The position numbers and the translations under genes are program-made. This document shows, piece by piece, positions 1 through 64,000 of a stretch of DNA of 64,000 nucleotides. Position 1 is the first letter of the stretch. Every line of letters starts with the position of its first letter. Below the pieces are notes generated by a model. It was given only the letters and a program-made list of their open reading frames with translations. It made no database searches and was not told where the DNA came from. This DNA comes from Russula earlei (taxonomy: Eukaryota > Basidiomycota > Agaricomycetes > Russulales > Russulaceae): positions 109,974 through 173,973 of the forward strand of contig JAGFNK010000058.1 in NCBI GenBank assembly GCA_025769875.1, in the 5' to 3' direction.

Positions 1-279
1 GAAGACGGCCACCCTAATTCTGCCTCTCGCTGACTTGAATCTGACCCTCTGTTTTCGACCTCTGCGTCGGACCGATAATCGCTTGGACCTCGGAGCGACA
101 GCTAGCTTGAGCCGGCCAAGCTTGCCTGCTCGCCAGGAACCTTTTCGGCCTTTCATATTTCGGAGAATATTCTTGTTATCAACATAAAAGAGACGAATCT
201 ACAATCGGAGTTGTAGAACCAGGGGTTGCAGGGCACGAAGTCACTCACATATCTGAAGCCAAATTTGCCACCCCAGTTA

Positions 280-2176
280 ATTACAGCTAATGGTGTATAT
301 CTCCTTGTGCGTCGTGCGCGAACGAGTATTCTTGTGGGCCATGGACTTCCATTTGGCCGCCAACCCTTCGTGCGGATTGAACCATTTTTGGCTTGCCAGA
401 ATACGCGCGTGGCACCGCCCCTTCCTTGAACGAGGATTCTTAGACGCTTCTTGGGGCGCCGCCGCCTGGGCAATGGTGTCTGGCCTGGTCGTGGTGCCTT
501 CGCCGACAACCGGTACAACTTCTTCTCTTTATGTCTCAGAAACTCTCTCCTCGTTTCATCGGGCACAACAATGTTCCATCTTCGAAATTGGCGATGAAAT
601 GGGTAAGGGGAGGGTTTGGAAATACGCCTGACTTGGGCATCCGTAAGCGGCCTAATATCAAACAATGCCCGTTGAATCTGAGTGTACACAACCATCTCGC
701 TCCAGCGTCCGCGTTTTCTCATGCCGCGAACGTGATGATGCCTGGAGAAGAGAACGTAAGGTGTAGGGACGCCCCAGTGATCTTCGATACTACGGTCTCT
801 GTCTTCCTGGGATTGAGCCGATTGTTCGTGGGACCAGTGCTTGTTGTCAGTCCGAGTAACGGTGCTGCCATGTTCGGGGACCCATATCTAATGAATTGCA
901 TGAGACATGACCCGGACAGATATACGATGGCGCACCTTGTTGACGTTCACCCAGGAGTCATAATCCTTAACCCAAACCTGGCAAACCCGTGCCCTTCTTT
1001 GGCCACCACTCCTTAAAAGGTCACGGAAGACTCTGGCTCTACACCGAGGAAAACTACGTGAATATGGCTACGTTTTCGTAGTTATAAAACGTACGTTCTC
1101 GATGAGGCGGCGACGTAGAACGCATACCCCCAACGGTAAGCCTCGGTCCTTTCAACGACACCTTCCCCCACCCGAACGCGTCTTATCCATGTGGGCCCCA
1201 ACCCACTGTAGCCTATAAGCACGCGCCTGCGCCGGGTGGGTGGGTTCGGTAGGAGGGTAATGCTTATAGCACGCCGCCAAGCTTGGAGGCCTCGCTGATA
1301 CAGGGCCCATGTCAAACCGGATCCTCTGTCACGGACGAGCTCGAATGATACGCCTTGCGTGGATTGAATTAGGTGTGAAGTGAAAGGCCATGATTGAAAT
1401 TGTACCTAAAGTTATCCTAACGGTGTTGCTGGCAGCCTCGGCATCAAACATTAGCTGTCGATGTCGCTGCCTGAGCGTACTGTGAAATACATAAATATGA
1501 AACTATACCATTTGGGAGTAATCGCTCCCGGACAATCGCCGAATGTTTCTGAAGGGGTTCACTCCTTTTATTTCTGGGTCTGGCAATGATGCGCATTGTA
1601 GGTAAGATGCATAGTGGACGTGCAAAGATATCTGGGCCTACTGGAGTCTTGAACCTCGTCATACTCAACCAGGTCAATGATCGACGACTGCTGGTTGTTA
1701 CTTGGGTTGATGGTTTTGAAGTAAAACAATGCCCTGTCGCACCTGCGGGGAGATGGGGATGAAGGTGTCCCGTAGGTTCGTCAAAAACCTACATGTCTTT
1801 GCTGGGATTCGCCGAAACGATTGCTAGTTTTGTGCCATTCCTCAATATATCGTGGACTACCATGGAGATGCCGTCATAGACACGGATCTGATTGTTAGGA
1901 TTACTGGAAGCAACGGACCGCATTAAACTCTGCGTTGACACGAGTGAGACGAGATGAAAACCGACGTTCCGTCCTGAAGTAACTGGTCAGTCACACGCGT
2001 GATATTGTCCTGGACTAGCGCTAAAGCCCCCACGCCCTTTCCCCACGTCCTACTCTCAAGGATCCCGTGCCAAATAGTCCAGCTAATAGTAAAAATATAA
2101 AGGTGAGCACGGAACTGGCTGAGCAGACTTCGTCGACTGACTCTGTAGCCAAAGCGATGACGTTCGAATAAGACAT
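280..2176 (-). pseudogene. MDP-1-like HAD phosphatase, copy A (probable pseudo-enzyme)
   Basis: Multi-exon gene read from the ATG at 2176. The first exon gives MSYSNVIALAT and splices (acceptor TTAG just before the WTIW codons, near 2085) to DWTIWHGIL. The next blocks are NQIRVYDGISMVVHDIL then LAIVSANPSKDM, DRALFYFKTINPSNN, EIKGVNPFRNIRRLSGSDYSQM (about 1,530-1,600), MFDAEAASNTVRI (about 1,410-1,450) and GLTWALYQRGLQAWRRA (about 1,245-1,310). In order these match motifs I-IV of magnesium-dependent phosphatase-1. Two acidic positions are lost by comparison with copies B and C: the motif I nucleophile Asp is Ala (GAC to GCT), and the second Asp of motif IV (DD) is Ala. Motif III Lys remains. 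The C-terminal extension (WVKDYDSWVNVNK near 950-990, then MVVYTQIQRALF near 660-700) is conserved in all paralogues but not recognised. The 3' end and exon borders are approximate. Confidence 0.
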
Positions 2177-2289
2177 GTGTGTAGTGGCAAGACGGCTGTG
2201 GATTCGAAACGATGGGACGACAAAAGAGCCAGTCAAACGGGGCTTGCGGAAGCCTAACTTCACTTCAGAATAAGATTTCAAGATTATAT

Positions 2290-3570
2290 CTGCTGCGTTA
2301 CCGAAAGATGTAATTCAGCACACACTACCACCATCCGTCAAACCGTGAAGATCGGTCACAATTCTAGATCAGAAAAATCTTCTTCTGCGAAATCGTTGAT
2401 CGATCAACAACGTGATCGTTGACGTGTTTGACAATTCGTCGTGCATGGCTTGAAGTCCCGCTTTTGGGGGTGAACGGAAAAGGTGATGTTTTCTATCGTA
2501 CGTACGAATCCGGAATATTTTACTTTTATTGTCTGCTAAGTTGACTATAAGTGGACTTGGCTTATCCCTTCCCGCCTGTTGTGCTGGGCTACAGTACCCT
2601 TTCCCTCACCCTCACCACCACAAGGGATTGTGTTGTTACTGTACTAATGCACTTTACAAAGTACGTGATCTCTTGATCGTGCATGAAAAAGCCTTCGATG
2701 TGATATGTGAAGGCATTGGAATAATGTGCGAGATTGATCGATCAGCGAGGACCCGTGTCGAGTTCAATTGTAACAGATTCTTGTTCATCGAGAGGATCCT
2801 CTCGAAAGCTTCTGATTTCTCTGATCGTGAACTTTGAGCTGGCAGATTCGATTTTCTGATTATGCCACAACTAAATTCTGTACTTCTCCTTTGACTTTGG
2901 CGTCATTTCATTCTCGGCTGTCAGCCTTGGCCAGAAGTGCTTCCTACACCTGGACAGATAATCGCGTGCCTCCTCTGACTGATATCTGCACCACCATCAA
3001 CGCCACTCTCACCCATTCCTACAACACGCAGGTTTACGTTTCCGCCGCCAAGTGGACCAATAAGGTGATTTGAAGTGCAACGGCTCATCACCGAAGATAC
3101 GTTTCAGGGCCAATAGATCTCGGACCTCAAAACGTACAAAATCAAGACGGACCTTCCTGGCCACACTTACGAAGTGTACTGCGTTGATTTTGTGGCAGAT
3201 AAGATTGTCAGTGGTGGCCGTGATCGTACGGTAAATGTATGAGTCTGACATTATCCTGGCGAGCTTGCCGGTGCTGATGCTGCTGCTATTTGCCTGCATC
3301 CTAGCTGGAAAACCTGACTATCGATTGGTTCGGGGACCTTGAATGATGCCAAACGCTACTACTGTGGTGCTTTTGGAAACAGTTCCAGATACCCATCCAT
3401 GTGATAATACTAGTGCTGCGCATGTTGGGGATATTAATGAGATGTTGGCTAGGCTGCGAACTTTGCAGAATCTCGAATGATTGAGTCCATCAAAATAGGA
3501 AATGATCTTGCCTATTGCCGCTATCTGTCGACGACTCTGCAGGGGCGCTGTCCGGGGGTGCTGCACAGCC
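2290..3570. other. Decayed inter-gene segment between MDP copy A and lectin 1
   Basis: No intact gene. Bases 2,736-3,065 align by eye with 12,600-13,060 downstream of MDP copy D, so the duplicated block extends this far. Short plus-strand frames (for example 2,834-3,073) are conserved only as nucleotide similarity and are interrupted differently in the two copies. The second half holds a WD40-like remnant listed separately. Confidence 0.6.
3074..3250 (+). pseudogene. WD40-repeat fragment (F-box/WD40-like remnant)
   Basis: The frame reads EVQRLITEDTFQG, one stop, then ISDLKTYKIKTDLPGHT followed by YEVYCVDFVADKIVSGGRD and RTVNV. GH-(x)-VYCVDF-(x)-IVSGGRDRTV is the signature of one WD40 blade, close to the first blade of fungal F-box/WD40 (Cdc4/Met30-type) proteins. 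Only one blade is recognisable; a stop lies upstream and another directly after, where the WD dipeptide should be. It is therefore a fragment without function. Family assignment rests on this single blade. Confidence 0.5.
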
Positions 3571-3778
3571 CAAGATACGTATCCAAGTGTCGTGTCCTTG
3601 GTGCATGTAAGTAATAACCTACCGACTCATCCCACCACGACAGGCCTCGACTGTTTCTCTTTGTATTCTTTTTCCTTGATCTCTCAACGCACGAAGTCAG
3701 GCCACACTAATAGGAGAGAGTAATAGATATTGTCTGACCTTGTCCTACTTGCATCTCCAAGCCCTGACACTCTGATCA

Positions 3779-4609
3779 TTAGGCAAAGGCAATGATGCTG
3801 GCACCAGCGGAGTAAAGGATGGTGTCGTGCCAAGAATCTATGTGCCAAACCAAACCAGTCGTGGTCACCCCATCGATGTAGGCTTTGATGCGAAAGTTGG
3901 TCCTGAAGTCGATGTCGAATGAGTTCAAGGCGACGAAGATAGATGGATTTTTCGGGAACTTGACATTGCCGAATGTAATCGCTCGGCTCTGTTGGAGCTG
4001 CGGAAGGTTCCAAGGACGAATGTCCGTCGTGTTGACGGACGCGCTATAGATCTGCTTGCGTTCCGCTGGACATGCAATCCAGAACGCTTGGGCGGCGTTG
4101 AGGACCGTGTCTGCCCATGTCTCGATATTGAGCGTGAATCCGTTCACATCAATGTCAGTGGCGCTGGTCTTGAGGCGCCAGTTGTGGCCCTTGTCAAGAT
4201 CAATGTAGTTAAAGAAGACGACGACTTTTGGAGGGGTGGCGAATGGGCGCTCAAAGTCGATGCGCGCTGAGGCGGGGTCATAAGGGTTGATCAAGAGGTT
4301 GCGCATGTAGGCACCCGTGAGGAACTCTTGATCGTCGGGTGCGATGACGAACGCATCATCGATGGCGCTGTAAAGAGTGGTGTCCTCCCAAGTTGTAATG
4401 TGGCAGTCGGCCCAAGTATTGGTGAAGTAATCGATCGTCGACTCGACGCGAATGCTGGCGTTCTTATCAATATCTAACTCACGGAAACCATGGGCAAGGC
4501 GGGGACGGGCGTCGAATGCGTAGGGGAAGTCAAGGGTTATCTCTGTATCAGGTTCCGGGTTGGCCGGGGAATGGACGGTTTGGGTGTCGAATTCGCAGAC
4601 GACGGGCAT
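3779..4609 (-). CDS. H-type lectin domain protein (lectin 1, intact)
   Basis: Single-exon frame of 276 residues from ATG at 4609 to the stop at 3779. It has three similar modules. The first contains YFTNTWADCHITTWEDTTLY. The second, the clearest H-type lectin unit (PF09458), runs from FERPFATPPKVVVFFNYIDL to FTLNIETWADTVLNAAQAFW. The third runs from ITFGNVKFPKNPSIFVALNS to GLVWHIDSWHDTILYSAGAS. The family fold is a beta-sandwich that binds N-acetylgalactosamine-type sugars; in fungi such cytoplasmic lectins lack signal peptides, and none is seen here. The start is chosen because its paralogue at 14,564 begins with the same MP(V/I)-EF-T-TVH-P pattern. It lies between MDP-like copies A and B. 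Sugar specificity cannot be read from the sequence. Confidence 0.88.
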   Translation of the reverse strand: MPVVCEFDTQTVHSPANPEPDTEITLDFPYAFDARPRLAHGFRELDIDKNASIRVESTIDYFTNTWADCHITTWEDTTLYSAIDDAFVIAPDDQEFLTGAYMRNLLINPYDPASARIDFERPFATPPKVVVFFNYIDLDKGHNWRLKTSATDIDVNGFTLNIETWADTVLNAAQAFWIACPAERKQIYSASVNTTDIRPWNLPQLQQSRAITFGNVKFPKNPSIFVALNSFDIDFRTNFRIKAYIDGVTTTGLVWHIDSWHDTILYSAGASIIAFA

Positions 4610-4991
4610 GACGGGTTGTAAACAGCAGTGGAGAGGGAGTTGAAGATAAAGAGCAATTCTTTATCATACCTGTGGCCTATACTGCAGTGAACAATTTGGG
4701 CCTATGGAGCCCTGACTCTGTGAACAAAATAGAGTTGGGAAACGAGTATCAGAGTTAGAATCCCGACTCGATTCGAAATCTAATCGAATCCGAATCGGGC
4801 CACGTGCTGTGAAATAAAGAAGGCTGCTAACCCTGCACCCTACTTTGTCAACACATCTCGGCGTGTTCACCCCAGATTTTCAAGGCTGCCCGACAAGACA
4901 GTACGACTGGCCTGGGTATCTAATCTGCCAAATATCATGATCAGCATCACCGCTCCCGTCAAACTTGAACCCCAGGCTGGCAGTTGACAGC

Positions 4992-6646
4992 ATGTCCTAT
5001 CCGAAAGTCGTTGCTTTGGACACAGAGTGAACGAAATAAACTGATTCCGCACCCGCTTTGACTCACTCGTTACTAGCTGGACTATTTGGCAGTGGTATCT
5101 CGATTCTGCAACATGGGGGAGAGGACCGGGTGCACAACCATCGATTGAGGACAACATCGAGCGTGTGGATCGCCAGTTACTTCGTGATAGGACGTCAGTA
5201 CTCCAAAACTTCCGACTCAGTCCCAACCTCGTTAATTTCTGTCTCTAGGGATCACAGCAAGCAAGATTCGTGTCTTTGACGATATCTCGAACATAGTCCA
5301 TGACATTCTGAAGAACGGCGCAAGACTTGCAATCGTTTCGCGTAATCCCAGCAAAGCCATGTAAAGCTTATCGGGCCCGACGAACCGATTGGGGCTCTAC
5401 TTACCGGGTGCTGTAGGTGCGACAGGGCGCTTGTATTACTTCAACACCATCAACCCGAAAAACGGGAGAGAGTGGTCTATCATTCACCTGGTTACATACG
5501 ACGAAGTTATAGACCGTAAGTCTAGGTGTCTTTGCCCTCCTTTATGCACATGTTGACAATTTGTATAACGGCCAGAATCAAAGGTGCAGCACTTCAAAAG
5601 GATTCGGACATGGTCCGCAAGCGATTTCTCAGATCTTGTACGGCTTCACATCTACTTATCTTATGCTTATGCTCTGTAAATAACATTGACAGCTCATGTT
5701 TGACGACGAGGCCTACAACAACGTCGTCAGGATAGAAGCAGGTATGCGTGCAATTACATATTCGTTTCGCATTCATATTCATGTATTCCGAGGCGTAACA
5801 TTCCAGTTCGTCCGCGATGGAAAAGGTTTGACGTGGGACGTCTATCAACAAGGCCTCGATGCTTGGCGACGTGCTAAAAGTATTATGATTCCCTCGAGCC
5901 CAAGCCCCGTACGGATGCTCGTAGGCTTCAGTGCGTTGCCCTCCTTCTCTGTCACACTCATTGGGAGGGGGGAATGTCGTGTGGACCGAAACACGCCCTC
6001 TCGATGGGGCTACGCGTTATATCTCGCCGACACAATTGGAATGTACGTTTCAATCCGATGTCGCCACGCTCAAGCCTTACGTTCTATGTAGAGCCAAATA
6101 CTTTGCTAGGCTGGAACGAAGAATGGATTGCGGAAAAGTCCCATGTTTACGAAGTTTGGGTCAAAGATTACGATGCGTGGACGAGCATCAACAAGGCGCG
6201 CCATGGGATATCTATGCAAGGCACATCTCACATATGTCTTTAGATATGGATCCCCGAAAACTCTGGTTACCTTCCGCAAATGAACAACACACTCTGGTCC
6301 GTTGAAGATGCGGGACGGAACCAGGAGGACAGGGACCGTTTCATCACGGACCACTGGAAAGTCCCTACACCTTACGTTCCTCTTCTCCAAGCATCATTGG
6401 ATGGAAGGGATGCCCATCCCAAAAGGCCAACGGTGTACCGAGATGGTTGTATACACGCAGATCCAACGGTCGCTATTCGAGGTCGTTCGGGTTCCAGACG
6501 ACCAAGTGGATCAACATTCCAATCCCAATCCTTACCCTTTCGATAAACAAATTAAGACGTGGAAAATCACTGTACCCAACGAAACAAATGATGAGTGTCG
6601 GCGGATATGGGGAGCCAAACCTTGTGTAGTCAGTCAGCGTTACTGA
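4992..6646 (+). CDS. MDP-1-like HAD phosphatase, copy B (catalytic residues kept)
   Basis: Best readable member of the family. Exon 1 from ATG 4992 gives MSYPKVVALDT. Splicing at GTGAACG (5027) to the acceptor at ACTAG joins ...GA to CTGGACTATTTGG, producing DTDWTIW, the HAD motif I DxDxT. Later exons give IRVFDDISNIVHDIL plus LAIVSRNPSKAM (motif II region), RALYYFNTINPKNGREW, ESKVQHFKRIRTWSASDFSD (motif III Lys), MFDDEAYNNVVRIEA (motif IV DD...N) and VTFQFVRDGKGLTWDVYQQG LDAWRRAK. This is the full order seen in MDP-1/PF12689 proteins, which dephosphorylate small phospho-compounds or glycated proteins. A C-terminal extension follows: WGYALYLADTIGMY, then KSHVYEVWVKDYDAW and VVYTQIQRSLFEVV near 6,445-6,500; I do not recognise it. 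About eight short introns are inferred by splice rules and paralogue comparison. The enzyme call is firm; the role is unknown. Confidence 0.72.
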
Positions 6647-6854
6647 TTTGGTGACTCGGGTATATTGTATTGCAAATTGGTGACCCATTCGTGGGAGTGT
6701 GAGCTCAGGCTGGCGCGGCGATTACTACTTGTTGGAAATCGGAGTCTCGATGTAGTGACGAATGAATTCTACTCGAAAACTATATCTAAGTGCACTGATA
6801 TACATTATTCATGTTACATGCTTGAAGAGAGTCACCTCCCAGGTCCACAGCGGG

Positions 6855-8107
6855 ATGCCCGCCCCAGCTTCATTCTGTCAGCCAGTCGAATTGACGTCCA
6901 TCTCCGCCGTTGAGGCATTCCTCGCGGGCACTCCCTTTGCAAGCCGATCCATCACGGAACTGACGGGCGGAACTGTCAACTATCTGTACAGAATCAATCT
7001 GCTAACGCCTTTTGACGGCTGCCAGACGGTCGTGCTCAAGCATGCGCAGCCGTTCTGGAAGAGCGCGGTGTGTAATTCATGGGAGGTGGAACGCCAGGCA
7101 AGAAATTGGAGCGATTGGTCGATGCCGACGATTGACCCACTGGCACGACAGATCTTCGAAGTGGAAGCGATGACGCGCGTCAGGCTCAGCCTTCCGCCAA
7201 ATTTGCTCGTCAAAGGTCCCAAAAATCCACCATTTTGACGTCAACAACTATCTCATCGTCATGGAGGACTGCGGCGCCGACGGTTGTCACCCTCAGGGAA
7301 TTCCTCTGCTCCGACAGTGCCTGTTCCACTGGTCTCGCGGAGACTATTGGGACAGCCGTCGGCGATTTTATTGCGCGGGTGCACGAATGGAGCAGGAGCA
7401 ATCCCGACGGCGTACTCGACATTTTTGATAAATGTCTGCACGCAAAACAGATGATGGCCGACTTGAACTACAATCGCCTAGTGGCCACGTTGCAGTGCAA
7501 AGACAAGGATGATTTGCCTCTGCTGTCAGACTTCAAAATAGATCCCACCCGACATTCAAGCCATCTCGACGCTGACAGACGAGTATCTTTCCTGCCTGAT
7601 GTCTGCTCGGCTCCCTGGCCGTGATGTCGTAGGTTTTTCCCCCGAGAAAACTGCTTCGTTCGAAGGTTAACAAATGCCATTGGCTAGTTCCTCATGGGAG
7701 ACCTCTGGCACGAGAATATCCTTGTCACCACTGACCAGCAGCCCCTTCGTCTCTATATTTTGGATTGGGAACTCGCAAGGACAGGATTACCAGGCTCAGA
7801 AATTGGCTTGTTTTGCGCTTACATGGATTTACTTAGTAGAAGGAACCAGGTTGCGTCCGAGCTCGCGTCGGGGATGCGTCGGAGCTTCCTAGACGCCTAC
7901 TCCCGTATTTCAAATAGAGATGCCCGTCTGGCACAGGATACTTTGGCGCATTGGGGTATTAGTTACGTTTTCTGGACGCCTCGTGACCCTCCAGGCGATA
8001 GAGAGTTAGTGCAAGACTTCGTCAGGAAAGGTGTGGAATATTTAGTGCGCTCTCGGGACAGAGCTTTCCTGGCGGAGTCGCCCGTAAAAGGACTTTTACC
8101 AGAATGA
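6855..8107 (+). pseudogene. Aminoglycoside-phosphotransferase/choline-kinase-like protein, frameshifted
   Basis: Similarity to the APH family (PF01636) continues across three frames. ATG 6855 opens MPAPASFCQPVELTS, with a nucleotide-loop-like stretch ITELTGGTVNYLYRI and the Lys strand QTVVLKHAQPFW. The frame shifts near 7,210 (to VPKIHHFDVNNYLIVMEDCG), again near 7,277 (to VVTLREFLCSD) and near 7,548 (to DIQAISTLTDEYLSCLM). A short intron at about 7,631-7,686 leads to FLMGDLWHENILVTT and YILDWELARTG, the Brenner-type and DxE/DW motifs. The usual His of HGD is Met here. The tail to PVKGLLPE at 8107 is intact. Such kinases phosphorylate small molecules in the cytoplasm; this copy could not make a full product unless the frameshifts are assembly errors. 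Confidence 0.72.
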
Positions 8108-8788
8108 ATTACCATTTTATCACCGACGCCGGTAGTTGGACATCTGTCATACTAACAGTCAGAATCAGATAATTGATACTAGTGGACTAAACTATACCAT
8201 GTGTCCACTCGAATTCTGGTCATGATCCGACGTAACGTAACCTCTGGAAGGCCGGAGAGACGCTTATAGCCATTCCGTATGCTCATGACGTCTTTCGGAG
8301 AACGGGTGGTATCTTCGAAGGTTTACCTCTTGCCGATTGCAGGAATATCGGTGGTAACGTTTCCATCTAGTTTGTAGTCCCCAGCTGCATCAAGCGCAGA
8401 GAGGAGAGCACTCAATTGAGCGTGTAGAGAATATGGAGAAAGACGATCATTGACACACAATGTGACCTCCACGACGTGCTCTGACAAACCCACCACCGCC
8501 GGTACGGGTCCAGATATCCCAAACCTGCAAGACCCTGACCCGTAAACCCGTCGAGGTTTGACCATACTCGTGTCGATCACTGAGATTCCGCAGTGGCCGA
8601 TATGGACGTATCACCGATTTCCTTTTTCTTTTACTTGTCTCCGTCATTATCGTTTCGGGGTAATCAGTCCCGTCGCTCTCGTCGATGACGCATCTACGTT
8701 CTTCCAGGCCCTTGACATAGTTCACCTTCAAAAGGAAAAATGTGGACAAAGTTTGTATTGGCAGATATAGATATAGTAGACTCACAGG
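8108..8788. other. Intergenic stretch with unresolved minus-strand frames
   Basis: Two overlapping minus-strand frames occur here: 8,323-8,580 (85 codons, ends DIPAIGKR) and 8,447-8,785 (112 codons). The first has balanced composition (VVEVTLCVNDRLSPYSLHAQ) and could be the last exon of a gene, but I recognise no domain and find no convincing upstream exon. It may belong to a longer 3' part of MDP copy C. No function is assigned. Confidence 0.3.
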
Positions 8789-10434
8789 CTAACTACTTTC
8801 CATCATTATGGAATCATAAATATCCGTCTCGCCGTGTTTCAAGAAGTCGTGCTTGGTCTCTTCCGGCACAGTAATGTTCCACGCTTTAGTTTGAAGATGG
8901 TAGTGGAAAGGAATCGGGGTTTGTTCGGCCTCAGTATCTGTAATCACGGTAAGGTATACCAGAGATCGCTGAATCTGAGTCGGTAGCAGCAGTTCGTTCG
9001 ATCGTGCATTGAGCTCGATAGGCATACCATCTAGGAAGCGATGTCTGGAGAACAGAACATAGGGTGTATAGACACCCCACCGGCCCGCAACAGCACGATC
9101 TCGGTCTTCCTGGTTACGACCCGTCTCTTCATCGGTTGCTCTCCGGTTGTCCATCTGTGGCAGGCTACTATCATTTTCGGGGATCCATACCTACGGGGAT
9201 AAGAGATGACCCAGTACGAAACGGTGTAATAATGTTACCTTGTTGACCTTGTTCATCCATGCCTCGTAATCTCGGACCCAAACTGCGCAAACCCAGCCCT
9301 CACGACCCTCTCGTTTCTCCCAGTCGGAATAGAATTTAGCTCTACAAGGCAAACGTTAACGCCGGAAAACCTGACAATAGGTAGCACGCACATGCTCGGG
9401 TGATCGGTGACGTACAACCCAAATCCCCATCGGCAAGTCCACATCCGATGAACACGGCCTTCGCCCTTTTGAACGAGGTCAATTACGGTGTGGCTTTGCC
9501 CAGTATAACCGATAACCATGGGTGTGAGTTGCGAGCTTGGGTTCGGGGGAATCGTAATCCTCTTCATGCGCCGCCAAGTGTCCATGCCTTCTTGGTAGAT
9601 GTCCCACGTTAACCCTTTCTTGTGGCAGATGGCCTGGAATGTCACCCCTTTCTGGATGTGAGTACGGATGTGGAATGGAGGCCTGGGGATGGCAAGCACA
9701 CCTAGCTGTATCCTGACCGCATTGTTCTTGGCCTCGTCATCAAAAAGAATCTGTAGAGGCCGTTGACTATAGACAAGCTACTAGCAGGGGAGTGATTAAC
9801 GAACCATCTCGGAGTAATCAAGTCCAGACCATTCCCTTATCCTTCTAAACTGCTCTACCTTCGATTCTAAACACGAAATAATTATTCATGCAAAGCGAAT
9901 TTAAGGGGGAAATATTACCATTAGTGACATCATAATATTTAGCTAACTGAATGATTGGCCCCTCGCTACCGTTAGCATTGGCCACGATAAAGTGCGACAA
10001 TGCCCTGTCGTACCTGTAAATCATCAACAAATTAGACATCCAAGAGTTTCAGGAAGAACATACATGGCTTTCCTTGAATTGGTGGAAACGATCGCGAGCA
10101 ACGCACCTTTCTTGAGGACGTCGCTTATCACATCAGAAATTCCGTCGTAGAGACGGATGGAGTTCTCATGATTGCTGCGGATAATAGAAGAGTCGGTGCT
10201 GATTTTCACGTGAAGGAAGTACTGACGTTTTGTCCCGAAGCCACGAACCATTAACAGATTCAATGTTGTCCTCAATTGAATCTGAGGCACCTGGGCCCTT
10301 TCCCCAACTATTCTCATCTAGCCGCCCCGCCCAGACAGTCCCGCTGGCAAGTGCATCGAATGAGTGCTGAGTTGTGTAAGTTTGATTGCGTATATTCACT
10401 CTGTGTCCAAAGCAACGAGCTTTGGGAAATCCAT
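8789..10434 (-). CDS. MDP-1-like HAD phosphatase, copy C (canonical DxDGT motif)
   Basis: Read from ATG 10434: MDFPKLVALDT, intron, then DGTVWAGRLDENSWGKGPG, giving the canonical HAD motif I DTDGT. Further exons give SIRLYDGISDVISDVLKKGA then LLAIVSTNSRKAM, DRALSHFIVANANGSEGP, SKVEQFRRIREWSGLDYSEM (motif III Lys), ILFDDEAKNNAVRIQLG (motif IV) and the pair GVTFQAICHKKGLTW and DIYQEGMDTWRRM. The extension includes KFYSDWEKREGREGW, VWVRDYEAWMNKVNK, TPYVLFSRHRFLDGMP and LLPTQIQRSLVYLT, ending at 8789 (IMMESS). No frameshift was noticed, so this is one of two probably functional members. It starts 100 bp downstream of the end of copy D on the same strand. Exon borders are inferred by eye. Confidence 0.7.
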
Positions 10435-10534
10435 TTTTTGGGAGTAAATGCAAGTGGCAGGCGGTGAGAACTGTGACGTAACGAGAGGAGAGAAACCGAT
10501 TTGGGATCGTCCCTTGGAGAGGCTTCAGACAAGT

Positions 10535-12362
10535 TTATTCTTCGAGCGAACACGAAATGACGACAGTTTTGAAAGTGATGGAACATGAGGCAGTACAAAC
10601 GGCTGACAAATCATCGAGGAGAACATACGAGCCAGGATACCCTCCACCAACGTACCCTGTCCGTTGGCCCATTCCTGGACTATCCCCAAGAGGCGGTGGA
10701 AGACATGTTCGGTCGAGGTACGTCCGGTAAAACATCTTCTCTCCACGTCGCCGGAACTCTTCCCTCGGTTTGTTGGGTACAACAATGTGCCAGTTTCGAA
10801 ATTGGAACCTGAATTCGTAAGGGCAGGGATTGGAAATATTATTTACTTCGGGCATCCGTCAGGGGGTTAATAACAATGGCCGTTGAATCTGCGTGTACAC
10901 AACCATCTCGCTCTAGCGTGGACCTGTTCTTGGCGTGCCGCGAAAGTGTTCATGCCTGGAGAAGAGAACGTAAGGTGTACGGATGCCCTAGCGATCTTCA
11001 ATGATACGGTCTCCGGCTTCTTGGTGTTGACCCGATCGCTCGTGGGGTCAAGTTCTGGTTGTCCATTCGAGTAACGGTGCTGCCATGTTCGGGGACCCAT
11101 ATCTAATAAGTTGGATGAGACATGACCCGGACAGATATACGATGACGCACCTTGTTGACGTTCACCCAAGAGTCATAATCCTTAACCCAAACCTCACAGA
11201 CCTTGTGCCCCTCTTTGGCCACCATCCCTTGGATAGTCACGGAAAACTTTGACTCTACACGGAGGTTAAATATGATTATACCTACGTGTTCTTTGTAAAC
11301 GTACAGATTCGAGGAGGGGGCGACTACCCCCAACGGTAAGCCTCGGTCCTTTCAACACCTTCCCCCTCCTGAGCGCGTCTCATCCACCTGGGACCCAACC
11401 CACTATAGCCTATAAGCGCGCGCCTGCGCCGGGTGGGTGGGTTCGGTAGGAGGGTAATACTTATAGCACGTGGCCAAGCTTGGAGGCTTCGCTGATACAA
11501 GGCCCATGTCAAACCGGATCCTCTGTCACGGACGAGCTCGAATGATACGCCTTGTGTGGACTGAATTGGGTGGTAATAAAGGGCCATGATTGAAATGTAC
11601 CTAAAGTTATCCTAACGGTGTTGCTGGCAGCCTCGGCATCAAACATTAGCTGTCGATGTCGCTGCCTGAGCGTACAAGTGAGATACATAATATGAAACTA
11701 TACCATTTGGGAGTAATCGCTCCCGGACCTTTGCCGAATTCTTCTGAAAGGGTTCAATCCCTTCAATTCTCGGTCTGGCCATAATCCGTGTTGTAGGCAC
11801 GATGCATGGTGGACGTGCAAAGATATCTGGGCTTACTGGAGCCCTGAACCTCGTCATACTCGACCAGGTGGATAATCGACGAATGCTGATTGTTTCTTGG
11901 GTTGGTGGTTTGAAGTAATACAATGCCCTGTCGCACCTGCGGGGAGATGGGGATGAAGGTGTCCCGTAGGTTCGTCAAAAACCTACATGTCTTTGCTGGG
12001 ATTCGCCGAAACGATTGCTAGCTTTGTGCCATTCCTCAATATATTGTGGACTATCTTGGAGATGTCGTCATAGACACGGATCTGAGTGTCAGGATTCCTG
12101 GAAGCAACGGACCACATTAAACTCTGCGTTGACACAAGTGAGACGGGATGAAAACCTACATTCTGTCCTGAAGTGACTGGTCAGTCACAGGCGTGATATT
12201 GTCCTGGACTGGTGAGAAAGCTGCTGCACCCTTTCCCCACGTCGTATGGTTAAGGATCCCGTGCCAAATAGTCCAGCTAGTAGTAAATGTGTGAAGGTGA
12301 GCACGGAACTAATTAAGTTGATTTCGTCCACTGACTCTGTGTCCAGAGCGATGATAAGACAT
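10535..12362 (-). pseudogene. MDP-1-like HAD phosphatase, copy D (decayed)
   Basis: Closest relative of copy A at nucleotide level along its whole length. Relative to copy A, eight bases are missing after ATGTCTTAT (12,354-12,362), so the first exon is out of frame, although the motif I codons GGACACAGA behind it are preserved. Motif IV reads FDAEAASNTV as in copy A, so the second catalytic Asp is gone. Readable blocks are VSFELVRDRGSGLTWALYQ with SLQAWPRA (about 11,460-11,560), VCEVWVKDYDSWVNVNK (about 11,150-11,210) and a tail with NISNPCPYEFRFQFRNWHIV near 10,790-10,850. It could only be made from an alternative start and would lack catalysis. Probably a pseudogene; the 3' end is approximate. 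Confidence 0.68.
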
Positions 12363-13050
12363 GCGCGTCGTGGTAAGACGGCTGTGGAGTCGAAACGATG
12401 AGACGATAAGAGAGCCAGTCAAACGGGGCTTGCGGATGGCTTAACTTGTTGGCAATTCGTCGTGCATGCCTTGTGAACGGCAAAAGGTGATCTTTCTATT
12501 CTAAGCATCGTGTGCAAATCCCTTTTATAACCAACGCTCTCCCACGCCCACGTACGGCCCGGTCGGCTCACGCGCTCCTCGGGGTCCCCCTTTCAAATTG
12601 ATCGATCAGGACCGTGTCGAATGTGTCTCACTCAATGGCAAGAGAATATTGTTCATGTCAAGAGGTTCGTCCAGGAAGCTTCTGATCCCTCCGATCCCGG
12701 ACGTCGTGGAACCGGCAGATTCGATTTTCTGATTACGCCGTAACTAAAGACTTTTCTTTTTTCACGCTCAGTTATCTCGACTTATTATAATTCCTGTGCC
12801 ATTCGACATGTTTTGAAGCATGAATTGGGGGGAACATACTTTGTACTTCTTCTTTGACTCTGGTGTGTAACTTTTGGCGTCATTCATTCCCTATCTTTAT
12901 CAGCTGTCAGCCTTTCTCCATGACCCAGTACCGTGGCCAGAACTGCTTCCTACACTTAATCGTGGGCCTCTGCCGACTGATTCTACGCCACTCTCACCTG
13001 CTCCAACAACACGCAGGTTTACGTTTCTGCCGCCAGGTGAACCAAGAAGG
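10590..13050. repeat. Segmental duplication of about 480-3,065
   Basis: Nucleotide similarity by eye runs collinearly between 480-3,065 and 10,590-13,050, covering MDP copies A and D, their promoters and a decayed downstream tract (for example the block ending GGCAGATTCGATTTTCTGAT in both). Differences are scattered substitutions plus small deletions. The lectin genes further downstream of each copy are in opposite orientation, so the duplicated block was followed by an inversion or the lectins moved separately. Confidence 0.75.
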
Positions 13051-13190
13051 GAACCAGGAAATTTGGGGTGGGCGCATCACAATTGCTCATCCCCGAAGCA
13101 TTGCAGAGTTCACTCTCAGTTTGAGCTGAATCCCCCAAGACCCCCGCTGCGTACATGTTACGTCGAGTCCATACATCCTATTTGTAATTC
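13051..13190. other. Divergent tail of the duplicated block
   Basis: After about 13,050 the two duplicated blocks no longer align. No gene is supported here; the plus-strand frames at 12,854-13,257 are fragments of the decayed tract. Confidence 0.4.
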
Positions 13191-13450
13191 CATGTCTGAA
13201 TCTTGGGCAACATCCCCACGAGCACCTACTCGGTCTTCGAAAACCGTGACATCGTAGCTTTCGATGCGAACAATCAACTTGTGAAAGCCACCTCAGGTGC
13301 CAACGCCAAGGCGAGTGAACAAGTCGTCACTTTATACCTGGTCTCAACGTGCACGATTCAGTGGAAGTTAAGCTGGAGTCGGTCACTCCAACTTTAACTT
13401 GGTGGATTCAGAGTCAATCCAACAGGAGTTCCGTCATCGTTCACTTGTGA
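13191..13450 (+). pseudogene. Remnant of unknown gene family (TYSIFN family), copy 1
   Basis: Frame fragments SESWATS, then IPTSTYSVFENRDIVAFDAN and NQLVKATSGANAKASEQVV. After a frameshift it reads GLNVHDSVEVKLESVTPTLT and WWIQSQSNRSSVIVH. The second copy is at 18,664-18,985 on the minus strand with matching blocks, so the similarity is at protein as well as nucleotide level. The pattern G-T-Y-S-(I/V)-F-N...N-x-L-V-K is reminiscent of the first strand of a beta-trefoil, but I cannot assign a family. Both copies are frameshifted. Confidence 0.45.
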
Positions 13451-14505
13451 CAAATGGAGCCACTGTTGTCGGACAAAACGAATGCATAACCTGAACGATT
13501 GTGTGAGCATCAAGCAGCGCTCAGAGGTCCGAATACAGGTCTGTTTGTGGGTTTCCATTGTTTGCAAAGTTTCTGAGTTTCGAAGCATTCCTCCTTCGAA
13601 ATTTCCAAGAGAATTTACAGCGGAAGGAATGACTCACGTCGGCATTTGACAAAGGTTCTTTGTGCAGGTTCAATTATTGTCGAATCGCCAATCGTGATAT
13701 TTCAGACCGGAGGCGGTACAACCCGACACCAACTGGCATCTCGACACCGTAAGGTGTGAGATCCTGCAAGAAAATGAACACCCTCACCTTGCCCTCTTCG
13801 TCCTATCTGGCCACTCATTCCATACACCTTCCATTCCCTTCGCGCCTTTCAACTCGACGTTATCTCTCGCCGAGCCACCTCAAGAGCAGATCATAAAATT
13901 CTCTGTCTCCCCTCGATCCCACTCGATGTCACCGGCCTCTCCACATGCTGCGCGTCTGAGTCGTCTCAAGGTCGGACTTCGACACTCCCTTTCATTGGCT
14001 CCCGGCACAACATCATCGTCGGGCATCGTTGTCTCGTGCAGGGCCGCCCGACTTCATTCCCTGCGCCGGATTCTTTCATGTCATTTTCTGTCCATACTTA
14101 CATCATCCCTCTTTGCCTTCCTTTCATCGCGCTCTCGCCCATCTTCAACTCCCTCTCATCTTTCCATCTTACCCCGGTTCTCACCCTTGCTGCGGCGTCG
14201 CGTCCAGACCATTATGACGTGTTCGCTCCTCTTTCGCTGTCAGATGCGAGGGCTCGCTACCCACAGTGCCTCGAGTCGTTGTCTACGCTGCACCGCTCCC
14301 CCTTCCGCGGACTCGTAGCTGGTTGAGTTGGTTTCTTTGGGCTCACATGTGCGATACGTTTGATTCGTTGGACTTTTTTCTATACTGTGCCCTTTTGTCT
14401 CCTTATTATTTACCTTTGCCCATCCTTCGTCATAATCTATATATATTAATTATATAATATATGACCGATGAGTTGACCGGACTTGTCTATCCTTCCTGCC
14501 TGTCG
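13451..14505. other. Intergenic region upstream of lectin 2
   Basis: No recognisable gene. Bases 13,900-14,330 are pyrimidine-rich with overlapping open frames (for example 14,036-14,326, 96 codons with a hydrophobic stretch) but no domain and no paralogue in the window. A strongly A/T-rich run lies at 14,436-14,463, about 100 bp upstream of the lectin 2 start. Confidence 0.4.
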
Positions 14506-14512
14506 TATATAA
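14506..14512 (+). promoter_or_regulatory. TATA box of lectin 2
   Basis: TATATAA lies 52 bp upstream of the ATG at 14564, followed by a C/T-rich leader (CTCCTCAACTGCTCTTC), the usual arrangement for highly expressed basidiomycete genes. Confidence 0.55.
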
Positions 14513-14563
14513 CGCCCTCAAAGTTGACTAGATCACCTCCTCAACTGCTCTTCGTATCCAGTC

Positions 14564-15398
14564 ATGCCTATCCTTCACGAATTTAACACTGAGACTGTCC
14601 ATGCCCCAACCGACCCAAAGCCTGATACTCAGGAGACGTTATACTTCCCTCATCCTTTCGTCGCCCGTCCCCGTCTTCCCCATGGCTTACGTGAACTAGA
14701 TATCGACAAAAATGCCAACATCCGCGTCAAGTCGACAAATCCAGTACTTCACCAAGACTTGGGCTGACTGTCATATCACAACGTGGGACGACACCACTCT
14801 CTACAGAGCCATCGACGATGTCTTCGTTCTCCCACCCGCCGATATGCAGTATCTCACTGGTGAACACATGCGCAACCTCTTGATCAACCCCGATGACCCC
14901 GCCTCCGTGCGCGTCGACTTTGAGCGCCCATTCATTACCCCTCCCAAAGTTGTTGTCTTCTTGAACTACATCGATCTCGACAACACCCGCAACTGGCGCC
15001 TCAAGACTACCGCCACTGACATCGACGTGACCGGATTCACGCTCACTATCGAGAGTTGGGGAGATACCATCCTCTACGCTGCGCAGGCTTGTTGGGTTGC
15101 ATACCCAGAGGATGAGGAGCACATCTTTAGCATGTCTGCCAACACGATGGACGTTCGTCCCCGCGACCAACCGCGGCTCCGACAGAGCAAGTTAATCTCA
15201 TTCAACGACGTCAAGTTTTGGAAGTATCCAGCCGTCTTCGTAGCCTTGAATTCTATCGACATCGATTGCAAAGCTAATCTTCGCATCAACGCCTACGTCA
15301 ACGACGTCTCAAGGACTGGTTTGGTCTGGCATATTGATACCTGGGCTGACACCATTCTTTATTCCGCTGGAGCTAGTATCATTGCATTCAACGAATGA
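14564..15398 (+). pseudogene. H-type lectin domain protein (lectin 2, one-base frameshift)
   Basis: Paralogue of lectin 1 over its full length. ATG 14564 opens MPILHEFNTETVHAPTDPKP and reads to RELDIDKNANIRVKST. There an extra A (about 14,737-14,740, in TCGACAAATCC) shifts the frame. From IQYFTKTWADCHITTWDDTT the rest is open to the stop at 15398 with no other defect: FERPFITPPKVVVFLNYIDL, FTLTIESWGDTILYAAQACW and GLVWHIDTWADTILYSAGAS. The three-module H-type lectin layout (PF09458) is complete apart from that base. Either a very young pseudogene or an indel error in the assembly; the good TATA box and clean remainder make both plausible. No signal peptide. Confidence 0.8.
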
Positions 15399-15791
15399 TT
15401 GGTTCCATGAGCATTAGCCTCTTACCCCCAAACATGGTATTTTGACTTTTAGTATTGGCTGAGCAGTCGTTGCACTTTCCTATCCCACTGACACGGATTG
15501 CATTTTATTCCTTTCTACTTCCAGCTCTTATGCAACAAAGTCGAAGTTGTAAAATATCTCCAAACTGTCGCTCTTGTGCCTGACTTCGATGTTGATTTCG
15601 CATTTCGCATTCTCCGGGACAAAAAACGTACGTTCCTTCACGAATAAATAAATTGCACGTGAAACGTAATTGATAAAAGTTCATATACGTGCGGCGATGC
15701 TTACTTTCCTGGCAGGCACACCGTTCCTGGAATACAACGCCCATACCCCCGAACTATCCCACAAACGGATCACACCTACATACCACCATCC
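15399..15791. other. Intergenic, lectin 2 to transporter (convergent 3' ends)
   Basis: Holds the 3' flanks of lectin 2 (plus) and the nucleoside transporter (minus). The minus-strand frame at 15,505-15,744 (79 codons) has no recognisable feature. No gene is supported. Confidence 0.4.
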
Positions 15792-17400
15792 TTATCGCAA
15801 GCTTGCGAAGCTCCCCACTGTCAACCCGCCGACCATACAAAACAGGCCAATCGTCACTGCCGTGTCTACGTCCTCCTGGTCTTTCAAGTTTTTATTATGC
15901 AGCAGCGACGGCGCCGCCATGAGACACATTGTAGAGATGTACCCGTTTGACGTCCCGAAGGTGAAGAGGATGAGGAAGAGGAGGTCAGAATTGATGAGCG
16001 GCGACGAACTGGATTGGATGGTAGAGGAGGACGGCAGTTGAATGTTGCAAGCGAGGAAGAAAGGGATGAAAAGTGTATGTGCAAGGGAGAGGCCGAGGAG
16101 CCAGTGTCCGTGACCAGATGAGAAGGGGGGGAAAGGTGCAGAGGTGCCGTCCAAACAGATCGCCGAGGCTAAAAAGGAAGGACGTGGATGGCGTTGAAGA
16201 GAAGTGGGTGAAGCCACGGGTTGACGGGCATGATGGCTGTTGTAATGGGCGGGAAGACGGACTATGATGTGCAAACGGTGTATCAGCGTAAATTTGCGAA
16301 ACCCGACGAGGAAAGGACATACGAGTGTAACGATGAACACACATGCGACGGCCAATTCATAGATCACGTTCGCCCTCGCTACTCTGATTATGCGTGCACT
16401 CGCTGTCTCTTGCTTGGGCTTTGTGGCACGCGCCACGTATGACGACGACAGGAGCGCCTGGCGTTCTTCAAGTTTGTCTGTCCTCATCCTCTGCTCGATC
16501 GGCGAAATCAAGATCTCGTACGCTGGGGTTCTCACCAGCCAGCTATGGTTCTCACCAGCCAGCTATGTGCGACCAGACTGATGCATAACAGGCATGTCGC
16601 AAATGCAAAGCACACGAATGCGGATACCTCCTCTGGTGTTCTCCCGCTCTGCGCCGACCTGAGGCGGAGTGATATCGCTGCGCTAACAAGTTGCACCAGG
16701 CTAACCATGACTCCGATAGCTGCCTGGCCAGCCATGACAGCTTGTACCGCGCTGGGTCCGAAAATCGACGCAACGGCGAATACGGGAGATTGAAAGTATG
16801 AGACACATGCGGCAGAGAGGACGGCGACGAGGATGATAAATGCGAAGAATGTGTTGGGCGTGGTTCGGACGAGGGTGCTGAGGGCTGTCAGGAAGGTGAT
16901 GAGGATGAGCGCACGGATTGTGATGCGTGTCTGGCGCGTGGGCGATGACTGAACAGAACAGAGGGACAGTCTAGGAGAGGCGCCTCAGTAAAAGGAAAGG
17001 AACTGACTATGAGCTGAACGTGCCCACGAATGGCGACTCTAGGACGCGAAAACGGAAGAAGGGAATGACGGTCACCAGCACTTAAAAATCGATCCTTTCA
17101 TATCAGACAAAGCTCAGGATATTGACGTTCGACACGAGAACGCACGAGTGCTCGGTACCAACCCTGTACACCCCAGCACAAAATGTACCAACCGAATCTT
17201 GAAATCGGTGAGGTTGCCGCAGCTCACAGGTGCCAAGTTTGAGAAGCCACTCGACGAGGACTCGAAATTATCACGGTACGTTGTGAGGAAAACGTAGTCA
17301 GTCCTTTCAGGGGGCATGAGGAGGGGTTGGGTGAGGAAGCGGTGAGGTGGCGCATTATACAGTATGCCAGGCGAGGCGAGGCAGTGTGAGCCTGACATTA
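15792..17400 (-). pseudogene. Equilibrative nucleoside transporter (ENT/SLC29), broken
   Basis: Membrane carrier for nucleosides (PF01733; fungal Fun26-like). Ordered blocks on the minus strand are: IRLVHFVLGCTGLVPS (TM1, about 17,150-17,200); TRQTRITIRALILITFLTAL; TPNTFFAFIILVAVLSAACV; FGPSAVQAVMAGQAAIGVMV, a typical ENT TM segment (about 16,700-16,770); LVAHSWLVR; YELAVACVFIVTL, intron, SVFPPITTAIMPVNPWLHPL; NLGDLFGRHLC; LSLAHTLFIPFFLACNIQ; FTFGTSNGYISTMCLMAAPS; ending LTVGSFASLR at 15792. Two defects are visible. The family's LPWN motif after TM1 reads LVPS, with bases missing. A 20-bp tandem duplication at 16,527-16,566 shifts the frame between LVR and TPAYEILISPIEQ. At least five short introns are inferred. 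Probably a pseudogene. Confidence 0.78.
16527..16566. repeat. Perfect 20-bp tandem duplication inside the transporter
   Basis: GGTTCTCACCAGCCAGCTAT occurs twice with no spacer. One copy gives the expected ENT reading (SLVAHSWLVRTPAYEILISP); two copies add 20 bases and break the frame with a stop. Confidence 0.9.
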
Positions 17401-17671
17401 AAATTCGTTTCTCATTGACGGTGCGTTGACACCCCTGCTTTCGTTTTCCTCTGTCCCTCCTCCTTTTCTTCCCATCGTCCCCTCCCCTGCATCTAAATCC
17501 GATGTCCATTAATGACGTTTCGTCTGACTACCTCCGAGTGCGACACTCCAATTCCCCCGCCTTTCCCCGCGCTCCCTCATTCCTCTACTTACCACCTCAA
17601 ATTCTGCTTTCAGGTCCTTGCCCCCTTTCCCCAGCGCAATCAACAATCTAGGTAACCTTCCAACCATTCTT
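17401..17671. other. Upstream region of the transporter
   Basis: C/T-rich sequence (on the plus strand) without a supported gene; probably holds the promoter of the minus-strand transporter. The start codon of the transporter could not be fixed. Confidence 0.35.
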
Positions 17672-18130
17672 TCCCCAGACGACCACCCTAATACTACCTC
17701 TCGCCGACTTATATCTGACCCTCAGTTTTCGGCCTCTGCGTCCGATCAAATAGCTTGGACCTCGGAGCGACAGGTAGCTTGAGCCGGCCAAGCCTGCCTA
17801 CTCGCCAGGAACCCTTTCGGCCTACCATTTCTTGGAGAACATTCTTGTTATCAACGTAATAGAGACGAATCTACAATTGGGGTCGCAGACCAGGGATTGC
17901 AGAGCACAAAATCACCCACCTGTTTGAAGCCTGATTTACAACCCCAACAAATTGCAGCTAATCGTCTATATCTCCTTGCGCGTCATGCACGAACGAGTAT
18001 TCTTCTGGGCGATGGACCTCCATTTGGCTTCCGACCCTTCAAGCGGATTGAGCCATTTCTGGCTTGCCAGAATACACGCGTGCCACCGCCCGTTCCTTCA
18101 ACGCGTGTCTTTGCACGCTTCTGGGGGCGG
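17672..18130 (-). repeat. Duplicate of the MDP copy A tail (fragment E)
   Basis: Aligns with about 1-430 in the same orientation, that is with the 3' part and downstream flank of MDP copy A. The conserved minus-strand reading in one frame is (A/R)-ILASQKW-NP-EG-AKW-S, followed by NTRS-TKEI, shared with copy A; a stop occurs in this copy. The phosphatase domain itself is absent here. Confidence 0.65.
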
Positions 18131-18139
18131 ATGGGTGGT

Positions 18140-18560
18140 GGTGTCGGGCTGGTGGTGTCAGGTTCAGTGATGGTGTCTGGGTTGGTGGTGTCCGGTTCGG
18201 TAATGGTGTATGGGTTGGTGGAGTCAGGTTCAGTAATGGTGTATCGGTTGATGGTGTCAGGTCCAGTGATGGTGTCTGGGTTGGTGGTGTCCGCTTCAGT
18301 AATGGTGTCTGGGTTGGTGGTATCAGGTTGGGTGATGGTGTCTGGGTTGATGGTGTCAGGTTGGGTGGTGGTACCTGGGTTGGTGGTGTCGGGCTGGGTG
18401 GTAGTGCCCGGAATGGTGGTGCCGGGTGGGGTGGTGGCACCTGGGTTGGTGGTGTCGGGTTGGCTGGCAGTGCCTGAGTCGGAGTCGGTGGTGTCGGGTT
18501 GGCTGGTGGTGCCCGGTTTGGTGGTGTCGGTGTCGGGTGTCGGGTCAGGTGGTGATTCTG
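18140..18560 (-). repeat. 33-bp minisatellite encoding Thr/Pro/Asp-rich repeat
   Basis: About a dozen imperfect copies of a 33-bp unit (plus strand GGGTTGGTGGTGTC then a G/T-rich half). On the minus strand one frame reads units of the DTITEPDTTNP type and another reads TPPTQTPSLNL. Because the unit length is a multiple of three, several frames stay open, including 18,039-18,701. It sits where MDP copy A has only a short proline/arginine-rich linker, so it may be an expanded linker of a decayed paralogue. Confidence 0.75.
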
Positions 18561-18663
18561 CCTCCAGTTTGAAACACGATTGAGGAGTCGACGATAATTC
18601 GATCTGCGCAAAGAGCCTTTGTCAGATGCCGTATGTATAATGACGTGACTTACGCCTCTTCCG

Positions 18664-18985
18664 TTAGAAATTCCCCAAAACATTCTCGAAGTTTTCGACA
18701 ATAGGGTCCCCGTTTCTCACATGGGAACGATGACCAGCGAAACTCCTGTTGGATTGACTTTGAATCGACCAACTTAATGGTGGGGTGGCCGACTTCAGCG
18801 TAACATTCCACTGGATTGTGCACGTTGAGGCTACGTACGACTTAATCACTCGGCTTGGCATTTGGCATCAGATGGGGCTTTCACAAGTTTGTTATTCGCA
18901 GCGAAAGCTACGTGGGATCTGCTGTTGAAGATTGAGTAGGTGCCCGTGGGGATGCCTTCCTCAGTTGCCCATGATTTAGACATGG
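18664..18985 (-). pseudogene. Remnant of unknown gene family (TYSIFN family), copy 2
   Basis: From about 18,985: MSKSWATEEGIPTGTYSIFN then SRSHVAFAANNKLVKAPSDA, a stop, and in other frames VVRSLNVHNPVECYAEVGHP or TLKSATPPLSWSIQSQSNRS. These match copy 1 at 13,191-13,450 block by block. It ends next to the 33-bp minisatellite on the same strand, so it could once have formed one gene with it. Function unknown. Confidence 0.45.
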
Positions 18986-19139
18986 AATTACAGCCTGAGA
19001 TGGGATAGAATGGGACTCAACGCAAAATATAGGACAGTCATAGCCTGAGTCGCCGTACACTAGTATAAGTATCACTCATGAATGATCACAAACTGGGGAC
19101 CGATCTCGATCGAAGGGTGTTACTGAGATGTGTTGAATC

Positions 19140-19560
19140 GCACAGTGATAAGGTAGATTAGATCGTAATAGATCTAATAAAAACTTATTCAGTTTCTGTG
19201 AGACGAAACTTTTGGATCATATGTACCTAATAAAAACTTACTACAATGCATAATCAGCTACTGATAAGATTGTGAGATAGTAAGTACTTACTTTGGTTTC
19301 TGTGAGACGAAACTGAAGTATCTACTGTATGTATGACACTCTTAAGTATCTGAGAGCATCCCTAATTATTTTATCTGTAGTAACTATCAAATTGTTTTCA
19401 CGATCGCTATGTGCTAGCTACCAATTGTCTTAGATCACACTATCAATTTTTGCTATCATACGTGTTGCAGCAATGAGCTGAAACACTTATGTGGTCTGGG
19501 CCTGTGGGCCGCCCGGACAGTTTGGGCCGATGCGTCAATGCTTCGGCTACTCTTTATCTC
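19140..19560. repeat. Dispersed repeat shared with 63,600-64,000
   Basis: Contains two inverted half-sites around TTTCTGTGAGACGAAA and blocks such as CTTAAGTATCTGAGA, AGCTACCAATTGTCTTAGAT and GTGTTGCAGCAATGAGCTGA that recur in the same order in the last 400 bases. Probably the end of a transposon or LTR family not otherwise represented; no coding sequence. Confidence 0.6.
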
Positions 19561-20795
19561 AACAAGATGTTCATAACGTTCGGGACTGAGGCATAGGAGG
19601 GTTCCCAACTTCAATTGTGAGTGCGGCGTGAGGGGGGTAGGCTTCTCGGTTGGTGGTAACTGCAGTTAGGACATAGTTGATACAGAGTCTGGACCACTCG
19701 TCATTGGGTCAGGTGGGGGGTTCTTGGGGGGCAGATCCTGCTCAAGGTGAGAGTGAAGTCTTTGTGCTTCTGTGATGAGTCGGGGAGGTGAGCCGTTGTG
19801 TTGGTACCTGGCGGAGGTACGTAAACCGGCATGTCAGCGTTAGCACAGATATCAGTCGGCAGAGGCCGGCGATATGAATTACGTTACGTCAAGATGTCAG
19901 TTCTAGCCACGTCACTGGGTCCGAGTCGGGCCAGAAGGCCGAGGGCGAATGTTACACTTAGTCGGAGTCAAAGTCAAAGGAGAGGCAGTACCCAGTACGT
20001 TCTCCCCATTTCATGCTCCAAAACTTGATTTCTAGCCTCTCTGTGCAGGAAAGAAAGCAGTGTCAAGTCAAGGTAACTGTGTCCGGGTCTGAGAAGAGTC
20101 AATCAGTTGCGTCGTACTCGTAATCAGCATACCGAATTTGCCCGATCAAAGTTCAGAGTCAGAGGATTAAAAACCTCCTCACACGAACGAGATTCCATTT
20201 AGGCACAATTTGGATGGACTCCGAACGGGTCCTCGTCGATCAATGCCTGGTGAAGAACACGTTTTCCAATGCCTTCACGTATCACGTCTATAAATTATCG
20301 ACGATCGACGATTCCATTCGATTTTTTCGTGCACGATCAAAGATCAACTGACTGTTCTTCTTTACAGTGCGTCATTGCAGTGACAATATAATCCGTTGAT
20401 GTGTGGAAGGGAGAAATCCGAGGTTGTGGAGTATTCAAAGTCAGTCACAGCCAACTTCCTCGTTCTTGCCTCGTTCTTGCCTCATTGTAGGTTTGCACAA
20501 GCACATAATCAAATCGCTCGGCTCAATTCTCGAAGTTTACGATCAGAAGTCATCCATCGATTATCCGGACACAATTTGACCTGTGCGGTGGGATGTAGCC
20601 AGTAACCTTCTTCAGAGGCTGTGAACTGTCCGACCCCAAATCATGCAACATTTTTACAATATATATGATACATCAAGGCTTATGTTCGTTTCCACCCTCA
20701 GCGTCTCCTCAAGCCGCACGCTACGACAGCTTGCTACACCACATTCCTAGCCACATCAATTGGTCAATTTTTATCAACCCCGAAGACGACCCATC
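19561..20795. other. Non-coding stretch before the repeat-protein gene
   Basis: Only short frames without recognisable domains (for example 19,831-20,028 and 20,396-20,605). The last 150 bases include CAATATATATGATA (about 20,657-20,670) and a C/T-rich leader that could serve as promoter for the gene starting at 20,796. Confidence 0.4.
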
Positions 20796-21247
20796 ATGAA
20801 CCCGAGTCTCGATTCCCAGCAAATAGTGGCATCCCTTACAGGTAGAAGTGTCTTCCAAGGAGTCCATATGTATGACCCTCTAATCCAATCGCAGGTATCG
20901 CCCCATTCCTCTGGCCATTCATTCTCCTCTCGCTGGGCGTGGCCCTGACGACCATATCACCTCTATTATGGAACTATTCCACCTGGCTGCTTTTTATCGT
21001 ACCCCTTGTCATCACTGTCTTTCGCGCCCATTCGCACATTCTCTGGACCAATACGATACGCATATTTGGAATATGCTTCAAAAATTGCCGCGTTTCTTGT
21101 GTCCCTCCTTGGAGTCCTCGCGATCACCTTCAAGTCTCTCCCAACACTTGCTTTACCTGCATTCTTCATTCTCCCGATGCTACCCATATTATTTTTTGTT
21201 TGTTCCCTGCTCTTCCTGTGATCTGGCACTACATCTCCTACCACTAT

Positions 21248-22640
21248 CGCCGTCGTTTGAAAGCGGTCACTACCTCCGTATCCAGGACTACCGCTGGGCT
21301 GAATCTCGTTATCGCTCGGGCCCAACAGGCCGTCGCCCTCGCGCACACACACGAGAAGCAGGTACTATACACCGTTTCCGCAACCCGAAGTGCCGCCTCC
21401 CTTACATTCCCCCGACTTAGCACCGACTTTATCGACTCATCTGTATCTGCAGGGGAGGGGCAGCAGTTGGTACGCAGGAAAGCCGAATTGGTGCGCACCT
21501 TGGGGGCCGGTCTGGCGGAGAAGGTGATTGCATCGGAGACCAAGATGACCAGTCTCGAGGATCAGGCGGCGAAGCTTCGCATCTTGTTGGAGCAAGCGGT
21601 TGCAGTTGCGGTAGAAGGAGACATGGGTGCGGGCGAAGCTCTAGCCGCCGATGCTGCATCTTCTTTGGAAGGTATCGTTAAACAGGTGGAAGAGTTGTGT
21701 TCTGCAGCAGAAGAAACAAGGCGCACTTGGGTAGAATACCGCCGTCGTCTGAACGCACTCACCACCTCCGTATCCGGGACTACCGCTGGGCTGGATCGCT
21801 TTATCGCTCGCGCCCAACAGGCCGTCGCCCTCGCGCACACACATGAGAAGCAAGCACTATATACCGTTTCCGCAACCCGAAATGCCGCCTCCCTTACATT
21901 CCCCCGACTTAGCACCGACTTTATCGACTCATCTGTATCTGCAGTGGAGGGGCAGCAGTCGGTACGCAGGAAAGCCGAATTGGTGCGTACCTTGGGGGCC
22001 GGTCTGGCGGAGAAGGTGATTGCATCGGAGACCAAGATGGCCAGTCTCGAGGGTCAGGCGGCGAAGCTTCGCATCTTGTTGGAGCAAGCGGTTGCAGTTG
22101 CGGTAGAAGGGGACATGGGTGCGGGCGAAGCGCTTGCGGCCGATGCTGCAACTTCCTTGGAGGGTATCATCAAACAGGTGGATGAGCTGTGTTCTGCGGC
22201 AGAAGAAGCAAGGCGCACTTGGGTCGAATACCGCCGTCGTCTGCACGCACTCACCACTTTCGTATCCAGGACTACCACTGGGCTGGATTTTATTACTGCT
22301 CGCGCCCATCAGGCCGTCACCCTCGCACACACACATGAGGAACAAGCACTATACACCGTTTCCGCAACCCGAAGTGCCGCCTCCCTCACGTTCCCCCGAC
22401 TCAGCACCGACTTTATCTCATCTGTATCTGCAGGGGAGGGGGAGCAGTTGGTACGCAGGAAAGCCGAATTGGTGCGTACCTTGGGGGCCGGTCTGGCGGA
22501 GAAGGTGATTGCATCGGAGATCAAGATGACCAGTCTCGAGGATCAGGCGGCGAAGCTTCGCATCTTGTTGGAGCAAGCGGTTGCAGTTGCGGTAGAAGGG
22601 GACATGGGTGCGGGCGAAGCTCTAGCGGCCGATGCTGCAA
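21248..22640 (+). repeat. Tandem 492-bp coding repeats 1 to 3 (first part)
   Basis: Repeat starts, taken at the CGC codon of Y-RRRL-ALTTSVS, fall at 21,248, 21,740 and 22,232: exactly 492 bp (164 codons) apart. Repeat 3 is interrupted after GATGCTGCAA at 22,640 by the Plavaka element. Repeats differ by a few percent by eye. Confidence 0.92.
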
Positions 22641-22671
22641 CATCAGGAAAAACCTCCCGCGCTGGCGAGAG

Positions 22672-23156
22672 ATAATTAGCACTTATTATCCCTCGCTAGC
22701 GTCATTTATCAAAAACTGAAATTATCGTCGCCAGTTTACCCCCAATAATTTTATCGACCATTATCGTCATTATGGATAATAATTTTGCTATTATGATAAT
22801 TCATGGTTCTTGTTCTATAATTTTGGATTGGATAGTTCACGACATGATTGATAATAAGCGCTGATAATAGCGCAATAACTTCGCAGTCCATTCAGCTACG
22901 CTATGACAGGAATACTAATGTAGGCATTTTACAATGCCAAACTAAAATCAAGTTGTACGAGAACGATAATTTGTCCGAGAGAACAATATGAGCGGGTATA
23001 ATGTCACCGTTGGTTTGAGGGACCAAGGACGGTGTGAGCTTGCTCAATTGTTGAGTTCTTCAAGGTTGAGTCCAGCAATTGGGACCGAGGTTCTCAATGC
23101 TGAAGTGCTGCCGCAAAGGTAGATTAGTTAAACAAAGTATAGCATGATTTGATTGC
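22672..23156. other. Left subterminal region of the Plavaka element
   Basis: AT-rich, with many copies of TTATC/GATAA and related motifs, probably transposase-binding sites. No gene is seen. Confidence 0.45.
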
Positions 23157-24977
23157 TCACTGGGCTTTTGTAAAAATATCCGCCATCATCGTGTGGAACG
23201 CATTGCCACGATGCTCCTGGATATGGTTGAATGTGCCAATATGGCCACGATAGACATCAAGGTATGCATTGGCTGAAAAGTCCGTGGCCTGGTGGACACC
23301 GGTACGCCACTCATGCAGGGCAGCATAGAGCTACATATATAGTTAGAACAAATTTTGAAGACAAGACTAAACTAGACTTACCGCCGTTGCTACCAATGCG
23401 ACCATTGGTATTGGCACTTCACGCGTCGTCACCCCAAGGGTGTCTTGATGTGTCGGAAAGCAGTGTCCAAATTTACTCACAAACGAGTTAACACCTCCGG
23501 CAAAATACAAATCGTGAATCACATTGATTATCCGCGTATTCCGATAGGGACGCGAGCGCATTATGAGACCAAAGTTCGACGAAACCTAACCACACATTAG
23601 ATGGTATCAAATAAGAATAAGTCCACTTACACTTTTGCTGGTTGGAAACGTATAGTTGTAATCTGTTAACTGCTTCTCAACAAAGGCAATGATTGATGCC
23701 TTTGATGGGATGGCCGACAACTCAGCCGAGATGATGGTAGTGTAGCGTTCTTTGGCTTCACGTCGGAAAAGGGGGACGCGACCACGCGGCTGTTGATTCC
23801 GTCAGTAACGCCATCTCTCTGGTTGAGGAACTTACCACAGGGATAATTTTAGTCACGTATTTGTGATCGGACTGGAGGCGCCGATGGATGAATGAGGAAC
23901 CGGGACGGGAAGAAGCAGCTGATAAAAGAGCAGCCTTTATCACTGCGAGAACAGTAGGGGCATCAGGGAATGCGTGATCAATGAGCAAACTGGCTTGAAC
24001 ACTATCCACTGCGTCTTGAAGGACGAGGCGAATTAGTGGGCGTTGCTTAGACAGTGTTACCTTGTTTGAATCTGGAGTAAGTATGAGATCGGTGTCAGCG
24101 GGCCAGCGAAATTCAGAAGCCAAAGCAGTAGCGCTGCTTTGACAATCTTGAGAAGATGGAACGTCGTCAGTTGTCCAAGTTTGGCTGCCAGGCAGTGCAC
24201 CATCTAAGGCAGAAGGCCCAGGAGGAGCAACTGAAGCTGACCATGATGGTCTCTACATGAACAGCTTTGAGTTTTAGAAGAGATAAAATGATGTCGCAGA
24301 CGTACCTCGATTACCATCGCCTCAGAACATTTCATGGATGGTTGCTGGGCGGACTCCAGGTCCTCAAGCCAGTCAGTCTCTGACTCTGGGTTGCTATTGT
24401 CACCAGTGGTTTCAGTTTCGACAGGTTCGGTTACAAGACGACGGGCATGTGCACCACCACTATCACCATAGAAAGCGGACACTGGGGAGAAAAAAAAAAA
24501 CGAAAAACGAACCATCAGTGGTTTGTTTGTTTGGTGACAAACCTTATTTGTCAGCATATGCACGCACTTCGCTCCAACCTCCTTGGCATGGGCATGGCAA
24601 TGCCCCCTGCAATCATCATTCCCTCCTTGATATCCAAGACCTTTGTGTCCAAGTCAACACATGCAACATCTATGATACCATGTGACACACTGGACTTCTG
24701 CGGCACACTGGACTTTCGTGCCTTCTTCGCAAGTGGGGTATAGGTTGGCTGCACAGCCAAATTGGCAGAGCTGGGGTGATCAGCGTCATCGGAGGATAAG
24801 GTGCGTTTATTCCCTACTTTTGATATTAGATATGCTGACATGAATAAAATTTGAAGTACCTTTTAGATACGTTTCATGATCAATGTTGCTCTGTATCATA
24901 GCATCTTCGTTCCTAGATGCCATGTTCCCCTTGTTAGAAGATTGTCTGGCCACATTGCGACAAGTGCGAGGAGCCAT
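23157..24977 (-). CDS. DUF6532-like accessory protein of the Plavaka element
   Basis: Second gene of the transposon, divergent from the transposase. ATG 24977 opens MAPRTCRNVARQSSNKGNMA; further exons contain a charged, nuclear-type stretch (KRTLSSDDADHPSS, LAKKARKSSVPQKSS) and SGGAHARRLVTEPVETETTG. The C-terminal half has RLVLQDAVDSVQASLLIDHA then FPDAP, IKAALLSAASSRPGSSFIHR and RLQSDHKYVTKIIPV, followed by PIPMVALVATAVSLVLYAAL and HEWRTG, ending FTKAQ at 23157. The order (LL-HAFP; AL--AA; RL--D--Y; P-MVAL----LY-AL-EW--G) matches my recollection of the fungal DUF6532 family (PF20149). About seven exons; one exon junction near 24,600 is uncertain. Its role in transposition (DNA binding, like plant TnpA) is only inferred from linkage. 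Confidence 0.6.
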
Positions 24978-25147
24978 GGATGAAGCAAGATGAAAATAAG
25001 AGAGTGGAGGTAAGAATGCTGGAAACGACAGGAAGGGTGATGGGGGTTCGACGACCAAGGTGAGTTTCATTTTATGTTAAAAGCACATGGCATATTCTGA
25101 CAGTGACTTCCCATTCCTCCTCTTCTCGACTAGTTGAGCATTCTGTC
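24978..25147. promoter_or_regulatory. Shared promoter region between the two transposon genes
   Basis: The 170 bp between divergent start codons 24,977 (minus) and 25,148 (plus) must hold both promoters if the start choices are right. No clear TATA box was found. Confidence 0.4.
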
Positions 25148-28100
25148 ATGAAAGCCACACAGATTCACTGTCCAGGCTGCAAGCGCAACTTTACCCATCG
25201 CGGCTACTCTCAACACGTTGCAAAGACTAGGAGTGTGCGCTGCCATATAGTGCATAACACCACACCAGCCCATTTGGAGTCTCAGTCCATTCATCGCTCG
25301 GCATCATCACTAGCATCATTCCCAACTCCCACACCCCATATCGTTTCCAATATCGCCTCTTGTGGTGAACGTGACCCTGCTGCGGATGACGGGCCTTTGG
25401 CCAATTACCCCATTTTGGGAGTCGTGCAATCAGGACGGTGAGTATCCACTACAACGCTTATGGCTAACGCTGACCATTGACATCGTAGACTATGATGATG
25501 ATCAAATCCACAATATGTGCTTACCCTGGGCAGGAAACTGCCATCGAACCGCCATTACCTGCAGATCCGGGGTATCCTGATCACCCACCTGCGTGGACTG
25601 AGGTGGGCGAATCAGAGGCCGTGCTAATGGACCGATTTCCATTTGGTCACCCTGGCGCTCCGATTTCTGGACCATATGACATCCATGCAGCAAATGGGTC
25701 TAGTGGCGCAGCACCCAGAGACACCATATGGGCTCCATTCTCCTCCGAAATTGACTGGGAAATCGCACGTTGGGCAAAGATGCGTGGCCCAACATCATCA
25801 GCGGTCACAGATCTACTTGCGATCCCTGAGGTACGTGTACCCCTATGTTCACACATTATAGCACTGAGGGATAGAGAAAGGTCGTCGAGAAGCTTGAGCT
25901 TTCCTACAAAACGACAAGGGAATTGAACAATATCATCGACAAGAAATTGCCTGGGCAACCGCCATTCAATTGCAAGGAACTGGTCATCGGGCATGAACAT
26001 CTTCGCTTCTTTTTCCGTGACACCTTACAATGTATCCGGGCTCTCTATGGCGACCCCAATTTCATGAAGGACCTTGTGTTTGCGCCCGCGCGACTTTATA
26101 CCTCCCCTGAGCGAACATCCCGCATCCTCAATGAGATGCATACTGGTGATTGGTGGTGGACAGTCCAGGTGCGTAACACCAACTTTCAGTTTTTATTATA
26201 CACTTACGATGGAGCCAGATGTCCCTCGAATCCCATCGCCCGGGTGCAACTATCATTCCCGTCATCATCTCGTCTGACAAAACACAACTTACTGTCTTCC
26301 GCGGGAAGACGGCATACCCCATATATCTCACAATTGGAAATATCCCGAAAGACATTCGTCGAAAGCCGTCGCGCCACGCACAAGTACTAATCGGTTATAT
26401 TCCAACAACAAACCTAGAAGGCATGACAAACAAGGCAGCTCGACGCCGCGCCTTGGCAAATATATTCCATACATGTATGGAAACTGTTTTGGCCCCGATC
26501 AGTTCCTGTGGAGAAACGGGTATTGCTATGATGACTGCGGACGGAATATGGCGTCGCTGCCATCCGATATTCGCAGTATTCATCGGTGATTACCCTGAAC
26601 AGTCTCTCGTCACCTGTACATACAGTGGTCGCTGCCCCAAGTGTCTGGTTCCTCGTGATCGACTAGGTGTCTTTGAAGAGTTCCCGCCCCGTCTCTCTAG
26701 TGACATGAAGCACCTCTATCGCCTAGCAGATGGGGACGTAGGCGTGTTCCACAGAGCCTGTCGAGAAGCTGGCCTCAAGCCCGTTTTTCACCCTTTCTGG
26801 GAATCTCTCCCATTCGCTGACGTCTTCCTGTCGATCACCCCTGATATCCTTCATCAACTACTTCAGGGTGTTATGAAGCATCTTATCGCGTGGCTAACGA
26901 GCCCAACTGTCTTTGGATCAGCACCAATCAACCGACGCTGCCGCCTGTTACCCCCAAATCACAGCATTATGCTCTTTACCAAAGACATAACATCGCTGTC
27001 TTATGTTTCAGGACAGGAACACAAAGATATCTGTCGTGTTCTCCTTGGGGTCGTTTTCGATATCCCTCTTCTCAGTGGCCATGCATCAATGTGCGTCATC
27101 AAAGTAGTGCGCGCACTGCTTGACTTTTTGTACTTGGCACAGTACCCAAGCCATACGAGTGGTACTCTTACCCGCCTTCAGGACGTGCTCAAACACTTCC
27201 ACGAGAATAAGGCAGTCTTTGTCGACCTCGGTACACGGGACGACTTTAACATCCCAAAAATCCACAGTCTCCTTCACTATTGGTCCTCGATCATGTATTT
27301 TGGCACAACTGACAACTATAATACAGAACAAACCGAGCGTCTTCACATAGATTTCGCAAAGGATGCATACCGTGCCACAAACCACAAGGATGAGTACTCA
27401 CAGATGACCACATGGTTGGAGCGTCGCGAGAAAGTCCAACAGCACATGGCATCCATTAAGCGGCAGCAGCAGGGTGAGCAGTGTGACGCTGACATCAGGA
27501 CATCAATTGGTCCCTTGCAGACATGTCTCGGCATTCTCAAGATGGCACATAACCCCACAATGAAGTCGGTATCATTCGATGATCTTGCTGAGATGTATGG
27601 CGCGATCGACTTTCAAGATGCCCTGGCTGATTTCATTGCTCGGGTTAACAACCCTGATGCCTCAATGGCAACATTGCGCACACGGGCAGCAAACACACTA
27701 ATCCCATTCCGTGGTGTCCCAGTCTTTCATCGGATCAAGTTCGTGGCTAGCGATAATCACACTGACCAAATGGAGTCAATTGACTCGGTGCATGTGGAGC
27801 CACAACAATCTGATTCACATGGGCGTATCCTACCAGCAAGATTTGATACTGTTCTTGTTCGTGATGGCACACATAGTAAGCAATTTTTATGAATGTATAA
27901 CCTAAGCTGACTGTTACCCAAGAGGATCAAGTTGCGCAAGTACGCGTAGTTTTCCAGATACCAAGTAAAGCTATCCGCGACATCTTCCCATCCCCGGACA
28001 TCACACCTCCAACTCACCTCGCGTACGTTGAATGGTTCTCACAGCTTCCAGTCACGCCAGATCATGTCCATCGTATGTATAGGGTATCTAGATTGATTCA

Positions 28101-28281
28101 AAATGGGTGGCGATCTGCAGGCGTTATCCCGGTGAACACTATCGTATGTAGTGTCCACTTGTTCCCGCGATTTGGTCCAGACGCTCCTCCGTCTTTGACT
28201 CCCTTTACCATTCTGGAGCATTGCCACACATTCTATATCAATCCTTTTGCTAATAGGCTTAGCTACCTGCAATTTGCATAG
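25148..28281 (+). CDS. Plavaka transposase
   Basis: Catalyses cut-and-paste transposition (RNase H-fold superfamily). ATG 25148 opens MKATQIHCPGCKRNFTHRGY with SQHVAKTRSVRCH, an N-terminal zinc finger. After an intron: PFSSEIDWEIARWAKMRGP then SSAVTDLLAIPE; intron; VVEKLELSYKTTRELNNIID, GDPNFMKDLVFAPARLYTSP and MHTGDWWWTVQ; intron; then a 557-codon frame with RPGATIIPVIISSDKTQLTV, KTAYPIYLTIGNIPKDIRRK, CPKCLVPRDRLG, the D-H pair in SITPDILHQLLQGVMKHLIA, and FNIPKIHSLLHYWSSIMYFG with TDNYNTEQTERLHIDFAKDA. A final intron (about 27,875-27,920) joins the tail VRVVFQIPSKAIRDIFP and AGVIPVNTIVCSVHLFPRFG, ending LQFA at 28281. All blocks follow the order of Agaricomycete Plavaka proteins and no disabling change was noticed, so it may be active. 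Confidence 0.85.
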
Positions 28282-28622
28282 TAATGACAGTTATTGCGAG
28301 ACTATTGAAAGTTATTTATGTATTGCTAGTTCCAACACAGTATTATTGCACGTTAGTGCGCACTATTGCACTTAGCGTTGGTTACTCACTACTGATAGTT
28401 CAATTTTGTTACCAAAGAAGTACATCCGCCTGACCCCCCAGATTGATCGGGCATTACTCGCCAGACTTCTGACAGTTATTGATGTTATTGACACTTATCT
28501 GCCCCAACCCCCAATTGATCGGCTGTCTACTGACACTTATTTGGCACTTATTACTCCTTATCGCGCATTATCTTTGACTTACTTCGCATTACTCTCGCTA
28601 GCGCGGGAGGTTTTTCCTGATG

Positions 28623-29890
28623 AACTTCCTTGGAAGGTATCGTTAAACAGGTGGACGAGTTGTGTTCTGCAGCAGAAGAAACAAGGCGCACTTGGGTAGA
28701 ATACCGCCGTCGTCTGCACGCACTCACCACCTCCGTATCCAGGACTACCGCTAAGCTGGATCTTATTATTGCTCGCGCCCAACAGGCCGTCACCCTCGCA
28801 CACACACATGAGGAACAAGCACTATACACCGTTTCCGCAACCCGAAGTGCCGCCTCCCTTACATTCCCCCGACTCAGCACCGACTTTATCGACTCATCTG
28901 TATCTGCAGGGGAGGGGCAGCAGTTGGCACGCAGGAAAGCCGAATTGGTGCGCACCTTGGGGGCTGGTCTGGCGGAGAAGGTGATTGCATCGGAGACCAA
29001 GATGGCTAGTCTCGAGGGTCAGGCGGCGAAGCTTCGCACCTTGGTGGAACGAGCAGTTGAAGTTGCGGTAGAAGGGAACATGGATGCGGGGGAAGCGCTG
29101 GCGATCGATGCTGCAGCTTCTTTGGAAGGTATCGTTAAACAGGTGGAAGAGTTGTGTTCGGCAGCGGAAGAAACAAGGCGCACCTGGATAGAATACCGCC
29201 GTCGTCTGCACGCACTCACCACCTCCGTATCCAGGACTACCCCTGGGCTAGATCTTATCATTGCTCGTGCCCAACAGGCCGTCACCCTCGCACACACACA
29301 TGAGAAGCAAGCACTATACACCGTTTCCGCACCCCGAAGTGCCGCCTCCGAGTCCCTTACATTCCCCCGACTCAGCACCGACTTCATCGACTCATCTGTA
29401 TCTGCAGGGGAGGGGCAGCAGTTGGCACGCAGGAAAGCTGAATTGGTGCGTACCTCGGGTGCTGGTCTGGCGGAGAAGGTGATCGCATCGGAGACCAAGA
29501 TGACCAGTCTCGAGGATCAGGCGGCGAAGCTTCGCACCTTGGTGGAGCGAGCAGTTGCAGTTGCGGTAGAAGGGAACATGGATGCGGGCGAAGCGCTGGC
29601 GACCGATGCTGCAACTTCCTTGGAAGGTATCGTTAAACAGGTGGAAGAGTTGTGTTCTGCAGCAGAAGAAACAAGGCGCACTTGGGTAGAATACCGCCGT
29701 CGTCTGCACGCACTCACCACCTCCGTATCCAGGACTACCGCTGAGCTGGATCTTATTATTGCTCGCGCCCAACAGGCCGTCACCCTCGCACACACACATG
29801 AGAATCAAGCACCGTACACCGTTTCCGCAACCCGAAGTGCCGCCTCCCTTACATTCCCCCGACTCAGCACCGACTTCATCGACTCATCTG
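28623..29890 (+). repeat. Tandem coding repeats 3 (end), 4, 5 and 6 (start)
   Basis: Continues repeat 3 at AACTTCCTTGGAAGG. Unit starts are at 28,705, 29,197 and 29,695. Spacing is 492 bp for repeat 4 and 498 bp for repeat 5, which has two extra codons in SAASESLTFP. Interrupted in repeat 6 after GACTCATCTG by the copia LTR at 29,891. Confidence 0.92.
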
Positions 29891-30275
29891 TGTTGCGCAG
29901 CATAGAGCGCAGCTAACAGGCCAAGCAACCCACCTTAGAGGTTGTGCTAATGCTCAAGTGATATTGGGGTGTAGAGCGATATGTATACTTGTCTACAAGT
30001 ATGGTATTCATACCTCTATGACCCAGGGCTGTTCCTAAGTCCAAAAGAGGTGACTACAGGTGTCCACTATATCGTGCATTAAGTGACATGTGATGTGGAA
30101 ACGTTCTAGACGCAGCATAAGGCTGCATCTTGTGATAGATAGCGTAGTATGTGTAACCCTATTGCCATAAGTGCATATACTAAAGTTCTGTCTAACACGT
30201 AACATCTATGAGCGGATCTTGAACCTTGTATGAAGGTCTTCGCCTTCTTTGATCCATTCGGGTTCCGGTTCAACA
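29891..30275 (-). repeat. 3' LTR of copia copy 1
   Basis: 385 bp, TGTTGCGCAG...GGTTCAACA on the plus strand. The polypurine tract of the coding strand (GCAAGGGGGAG) directly abuts it at 30,276-30,286. Confidence 0.9.
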
Positions 30276-33200
30276 CTCCCCCTTGCTAAGTGCATCGGTA
30301 GATGCCGTGAGCATTTTTCCACATTCAGGGGTAGAACATTAGTCCTAGTTGCTCCCTGAATTTGAGGAACTTGATGTGACCAAGGTTCTTGGTGAACATG
30401 TCAGCTGGGTTATTAGCCCCTTCAATAAAGAATAGCTCCACCTGTTTGTTTTGTATGACTTCATGAATGAAGTGATAGCGCAAATCAATGTGTTTGATGC
30501 GCTTTTCTTGCACAGGGTTGGAGGCTAAGAATATTGAGCCCTGGTTATCACCGAATGGTGGGATGGGAGCAAGATTAATGCCAAGTTCTGTTAGTAAGGA
30601 TTTAATCCAAACTAACTGTCTGCTCGTGTCAGAGAGCGACATGTACTCAGCTTCAGTGGAAGAGAGCGTGACTGTTTTCTGCGCTCGTGAGTTCCATGAA
30701 AATATTGCTCCAGCCAAGTTCACCATATAGCCTGTAGTGGACTTCCGATTAGTCGGATCAGAAGCCCAGTCAGAGTCTGCATATGCCATTAGGCCGCCAT
30801 TAGATGGTCCATCATAGACCAAGGCATAATTGGCAGTTCCCAAGAGGTATCGGCAAATATAGAATGCACGATTTAGATGGTCCACTGAGGGATTGGCAGC
30901 ATGTTGCGACAACTTAGTGACCGCAAAGGCTATGTCTGGATGCGTTCCAAGCATTATGTACAGGAGTGATCCTATAACTTGCTGGAATTTTGACCGCAAG
31001 GCTGGGTCAGCAGCGGAACTGTTGGGAGAGGGGTGATAGCCCTCTGGTAGCGGAGTAGGAGCAGGGTTTGCGTTTAGCAAGTTGAAACGCTGCAGCACTT
31101 TTCTTAGATACTCAGTCTGGTCCAGATGTATTTGGCCAGACTTGCGTATGATGCGCATGCGTAGAAATTCTTGGGCATCGCCCAGATCTCAACATTCCCA
31201 GAGCTTCATAAAGCGCTCCTTTGTTTTATTGATTTGTTTTTTGTCTGCTCCAAAGAAGAGCACATCATCAACATAGACGATGGCTATGATGCTCTTGTCT
31301 TTACTAACAAAGAGCCCAGAGTCAGACATAAGGCAAATAAGGCCGAGCGAGGCCATGGACTTGTCAAGGGCTTTCCACCATGCAAGTGCCGCTTGCTCAA
31401 GTCCATATATTGTGCGTTTAAGGCGCATGACTTTACGCTCTTGGCCTTTTATTTTGAAGCCCTCGGGCTGCTCCATATAGAGCTCTTCATTGAGCTCACC
31501 ATAGAGAAAGGCAGTCTTGACGTCTAGTCCACTAATGTGCCAGTTTTTGAGCGCTGCGAGTGCAATCATCAGGTGGACTGTCTCAAACCGTACCACGGGT
31601 GAGAATATTTCGTCATAGTCAATGCCTTCTACTTGGGAGAAGCCTTTGGCGACTAGTCTGGCTTTTTTACGACCATCAGACTTAAGGTCGAATACCCATC
31701 TGTTTTAATTATTTTGCGATCCTTCGGAGGATCGACTAGTTCGAAGACTTTGCGTCTGCGGAGGGATTCCAACTCCTCGCGACAAGCATCTTTCCACTCC
31801 TTTTGGAGTTCATTTGGCATTCGCAGAAGGTCCCTAAAGGTCCATTCGCCAATCTTCACAGTATTGGGTGCTTCCGAACTTAGTGGAACTGCTTGGGCGA
31901 GCAGATAGCTCAGAAATTTGACTCCCCCTTCCCTTGCTAGATGTAGAATGTCTTCTACCTCATCCTCAGAGGCTTGCGGTGGTTGATCGTCAAGGATGAC
32001 AGGAGGGTATGGGCCTGGTATGGCCAATCCTGACATACTATCCTCACCGGAGCGACTGGGTTGGTTTTCTGTCATTGTTCTCCATGTGTGTGTGTGCCGA
32101 ACATCTTTTTCCACTTCTGTGGGGTGTCTGCGTTCACCATAGACGTTGCCTGGATGGGTAGGTACTTTCCTCAACCGCTGAGACCTTCAAAGAGGTACAA
32201 GTTCTTCAACAGGAGGAGGGGATGGTGTAGGAGGGACAGGCATTTGCTCGCGTTCCTCTTCTTCTGGCACCTGTATAGGCTGCTCATCGTCCTCACTTTT
32301 GATAGTAGGGAATGGGTCGTCAACACCAGGAATGGTGTCTTCGACAGGTTGTTGTGGTAGTTCCTCACGCGGTTCATTAATCCGTGTGGTACCTTTAGTG
32401 CGCGCTTTGTCGCATTGGGGTTCAGGGTCTCATCGTACAGGGCGGTAGCATTTGTGTAAAGCATATTATTAGGGAGCCTCATGAAGAGTGAGGCTTTGAT
32501 CGCCTCAGTATGACCAAGGTAGATCATTAGTTCGCTTTTAGGCGAAAGCTTATTGACTCGACGCTTTTCTGGTATGTGCACATATGCACCGCAACCAAAT
32601 ACTCTGAGGTGTGAGATATCAGGGACCTCGTTCTTTAGGACTTCGTAGGGTGTACGCCATTGAAGGCGTCTGGCAGGTGTCCTATTGTAACAGTGTGTCC
32701 CATGATTCACTGCAAATTCCCACCAGGAGGGAGGTAGACAAGCTTCATGGCGCATCGCCTGAGCTTTGTCCATTACAGTGTGCATAAAGCGCTCTGCGCG
32801 TCCATTCTGTTGTGGAGTGTATGGGGCACTTTGCAGGATTTTAATTCCTTCATCCTTTAGGATGTTGTCAAAGGCCTCAGACTTGCACTCTCCGCCAGCA
32901 TCGGACATCCACTCTCTAATCCTTGCTTTATATTGGTTCTTGACCATAGCAAGGAATTGTTTGACGGCCATTATGGTCGACTTTTTATTTTTTAGGAGTG
33001 TGATCCATGCATAGGAGGAATAATCGTCAATGAAGCTGATGAAATATTCGTACTTATGATATGACTTCACAGGGAAACTCTTAATGTCCGAGTGAATACG
33101 CTCGAACAGTGTGGAAGCACGAGTTTCAGAAGGGGGGTGTGCAGATGCAGGCATCTTGCCTTGCGCACAGCCAGGACATACCGGCTGTTCCTGAGGGATT

Positions 33201-34574
33201 TCCAGGTCTTCAGGGAGACCCTTGGTATGTGTCTTTGCATGTGTTACGACATCCTTAGATGGGTGGCCAAGGCGTCAGTGAATGACATCATAATCTACCA
33301 CATAGATAAGAGAATGCGCTTGTGTGCTTTCAATTGAGGCGTCTAACCAATACGTGGTTTGACCCGGGAATAAGGGGTAAGAGGACAGGATTATACGTCC
33401 GTCCTCTCGTAGGGAAATATGTCTATTATTCCCTAGTGCATGCATCCCTTGTTGTAAAAACTCCCCCATAGATAATATCCGAGTGTTAATCTTCAGAATA
33501 TAGAGAACAGGAGAAATGTGCGTGACAACCATTTTAGAGTTGACAGTGTGCCAAAGCAACACAGCGCCTTTGCCTTCCACATATATTGTGTTATCGGCAG
33601 TTTTAACAGGGGATCTTTCATGCGGCAAAGCCGGCGTATACTCTATAAAGTCTTTTATTTCGAAGGTGAAGTGCGCGGACGCGCCAGAGTCAAGGAGCCA
33701 TAAGGATCCCATTTTACTCAAGTTGTGCTTTCCTCTACATCTCGAACAATTTTTGTTACATTCACTTTGAAGGGAAGTAGTCCCTTCGCTAATTTGTACA
33801 TTGTATGATACAAGCGAACACATTTTAGACATATCTAGCCTGCTTTGGGGCTGGGGAGATGCTAATAGGTTCTTTAGCGAGTGAAAAGAGAGAGGGAGGC
33901 GCACGCATGCTTCATTATCTTTGGGGTCACTGCCCCAATCAAGCGCTTCATCCGACGGAGTCGGAGCACGCTCAGGGGTGACAGCACCTTCTGGGATACT
34001 GTTGTATATGTTGAATAAATCTGATGTATTAGTTTGCGCGAAGTCGCCATTGTCCTGGTCCATAGGCTCAGGGACGGGCGACGGAAGTTTGACTGCACTT
34101 GTTGAGGCAGCAGATTGAGTCGAGATCCGCTGCTTGAGGGTCTTAGCTGTCTGTATAGTGGGGGTTACCCCAAGATCGTCAGCAAGATCAAGCGCTTTGT
34201 TTAAGGCCTTGTAGGGGCCGTGAGTGCATTTGCGAGGGTCAGTCGCAGTTGGGACGGTACATTGTTGGATCCCCGAAGGACCCAGATGGGTGATAGTGGT
34301 ATTGGTTGGGAGTGGGAGTGCAGCAACGTCCACAATATGAGAATGTCCGGGACCATGGCTTTGATCGGCTTTCTCCTTGCCTTTCCCTTTTCCTTTGCCA
34401 CCATGCTTACCGTGCTGGCACTTATCCTTATCTTCATCACGCTTGGGCTTATTGCCCTGCTGCTGATTGGAGAAGGAGGGGTCACCGTGCTTGCACTTGA
34501 CAGCTGAGAGCTTCTGAATGCTGTGCTTTTTGTTTGTACCACAATTTACCTCAGTTTGGTATTGAGAGACAATA

Positions 34575-37383
34575 CATCAGGAAAAAACAAAAATGCTATC
34601 TAGCGCTATATAGCTACCATAGCGTCTGTAGCAACTTTACAACCATTGAGGTTTCATGCCTACATAGCAACCACCAAACTCTCTATAGCCGCCACCAGGG
34701 TTATATAGAGCACCATTGACTACATTTCTTCTACCAATGCTACATAAATCATACAATGTTATATCAACAACATAAATATACATTTCTTCCCATCATCAAC
34801 CATACCTATGTAGCCAACCACATGCTTATGTTCTACCGATTGCAACATTGTTATGATAAACAACTCAGGCACTTAAATTCACACAAATGTCAGGAAACAA
34901 TATATATTTCACATATCAACACTAACTAATATTTTTCAACTACGGTCGGATACTTGCCTCTGTGGCGCTGTTCTGGCTCTCGCACGCAGCGCTTCTTAGG
35001 ACTGCGCCTGTAGCCGTTGTTGTCATTTGCATATGCGTTCTAAGCGGTGTCTTGTCGTCGCTCCATATGTCCATTTCTCCCCCCGAGCACTTGATGAAAG
35101 GCCAGAGAGTATGAGAGAGTGCACAAAAACGAAAAGGAATAATGCACCTGTTCACTGTTCATCGGCCTGTGCCCAGGAGCGAGGGCCACCTTCTCTTGTT
35201 TCTTGGACTTGGACAGTGGTGTCGGTGGCTTTGTCGTGGTAAGAGGAGGCATCAAGGACGATGCAGAAGATGGCACCAGGGTACAGGTGAGTTGAGACAT
35301 GAACGTGTGTTCAATGTTTTGAAGCCGTGCGAAGCCTGTGCAAAGGAAAGCAGAGGGGAGTGACAAAAAATGAAAAGCGAAAAAAAGGGGGGGAAAGGGT
35401 AATGCACAGAATGCGTAAGACACTCATTGAAGACGCTGAGCATGGTTGTACTTGTCACCTCGACAGTGAGATTGCGCAAGTAAAAGGAAACCTGAAATGC
35501 ACATTGGTGAGACCTAGGGAGAGGGTCGCACTTTCGTTTTCTGTGATGCGCCCATCCCCTGAAATACCATTTCCTGTGTGCAGGAGCTCGCTTTCGGTTC
35601 AAGCGTACTTTACCTTCAAGCAACACATGTTTTCCCCCACACGCGATTTTAGTTAAGTTGTTTGTGTGCATTTTTTTTTCTTTCACTTAAATACAAGTCC
35701 TCTCATATGTCGTTGTCATCCCCATCATCACCACTGCAGTGACACAGAAGAAGGGAGTGAGAAGGCAGCTTGAAGGCCAACAAGAGGCTGTTTAGTAGGA
35801 AGGAGAGGGGAGATGATGAGAGAGTGTGTGAAAATGAAACAAAAAACGCACCCACGGAAACAACATGGCACGGGAAAACTCGAAAACTCAAATGACTTGG
35901 GTAATAGCTGGTGAAAACTTGATGAAACTGGCAGCTTGGGAGTCTTGAACTGGGACCATGGGGAAGGAAGAGTGGGCAGGAGAGGGGAAAGAGGGGAAGA
36001 ATGATGGCAAAAGAAAATGAATGCGATTAGTAAAAACGAAGAGGCTGTCGTCAAAAAAGGTTTGAAGTCAACAAGTTGCACATGTTGGCCTTTTTTACCT
36101 TGTGCCTTGCCATCACATATGTCAACATCCCATTGCATACTCACATAGACCAAGCAAGTAGCATTTTTCACGCGTGACCACTCTCACTTGCATGTTCCCC
36201 ATGTGCTCTCTCCCCTCTCCTCTCCTTTGCACTGTAAGGTGAGTTGTGGGCTTAGACGTGGATCACGGCGGACTGGCCAATGCTGACCAAGCGTCACCCA
36301 CACCCACCGTGAGAGACAAGTCAACAAGTCAACAGCTGAACGCCCGACATGCATGCCCCACAACTCCCTCTCTCCACCACGTCACACATGCAAGCACACC
36401 ACGCCCTCTGCCTCTCGCCTCTGATGCACACACTCGCTCCTCCACCTCCAACATCACTACCACCCACGCGCACCTGTACGCATACCCCCACGTGCACACA
36501 CACTTGCCTGCACGCCCGCCACTGCCTCATCAGGCAGAAGTCCCCAATGCTCGAGACCTGGCTGACCACACCTTCACAGCATTTCGGCCACGCCGACTAG
36601 TGCCCACTTGTTGCTACAGCCCCCTTTACTATACCCTTCCAAAGCCTAGCTTCGTTACACCTGTTGCCTCAATGCCACGATCACACACGTCCATACCCAT
36701 TTATCTCAGAATACATTTACCTCTCTTTAGCTACCCTCATTCTAGGATACCATTTAGTCTAGTTCCAGTCCCAATGTACATAAAAACCAGCCTTCGTCTC
36801 TAGGATGAAGGCAAGAAAGGAAGGAAATAGAAAGAAAGCAAGCAAGCAAGAAACCCTTTTACCCCCACTTCGACCAACTCGCACACGTGGCCGCCTCCCA
36901 TCAGGAGAGGAGAGGTGAGAAAGAAAAACGGTGTCATCAGGGGAGAAGGAGAGGGGAAGGATGGGAATGGGGAGAGTGGGTTGGGGAGGAGAGGAGAGGA
37001 CAATATGCAGTGTAGCATGGCCACCATAAGTAAGGCTCAATAGTGCAATATAATTATAATAACCAATAGTCTCCATAGAGCAATGTAATGAACAATTGTC
37101 TCCATAGTGCAATGTAATAAACTGATTGTCTCCATAGTGCAATGTAGTAAACTGATCATCTCCATAGACAACCATAATTTCAGTCATCCTACATAGTGAT
37201 ATGTAGACTTGGTTTCATCTACTGTGCCTACATAAATATAGTCATAAACTACTGGAACTACATTGAGCAATATAGACTTACTATGATGCTATAGAGCACT
37301 ACATAGTATGTTGTTGTGCTATGGTGTCTATGGTGTCTACAGAATTAAGCAGTGTCTATGGACCAGACTGGTTTTTCCTGATG
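34575..37383. mobile_element. Non-autonomous element with Plavaka-type termini inside copia gag
   Basis: Starts CATCAGGAAAAA and ends TTTTTCCTGATG, flanked by TA (34,573-34,574 and 37,384-37,385). Copia copy 2 has the uninterrupted site AATAGCC, proving a 2-bp duplication. Only about 12 bp of the end match the Plavaka element; the subterminal sequence is different (CTATATAG/ACATAG-rich). The interior contains only low-complexity open frames (for example 36,246-36,803, Thr/His/Pro-rich), with no transposase. Probably mobilised by a related Plavaka transposase in trans. Confidence 0.82.
37065..37165. repeat. Subterminal tandem repeats of the non-autonomous element
   Basis: Four imperfect copies of a roughly 29-bp unit TCTCCATAG(T/A)GCAATGTA followed by an A-rich half. 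Position near the element end suggests transposase-binding sites. Confidence 0.7.
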
Positions 37384-38139
37384 TAGCCTCTCGGACGTCC
37401 TTCGGACTAAGATCGGGTAGATCATAGTTCTGAGTGACAATGTGGACAAGCATTTCCAATTTCGGGGGAATGGCTGCAAGCATGATGAGCACCTGTAAGG
37501 CGTCAGGAATGATAAGGGAGGATGTGGTGAGACGCTGGAATGCAGCATGTATCCGATCCATTTGTGGGCCAGGATGCTGGCTCGGGTTAATGCGAATGGA
37601 AATGGCTTCTTTGAAGTCCTTATAGATGCTAGTGGTCGTCGCTGTGCCATAAAGGGTATCTAGGTGATTCCAGATAGTCTCAGCTTATCCAAAGATGTAA
37701 GATCTTGTTGGATCGTGATGCTCGATCTAAGGACCATATGACCGACTGCCATGTCATTTCCTTTGTTCCATTCTTTCAGGGCTACGACAGCGGCAGCCTG
37801 GGCAGCAATCTCTTCAGCAAGAGGCGCCTGAGGAAGTCCAGGAAGGACTGGCAATTCAAATGTACCATTGCAATAACCCCATAGTCCAATGGACATGAGG
37901 TAGGCTTTCATAGCCTTAGACCAAATACCATAATTTGCACCATCAAGGATGGGGACAACAGGGGCAGAGGGTTGAGACGATGACATTGTAGCTGTTATAA
38001 AAGGGCTTAGAGGTCGTCAGTAAGAGTATTGTATTCAAACAAGCCGACATAGTCTCCCCATAGGGCAGACTAGCTCGCCACAGCATGCAGGCTTCAGGGA
38101 TGCTTCGCCATTGTTGCAGCCGATGAAGGTGCATGGCTT

Positions 38140-38154
38140 GCAGGGCCCATAACC
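38140..38154 (-). promoter_or_regulatory. Primer-binding site, initiator tRNA-Met anticodon arm (copia copy 1)
   Basis: Plus-strand GCAGGGCCCATAACC lies directly inside the 5' LTR. It resembles the anticodon stem-loop of eukaryotic initiator tRNA-Met (GCAGGGCTCATAACC as I recall it; one mismatch). This is the half-tRNA priming known from Drosophila copia and yeast Ty5, not the usual tRNA 3' end. Confidence 0.65.
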
Positions 38155-38539
38155 TGTTGTGCAGCATAGAGCGCAGCTAACAGGCCAAGCAACCCAACTT
38201 AGAGGTTGTGCTAATGCTCAAGTGATATTGGGGTGTAGAGCGATATGTATACTTGTCTACAAGTATGGTATTTATACCTCTATGACCCAGGGCTGTTCCT
38301 AAGTCCAAAAGAGGTGACTACAGGTGTCCACTATATCGCACATTAAGTGATGCGTGATGTGGAAACGTTCTAGATGCAGCATAAGGCTGCATCTTGTGAT
38401 AGATAGCATAGTATGCGTAACCCTATTGCCATAAGTGCATATACTAAAGTTCTGTCTAACACGTAACATCTATGAGCGGATCTTGAACCTTGTATGAAGG
38501 TCTTTGCCTTCTTTGATCCGTTTGGGTTCCAGTTCAACA
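38155..38539 (-). repeat. 5' LTR of copia copy 1
   Basis: 385 bp, same length as its partner, here TGTTGTGCAG...AGTTCAACA. Transcription of the element is expected to start here on the minus strand. Confidence 0.9.
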
Positions 38540-39590
38540 ATCTGTATCTGCAGGGGGAGGGCAGCAGTTGGTACGCAGGAAAACCGAATTGGTGCGTACC
38601 TTGGGTGCTGGTCTGGCGGAGAAGGTGATCGCATCGGAGACCAAGATGACCAGTCTCGAGGATCAGGCGGCGAAGCTTCGCACCTTGGTGGAACGAGCAG
38701 TTGCAGTTGCGGTGGAAGGGAACATGGATGCGGGCGAAGCGCTGGCGACCGATGCTGCAACTTCATTGGAAGGTATCGTTAAACAGGTGGAAGAGTTGTG
38801 TTCTGCGGCAGAAGAAACAAGGCGCACCTGGGTAGAATACCGCCGTCGTCTGCACGCACTCACCACCTCTACATCAAAGACCGCTGCCTCCTTGGATTTC
38901 ATCGTCGCTCGCGCCCGACGGGTTACCACCCTCGCGCACATATACGAGAAGGAAGTGCTATGCACCATTTCCACCACCCGGCGCACCGCCTCCTTTACGC
39001 TCGCGCTTCACAGCACAGACTTCTTCGATACGTCCACGTCTGCTTGGGCTGCGCTAGGTCATACTACAGCACGTACCGAGGATCTCGTCGCTGCGGCGCG
39101 TGAGGTCATCCCGTTGGCCAACCAGCTACGGCAGTCCGCGTCTCCTTCCGACGAGATCCAACCATCGACGCTGGCAGAGATACTGTTCGAGCGGGCAAAT
39201 GAGGTTGTCACAGCGGCATCGGAGACGGAGCGACTGGCGCGCATGGCTCAGGACAGCGTCGGGCGATCGACGAAAGCTATCAGCCAGGTGGACAAGGCAC
39301 GGGAGCAGGTACAGACGGAGGTCGATCGGGTGCGCACGTTGGGGGTCAAGCTGGTGGAAATCATGGTGAGTGTGGAGACGCAGATTTCCGCTGTAGAGCA
39401 CGAAGTGGAAAAGGTTCGTGCCTCGTTGGAGCAGGCGGTTTCAGTTGCCGCCGAGGGGGATATGAATCGTGCAGAAGGACTGGCGGCCAGCACTGCGGAA
39501 TCCTTGAAAAGTGTCGTTCAACAGGTGGAGAATTTGTCTTCCGCAGCAGATGCAGCGAGGCAAACCTGGGTAGAATTATCAGTAGAGTAG
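38540..39590 (+). repeat. Coding repeat 6 (end) and divergent repeat 7
   Basis: Resumes at ATCTGTATCTGCAGG, in frame with the part left of the copia element. Unit 7 starts at 38,841. It diverges (ALTTSTSKTAASLDFIVARA, LARMAQDSVGRSTKAISQVD) but returns to the consensus ASLEQAVSVAAEGDMNRAEG and QVENLSSAADAARQTWVE before the stop. Typical of an ancestral terminal unit next to a recently amplified array. Confidence 0.85.
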
Positions 39591-40429
39591 GAAGTAAGAT
39601 CTGAGACCTCAGATTTCCATGTGGTGTATTTGTGGACCACAATGATAACAACCAACATGACATCAGGATTTCAGGGTATTTTTATTTTTTTGTTGGAAAG
39701 CACTTTATTTGGGTCGTCTAAGTACTTTCACCCTATCCAGTAAGCAGTAGGTGGTGCAAGGACCAGAGGTGAGGACAAATGCATTTCCACATTCCCCAGG
39801 TGTGGGGGCAATGTGGGACTTGGGATGTGAAGTCTAGAGAATGTCACACAGCATACATCAGTAATCGTGCCTCTCAGTTTCCAGAGGTTTCTCAACTCGA
39901 GAAACCACCAAAAACCACCAAAAACCAGCTAAAACCTGGAGAGTTAGACACTTGGAAACCCAGGTCCATTTCCTCGGAAACCTGGCCAGACAGTCTGGGA
40001 TGGAAACCTAGGAAACCTACTGGAACCTATGTAACTTCAGATCTAGGTCCTATAATATACAATTTCTAATGGTGCTGCAAGATAGGAATTAGACATGAAG
40101 GCATAGAATCTATGTGGAAAGGCAAGTAATCAAATGTGAGCCCTAATGAAACACTATTCTAAGAGCTTTGTGGAATGTACAAGTCTTCACAACAGGCAGA
40201 TAGCATTGACTGATCTACAGCATCATCATCATTGCCATGCTCCAGGATGGCCCTTCAGCACCTCTTGCTCACAGGATTTACATGGCTGAGAAGGACTTGT
40301 AATGGTTGCCGGTAATGTTTGTGTGTGAATAATGGTAGATCTGAGTTGAATAGTATAGGTTTCTGAGTTTCTGGGTTTCAAGTTCCCAGAAACCTGGAAA
40401 CCTGGAATCTAATTTGCCAGTTTACTGAT
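39591..40429. other. 3' flank of the repeat-protein gene
   Basis: No gene is supported. It contains clustered short motifs GAAACC, AACCACCA and CCTGG (39,890-40,020 and again near 40,380-40,415) that look like a degenerate simple repeat. ORF 39,779-40,069 is made of this repeat. Confidence 0.4.
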
Positions 40430-40492
40430 GTAGAGTGCAGCTAACAGGCTAAGCAACACCTTAGAGGTTGTGCTAAGTGCTCAAGTGATATT
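40430..40492. repeat. Truncated copia LTR remnant, target of Plavaka copy 2
   Basis: Matches the copia LTR from GAGCGCAGCTAACAGG to CAAGTGATATT (here GAGTGCAGC...). It ends exactly where CATCAGG of Plavaka copy 2 begins, so TT would be the target duplication. The other part of this LTR is not found. Confidence 0.75.
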
Positions 40493-40783
40493 CATCAGGA
40501 AAAACCTCCTGCGCTAGTGAGAGTAATGCAAAGTAAGTCAAAGACAATGTGCAATAAGGAGTAATAAGTGCCAAATAAGTGTCAGTAGACAGCCAATGTC
40601 AAGACTCACTATTGAACTATCCAGTTCAAGAGCGAGGAGTGAGCTCAGAGACAAGTCGGTAGACATCCAAGATGGTGTGGGCAAGGAGTAGAGTCCAAAG
40701 CAGTACCAAATACCAAAGAGGTATGGTTACTGGTAGAGTCGAGCAGGTATGCAGGGAAGAGGCCAGAATGGTCACAAGGGGAT

Positions 40784-42064
40784 AAATAATAAAAGTGACG
40801 TTGGAGACGAGCCGCCCGCATTTGGAAGGTGTTGATGACAAAGAGTTTGTAAGCAATTTGTAAGCTTTTTCCCTCTTCGTTTTACTTGCATGCGCGCGTT
40901 CCCTTTTCACGCGTTCCTTTTTTTTTTTTTTTTCACGCGTTCGTTTCTTTCACGCGTGTCGTGTTTCGCGTCCTTCCCCCTCATCGTCTTTCCCTTCCCT
41001 CTCCTGTTTCCCACATTCCCAATCCCAAGGCTCTCAAGACCCCTACAAGCTACAACATTCCAGTCCCACACAAGTTCCCTTTTCCCTTGCGACTCACCTT
41101 TTCCTGCAAGCCCTGATTTTTGCCTGTGCGTTTTTTGTTTTCTTTTCCGTTGCGCGCTCTCTCATCCTCTCTCTCCTTCCCATCACCCTTCTTCCACAAG
41201 CAGGGCCCTTCAAGCCGCTTCCACTCACTGTCCCCTGCCTTGATTCGCTCACTGAGACTCAAGCTGCCAGTGACCGGAGCTCTCCCGCAGGGCCTCATTT
41301 TCGTGCGTGCATTTTTTTTTTTCCTTTTCGTTCTCGCGCTCGCTCTCTCTCACCCTCTCACCCCTCTCCTTTCCATTATCCAGTGCATTTTTTCCTCTCT
41401 TTCCATTTGGATGCTCCCTCTGACCGATTCTCACAGTGACACGGCCTGCCGAGCACCGGGTGGCGTCGCTGCCCCAAATGTTTCTGCGGGTGCGTGTTTT
41501 CACGCCCTCTCTCTCATCCGCTCTCCCTCTCCTTCCAACACCCTTCTTCCAAACCCCGACTTCCTTCGTGCAATTGGCTCATCTTCCTTTCTGTCACTCT
41601 TCTCTGCTTTCCACCTCCAGTCCTGTCCCTCCAGAGCAGACGTGGCCATCTCCTCCACGATTGTGTCCAACTATAACAAGATGTATGTTCAGTGTATGTA
41701 TTGTTCATTCTGCTTTACCACATAGAGATATATTTTGCAAGCTGCAACAAAGAATGGATCTCCTCTCTGTTTATGAAGTGAAAAAGATGAAACATAGTGA
41801 TGAGTTGATTACTTTCTGTTTAAGCAAGAAAGGGATTATGCGATGAGGCTTTAAGCAAAAAAGGATCACACCCAAGCGATTACACGCGAACGACGGCGGG
41901 GGTTCGGGGGCGCAGCCCCTGACAAGTTTTAATTTCATGCCTAAGGCATGGCTTGCAAGCTGCTACGAAGTGCCGGAGGATGGTTTGCGAGCTTGCTCGC
42001 AAGCCATGCTGTAGGCATGAAGTGCAGCTTGCAAGCCATGCCGTAGGCATGAAATTAAAACTTG
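40784..42064. mobile_element. Unclassified 1.28-kb insertion ending in a perfect-looking hairpin
   Basis: Interrupts the solo LTR between AAGGGGAT and TGGTCCTT. The interior is CpG-bearing and pyrimidine-rich (repeated CACGCGT near 40,905-40,965, a T tract at 40,918-40,934), unlike the CpG-poor surroundings. Its left end, TAAATAATAAAAG, could be a complementary poly-A-like tail; its right end is the hairpin below. Open frames inside (40,890-41,243; 41,120-41,725) are low-complexity and not recognised. Confidence 0.55.
41923..42064. repeat. 41-bp inverted repeat hairpin
   Basis: CAAGTTTTAATTTCATGCC... at 41,923-41,963 is the inverse complement of 42,024-42,064 with about one mismatch; the loop contains a second GCTTGC/GCAAGC palindrome. 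Just upstream is the GC-rich GGGTTCGGGGGCGCAGCCCC. Confidence 0.8.
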
Positions 42065-42132
42065 TGGTCCTTAAAGGAGTATCCCAGGGATAGAGAGTGC
42101 TGTAAACAAATGGACAGTCTGAAGACTGTCCA

Positions 42133-43096
42133 TGTCATGAACCATTCTCCGGAGAGGGCCCTTGAAGGACCCTTCCTTATGAGAGGAAACCCAGCCTCTA
42201 TGGTGTCACCCTGTTCACATGAGCAAAAGGGGTGAGTAGGGGTGTCCACAATATCACGCACGCATTGTCGTGTGAGCAATTCTTGGCACAATTGACATAC
42301 AGCAAGCCCCACTTAATGGCAACCCTTCTAGCAATAAAGGACAGTATTAGGGCCTTCCTAAGGACCCTTTAGGACGACTCTAGGTGCTCTACAATAGGCA
42401 CTAACCTAGTATCAAAGACCCTACAATGCATTATTAGACCAACTCTAATAAACTATAGAATGAACTATAAGGCAATACTAAGGACCTTAATAGAAGTATT
42501 AGGGTCGACTCTAAGGACCCTAATAGAACTGTATAAGGGCCTTATAAGATAACACTATTCCCTAAACCAAACTACAAGTCCTCCAATGACCAGCCCTAAA
42601 CTATCTGACAGAAAATGAATCAGGTGCTTGCACATGCACTAAAGCAGTGAACATGTGGACAGTGAAAGCTCTTACTCATCAAGAGAAGCCTTCTTACTCA
42701 GCAGCTTATGGAGCATGACTGAGCATGCTCAGTAAGCGCACTCTGACTTCTTACTCATCACTCTATTGTGCTTGATAACAAGGTTATGACTTGTTCCCTA
42801 TTTAGCAGTTCTCTTGTAGTATATAAGCGCTCAATAAAGTAGCAGACAGTCCTCAGACTGTCCATTTGTTTATGGCACTCTCTATCCCTGGGATACTCCT
42901 TTAAGGACCGTCCCCTTGTGACCATCCTGGCCTCTTCCCTGTGTACCTGCTCGACTCTTCCAGTAACTGTACCTCTCTGGTATTTGTTACTGCTTTGGAC
43001 TCTTCTTCTTGCTCACGCTGTCTTGGATGTCTATTGACTTGTCTTCAAGCTTACCCCTTGCTCTTGAACTGGATAGTTCAACAGTGAGTCTTGACA
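42133..43096 (-). mobile_element. Second solo LTR of family 1, inverted, nested in the first
   Basis: 964 bp, starting TGTCATGAACC and ending GAGTCTTGACA, that is the reverse of the host LTR. Flanks are GTCCA (42,128-42,132) and GTCTG (43,097-43,101); the unoccupied site at 50,690 reads GTCCG. Both differ from GTCCG by one CpG transition, so this is a decayed 5-bp duplication. Confidence 0.8.
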
Positions 43097-44869
43097 GTCT
43101 GCTACTTTATTGAGCACTTATATACTACAAAAGAACTGCTAAAACAGGGAACAAGTTATAACCTTGTTATCAAGCACAATAGACAGATGAGTAAGAAGTT
43201 GGAGCATGCTTACTGAGCATGCTCAGTCATGCTCAGTAAGCTGCTGAGTAAGAAAGCTCCTCTTGATGAGTAAGAGCCTTTACTGTCCATGTGTTTGCTA
43301 CTTTAGTGCATGTGCAAAGCACCTGATCCATTTACTGTTAGTTAGTGTAGGGCTGGTCATTTGAGGACTTGTAGTTTGGTTCAGGGAATAGAGTTGCCTA
43401 TAAGGCCCTTTGTATAGTTTTGTTAGGGTCCTTAGAGTTGACCTTAATACTTCTATTAAGGTCCTTAGTATTGCTTTATAGTTTGTTCTACGGTTATTAG
43501 AGTTAGTCTAATAATGCGTTGTAGGGTCTTTACTGTCATGTTAGTGCCTATTGTAGAGCACTTAGAGTTGTCCTAAAGGGTCCTTAGGGAGGCTATAATA
43601 CTGCCTTTTATTGCTAAAAGGGTTGCCATTAAGTAGGGCTTGCTGTATGTCGATTGTGCTGAGAATTGCTCACGTGACAATGCATGCGCAATATTGTGGA
43701 CACCTCTACTCACCCCTTTTGTCCGTGTGAACAGGGTGACACCATAGAGGCTGGGTTTCCTCTCATAAGGAAGGATCCTTCAAGGGTTCTCTCCAGGAAA
43801 TGGTTCATGACAGCCAATCAATTGGGGGATGGGGCAGATAAGTGTCAATAACATCAATAACTGTCAGAAGCCTGGCGAGTAATGCCTGATCAATCTGGGG
43901 GGTCAGGCAGATGTACTCTTCATTAACAAAATTGAACTATCAGTAGTGAGTAACCAATGCTAAGTGCAATAGTGTGCACTGACGTGCAATAATACTGTGT
44001 TGGAACTAGCAATACATAAGTAACTTTCAATAGTCTTGCAATAACTGTCATTACTATGCAAATTGCAGGTAGCTAAGCCTATTAGCAAAAGGATTGATAT
44101 AGAATGTGTGGCAATGCTCCAGAACAGTAAAGGGAGTCAAAGATGCTGGACCAAATCACAGGAACAAGTGGACACTACATATGATAATGTTCACCAGGAT
44201 AATGCCTGCAGATCACCACCCATTTTGAATCAATCTAGATACCCTATACATATGATGGACATGATCTGGCATGACTGGAAGCTGTGAGAACCATTCAAAG
44301 TACACAAGGTGAGTTGGAGGTGTGATGTGTGGGGATGGGAAGACATTGCAGAGAGCTTTACTTGGTATCTGAAAAACTACATGTACTTGTGCAACTTGAT
44401 CCTCTTGGGTAATAGTCAGCTTAGGTTATACATTCATAAGAATTGCTTACTATGTATGCCATCAAGAACAAGAACAGTATTGAATCTTGCTGGCAGGATC
44501 TGCCCATGTGAATTGGATTGTTGTGGCTCCACATGCACCAAGTCAATTGACTCTGTTTGGTCAGTGTCATTATTGCTAGCCATGAACTTGATCTAATGAA
44601 AGACTGGGACACCATGGAATGGGATTAGTGTATTTGCTGCCTGAGTGTGCAATGTTGCTGTTGAGGCATCAGGGTTGTTAACCTGAGCAATGAAATCAGC
44701 CAGGGCATCTTGAAAGTTGATTGCACCATACATCCTAGCAAGATCATTGAATGATGCTGACTTCATTGTGGGGTTATGTGCCATCTTGAGAATGCCAAGA
44801 CATGTCTGCAAGGGACCAATTGATGTCCTGATGTCAGTGTCACACTGCTCACCCTGCTGCTGCTGCTTA

Positions 44870-45400
44870 CTGTCGTTTTCACGTGACCTTGCACTTGCCA
44901 TTTTTGGATGTCATTTCAAGTGCGAAATCAAAACTGCTATATCTCAACAGCTTCTCAACAGATTGCCTTGAAACTTTGACAGTAGAACCTTATATACTGT
45001 ATCTAGGTGCAGCTAAAATATGGGAGCATAATATTCAGTTCTTGAAATGTCGATTTTCAGGTGCTGACATGGGTGCAAAACTTTGAACTGCCATATCTCA
45101 ACTGTTTCTCAATCAATTGACTTGAAACTTCGACAATGGGATCTCATGTACTGTATCTAGGTGCAGCCCAAGAGCTGGGGTCTAATTCTTAGTTCTTGAA
45201 GTTTCGATTTTTGGGTGTGATCTGAGTGCGAAATTTCGAAACTGCCATATCTCAACTGTTTCTCAATAGATTGCCTTGAAACTTGGACAGTAGAACCTTA
45301 TATACTGTGTCTAGGTGCAGCTAAAATATGGGAGCCTAGTGTTCAGTTCCTGAAGTTTCGATTTTTGGGTGCCAATCTGCATGCGAAATTTCGAACTGTC
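44870..45400 (+). repeat. Left arm of the long-TIR element, with 153-bp subterminal units
   Basis: Near-perfect inverse of 47,942-48,474. Units start near 44,933, 45,087, 45,240 and 45,394; each contains CTTGAAACTT, a CTGT(A/G)TCTAGGTGCAGC box and TTCGATTTTTGGGTG. Confidence 0.8.
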
Positions 45401-47941
45401 ATATCTCAACTATTTCTCAATGGATTGGCTTGAAACTTGGGCAGTATCATCTCATGTACTGTATCTAGATACAGCCAAATAATGGGTTTCACTTGTTAAA
45501 TTTTCACGTTTTGGGGTGCTGACCAACCCCAAGCACGATAGGATATCTCTACACATGACTATTTACAGCTGTAGCGCGCAACCACAGCAAGGAAAATACA
45601 GTGAGACAGACGGAAAACATCACTGGTGGGACGATAGCAGGTCTCCGGACTGTAGCGTGCCAGGTCAGGCACGCGGAGTCTGTGGGGCTTGATCTGAGGG
45701 CAGGTAGGAGCGGAAGGGAGCAGGGGAGAGCAAGGTTGTGCCCTGGAATGCAACTGCACATGTGCGCGTGTGAGAGGGTGTGTGTGTGTTCTCGAGGGAA
45801 TGGTTCACACAGGCAGATGAGATGTTTTAACGCAGAGGCAAAAGCTCCCTCCTATTCGAGACTGTAGCTACTAGCCTTAAATACTGTAGGAGAAAGGTGG
45901 GGTGAGAACTAGGTAATCAAAAACATGGATGAGAAGACAATGGCACAATAATCCTACTGCTCCAACTGCGAGTCCGTGAGCACGGGGCGGTGCGGCGAGG
46001 ATGACAGGGCGAGGCGCTGTGGGCAGTGAGCCCTCGGATCGAGTGGCGATGATGTCTGTGCGTGCATCATCCGAGTCCGTACGTATGCGCGTGGCGGGGG
46101 CGAGGACAATGCTTGAGAGACGATGATGAAAGGGGCGAGAGTGGGATTGAAAGGGAGTCGATGACGGGCAAGAGTGATATGACGAAAGGGTGGGGAGCAT
46201 GAAGCAGACAAAGATACTAGTGGTGCAGGGGATGGACGTAGATGAGGGAGCGTGAGGCGTGGGTGAAGTTGGAGGCGATCGAGCTGAGGTGTCATCGCTG
46301 TTCCTGGGCATAGAGTGGGCGATGCGAGGGAATGACATTGAGAGGAGCACGTGAGAGGTAAGTGAAAAGAGGGAAAGGAATGACGATAGTTGGAGGGATG
46401 ATAGGAGGGGAAGGGAGACGAGAGACAAAGGGAAAGGAAGACGCGTGGGCGAGGGACGTGAGGGAGGTGGGGGCAAGTGCAAGTCATGTGAGTTTCCCAG
46501 TCAGCAGGCTCAGACACCTTACAGGACTGCTTAGAGGAGGTTTTGCATACCGTCAGGGAATTTGAGGATGCGGGGTGCCATGGCATCTGATGGACCCTCC
46601 GTTTTTTGGATGGTCGACGTCTTGACCTGGGGTCTGGAGAAGGCGACCTTGTGTGACTTTGCGGTTCACTTGCTTTGCCACTCTCCTACAATGGCTGGCA
46701 TAAGAATGAAATAAGCTGAAAGGGTGTTTGCATTGACTTGCCTAGGCAGCCCGTTGAATGGCAACATCAGCCAACCCATGCAGTACCTCCCAGGGTGCCA
46801 CAAGGCCGGAAGCTGGGAGCCCACCACCATTGTCGTCCTCGTCTGACGAGTCCGTGCTCATTGTAGTTGATATTGGGAAGGGCCTCTTTAGAAGGGCACA
46901 CTTAGGTTCATGGAGCCGGACAAGGACTGGCCTTGCTCGACTCAGGGTGACACCGGGGCATGAAGGAATCGAGCGGGGGCGAGAGGGGGGGTTCTGTATC
47001 CAAGTTTTCAGTGGATGCTTTGCCTTGAGGTCGAGGTTGGGAGGTGGCATGATGACGCGCTCTCGCATCCGGCGCTGGGACCACCAGCGGCAACAAGCAT
47101 GGAGCTGCGGCAACTGCTTGTGGGATCAACAGGAGAATGATTTATAACTTGAGTCAGCATGGTTCAGCGGCTGTCAGGGAGGGATGGTGAGGATGCACGT
47201 GTATGATTTGGTGTATGTTTGCCATGTTCCTTGGCTTGAAATCTCCGCGGAGGCTCAGGCGAGGTGACACACTCATTTGGGTGCCTATGGGCGATATTGG
47301 AAGGCTCCACGACCTTGTGAGAGTGCGAGTGGAAGAGGTGCGAGCAGAAGATGGTGGCGAGGGGGATGATCGTAGTATGGAGGAAGGCCCATGACTGGGG
47401 ATGAACAAGTTACCTGTGAGATTCATTAACTCAGTAGCGATCGCTAGCGCATGCTCTGTCAGAGGATCTAGAGTGGAACCTGTCCATGTTGCGAACAATA
47501 TTGTTACTGCAAGTAACACATGGCATCTATTAGACCCTCCACATAGAGGCAAAGACAAGAGATGTAGTTGCCTACTTCAAGACAAACTGACCGACGATGT
47601 TCGCTGGGCTGATCAGCAATACTCCCTTCTTTGTTTGGTGATACATTGATCGAGGTAAGATGTGGGTTTCATCAGAGGAGTATCCTTGGATGGCCTTGAG
47701 GGAAAGTAGCTGCATGGCGATCCGTTGATGCTGTCGCCTGCAGAGGAAACATCATCTGCATGGCGCCGTTGTTGACCAGCAAGTCAATTTGTGCATTCGA
47801 AATCATGACAAAGAGCTGGTTACCCATCCATATAGAGAAGAGTGTCCCATATATCCTTGACCAGGCTCATAGAGTGTGCTCAGGATAAGAGCGAAGGAAG
47901 TAGTAACGAAGGAGCGGGCCAGGGAGGGATCATATGGATAT
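45401..47941. other. Interior of the long-TIR element
   Basis: Contains GC-rich, host-like sequence. A minus-strand frame ends MSTDSSDEDDNGGGLPASGL (about 46,745-46,865), and a neighbouring block VLVRLHEPKCALLK (about 46,890-46,930) recurs as VLVQPHELKCALL at 53,890-53,930 in the second copy, in the opposite orientation. That makes it a shared part of the family rather than random host DNA. No function recognised. Confidence 0.45.
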
Positions 47942-48474
47942 GGCAGGTCCGAAATTTTGCATGCAGATCGGCACCCAAAAATCGAAACTTTCAGGAACTG
48001 AACACTAGGCTCCCATATTTTAGCTGCACCTAGACACAGTATATAAGGTTCTACTGTCCAAGTTTCAAGGCAATCTATTGAGAAACAGTTGAGATATGGC
48101 AGTTCGAAATTTTCGCACTCAGATCACACCCAAAAATCGAAACTTCAAGAACTAAGAATTAGACCCCAGCTCTTGGGCTGCACCTAGATACAGTACATGA
48201 GATCCCATTGTCGAAGTTTCAAGTCAATTGATTGAGAAACAGTTGAGATATGGCAGTTCAAAGTTTTGCACCCATGTCAGCACCTGAAAATCGACATTTC
48301 AAGAACTGAATATTATGCTCCCATATTTTAGCTGCACCTAGATACAGTATATAAGGTTCTACTGTCAAAGTTTCAAGGCAATCTGTTGAGAAGCTGTTGA
48401 GATATAGCAGTTTTGATTTCGCACTTGAAATGACATCCAAAAATGGCAAGTGCAAGGTCACGTGAAAATGACAG
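47942..48474 (-). repeat. Right arm of the long-TIR element
   Basis: Inverse of the left arm with only scattered differences by eye, which points to recent activity or gene conversion between arms. Confidence 0.8.
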
Positions 48475-49093
48475 TAATGGATGCCATGTGCTGTTGGACT
48501 TTCTTGTGATGCTCTAACCATGTAGTCATCTGTGAGTACTCATCCTTGTGGTTTGTGGCACAGTATGCATCCTTTGCAAAATCTATGTGAAGATGCTCAG
48601 TTTGTTCTGTATTATAGTTGTCAGTTGTGCCAAAATACATGATTGAGGACTGGTAGTGAAGGAGACTGTGGATTTTTGGGATGTTAAAGTCCTCTTGTGT
48701 ACCGAGGTTGACAAAGACTGCCTTATTCTCATGGAAGTGTTCAAGCACATCCTGAAGGCAGGTAAGAGTACCACTTGTATGGCTTGGGCACTGTGCCAAG
48801 TACAAAAAGTCAAGCAGTGTGCTCACCACTTTGATGACATGCATTAATGCATGGCCACTGAGAAGAGGAATATTGAAAACAACCCCAAGGAGAACACAAC
48901 AGATATCTTTGTGTTCCTGTCCTGAAACATAAGACAGCAATGTTATGTCTTTGGTAAAGAGCATAATGCTGTGATTTGGGGGTAACAGGCAGCAGCGTCA
49001 GTTGATTGGTGCCAATCCAAAGACAGTTGGGCTCATTAGCCATGCAATAAGATGCTTCATAACACCCTGAAGTAGTTGATGAAGGATATCAGG

Positions 49094-49704
49094 TGTCATG
49101 AATTACCCCCTTGTTTGGTTTGTCTCTACACTCTGTTGTTATTGTTTACTTTTACTATTGTTCTCCTCCATCACCCTCATCCCCTCAGTTATGGTTTCAT
49201 CCCTTGATGCTGATGGTCCCTTATTGTTTCATCCATTGTGTTTCATCTATTGTTTGAGTACCTTTTGCCATTGGTTTGCCTTTATCTATTGTTCCGCATA
49301 TAGTACTATACAGCCTCGTTAGATACAGTATTTGAGTGCCTGTAGAAGCTGGGGAATGCCCCAAGCTTAGCTTTGTCCCATTTCCTGTCACATCCCTTTG
49401 CCCTGTATCCTCTCTCAATCACAACTTGCTTGTGCTGGCTTTTACCTTGCTTAACATCAACACACTAGGAGGAACCCTTGTGTTCCCCTTACCCCCCTCT
49501 TGCTCTATCATCACCCTCTTCTTCTGTGAAACCAGAAGATCAACTCTGTCTGCAGACTGAGTCATTGTCTGACTCAGCCTTGAGATGCTAAACCTCTGAC
49601 CCGGTCTCCTTGAGCTGGCCCCACTGAACCCCTTGAACCAAGTCACAGGGACTGGGCCCCATTGAACCTTGAGCTAACGCTCTTATGGCCATGACGCCGT
49701 AACA
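49094..49704. mobile_element. Solo LTR (family 2), 611 bp
   Basis: TGTCATGAATTACC...GCCGTAACA, flanked by TCAGG on both sides (49,089-49,093; 49,705-49,709). The intact Plavaka copy has a single TCAGG here. A second copy is at 61,892-62,486, inverted. Confidence 0.85.
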
Positions 49705-49920
49705 TCAGGGGTGATCACAGGAAGACATTGGCAAATGGGAGAGATTCCCAGAAAGGGTGAAAAATGGGCCTGAGGCCAGCTTCTCAACAGGATCTGTGGA
49801 ACATGCCTACGTCCCCATCTGCTAGGTGATAGAGGTGCTTCACATCACTAGAGAGACAGGGCGGGAATTCTTCAAAGATGCCTAGTCAATCACAAGGAAC
49901 CAGACACTTGGGGCAGCAAC

Positions 49921-50443
49921 TGTCACAGTAACTAGCCATGTCAGTTCTCAAGCCTGAAGTTGAGTTAATAGTAGAAGTGTGTTCAAATGAACAGGTTGGT
50001 TCCCATTGTAAAGAGTAAGGATCCCTGCAGTGGTCAAAGTGTTTTATGCTAAACAGGTTATGGCCAATAGACCCTTCCTAGTATGACTCAGTCCATTAAG
50101 AAGCTAGGGTAAGTTTGTAATGGGATGGACTAGGGCTGGTTCCACTGGCTATATGCATTCAAGTCCGTTATAGACCTTGAACATGCAGAGAGAAGAGGAA
50201 GGTATGTCTTGAAGGAGGAGAGCTCTTCTCAGTAGAGTGAAGAGAGACTCTTAGGGGAGGAAGGGATAGGTAGAGAGCAGATGGTGGATGGTGTGTGTGT
50301 GTGAAGAGTTGATGAAATGGAGAGGTGGATGTGGTTTGAGGATTAGGAGTGAGGTGGGTTGCAGGCAACTATGTTTGGACAAGAGTAGGTTGGATTCTAC
50401 AAGAAACCAAGCTTAGGGCTTTGGTCACAAAGTACTGGGCTTA
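49921..50443 (-). mobile_element. LTR (family 3) fragment, cut by a family 1 LTR
   Basis: Starts TGTCACAGTAACTAGCC and is the inverse of 61,620-61,880 plus 62,490-62,736. The missing part, including its TATATATAA promoter, would continue after the family 1 LTR inserted at 50,444. A short GT run is at 50,293-50,304. Confidence 0.7.
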
Positions 50444-51290
50444 TGTCAAGACTCACTGTTGAACTATCCAGTTCAAGAGCAAGGGGTTAACTTGAAGACG
50501 AGTTGATAGATGTCCAAGACGGCATGGGCAAGAAGTAGAGTCCAAAGCAGTAACAAATACCAAAGTGGTATGGTTACTGGTAGAGTCGAGCAGGTACACA
50601 GGGAAGAGGCCAGAATGGTCACAAGGGGATGGTCCTTAAGGAGTATCCCAGGGATAGAGAGTGCTGTAAACAAATGGACAGTCTGAGGACTGTCCGCTAC
50701 TTTATTGAGCACTTATATACTACAAGAGAACTGCTAAATAGAGAACAAGTCATAACCTTGTTATCAAGCACAATAGAGTGATGAGTAAGAAGTTGGAGTG
50801 TGCTTACTGAGCATGCTCAGTCATGCTCCATAAGCTGCTGAGTAAGAAGGCTTCTCTTGATGAGTAAGAGCCTTCACTGTCCATGTGTTCACTGCTTTTA
50901 GTACACATGCAAGCACCTGATTCATTTTCTGTTAGTTAGTTTAGGGCCGGTCATTGGAGGACTTGTAGTTTAGTTTAGGGAATAGTGTTATCTTATAAGG
51001 CCCTTATATAGTTCTATTAGGGTCCTTAGAGTCGACCCTAATACTTCTATTAAGGTCCTTAGTATTGCCTTATAGTTCATTCTATAGTTATTAGAGTTAG
51101 TCTAATAACACGTTGTAGGGTCTTTGATCCTATGTTAGTGCCTATTGTAGAGCACCTAGAGTCATCCTAAAGGGTCCTTAGGAAGGCCCTAATACTGTCC
51201 TTTATTGCTAGAAGGGTTGCCATTAAGTGGGGCTTGCTGTATGTCGATTGTGCTGAGAATTGCTCGCGCGATATTGTGGACACCTTGTTA
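50444..51290. mobile_element. LTR (family 1), truncated on the right
   Basis: TGTCAAGACTCACTGTTGAAC... follows the family 1 consensus, including the GGACAGTC/GACTGTCC hairpin near 50,676-50,696, and stops being alignable after ATTGTGGACACC at 51,290. The left target sequence is GCTTA (50,439-50,443); the right copy is not found. Confidence 0.75.
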
Positions 51291-52530
51291 CCAAGTGGTT
51301 TGGGGTCTGGAAGATGCTGGAACACCTGAACTATGGACTGCACCATTTGCATCATGCGTGCGTCAGATCTTGATCGTTTATGTTCGTTGATATCGCGTTC
51401 GGAACGTGTTGATCGTATATTTCTGAAGATGTATTGAAGAAGCAATGAGTAGCATTGCTTCTGTTCCAGATGTTCCTGTACTGCCATGTACGTTGCTTCC
51501 TTGATTAGGAAAGTACTTATGACACTGAGATTGCTACTAGGGAAGCACTTAATGCTTCCAGCATGGAGATCATTTACATAGAAGCAACCTCGCTTCTATG
51601 AACCACCTTTTTGCTTCTATAGCACCAACCAGTACTACAGTAGCACAAACCTTATCCTGTAGGGCTATATAAAGCCCCCAGTCTGTAGCAGTTGAGCCCT
51701 AAGCTCGACTTAGTTTGCCAATCCCAAACAGTTGACTCCTACCCCATCTGCAGAGCCCCTCTCATCTTGTTGCCATACTCCAGAAGGATCTAATACTCCT
51801 TCCCCTCCACGAGTATTGCTTGCTTGACTCAAGCATATCTGCATTGGTAGGACACATTCATAGATGTGACCATTGATCTTATTTAAGGCACTTTGGAGCC
51901 TTAACATAAGTTGAGCTTCTATCACAGACATCGCTGTGAAAGCAAACCAGAAATAGGCAGGAAGCCTTAGGACTAGGATCTAGTCATCATATGGTCAGCA
52001 AACTATGCTGAAGTAGTCAAGGGAGAGAATCTATACAGACCTCTCCACAACAAGAAGAAGGTGTACTACATGACTCTTGATGAGCAGCATGGTTGGACAC
52101 ACGCATACTTCTGTAAAGACCCCTACTGTCATTGGCATGGACAGTGGTAAGTGGGCACACAAGTCCCAACTCCCTAGGAAAGGCAGTGGCAAGCAGATAA
52201 ACTGGAGATCGAAGGTGAACATAGCATACACATAAAGTTCAACCAGAAATCGAAGCAAGGAACCAAGTTTGGTTGGTTCAAAGCTAGAGAGAGGGATGAT
52301 CTACCCTCAGGAATCAAAGGGACTGCCATCTGGTGTTGGGCAGACCAGGAAGGACCTAACAGATATGAGGTCCGATACAAAGGAAGCTACCTTCCTTGCA
52401 AATACATCAATGATTAGTGGTACTTTGTTGATTACCACAAAGGACGTCCCTATGCAGAAGAGGACAAAGACATTGATGAATATAAGGTTCTAGGTCTAGG
52501 AATCAAGACAGATCCTTATACTACTCATTG
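51291..52530 (+). mobile_element. Remnant of another LTR retrotransposon (LTR plus gag-like part)
   Basis: 51,480-51,950 looks like an LTR with promoter CTATATAAAGCCCC (about 51,664-51,677). Bases 51,998-52,140 encode ANYAEVVKGENLYRPL with MTLDEQHGWTHAYFCKDPYC HWHG, a Cys/His cluster. Bases 52,215-52,525 encode KFGWFKARERDDLPSG and RYEVRYKGSYLPCKYIND, stop, WYFVDYHKGRPYAEEDKDID then LGLGIKTDPYTTHW. Stops and frame changes interrupt it. I take it for a gypsy-like gag remnant, but the family is not certain. Confidence 0.45.
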
Positions 52531-52780
52531 GGTGCCGAGCTGCATGCGAAATTTCGTACTGCCATGTCTCAACCATTTCTCAATGGATTGTCTTGAAACT
52601 TGGACAGTGGAACCTCCGGGTCTCTCCTGGAGGCAACTGCAACAGGAAGCAGGATGATTTGTATCAAATGACAGAAATCCGGGAGACCTTTGAAGAGACA
52701 GGTCTACTTCTTGCATCCTCAACATTGGAGTCCAAGGCACCTCTGAGCGATGTTGCTCTGGACATGTTGCGCTTGTCCCT

Positions 52781-52981
52781 TCTCACTGGCAGGACACTCT
52801 TCGGCGCTTTCTGAGGATGTGAACATCCTACTTCCCTTCACGAGAACAAGAGAGAGAAGAGACAAGTGATCCAACTTATTCCTACATAGGTCTCCTGGTG
52901 CTTTTCTTATAGCTCGTCCCTTCTCACCGGCAGGACACTCTTCAACGCTTTCTGAGAATGTGAACATCCTACTTCCCTTCA
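52781..52981. repeat. 65-bp direct repeat
   Basis: A segment from TCCCTTCTCAC(T/C)GGCAGGAC to CCTACTTCCCTTCAC occurs at about 52,777-52,841 and 52,917-52,981, separated by about 75 bp. It looks like the footprint of a small insertion or a local duplication. Confidence 0.7.
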
Positions 52982-53574
52982 CAACGAATGGACCATGCCC
53001 CCTGGACCCCCTCAGTGTGTGTGCGCATTTACCCGCTCTCCCACCCAACACGACATCACCTCTCTGCTGCCCAACGTATGCGCACACACAGCCATGCTTC
53101 TACGTGACTCCAGGCAAAACCCACACTGCTGCGTTCCCCACCCTGCCCCATAACAGCGGGTACAGTTGCCGAAATGTCATGCCTTTACATTGCCTGCTCC
53201 CATTGTCCCTGGAGTTCCCACACGTCCAGCATCGCCCATCATTACCTCGATGCCACCCTGCAGAAAGATCACCAGCTGCCACCATGATGTTGCCACAGGA
53301 GAAGTCGCCGATGCAAGCACCACACCGCACCACTCCTCCCCTTCCACTGCATCCCCATCCATACATACAACCTCACCCACGAGCGCTGCCATCACCTGCA
53401 GTGGTGAAGACCTCATCGCCGCACCCACAAGATGACAGCACGAGCAACATGCAAGTCACCCCCTCAGATGCTCACGCCTTTCCATAATGCCATCGCCTAC
53501 ACCCTTGCCTCTTGCCACCCCATTGCCTCAAATGACCACGCCTCAGCCTCTGCCATGACAGCAGCACCAGGATC

Positions 53575-53605
53575 AACAACAACAACAACAGCAGCAGCAG
53601 CAATA
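53575..53605. repeat. Trinucleotide microsatellite (AAC)n(AGC)n
   Basis: Five AAC units followed by four to five AGC units, with more AAC/GCA-type repeats near by. Confidence 0.8.
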
Positions 53606-54694
53606 TCAGCAACACGGCCGATGCCTGGCAACACCACATCATGACGACACATTTGACACACAATGCAAGCACACTCCTCCTTCCTGCTTCCCCGCACTGT
53701 GCCCACATTCCAACGCATGGCAACACCTCAGAACATGCACACCCCCCTTTGCGACGATGAGACCACACGCACGTGAGGCCAAAGACTCACTGAAGAAGCT
53801 ACATGCACATGTACCTGTGCCAATGCCTATTGCTGCCTCGATGCATGCCTCGCGTCATCATTTCAATTTTGTCTCTTTCACTCTTCCCTCAGTCCTTGTC
53901 CAGCCCCATGAACTTAAGTGTGCCCTTCTTGTGTGGTACAGTTGTAATAGTCATATCATATCATGGATGGATTCAGCTGTAGGGATAATGTAATATTATC
54001 ATGCTTGGGGTTGGCACCCCAAAATGTGAACATCCAATGAGTGAAACATCTAGCTACAGTGCATGAGGTTTTACTGTCCAAGTTTTAAGACAATCCATTG
54101 AGAAATGGTTGAGACATGGCAGTACGAAATTTCGCATGCAGCTTGGCACCCAAAAATCGAAACTTCAAAAACTGAATATTAGGCTCCCATATTTTCTCTG
54201 CACCTAGATACAGTATATAAGGTCCCACTGTCCACGTTTCAAGGCAATCTATTGAGAAACGGTTGAGATATGGCAGATTGAAATTTCGAACTCAGATCAC
54301 ACCCAAAAACTGAAACTTCAAAAACTAAGAATCAGACCCCAACTCTTGGGCTGCACCTAGATACAGTACATGGGATCCCACTGTCGAAGTTTCAAGTCAA
54401 TCAGTTCAGAAACAGTTGAGATATGGCAGTTCAAAGTTTTGCACTCATGTCACCACCCAAAAATCGACATTTCAAGAACTAAATATTGGGCTCCCATATT
54501 TTAGCTGCACCTAGATACAACATATAAGGTTCTACTGTCAAAGTTTCAAGGCAATCTGTTGAGAAACTGTTGAGATATAGCAGTTTTATTTTTGCACTTG
54601 AAATGACATCCAAAAATGGCAAGTGCAAGGTCACATGAAAACAACAATAATACTATGAGATATTGATGAAGAAGAAAAGACCAGTCCTGACTGG

Positions 54695-55079
54695 TGTTGC
54701 GCAGCATAGAGCGCAGCTAACAGGCCAAGCAACCCACCTTAGAGGTTGTGCTAATGCTCAAGTGATATTGGGGTGTAGAGCGATATGTATACTCATCTAC
54801 AAGTATGGTATTTATACCTCTATGACCCAGGGCTGTTCCTAAGTCCAAAAAAGGTGACTACAGGTGTCCACTATATCGTGCATTCAGTGACATGTGATGT
54901 GGAAACGTTCTAGACACAGCATAAGGCTGCATCTTGTGATAGATAGCGTAGTATGCATAACCCTATTGCCATAAGTGCATATACTAAAGTTCTGTCTAAC
55001 ACGTAACATCTATGAGCGGATCTTGAACCTTGTATGAAGGTCTTCGCCTTCTTTGATCCATTCGGGTTCCGGTTCAACA
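54695..55079 (-). repeat. 3' LTR of copia copy 2
   Basis: TGTTGCGCAG...GGTTCAACA, 385 bp. The purine tract GCAAGGGGGAG of the coding strand abuts it at 55,080-55,090. Confidence 0.9.
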
Positions 55080-55128
55080 CTCCCCCTTGCTAAGTGCATT
55101 GGTAGATGCCGTGAGCATTTTCCCACAT

Positions 55129-56919
55129 TCAGGGGTAGAACGTTAGTCCTAGTTGCTCCCTGAATTTGAGGAACTTGATGCGACCAAGGTTCTTGGTGAA
55201 CATGTTGGCTGGGTTGTTAGCCTCTTCAATAAAGAATAGCTCCACCTGTTTATTTTGTATGACTTCATGAATGAAGTGATAGCGCAAATCAATGTGTTTG
55301 ATGCGCTTTTCTTGCACAGGGTTCGAGGCTAAGAATATTGAGCCTTGGTTATCACCAAACAGTGGGATGGGAGCAAGATTAATGCCAAGTTCTGTTAGTA
55401 AGGATTTAATCCAAACTAACTGTCTGCTCATGTCAGAGAGCGACATGTACTCAGCTTCAGTGGAGGAGAGCGCAACTGTTTTCTGTGCTCGTGAGTTCCA
55501 TGAAAATATTGCTCCAGCCAGGTTCACCATATAGCCTGTAGTGGACTTCCGATTAGTCGGATCAGAAGCCCAGTCAGAGTCAGCATATGCCATCAAGCCA
55601 CTATTGGATGGTCCATCATAGACCAAGGCATAATTGGCGGTTCCCAAGAGGTATCGACAAATATAGAATGCACAATTTAAATGGTCCTCTGAGGGATTGG
55701 CAGCATGTTGCGACAACTTAGTGACCGCAAAGGCTATGTCTGGATGCATTCCAAGCATTATGTATAGGAGTGATCCTATAACCTGTTGGAATTTTGACTG
55801 CAAGGCTGGGTCAGCAGCGGAAGTGTTGGGAGAGGGGTGATAGCCCTCTGGTAGCGGAGTAGGAGCAGGGTTTGTGTTAAGCAAGTTGAAACGCTGCAGC
55901 ACTTTCTGTAGATATTCAGTCTGGTCCAGATGGATCTGGCCGGACTTGCGTTGAATGCGCATGCATAGAAATTCTTGGGCATCGCCCAGATCTTGACATT
56001 CCCAGAGCTTCATGAAGCGCTCCTTGGTTTTATTGATTTGTTTTTTGTCTGCTCCAAAGAAGAGCACATCATCAACATAGACGATAGCTATGATGCTCTT
56101 GTCTTTACTAACAAAGAGCCCAGAGTCAGACATAAGGCAAATAAGGCCGAGCGAGGCCATGGACTTGTCAAGGGCTTTCCACCATGCAAGTGCCGCTTGC
56201 TTGAGTCCATATATTGCACATTTAAGGCACATGACTTTACGCTCTTGGCCTTTTATTTTGAAGCCCTCAGGCTGCTCCATATAGAGCTCTTCATTGAGCT
56301 CACCATAGAGAAAGGCAGTCTTGATGTCTAGTCTGCTAATGTGCCAGTTTTTGAGCGCTGAGAGCACAATCATCAGGTGGACTGTCTCAAACCGTACCAT
56401 GGGTGAGAATATTTCGTCATAGTCAATGCCTTCTACTTGGGAGAAGCCTTTGGCGACTAGTCTGGCTTTTTTATGACCATCAGACTTAAGGTCGAATACC
56501 CATCTATTTTTGATTATTTTGTGATCCTTGGGAGGATCGACTAGTTCGAAGACTTTGCGTCTGCGGAGGGATTCCAACTCCTTGCGACAAGCATCTTTCC
56601 ACTCCTTTTGGAGTTCACTTGGCATTCGCAGAATGTCCCTAAAGGTCCATTCGCGAATCTTCACAGTATCAGGTGCTTCTGAACTTAGTGGAACTGCTTG
56701 GGCGAGCAGATAGTTCAGAAATTTGACTCCCCCTTCCCTTGCAAGACATAGAATGTCTTCTACCTCATCCTCAGAGGCTTGCAGCGGTTGATCGTCAAGG
56801 ACGACAGGAGGGTAAGGGCCTGGTATGGCCGATCCTGACATACTATCCTCACCAGAGCTACCGGGTTGGTTTTCTGTCATTGTTCTCCATGTGCGTGTGC
56901 GCCAAACATCTTTTTCCAC
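55129..56919 (-). CDS. Copia copy 2 reverse transcriptase and RNase H (596 codons, open)
   Basis: Uninterrupted frame. The RVT_2 domain covers roughly residues 100-350, with NRWVFDLKSDGHKKARLVAK, LDIKTAFLYGELNEELYMEQ and the catalytic IAIVYVDDVLFFG. RNase H (roughly residues 430-580) has MAYADSDWASDPTNRKSTTG, ALSSTEAEYMSLSD and DNQGSIFLA. It ends FREQLGLTFYP. As a Ty1/copia polyprotein it should continue from integrase; a one-base insertion near 56,960 (PTLSWQRLW against PTHPGNVYG in copy 1) separates the frames, so the Met at 56,919 is not a native start. Confidence 0.9.
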   Translation of the reverse strand: MEKDVWRTRTWRTMTENQPGSSGEDSMSGSAIPGPYPPVVLDDQPLQASEDEVEDILCLAREGGVKFLNYLLAQAVPLSSEAPDTVKIREWTFRDILRMPSELQKEWKDACRKELESLRRRKVFELVDPPKDHKIIKNRWVFDLKSDGHKKARLVAKGFSQVEGIDYDEIFSPMVRFETVHLMIVLSALKNWHISRLDIKTAFLYGELNEELYMEQPEGFKIKGQERKVMCLKCAIYGLKQAALAWWKALDKSMASLGLICLMSDSGLFVSKDKSIIAIVYVDDVLFFGADKKQINKTKERFMKLWECQDLGDAQEFLCMRIQRKSGQIHLDQTEYLQKVLQRFNLLNTNPAPTPLPEGYHPSPNTSAADPALQSKFQQVIGSLLYIMLGMHPDIAFAVTKLSQHAANPSEDHLNCAFYICRYLLGTANYALVYDGPSNSGLMAYADSDWASDPTNRKSTTGYMVNLAGAIFSWNSRAQKTVALSSTEAEYMSLSDMSRQLVWIKSLLTELGINLAPIPLFGDNQGSIFLASNPVQEKRIKHIDLRYHFIHEVIQNKQVELFFIEEANNPANMFTKNLGRIKFLKFREQLGLTFYP

Positions 56920-56938
56920 TTCTGTGGGGTGTCTGCAT

Positions 56939-58536
56939 TCACCATAGACGTTGCCAGGACAGGGTAGGTACTTTCCTCAACTGCTGAGACCTTCGAAGAG
57001 GTACAGGTTCTTCAACAGGAGGAGGGGACGGTGTAGGAGGGACGGGTGTTTGCTCGCGTTCCTCTTCTTCTGGCGCCTGTATAGGCTGCTCATCGTCCTC
57101 ACTTTTGATTGTAGGGAATGGGTCGTTAACACCAGGAATGGTGTCTTCGACAGGTTGTTGTGGTAGTTCCTCACGCGGTTCATTAATCCACGTGGTACCT
57201 TTAGTGCGCACTTTGTCACATTTGGGGTACAGGGTCTCATCATACAGGGCGGTAGGATTTGTGTAAAGCATATTATTAGGGAGCCTCATGAAGAGTGAGG
57301 CTTTGATCCCCTCAGTATGACCAAGGTAGATCATTAGCTCGCTTTTCGGGCGAAAGCTTGTTGACTCGACGCTTTTCTGGTATATGCACATATGCACCGC
57401 AACCAAATACTCTGAGGTGTGAGATATCAGGGACCTCGTTCTTTAGGACTTCATAGGGTGTACGCCATTGAAGGCGTCTGGCAGGTGTCCTATTGTAACA
57501 GTGTGTCCCATGATTCACTGCAAATTCCCACCAGGAGGGAGGTAGACAAGCTTCAAGGCGCATTGCTTGAGCTTTGTCCATTACAGTGCGCATAAAGCGC
57601 TCTGCACGTCCATTCTGTTGTGGAGTGTATGGGGCACTTTGCAGGATTTTGATTCCTTCGTCCTTTAGGACGTTATCAAAGGCCTCGGACTTGTACTCTC
57701 CGCCAGCATCGGACATCCACTCTTTGATTCCTGCTTTATATTGGTTCTTGACCATAGCAAGGAATTGCTTGACGGCCATTATGGTCGACTTTTTATTTTT
57801 TAAGAGTGTGATCCATGCATAGGAGGAATAATCGTCAATAAAGCTGACGAAATATTCGTACTTATGATACGACTTCACAGGGAAACTCTTAAGGTCCGAG
57901 TGAATACGCTCGAACGGTGCGGAAGCACGAGTTTCAGAAGGGGGGTGCGCAGATGCAGGCATCTTGCCTTGCGCGCAGCCAGGACATACTGGCTGTTCCT
58001 GAGGGATTTTCAGGTCTTCAGGGAGACCCTTGGTATGTGTCTTAGCACGTGTTATGACATCCTTAGATGGGTGGCCAAGGCGTCGGTGAATGACATCATA
58101 ATCTACCGCGTAGATAAGAGAATGCGCTTGTGCGCTTTCAATTGAGGCGTCTAACCAATACGTGGTTTGACCCGGGAATAAGGGGTAAGAGGACAGGATT
58201 ATACGTCCATCCTCTCGTAGGGAAATATGATTTCTATTCCCTAATGCATGCATCCCTTGTTGTAAAAACTCCCCCATAGATAATATCCGAGTGTTAATTT
58301 TCGGAATATAGAGAACAGGAGAAATGCGTGTGACAACTGTTTTAGAGTTGACAGTGTGCTGAAGCAACACAGCGCCTTTGCCTTCCACATATATAGTGTT
58401 ATCGGCAGTTTTGACAGGGGATCTTTCGTGCGGCAAAGCCGGCGTATACTCTATAAAATCTTTTATTTCGAAGGTGAAGTGTGCGGACGCGCCAGAGTCG
58501 AGGAGCCATAAGGATCCCATTTTACTCAAGTCGTGC
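56939..58536 (-). pseudogene. Copia copy 2 protease and integrase, two frameshifts
   Basis: From the solo LTR border downwards: LSKMGSLWLLDSGASAHFTF (aspartic protease DSG), HRRLGHPSKDVITRA...CPGCAQGKM (integrase HHCC), HSDLKSFPVKSYHKYEYFVS, WMSDAGGEYKSEAFDNVLKD and PYTPQQNGRAERFM (DDE). A one-base insertion near 57,347 shifts NKLSPKSELMIYLGHTEG to NKLSPEKRANDLPW. The linker with a Pro/Glu-rich part (EEEEREQTPVPPTPSPPPVE) ends at 56,939. Confidence 0.88.
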
Positions 58537-58537
58537 T

Positions 58538-59366
58538 TGTCAAGACACGTACTGCTGATCACTAAGGACTCAGGAGCAGGTGGGCAAGGGTCGGAACAGA
58601 TGGTACGCGGCGAAGGCGGCGTTGAACAAGAGGACGAGCCAAACGACGAGGAGGTACCAGATGGGGACTGGTAAGTGTTGCAAGAGGCAGAGGCGAAGGC
58701 TGGAGGCCAGTGCAGTGAAGGGGCTTTAGACAAGGCGGTCGTTGAAGAGTACCTTGAGGATGAGGGAAGTCTTTAAACTGAGCGGTCGCAGGGGAGTACC
58801 CAGGAGTATGAGAGTATCACAAATGGACAGTCTGACGACTGCCATGCTTCATTGGGGCTTATATACAGTGTACAGGGTCGATTACAAAGCACTGGGACTA
58901 TTCTAGACTCTTTGGTACCATCCAATAGGACTACAGAGGCATAAACTTGCTTATGCCAAGTTTCAGGCTTACTGAGCGCATTACTGATCATTGTGGAGCG
59001 ATGACATCATTATGATGTCACTGTGGGGCGCTTAGTGAGCCTATGAGGTTACTGTGGAGTTGCTCAGTCAGCCATGATGTCATTGGAGCCTTGATGATGT
59101 CAGATGATTTATGCAACAGTTTCTAAGAGTTTGTGCCGCTGTTTCGGGTCCATGGTGGCTGGGTGGCCATGTGGCTACCACGCGATGATTACCCGATTAG
59201 GAAACCGGTGCCTGGTCGTGTTAGAGTGCTTTTGCAATAGCAATATCTTGTACCACAGGAGGGATAGCCCAGAAAATGGAAGGGAGTCGGCAATGCAAAG
59301 TGAGAGAGGTCTTTCTTGAGTAAAATAGGACAATCCTTGGCCAGGACTTGGCCTTGGTTCGTAACA
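58538..59366. mobile_element. Solo LTR (family 5) in copia copy 2, 829 bp
   Basis: TGTCAAGACACGTACTG...TTCGTAACA with 5-bp duplication GTGCT (58,533-58,537; 59,367-59,371). Copy 1 has the empty site (CAAGTTGTGCTTTCC). It shares the layout of family 1 (CAGTCTGACGACTG palindrome near a TATATA box at 58,855-58,870), so it is probably a related family. Confidence 0.9.
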
Positions 59367-59371
59367 GTGCT

Positions 59372-60818
59372 TTCCTCTACATCTCGAACAGTTTTTGTTA
59401 CATTCACTTTGAAGGGAAGTAGTCCCTTTGCTAATTTGTACATTGTATGATACAAGCGAACATTTATTAGACATATCTAGCCCGCTTAGGGGCTGGGGAG
59501 ATGCTAATAGGTTCTTTAGCGAGTGAAAGGAGAGAGGGAGGCGCACGCACACTTTGTTATCTTCGGGGTCGCTGCCCCAATCAAGCGCTTCATCCGACGG
59601 AGTCGGAGCACGCTCAGGGGTGGCAGCACCTTCTGGAATACCGTCGTATATGTCGAATAAATCCGACGTATTTGTTTGGGCGAAGTCACCATTGTCCTGG
59701 TCCATAGGCTTAGGGATGGGCGACGGAAGTTTGACTGCACTTGACGAGGCAGCGGATTGAGTCGAGATCCGCTGCTCAAGGGTCTTGACTGTCTGTATAG
59801 TGGGAGTTACCCCAAGATCATCAGCAAGATCAAGCGCTTTGTTTAAGGCCTTGTAAGGGCCGTGAGTGCGTTTGCGAGGATCAGTCGCAGTTGGGACGGT
59901 ACGTTGTTGGATCCCCAAAGGACCCAGATGGGTGATGGTGGTAATGGTCGGGAGTGGGAGTGCGGCAACGTCCGCAATGTGGGAGTGTCCGGGACCATGG
60001 CTGTTATCAGCCTTCTCCTTGCCTTTCCCTTTTCCTTTGCCGCCGCGCTTGCCACGCTGGCGCTTGTCCTTATCTTCATCGCGCTTGGGCTTATTGCCCT
60101 GCTGCTGATTGGAGAAGGAAGGGTCACCGTGCTTGCGCTTGACAGCTGAAAGCTTCTGCGCGCTGTGCTTTTTGCTTGTTCCACGATTGATCTCAGTTTG
60201 ATATTGAGAGATAATAGCCTCTCGGACGTCCTTCGGACTAAGACTGTCTAACTCATAGTTCTGAGTGACAATGTGAACAAGCATTTCCCATTTCGGGGGA
60301 ATTGCTGCAAGCATGATGAGCGCCTGTAAGGCGTCAGGAATAATGAGGGAGGATGCGGTGAGGCGCTGGAACGCAGCGTGTATCCGATCCATTTGAGGGC
60401 CAGGGTGCTGGCTCGGGTTAATGCGAATGGAAATGGCTTCTTTGAAGTCCTTATAGATGCTGGTGGTAGTCGCCGTACCATAGAGGGTATCAAGGCGATT
60501 CCAGATGGTCTCAGCGTTATCCAAAGACGTAAGATCTTGTTGGATCGCGATGCTCGATCTAAGGACCATATGACCGACTGCCATATCATTCCCTTTGTTC
60601 CATTCTTTCAGAGCTGCCTGTGCGACAGCCTGGGCAGCAATCTCTTCGGCAAGAGGCGCCTGAGGAAGGGCAGGGACAGTAGGCAGTTCAAAAGTGCCAT
60701 TGCAATAACCCCATAGTCCAACGGACATGAGGTAGGCTTTCATAGCCTTTGACCAAATACCATAGTTTGCGCCATCGAGGATGGGGACAACAGGGGCAGA
60801 GGGTTGAGACGACGACAT
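59372..60818 (-). CDS. Copia copy 2 gag (N-terminal polyprotein part)
   Basis: ATG 60818 opens MSSSQPSAPVVPILDGANYG with IWSKAMKAYLMSVGLWGYCN, the typical copia gag start. Then ISIRINPSQHPGPQMDRIHA, RGTSKKHSAQKLSAVKRKHG, a basic stretch KRGGKGKGKGKEK and a Cys/His cluster near CNKNCSRCRGKH before the solo LTR border at 59,371. It is open over about 480 codons; beyond the border the frame runs into LTR sequence. Gag forms the virus-like particle in the cytoplasm. Confidence 0.88.
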
Positions 60819-60971
60819 TGTAGCTGTTAGAAGAAGGCTTAGAGGTCGTCAGTAAGAGTATTGTATTCAAACAAGCCGACATAGTCTCCCCATAGGGTAG
60901 ACTAGCTCGCCGCAGCATGCAGGCTTCAGGGATGCTTCGCCATTGTTGCAGCCGATGAAGGCGCATGGCTT

Positions 60972-60986
60972 GCAGGGCCCATAACC
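60972..60986 (-). promoter_or_regulatory. Primer-binding site, initiator tRNA-Met anticodon arm (copia copy 2)
   Basis: GCAGGGCCCATAACC on the plus strand, identical to copy 1 and directly next to the LTR. Confidence 0.65.
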
Positions 60987-61371
60987 TGTTGCGCAGCATA
61001 GAGCGCAGCTAACAGGCCAAGCAACCCACCTTAGAGGTTGTGCTAATGCTCAAGTGATATTGGGGTGTAGAGCGATGTGTATACTCGTCTACAAGTATGG
61101 TATTTATACCTCTATGACCCAGGGCTGTTCCTAAGTCCAAAAGAGGTGACTACAGGTGTCCACTATATCGCGCATTAAGTGACGCATGATGTGGAAACGT
61201 TCTAGACACAGCATAAGGCTGCATCTTGTGATAGATAGCGTACTATGCGTAACCCTATTGCCATAAGCGCATATACTAAAGTTCTGTCTAACACGTAACA
61301 TCTATGAGCGGATCTTGAACCTTGTATGAAGGTCTTCGCCTTCTTTGATCCGTTCTGGTTCCGGTTCAACA
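60987..61371 (-). repeat. 5' LTR of copia copy 2
   Basis: 385 bp. It differs from its partner at about a dozen sites by eye, mainly C/T and G/A exchanges at CpG positions. Confidence 0.9.
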
Positions 61372-62736
61372 TTATCATGTGATCCATACATGTCCAGGTA
61401 ACACTGGATTGCTGTTACTTTCCCTTTGTTTGGTTCTCTTTCCATTTATATTCACTTCTTAGTTTCAACTGTGCAATGCTGTGCACTTACTGTGCAGCAC
61501 AAGTACCTGGTTATGACTCATTCATGGTCTCATTTCTATGACTCCTACTTATTATGACTCCTACTATACTAGTTGCACAGTCAAAGTGCAGCTATTGCTG
61601 TGCTTCTCCTGTATATATAAGCTCAGTACTTTGTGACCAAAGCCCTAAGCTTGGTCTCTTGTAGAATCCAACCTACTCTTGTCCAAACATATTCGCCTGC
61701 AACCCACTTCACTCCTAATCCTCAAACCACATCCACCTCTCCATTTCATCAACTCTTCACACACACACACCATCCACCATCTACTCTTTGCCTCTCCCTT
61801 CCTCCCCTAAGAGTCTCTCTTCACTCTACTGAGAAGAGCTCTCTTTCTTCAAGACATACCTTCCTCTCTCTGTGTGTTCAAGGTCTATGACTGTTATGGC
61901 ATTGTGGCCATTAGAGTGTTAGCTCAGAGTTCAGTGGGGCCAAGTCCCTGTGACTTGGTTCAAGGGTTCAGTGGGGACTGGCTCAAAGAGACCGGATCAA
62001 GGGTTTAGCATCTCAAGGCTGAGTCAGACAATGACTCAGTCTGCAGACAGAGTCGGTCTCCTGGTTTCACAGAAGAGGAAGATGATGAGAGAGAGGCAGA
62101 GGGGAAAGAGGAACACAAGGGTTCCTTGAGGTGTGCTCAGGTCAAGCAGGATGTAAACCAGCACAAGCAAGTTGTGATTGAGAGAGTATTCAGGGCAAGG
62201 GATGCGACAGGAAATGGGACAAAGCTAAGCTTGGGGCATTCCCCAGCTTTTACAGGTGCTTAAATACTGTAAGTAGCAAGGCTGTACAGTACTATATGTG
62301 GAACAATAGATAAAAGGTGAGCCAATAGCAAAAAGAGATTAATTACAAGGTGAAACACAAGGAGGTAAAGTGACAGCTGTCAATCACTATCAAGGGATGA
62401 AACAGTAACCAAAGGGACGAGGGTGACAGAAGAGAACAATAACAGAGACAGGTTAGAGATGAACCAATAGGGGGTAAGTCATGACAATGATGGACTTGAA
62501 TGCATATAGCTAGTGGAACCAGCCCTAGTCTATCCTATTACAAACTTACCCTAGCTTCTCAACAGACCGAGTCATACTAGGAAGGGTCTATTGGCCATAA
62601 CCTGTTTAGCATAAAACACTTCGACCGCTGTAGGGATCCTTACTCTTTACAACAGGAACCAGCCTGTTCATCCAAACACACTTTATTATCAATTCAACTT
62701 CAGGCTTGAGAACTGACACAGCTCGTTACTGTGACA
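61372..62736 (+). mobile_element. LTR (family 3), interrupted by a family 2 solo LTR
   Basis: Directly abuts the copia LTR. The promoter GTATATATAAG is at about 61,611-61,621, followed by a C/T-rich leader. The end GTTACTGTGACA at 62,736 matches the inverted copy at 49,921. The true left end is lost or hidden at the junction with copia. Confidence 0.75.
61892..62486 (-). mobile_element. Solo LTR (family 2), inverted copy, 595 bp
   Basis: TGTTATGGCATTG...AAGTCATGACA, the reverse of 49,094-49,704. Flanks are ATGAC (61,887-61,891) and ATGAT (62,487-62,491). The base after the site is G, so the second copy shows a CpG-to-TpG change. Confidence 0.82.
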
Positions 62737-63599
62737 TCAGACCAAGCTTAACATTTCATAATGGCTTCTACATTGAACCTACCTGTTCTCTCTGAACCCT
62801 ATATTGAACCAGCTACCTCATCTAACCCTCTTGAACATCAACTCATCACTTGATGTTAAGATCTGGCTGATCTTATTACCCACTCTTAGTGAAAGAGTTG
62901 CTTGATTTAGTTCAAGCACTAGACTTTGAGTCCTTTGATATTATCTCAGGAAGAGTAGATGTAAGAGAAGAGAGGGACCTCTTTCACTTAGAGTTTTCAC
63001 TATAGTTTGTTTAGAATGTTGACAAGATGATTGTTGCTTGTAAGAGAGTAAGTCGAGTGTAAGGCTCGACTTCTTGGTACCACAGACTATTTATACAATA
63101 TCTCAACAACTACTGATCTGATTCATATGAAACTTGGGGTGCACATAGCTGGGAACCAGTAGTATCCAAATATGTAAAGCGCAATTCGAGAATGTCAGAA
63201 ATGACTCACGTGTGAGTCATTCTTTCCTAGTATCTGTCATCAACCAGTAAGTAGTGAGTAAGCCATTACCGATCAATCAGTAAGCAGATCAGTAAGCGAT
63301 CACTAAGCCAGATGGATAAGTGCATATGAGTAAACAGAAATGAGTCACCAGAGCATAGGTAAGCAGATGAAAACAAAGAGACATGAGAATTCTAACACTC
63401 GACGAAATCAAAACAACCTACCTGAATGAATCACTGGCAAAGCCTTTTGGCATGACAATCCACCAGAAACAGGATACTACCTCCTCATTGACAAACTTTT
63501 TTGGCCTATTGAATTCATCAATGGATGTTGGTATAAACTCGATAGATGAGACGTTGGACTTCATCTGTTGAAGATAGACGCAGTGTGTGTGATTAGATA
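62737..63599. other. Non-coding tail with repeat fragments
   Basis: No gene is supported; the longest frame (63,383-63,571) has no recognised domain. Around 63,080-63,170 the text ATATCTCAAC...ATGAAACTTGG resembles the unit of the long-TIR family. Bases 63,230-63,360 hold AGTAAGC/GATCAGTAAG simple repeats, and GACTCACGTGTGAGTC at about 63,204-63,219 is a perfect palindrome. Confidence 0.4.
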
Positions 63600-64000
63600 G
63601 CAGCAGATGATAAGATCGCAGGCAGATCTATCAGACAATAGTTCAGTTTGGTTGACACAAAACTAATATAAATAATGTACCTATCAGACAATAGCTACAA
63701 TGCGTCGTCAGTACTGTGAGATAAGATATCATAGTGTAAATACTCACTTCAGTTTGGTTGACACAAAACTGAAGTGATCTATGTACTTTGTGGCGTTTTT
63801 AAGTACCTGAGACCACCACTGGATGCAGTACAGTTAACTACCATCACGGATCACTAAGTAAGTCCGAGGATCAGTTGTAAGTAGCTACCGATTGTCCTAA
63901 ATCACTCTATCAGTGTAACTAACGCGTGCTGCAGTGTATGAGCTGAGCCAGTGATGCCTGGTCCGGGTGATCTGACACGTCAACGCATCCGAGTTGTGAT
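63600..64000. repeat. Dispersed repeat shared with 19,140-19,560
   Basis: Twice contains CAGTTTGGTTGACACAAAACT(G/A), an inverted half-site pair, and then the same block order as the copy at 19,140. It runs off the window. Confidence 0.6.

Follow-up and report, generated by a model that had tools for sequence, protein, structure and literature searches.

The split gene and its joins

In Russula earlei, an agaricomycete of the Russulaceae, one host gene on the + strand lies in three coding pieces, interrupted by a PlavakaB DNA transposon and by a Copia LTR retrotransposon. The window, by which is meant the whole stretch of 64,000 nucleotides that was analysed (C58:109974-173973), belongs to an assembly of 66.6 Mb in 1,374 contigs. 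The gene opens with exon 1 (20796..20841, +), whose ATG start is shared by both paralogs in the alignment and which matches the beginning of the NCBI model P0004, MNPSLDSQQIVASLTG. A 53-bp GT..AG intron follows (20842..20894, +), at the same place in both paralogs and in agreement with the splicing of P0004. The front coding piece (20895..22640, +) holds a membrane module, units 1 and 2 and most of unit 3 of a repeat array; the middle piece (28625..29890, +) holds the remainder of unit 3, units 4 and 5 and the beginning of unit 6; and the rear piece (38545..39590, +, stop at 39588-39590) completes unit 6 and ends with unit 7 and the C-terminal module. When the intron is taken out and one copy of the target duplication (TSD) is retained per site, the flanks join to 4,104 nt, a length divisible by 3, in a 1,367-codon frame whose sole stop is terminal. 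The joined product has seven units, each opening with YRRRL; six of them measure 163-166 residues, and unit 7 continues into the C-terminal module.

The initial annotation had described one host gene split by two transposons, with breakpoints at 22,640/28,623 and 29,890/38,540. Direct inspection of the sequence finds all four breakpoints exact to the base, with exact element ends and the target duplications AA and ATCTG present at the two sites, and the paralogs, which show the identical module order and no insertion, bear out the reading as a single gene. The frame is restored locally at both joins once the element and one duplication are removed, as had been claimed, and the joined frame, in which it had been suggested to look for stops, has none internally. 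In addition, the array supplies its own empty sites. A search pattern tolerating a few variants recovered the uninterrupted form of site 1 in 6 of 7 joined-array units and 1 of 4 paralog units (A1), and that of site 2 in 6 of 7 and 2 of 4 (A1 and A2); these counts include the joined units themselves, W3 for site 1 and W6 for site 2, leaving 5 untouched in-array controls per site. The pattern failed on A2, which carries a variant at site 1, and on W7, A3 and B1, each a divergent terminal unit. The restoration of the frame at both joins is not a matter of chance.

An open joined frame would also suit a cell in which the three pieces are joined in RNA and the elements behave as introns, but the probability of this is close to nil, as no register of the duplications gives an excised stretch with a GT start and an AG end, and the elements measure 6.0 and 8.6 kb against 53 bp for the native intron. 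That the locus is a chimera assembled from repeats must likewise be rated very improbable: the locus is repetitive, and an assembly in so many contigs shows signs of one-base errors, but exact TSDs of family-typical length occur at both sites, the frame runs across both joins and a single contig spans the whole. A search of the assembly brought up no other allele of the split gene.

The PlavakaB element in unit 3

The element in unit 3 (22641..28622, +; 5,982 bp) is flanked by the two copies of the AA duplication (22639..22640 and 28623..28624). Its TIRs read CATCAGG..CCTGATG (31 nt, 97%), and the Plavaka transposase domain PF18759 is found with E values of 3.6e-21 and 4.6e-86 in two overlapping frames on the + strand (25875-26390 and 26177-27892), a division that could reflect either an intron or a frameshift. 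DUF6830 is also present. PlavakaB elements, placed in the CMCT clade, have been described as carrying 5'-CATCA..TGATG-3' ends and 2- or 3-bp TSDs (PMC12730594), and the element in unit 3 resembles them, as far as the available part of that source goes, in its ends, its 2-bp TSD and its PF18759 transposase. Two differences are that the available part of that source does not name Russula, and that no TET/JBP domain was found in the 8 scanned ORFs of the 32 listed (at least 70 aa) for the element.

Genome-wide, 121 TIR-like ends were detected within two mismatches, and 20 other copies were picked by their ends from 100 of these 121 matches. All 20 share the CATCA..TGATG ends, by which they were chosen. 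The 2-bp TSD is exact in 18 of the 20, of which fewer than 20 are independent because L049, L052 and L053 share flanks; it is exact in 7 of 7 pairs of ~5.98 kb and in 11 of 13 shorter pairs with an internal deletion. The near-identical copies suggest that the family has been active recently. In the one flank family that allowed a test for excision, 2 sites were cleanly empty and none bore a footprint, which fits either excision or a site that never received an insertion.

The Copia element in unit 6

The interruption in unit 6 is a Copia LTR retrotransposon on the - strand (29891..38539), 8,649 bp long including a nested element, bounded by 385-bp LTRs (29891-30275 and 38155-38539) with ends TGTTG..CAACA and by the ATCTG duplication (left copy 29886..29890, right copy 38540..38544). 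Its coding sequence lies on the - strand, spread over several separate open frames, with an integrase domain (rve, 32174-33274(-), E 1.3e-10) and a reverse transcriptase domain (RVT_2, 31192-31704(-), E 9.2e-53). The assignment to Ty1/Copia follows from the TG..CA LTRs, the 5-bp TSD and the position of the integrase upstream of the reverse transcriptase, an order taken from the coordinates; Pol_BBD, integrase and reverse transcriptase stand in order on one strand. It departs from its kin in its separate frames and in the nested element, the other copies measuring ~5.85 kb by LTR spacing. The nested element (34575..37383; 2,809 bp) has the ends CATCAGG..CCTGATG and a TA duplication, is lacking in the second Copia copy of the window, and accounts for the greater length of the copy in the split gene. 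Perfect 5-bp TSDs flank 10 of the 11 Copia copies examined, that in the split gene among them. A first look at the genome gave 783 candidates for the LTR, and all 40 of those scored match.

Paralogs, coding history and the predicted host protein

Two uninterrupted paralogs lie ~100 kb away on the same contig, on the minus strand (C58:25905-30513). Paralog A is a 699-aa open frame with three units, P0001 (F5148DRAFT_716434, deposited as Russula earlei), and paralog B is a 371-aa open frame with one unit, so that, with the seven of the split gene, the R. earlei copies differ in unit number (one, three and seven). When the assembly was searched in full with P0001, at least 9 matches came up, all on C58 and all within the three genes. 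The split gene belongs to the P0001 family of Agaricomycetes, with the membrane N-terminus, the ~164-aa units and the C-terminal module all present.

Among eight complete units, six from the window array and two from paralog A, dN/dS lies between 0.20 and 0.66 in 28 of 28 pairs, at dS of 0.09-0.26, and the units differ in length by 3 and 6 nt only, multiples of three. The low dN/dS and these length differences point to a coding history, and for most of the time since it became a separate copy the split gene was constrained as a coding sequence. Relaxed selection in its C-terminal module was considered and dropped, as the relative-rate test was not significant (51 unique changes in the split copy vs 35 in A, p = 0.105), nor was it when codon positions 1+2 were taken (29 vs 19, p = 0.19).

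A scan of the host protein against Pfam and NCBIfam gave no family above its cut-off. EzrA (score 21.6 vs a cut-off of 39.6; paralog A, 19.3 vs 39.6) and PspA-IM30 (25.4 vs 33.9) were accordingly rejected. The PDB yielded no match at E <= 0.001 by sequence, and by fold 0 of 169 matches reached that value, with a weak search model (paralog A, mean pLDDT 70.6, pTM 0.40); the chemoreceptors, SMC proteins, axonemal proteins, pore proteins and others seen among 50 of the 169 all have E > 0.05. The sequence and the model of paralog A, which is of medium confidence, indicate hydrophobic helices at the N-terminus and, after them, long helices recurring at the period of the 164-residue unit. The host protein is thus predicted to be a helical, membrane-anchored repeat protein, and it might serve as a scaffold or tether that is anchored in the membrane and varies in length with the number of units. 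The Snowball family of mushroom membrane proteins was considered and dropped, as it has seven membrane helices, and the available text of its description contains neither "coiled-coil" nor "tandem" (PMC10949477).

A shifted patch in the membrane module

Within the membrane module, a patch of 59 codons (21020..21201, +) is shifted out of frame relative to both paralogs, bounded near 21,020 and near 21,200 by one-base length differences of opposite sign, each within a short run of T. The middle of the module fits the P0001 family in the ancestral frame only, and, as the sequence stands, the joined open frame does not encode the ancestral protein throughout. If real, the patch disrupts positions of the membrane module that hardly vary in the family, P60, R62, F64, S65, G66, P67 and Y72 among others showing an identity of 90% or more in a 25-member alignment that includes paralog A, and it lacks the hydrophobic stretches found in paralog A at 19-mer starts 75-113. 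The substitutions in the patch that are unique to the split copy fall on ancestral codon positions 1, 2 and 3 in numbers of 5, 0 and 7, and none of 12 at position 2 has a probability of 0.0077 under uniform chance, which argues that the shift is either young or not real.

The assembly itself offers a reason for caution. The Plavaka copy in the split gene has four private one-base extras vs all 7 other full-length copies, and L041 likewise carries three private ones, while non-CpG substitutions are nearly absent; the two differ by 7 one-base indels in ~5,985 bp. One-base indels in such excess are what sequencing or assembly errors would be expected to produce. The patch is therefore not claimed as a lesion, and an assembly error is a serious possibility. 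In this assembly, a one-base difference should be confirmed by reads before it is counted as a lesion.

Order of the two insertions

The LTRs of the Copia element in the split gene differ at 15 of 385 sites, 13 of the differences being CpG transitions and 2 of other kinds. This is the highest count among 11 LTR pairs; the second copy in the window has 13, and the nine others have 0 to 6 substitutions in total. The Plavaka copy was compared with L041, the nearest among 7 full-length relatives fetched, whose distance sets an upper bound on the age of Plavaka at the locus, and the substitutions between the two are 17 CpG transitions and 2 transversions, with 0 transitions of any other kind, over ~5,985 bp. 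Between the Copia LTRs and Plavaka, the substitution counts differ strongly when all sites are taken (Fisher, p = 2.6e-10) and also at non-CpG sites (p = 0.017), where the ordering depends on 2 against 2 differences. The Copia element is thus probably the older and Plavaka much the younger, the gene apparently having been hit sequentially. The initial annotation had spoken of a recent double knock-out; taken as a single event, this sits poorly with Copia LTRs that are the most diverged of 11 pairs and with a Plavaka copy that looks much younger.

CpG-biased change from C to T in transposable elements is known in fungi, according to the available parts of two sources (PMC4352252, PMC6980582), and the elements compared here differ mainly at CpG, so that raw LTR divergence would overstate age. 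It could accordingly be argued that Copia and Plavaka entered at about the same time and that the LTR divergence reflects CpG hypermutation only, as only 2 of the LTR differences lie outside CpG transitions and near-identical Plavaka copies also differ mostly at CpG. We regard this as improbable. Under an equal bias, Plavaka has gathered only 17 CpG transitions in a far longer stretch, the non-CpG comparison too favours an older Copia, the nine other Copia pairs remain at low totals, and the Copia element is old enough to have received another insertion.

Few stops would as yet be expected in the host exons at the non-CpG rate, the mean being 0.33, with a probability of 0.72 of finding none; at the LTR CpG rate, ~4 would be expected, and the probability of none falls to 0.014. 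No excess of change at CpG was found in the exons (8 of 146 CpG positions vs 59 of 841 others, p = 0.59), a count from which the 5' flank was excluded (2 of 20 CpG positions changed). A spread of CpG mutation from the elements into the exons, which was considered, was thus not observed, and the exons seem to escape the process.

The front fragment and its annotation

The public model P0004 (F5148DRAFT_1282713, 608 aa, deposited as Russula earlei) matches the front piece exactly over its first 599 residues and ends ...AADAAT-SGKTSRAGER, where Plavaka sequence supplies the ten terminal residues and the stop; by coincidence, the residue that opens this stretch of ten is also the one found in the uninterrupted array. 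The model is a truncated front fragment.

It is conceivable that the front piece is a working gene, encoding, as the public annotation implies, a short protein made up of the membrane part plus units 1 to 3. It does offer an open frame of 608 aa, complete with start, intron and stop. Further, the membrane part would be normal if the two one-base differences were assembly errors, and if they were real the array would still be in frame, a random compensating change landing in an open stretch of ~131 codons in ~5% of cases. However, such a protein would be without the C-terminal module, which paralogs A and B and the homologues retain, and would end in transposon-coded residues, while the patch, if real, would cost it nearly invariant residues and hydrophobic stretches and, with 0 of 12 unique substitutions at codon position 2, would have been read in shifted frame for a short time only. 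A working front piece is on balance unlikely. It is more doubtful still, to the point of being a very long shot, that the fragment, in which the shifted 59-residue patch stays in frame with the repeat array and the tail comes from the transposon, is expressed as a novel protein that arose from the broken gene; if this were true, the Plavaka insertion would have established a new C-terminus and not simply removed one.

A proposed history

Taken as a whole, the data make it very probable that one of three linked paralogs was inactivated stepwise, by Copia and then by Plavaka. In this history, Copia would have entered unit 6, leaving a 5-bp TSD and ending full-length coding; an element with Plavaka-type ends would later have inserted into Copia; and, more recently, a full-length PlavakaB would have entered unit 3, leaving a 2-bp TSD. 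The outcome would be a front fragment that stops inside a transposon end. That the pieces are nearly undecayed would follow from both hits being young compared with the paralogs themselves. The loss may have been tolerable because two uninterrupted paralogs remain, redundancy being the likely reason, and the split gene presumably has no function today. It had been proposed earlier that, should Plavaka excise precisely, one lesion could revert. This would have little bearing on function, as Copia would remain and, if real, so would the patch; Plavaka probably entered a gene that was already broken, and its loss alone would then not restore function.

A literature search for Russula earlei with genome found no paper, and among papers on Plavaka transposons and gene disruption, on transposable elements of Russulaceae and on their CpG decay, none concerned this locus by title or abstract. 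The available part of a study of Tricholoma matsutake, an ectomycorrhizal mushroom, reports 702 genes surrounded by transposable elements and mostly untranscribed (PMC6980582). As in that account, so far as it is available, insertions lie at genes and C to T change is biased to CpG; here, in contrast, two elements lie within the coding frame of one gene. Stepwise loss of a gene to transposable elements in a duplicated family is an ordinary event. The present locus offers a clean, datable case of it, in which two transposon classes would have struck a duplicated repeat gene in turn and the uninterrupted paralogs serve as built-in empty sites. It further documents, in this genome, a PlavakaB family with 2-bp TSDs and near-identical copies, and it exposes a public gene model as a fragment closed by transposon sequence.

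The public model of the host gene's front coding piece, F5148DRAFT_1282713 (608 aa, 20796-22675), runs into the Plavaka transposon (22641-28622) that interrupts repeat unit 3, such that its final ten residues are encoded by the transposon end. H-type lectin genes or gene pieces lie at 3782-4660 on the minus strand (PF09458, E 2.2e-49) and at 14700-15395 on the plus strand (PF09458, E 1.1e-43). Within the first Copia (29891-38539), the LTR retrotransposon in unit 6, a nested element of 2,809 bp occupies 34575-37383; its ends (CATCAGG..CCTGATG, with a TA TSD) are of Plavaka type. Directly downstream of the split gene, the stretch from 40430-40493 onward holds a Copia LTR fragment, and the end of another Plavaka element is found with it at position 40493; a search of the window for CCTGATG returned no matching far end. 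A second Copia copy (54695-61371) shows 13 substitutions in 385 between its LTRs and is without a matching 5-bp TSD; near 58538-59367 it carries about 0.83 kb that the first copy lacks.

Twenty other Plavaka copies were picked by their ends from 100 listed of 121 genomic TIR matches. The 13 short derivatives among them (L048-L060, 2.46-2.58 kb) share just two sets of internal-deletion breakpoints, about 2107/5607 and 2147/5559 in full-element positions, and form two non-autonomous subfamilies. Among the full-length copies (L041-L047), four more distant ones additionally carry 19-50 non-CpG substitutions relative to the window copy. Private one-base insertions are in excess where copies are nearly identical, with four of them in the window copy and three in L041, which hints at one-base errors in the Russula earlei assembly. 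The window copy shares 99.4-99.6% identity with L041, L042, and L044, and its differences from them fall mostly at CpG sites, which points to recent Plavaka activity.
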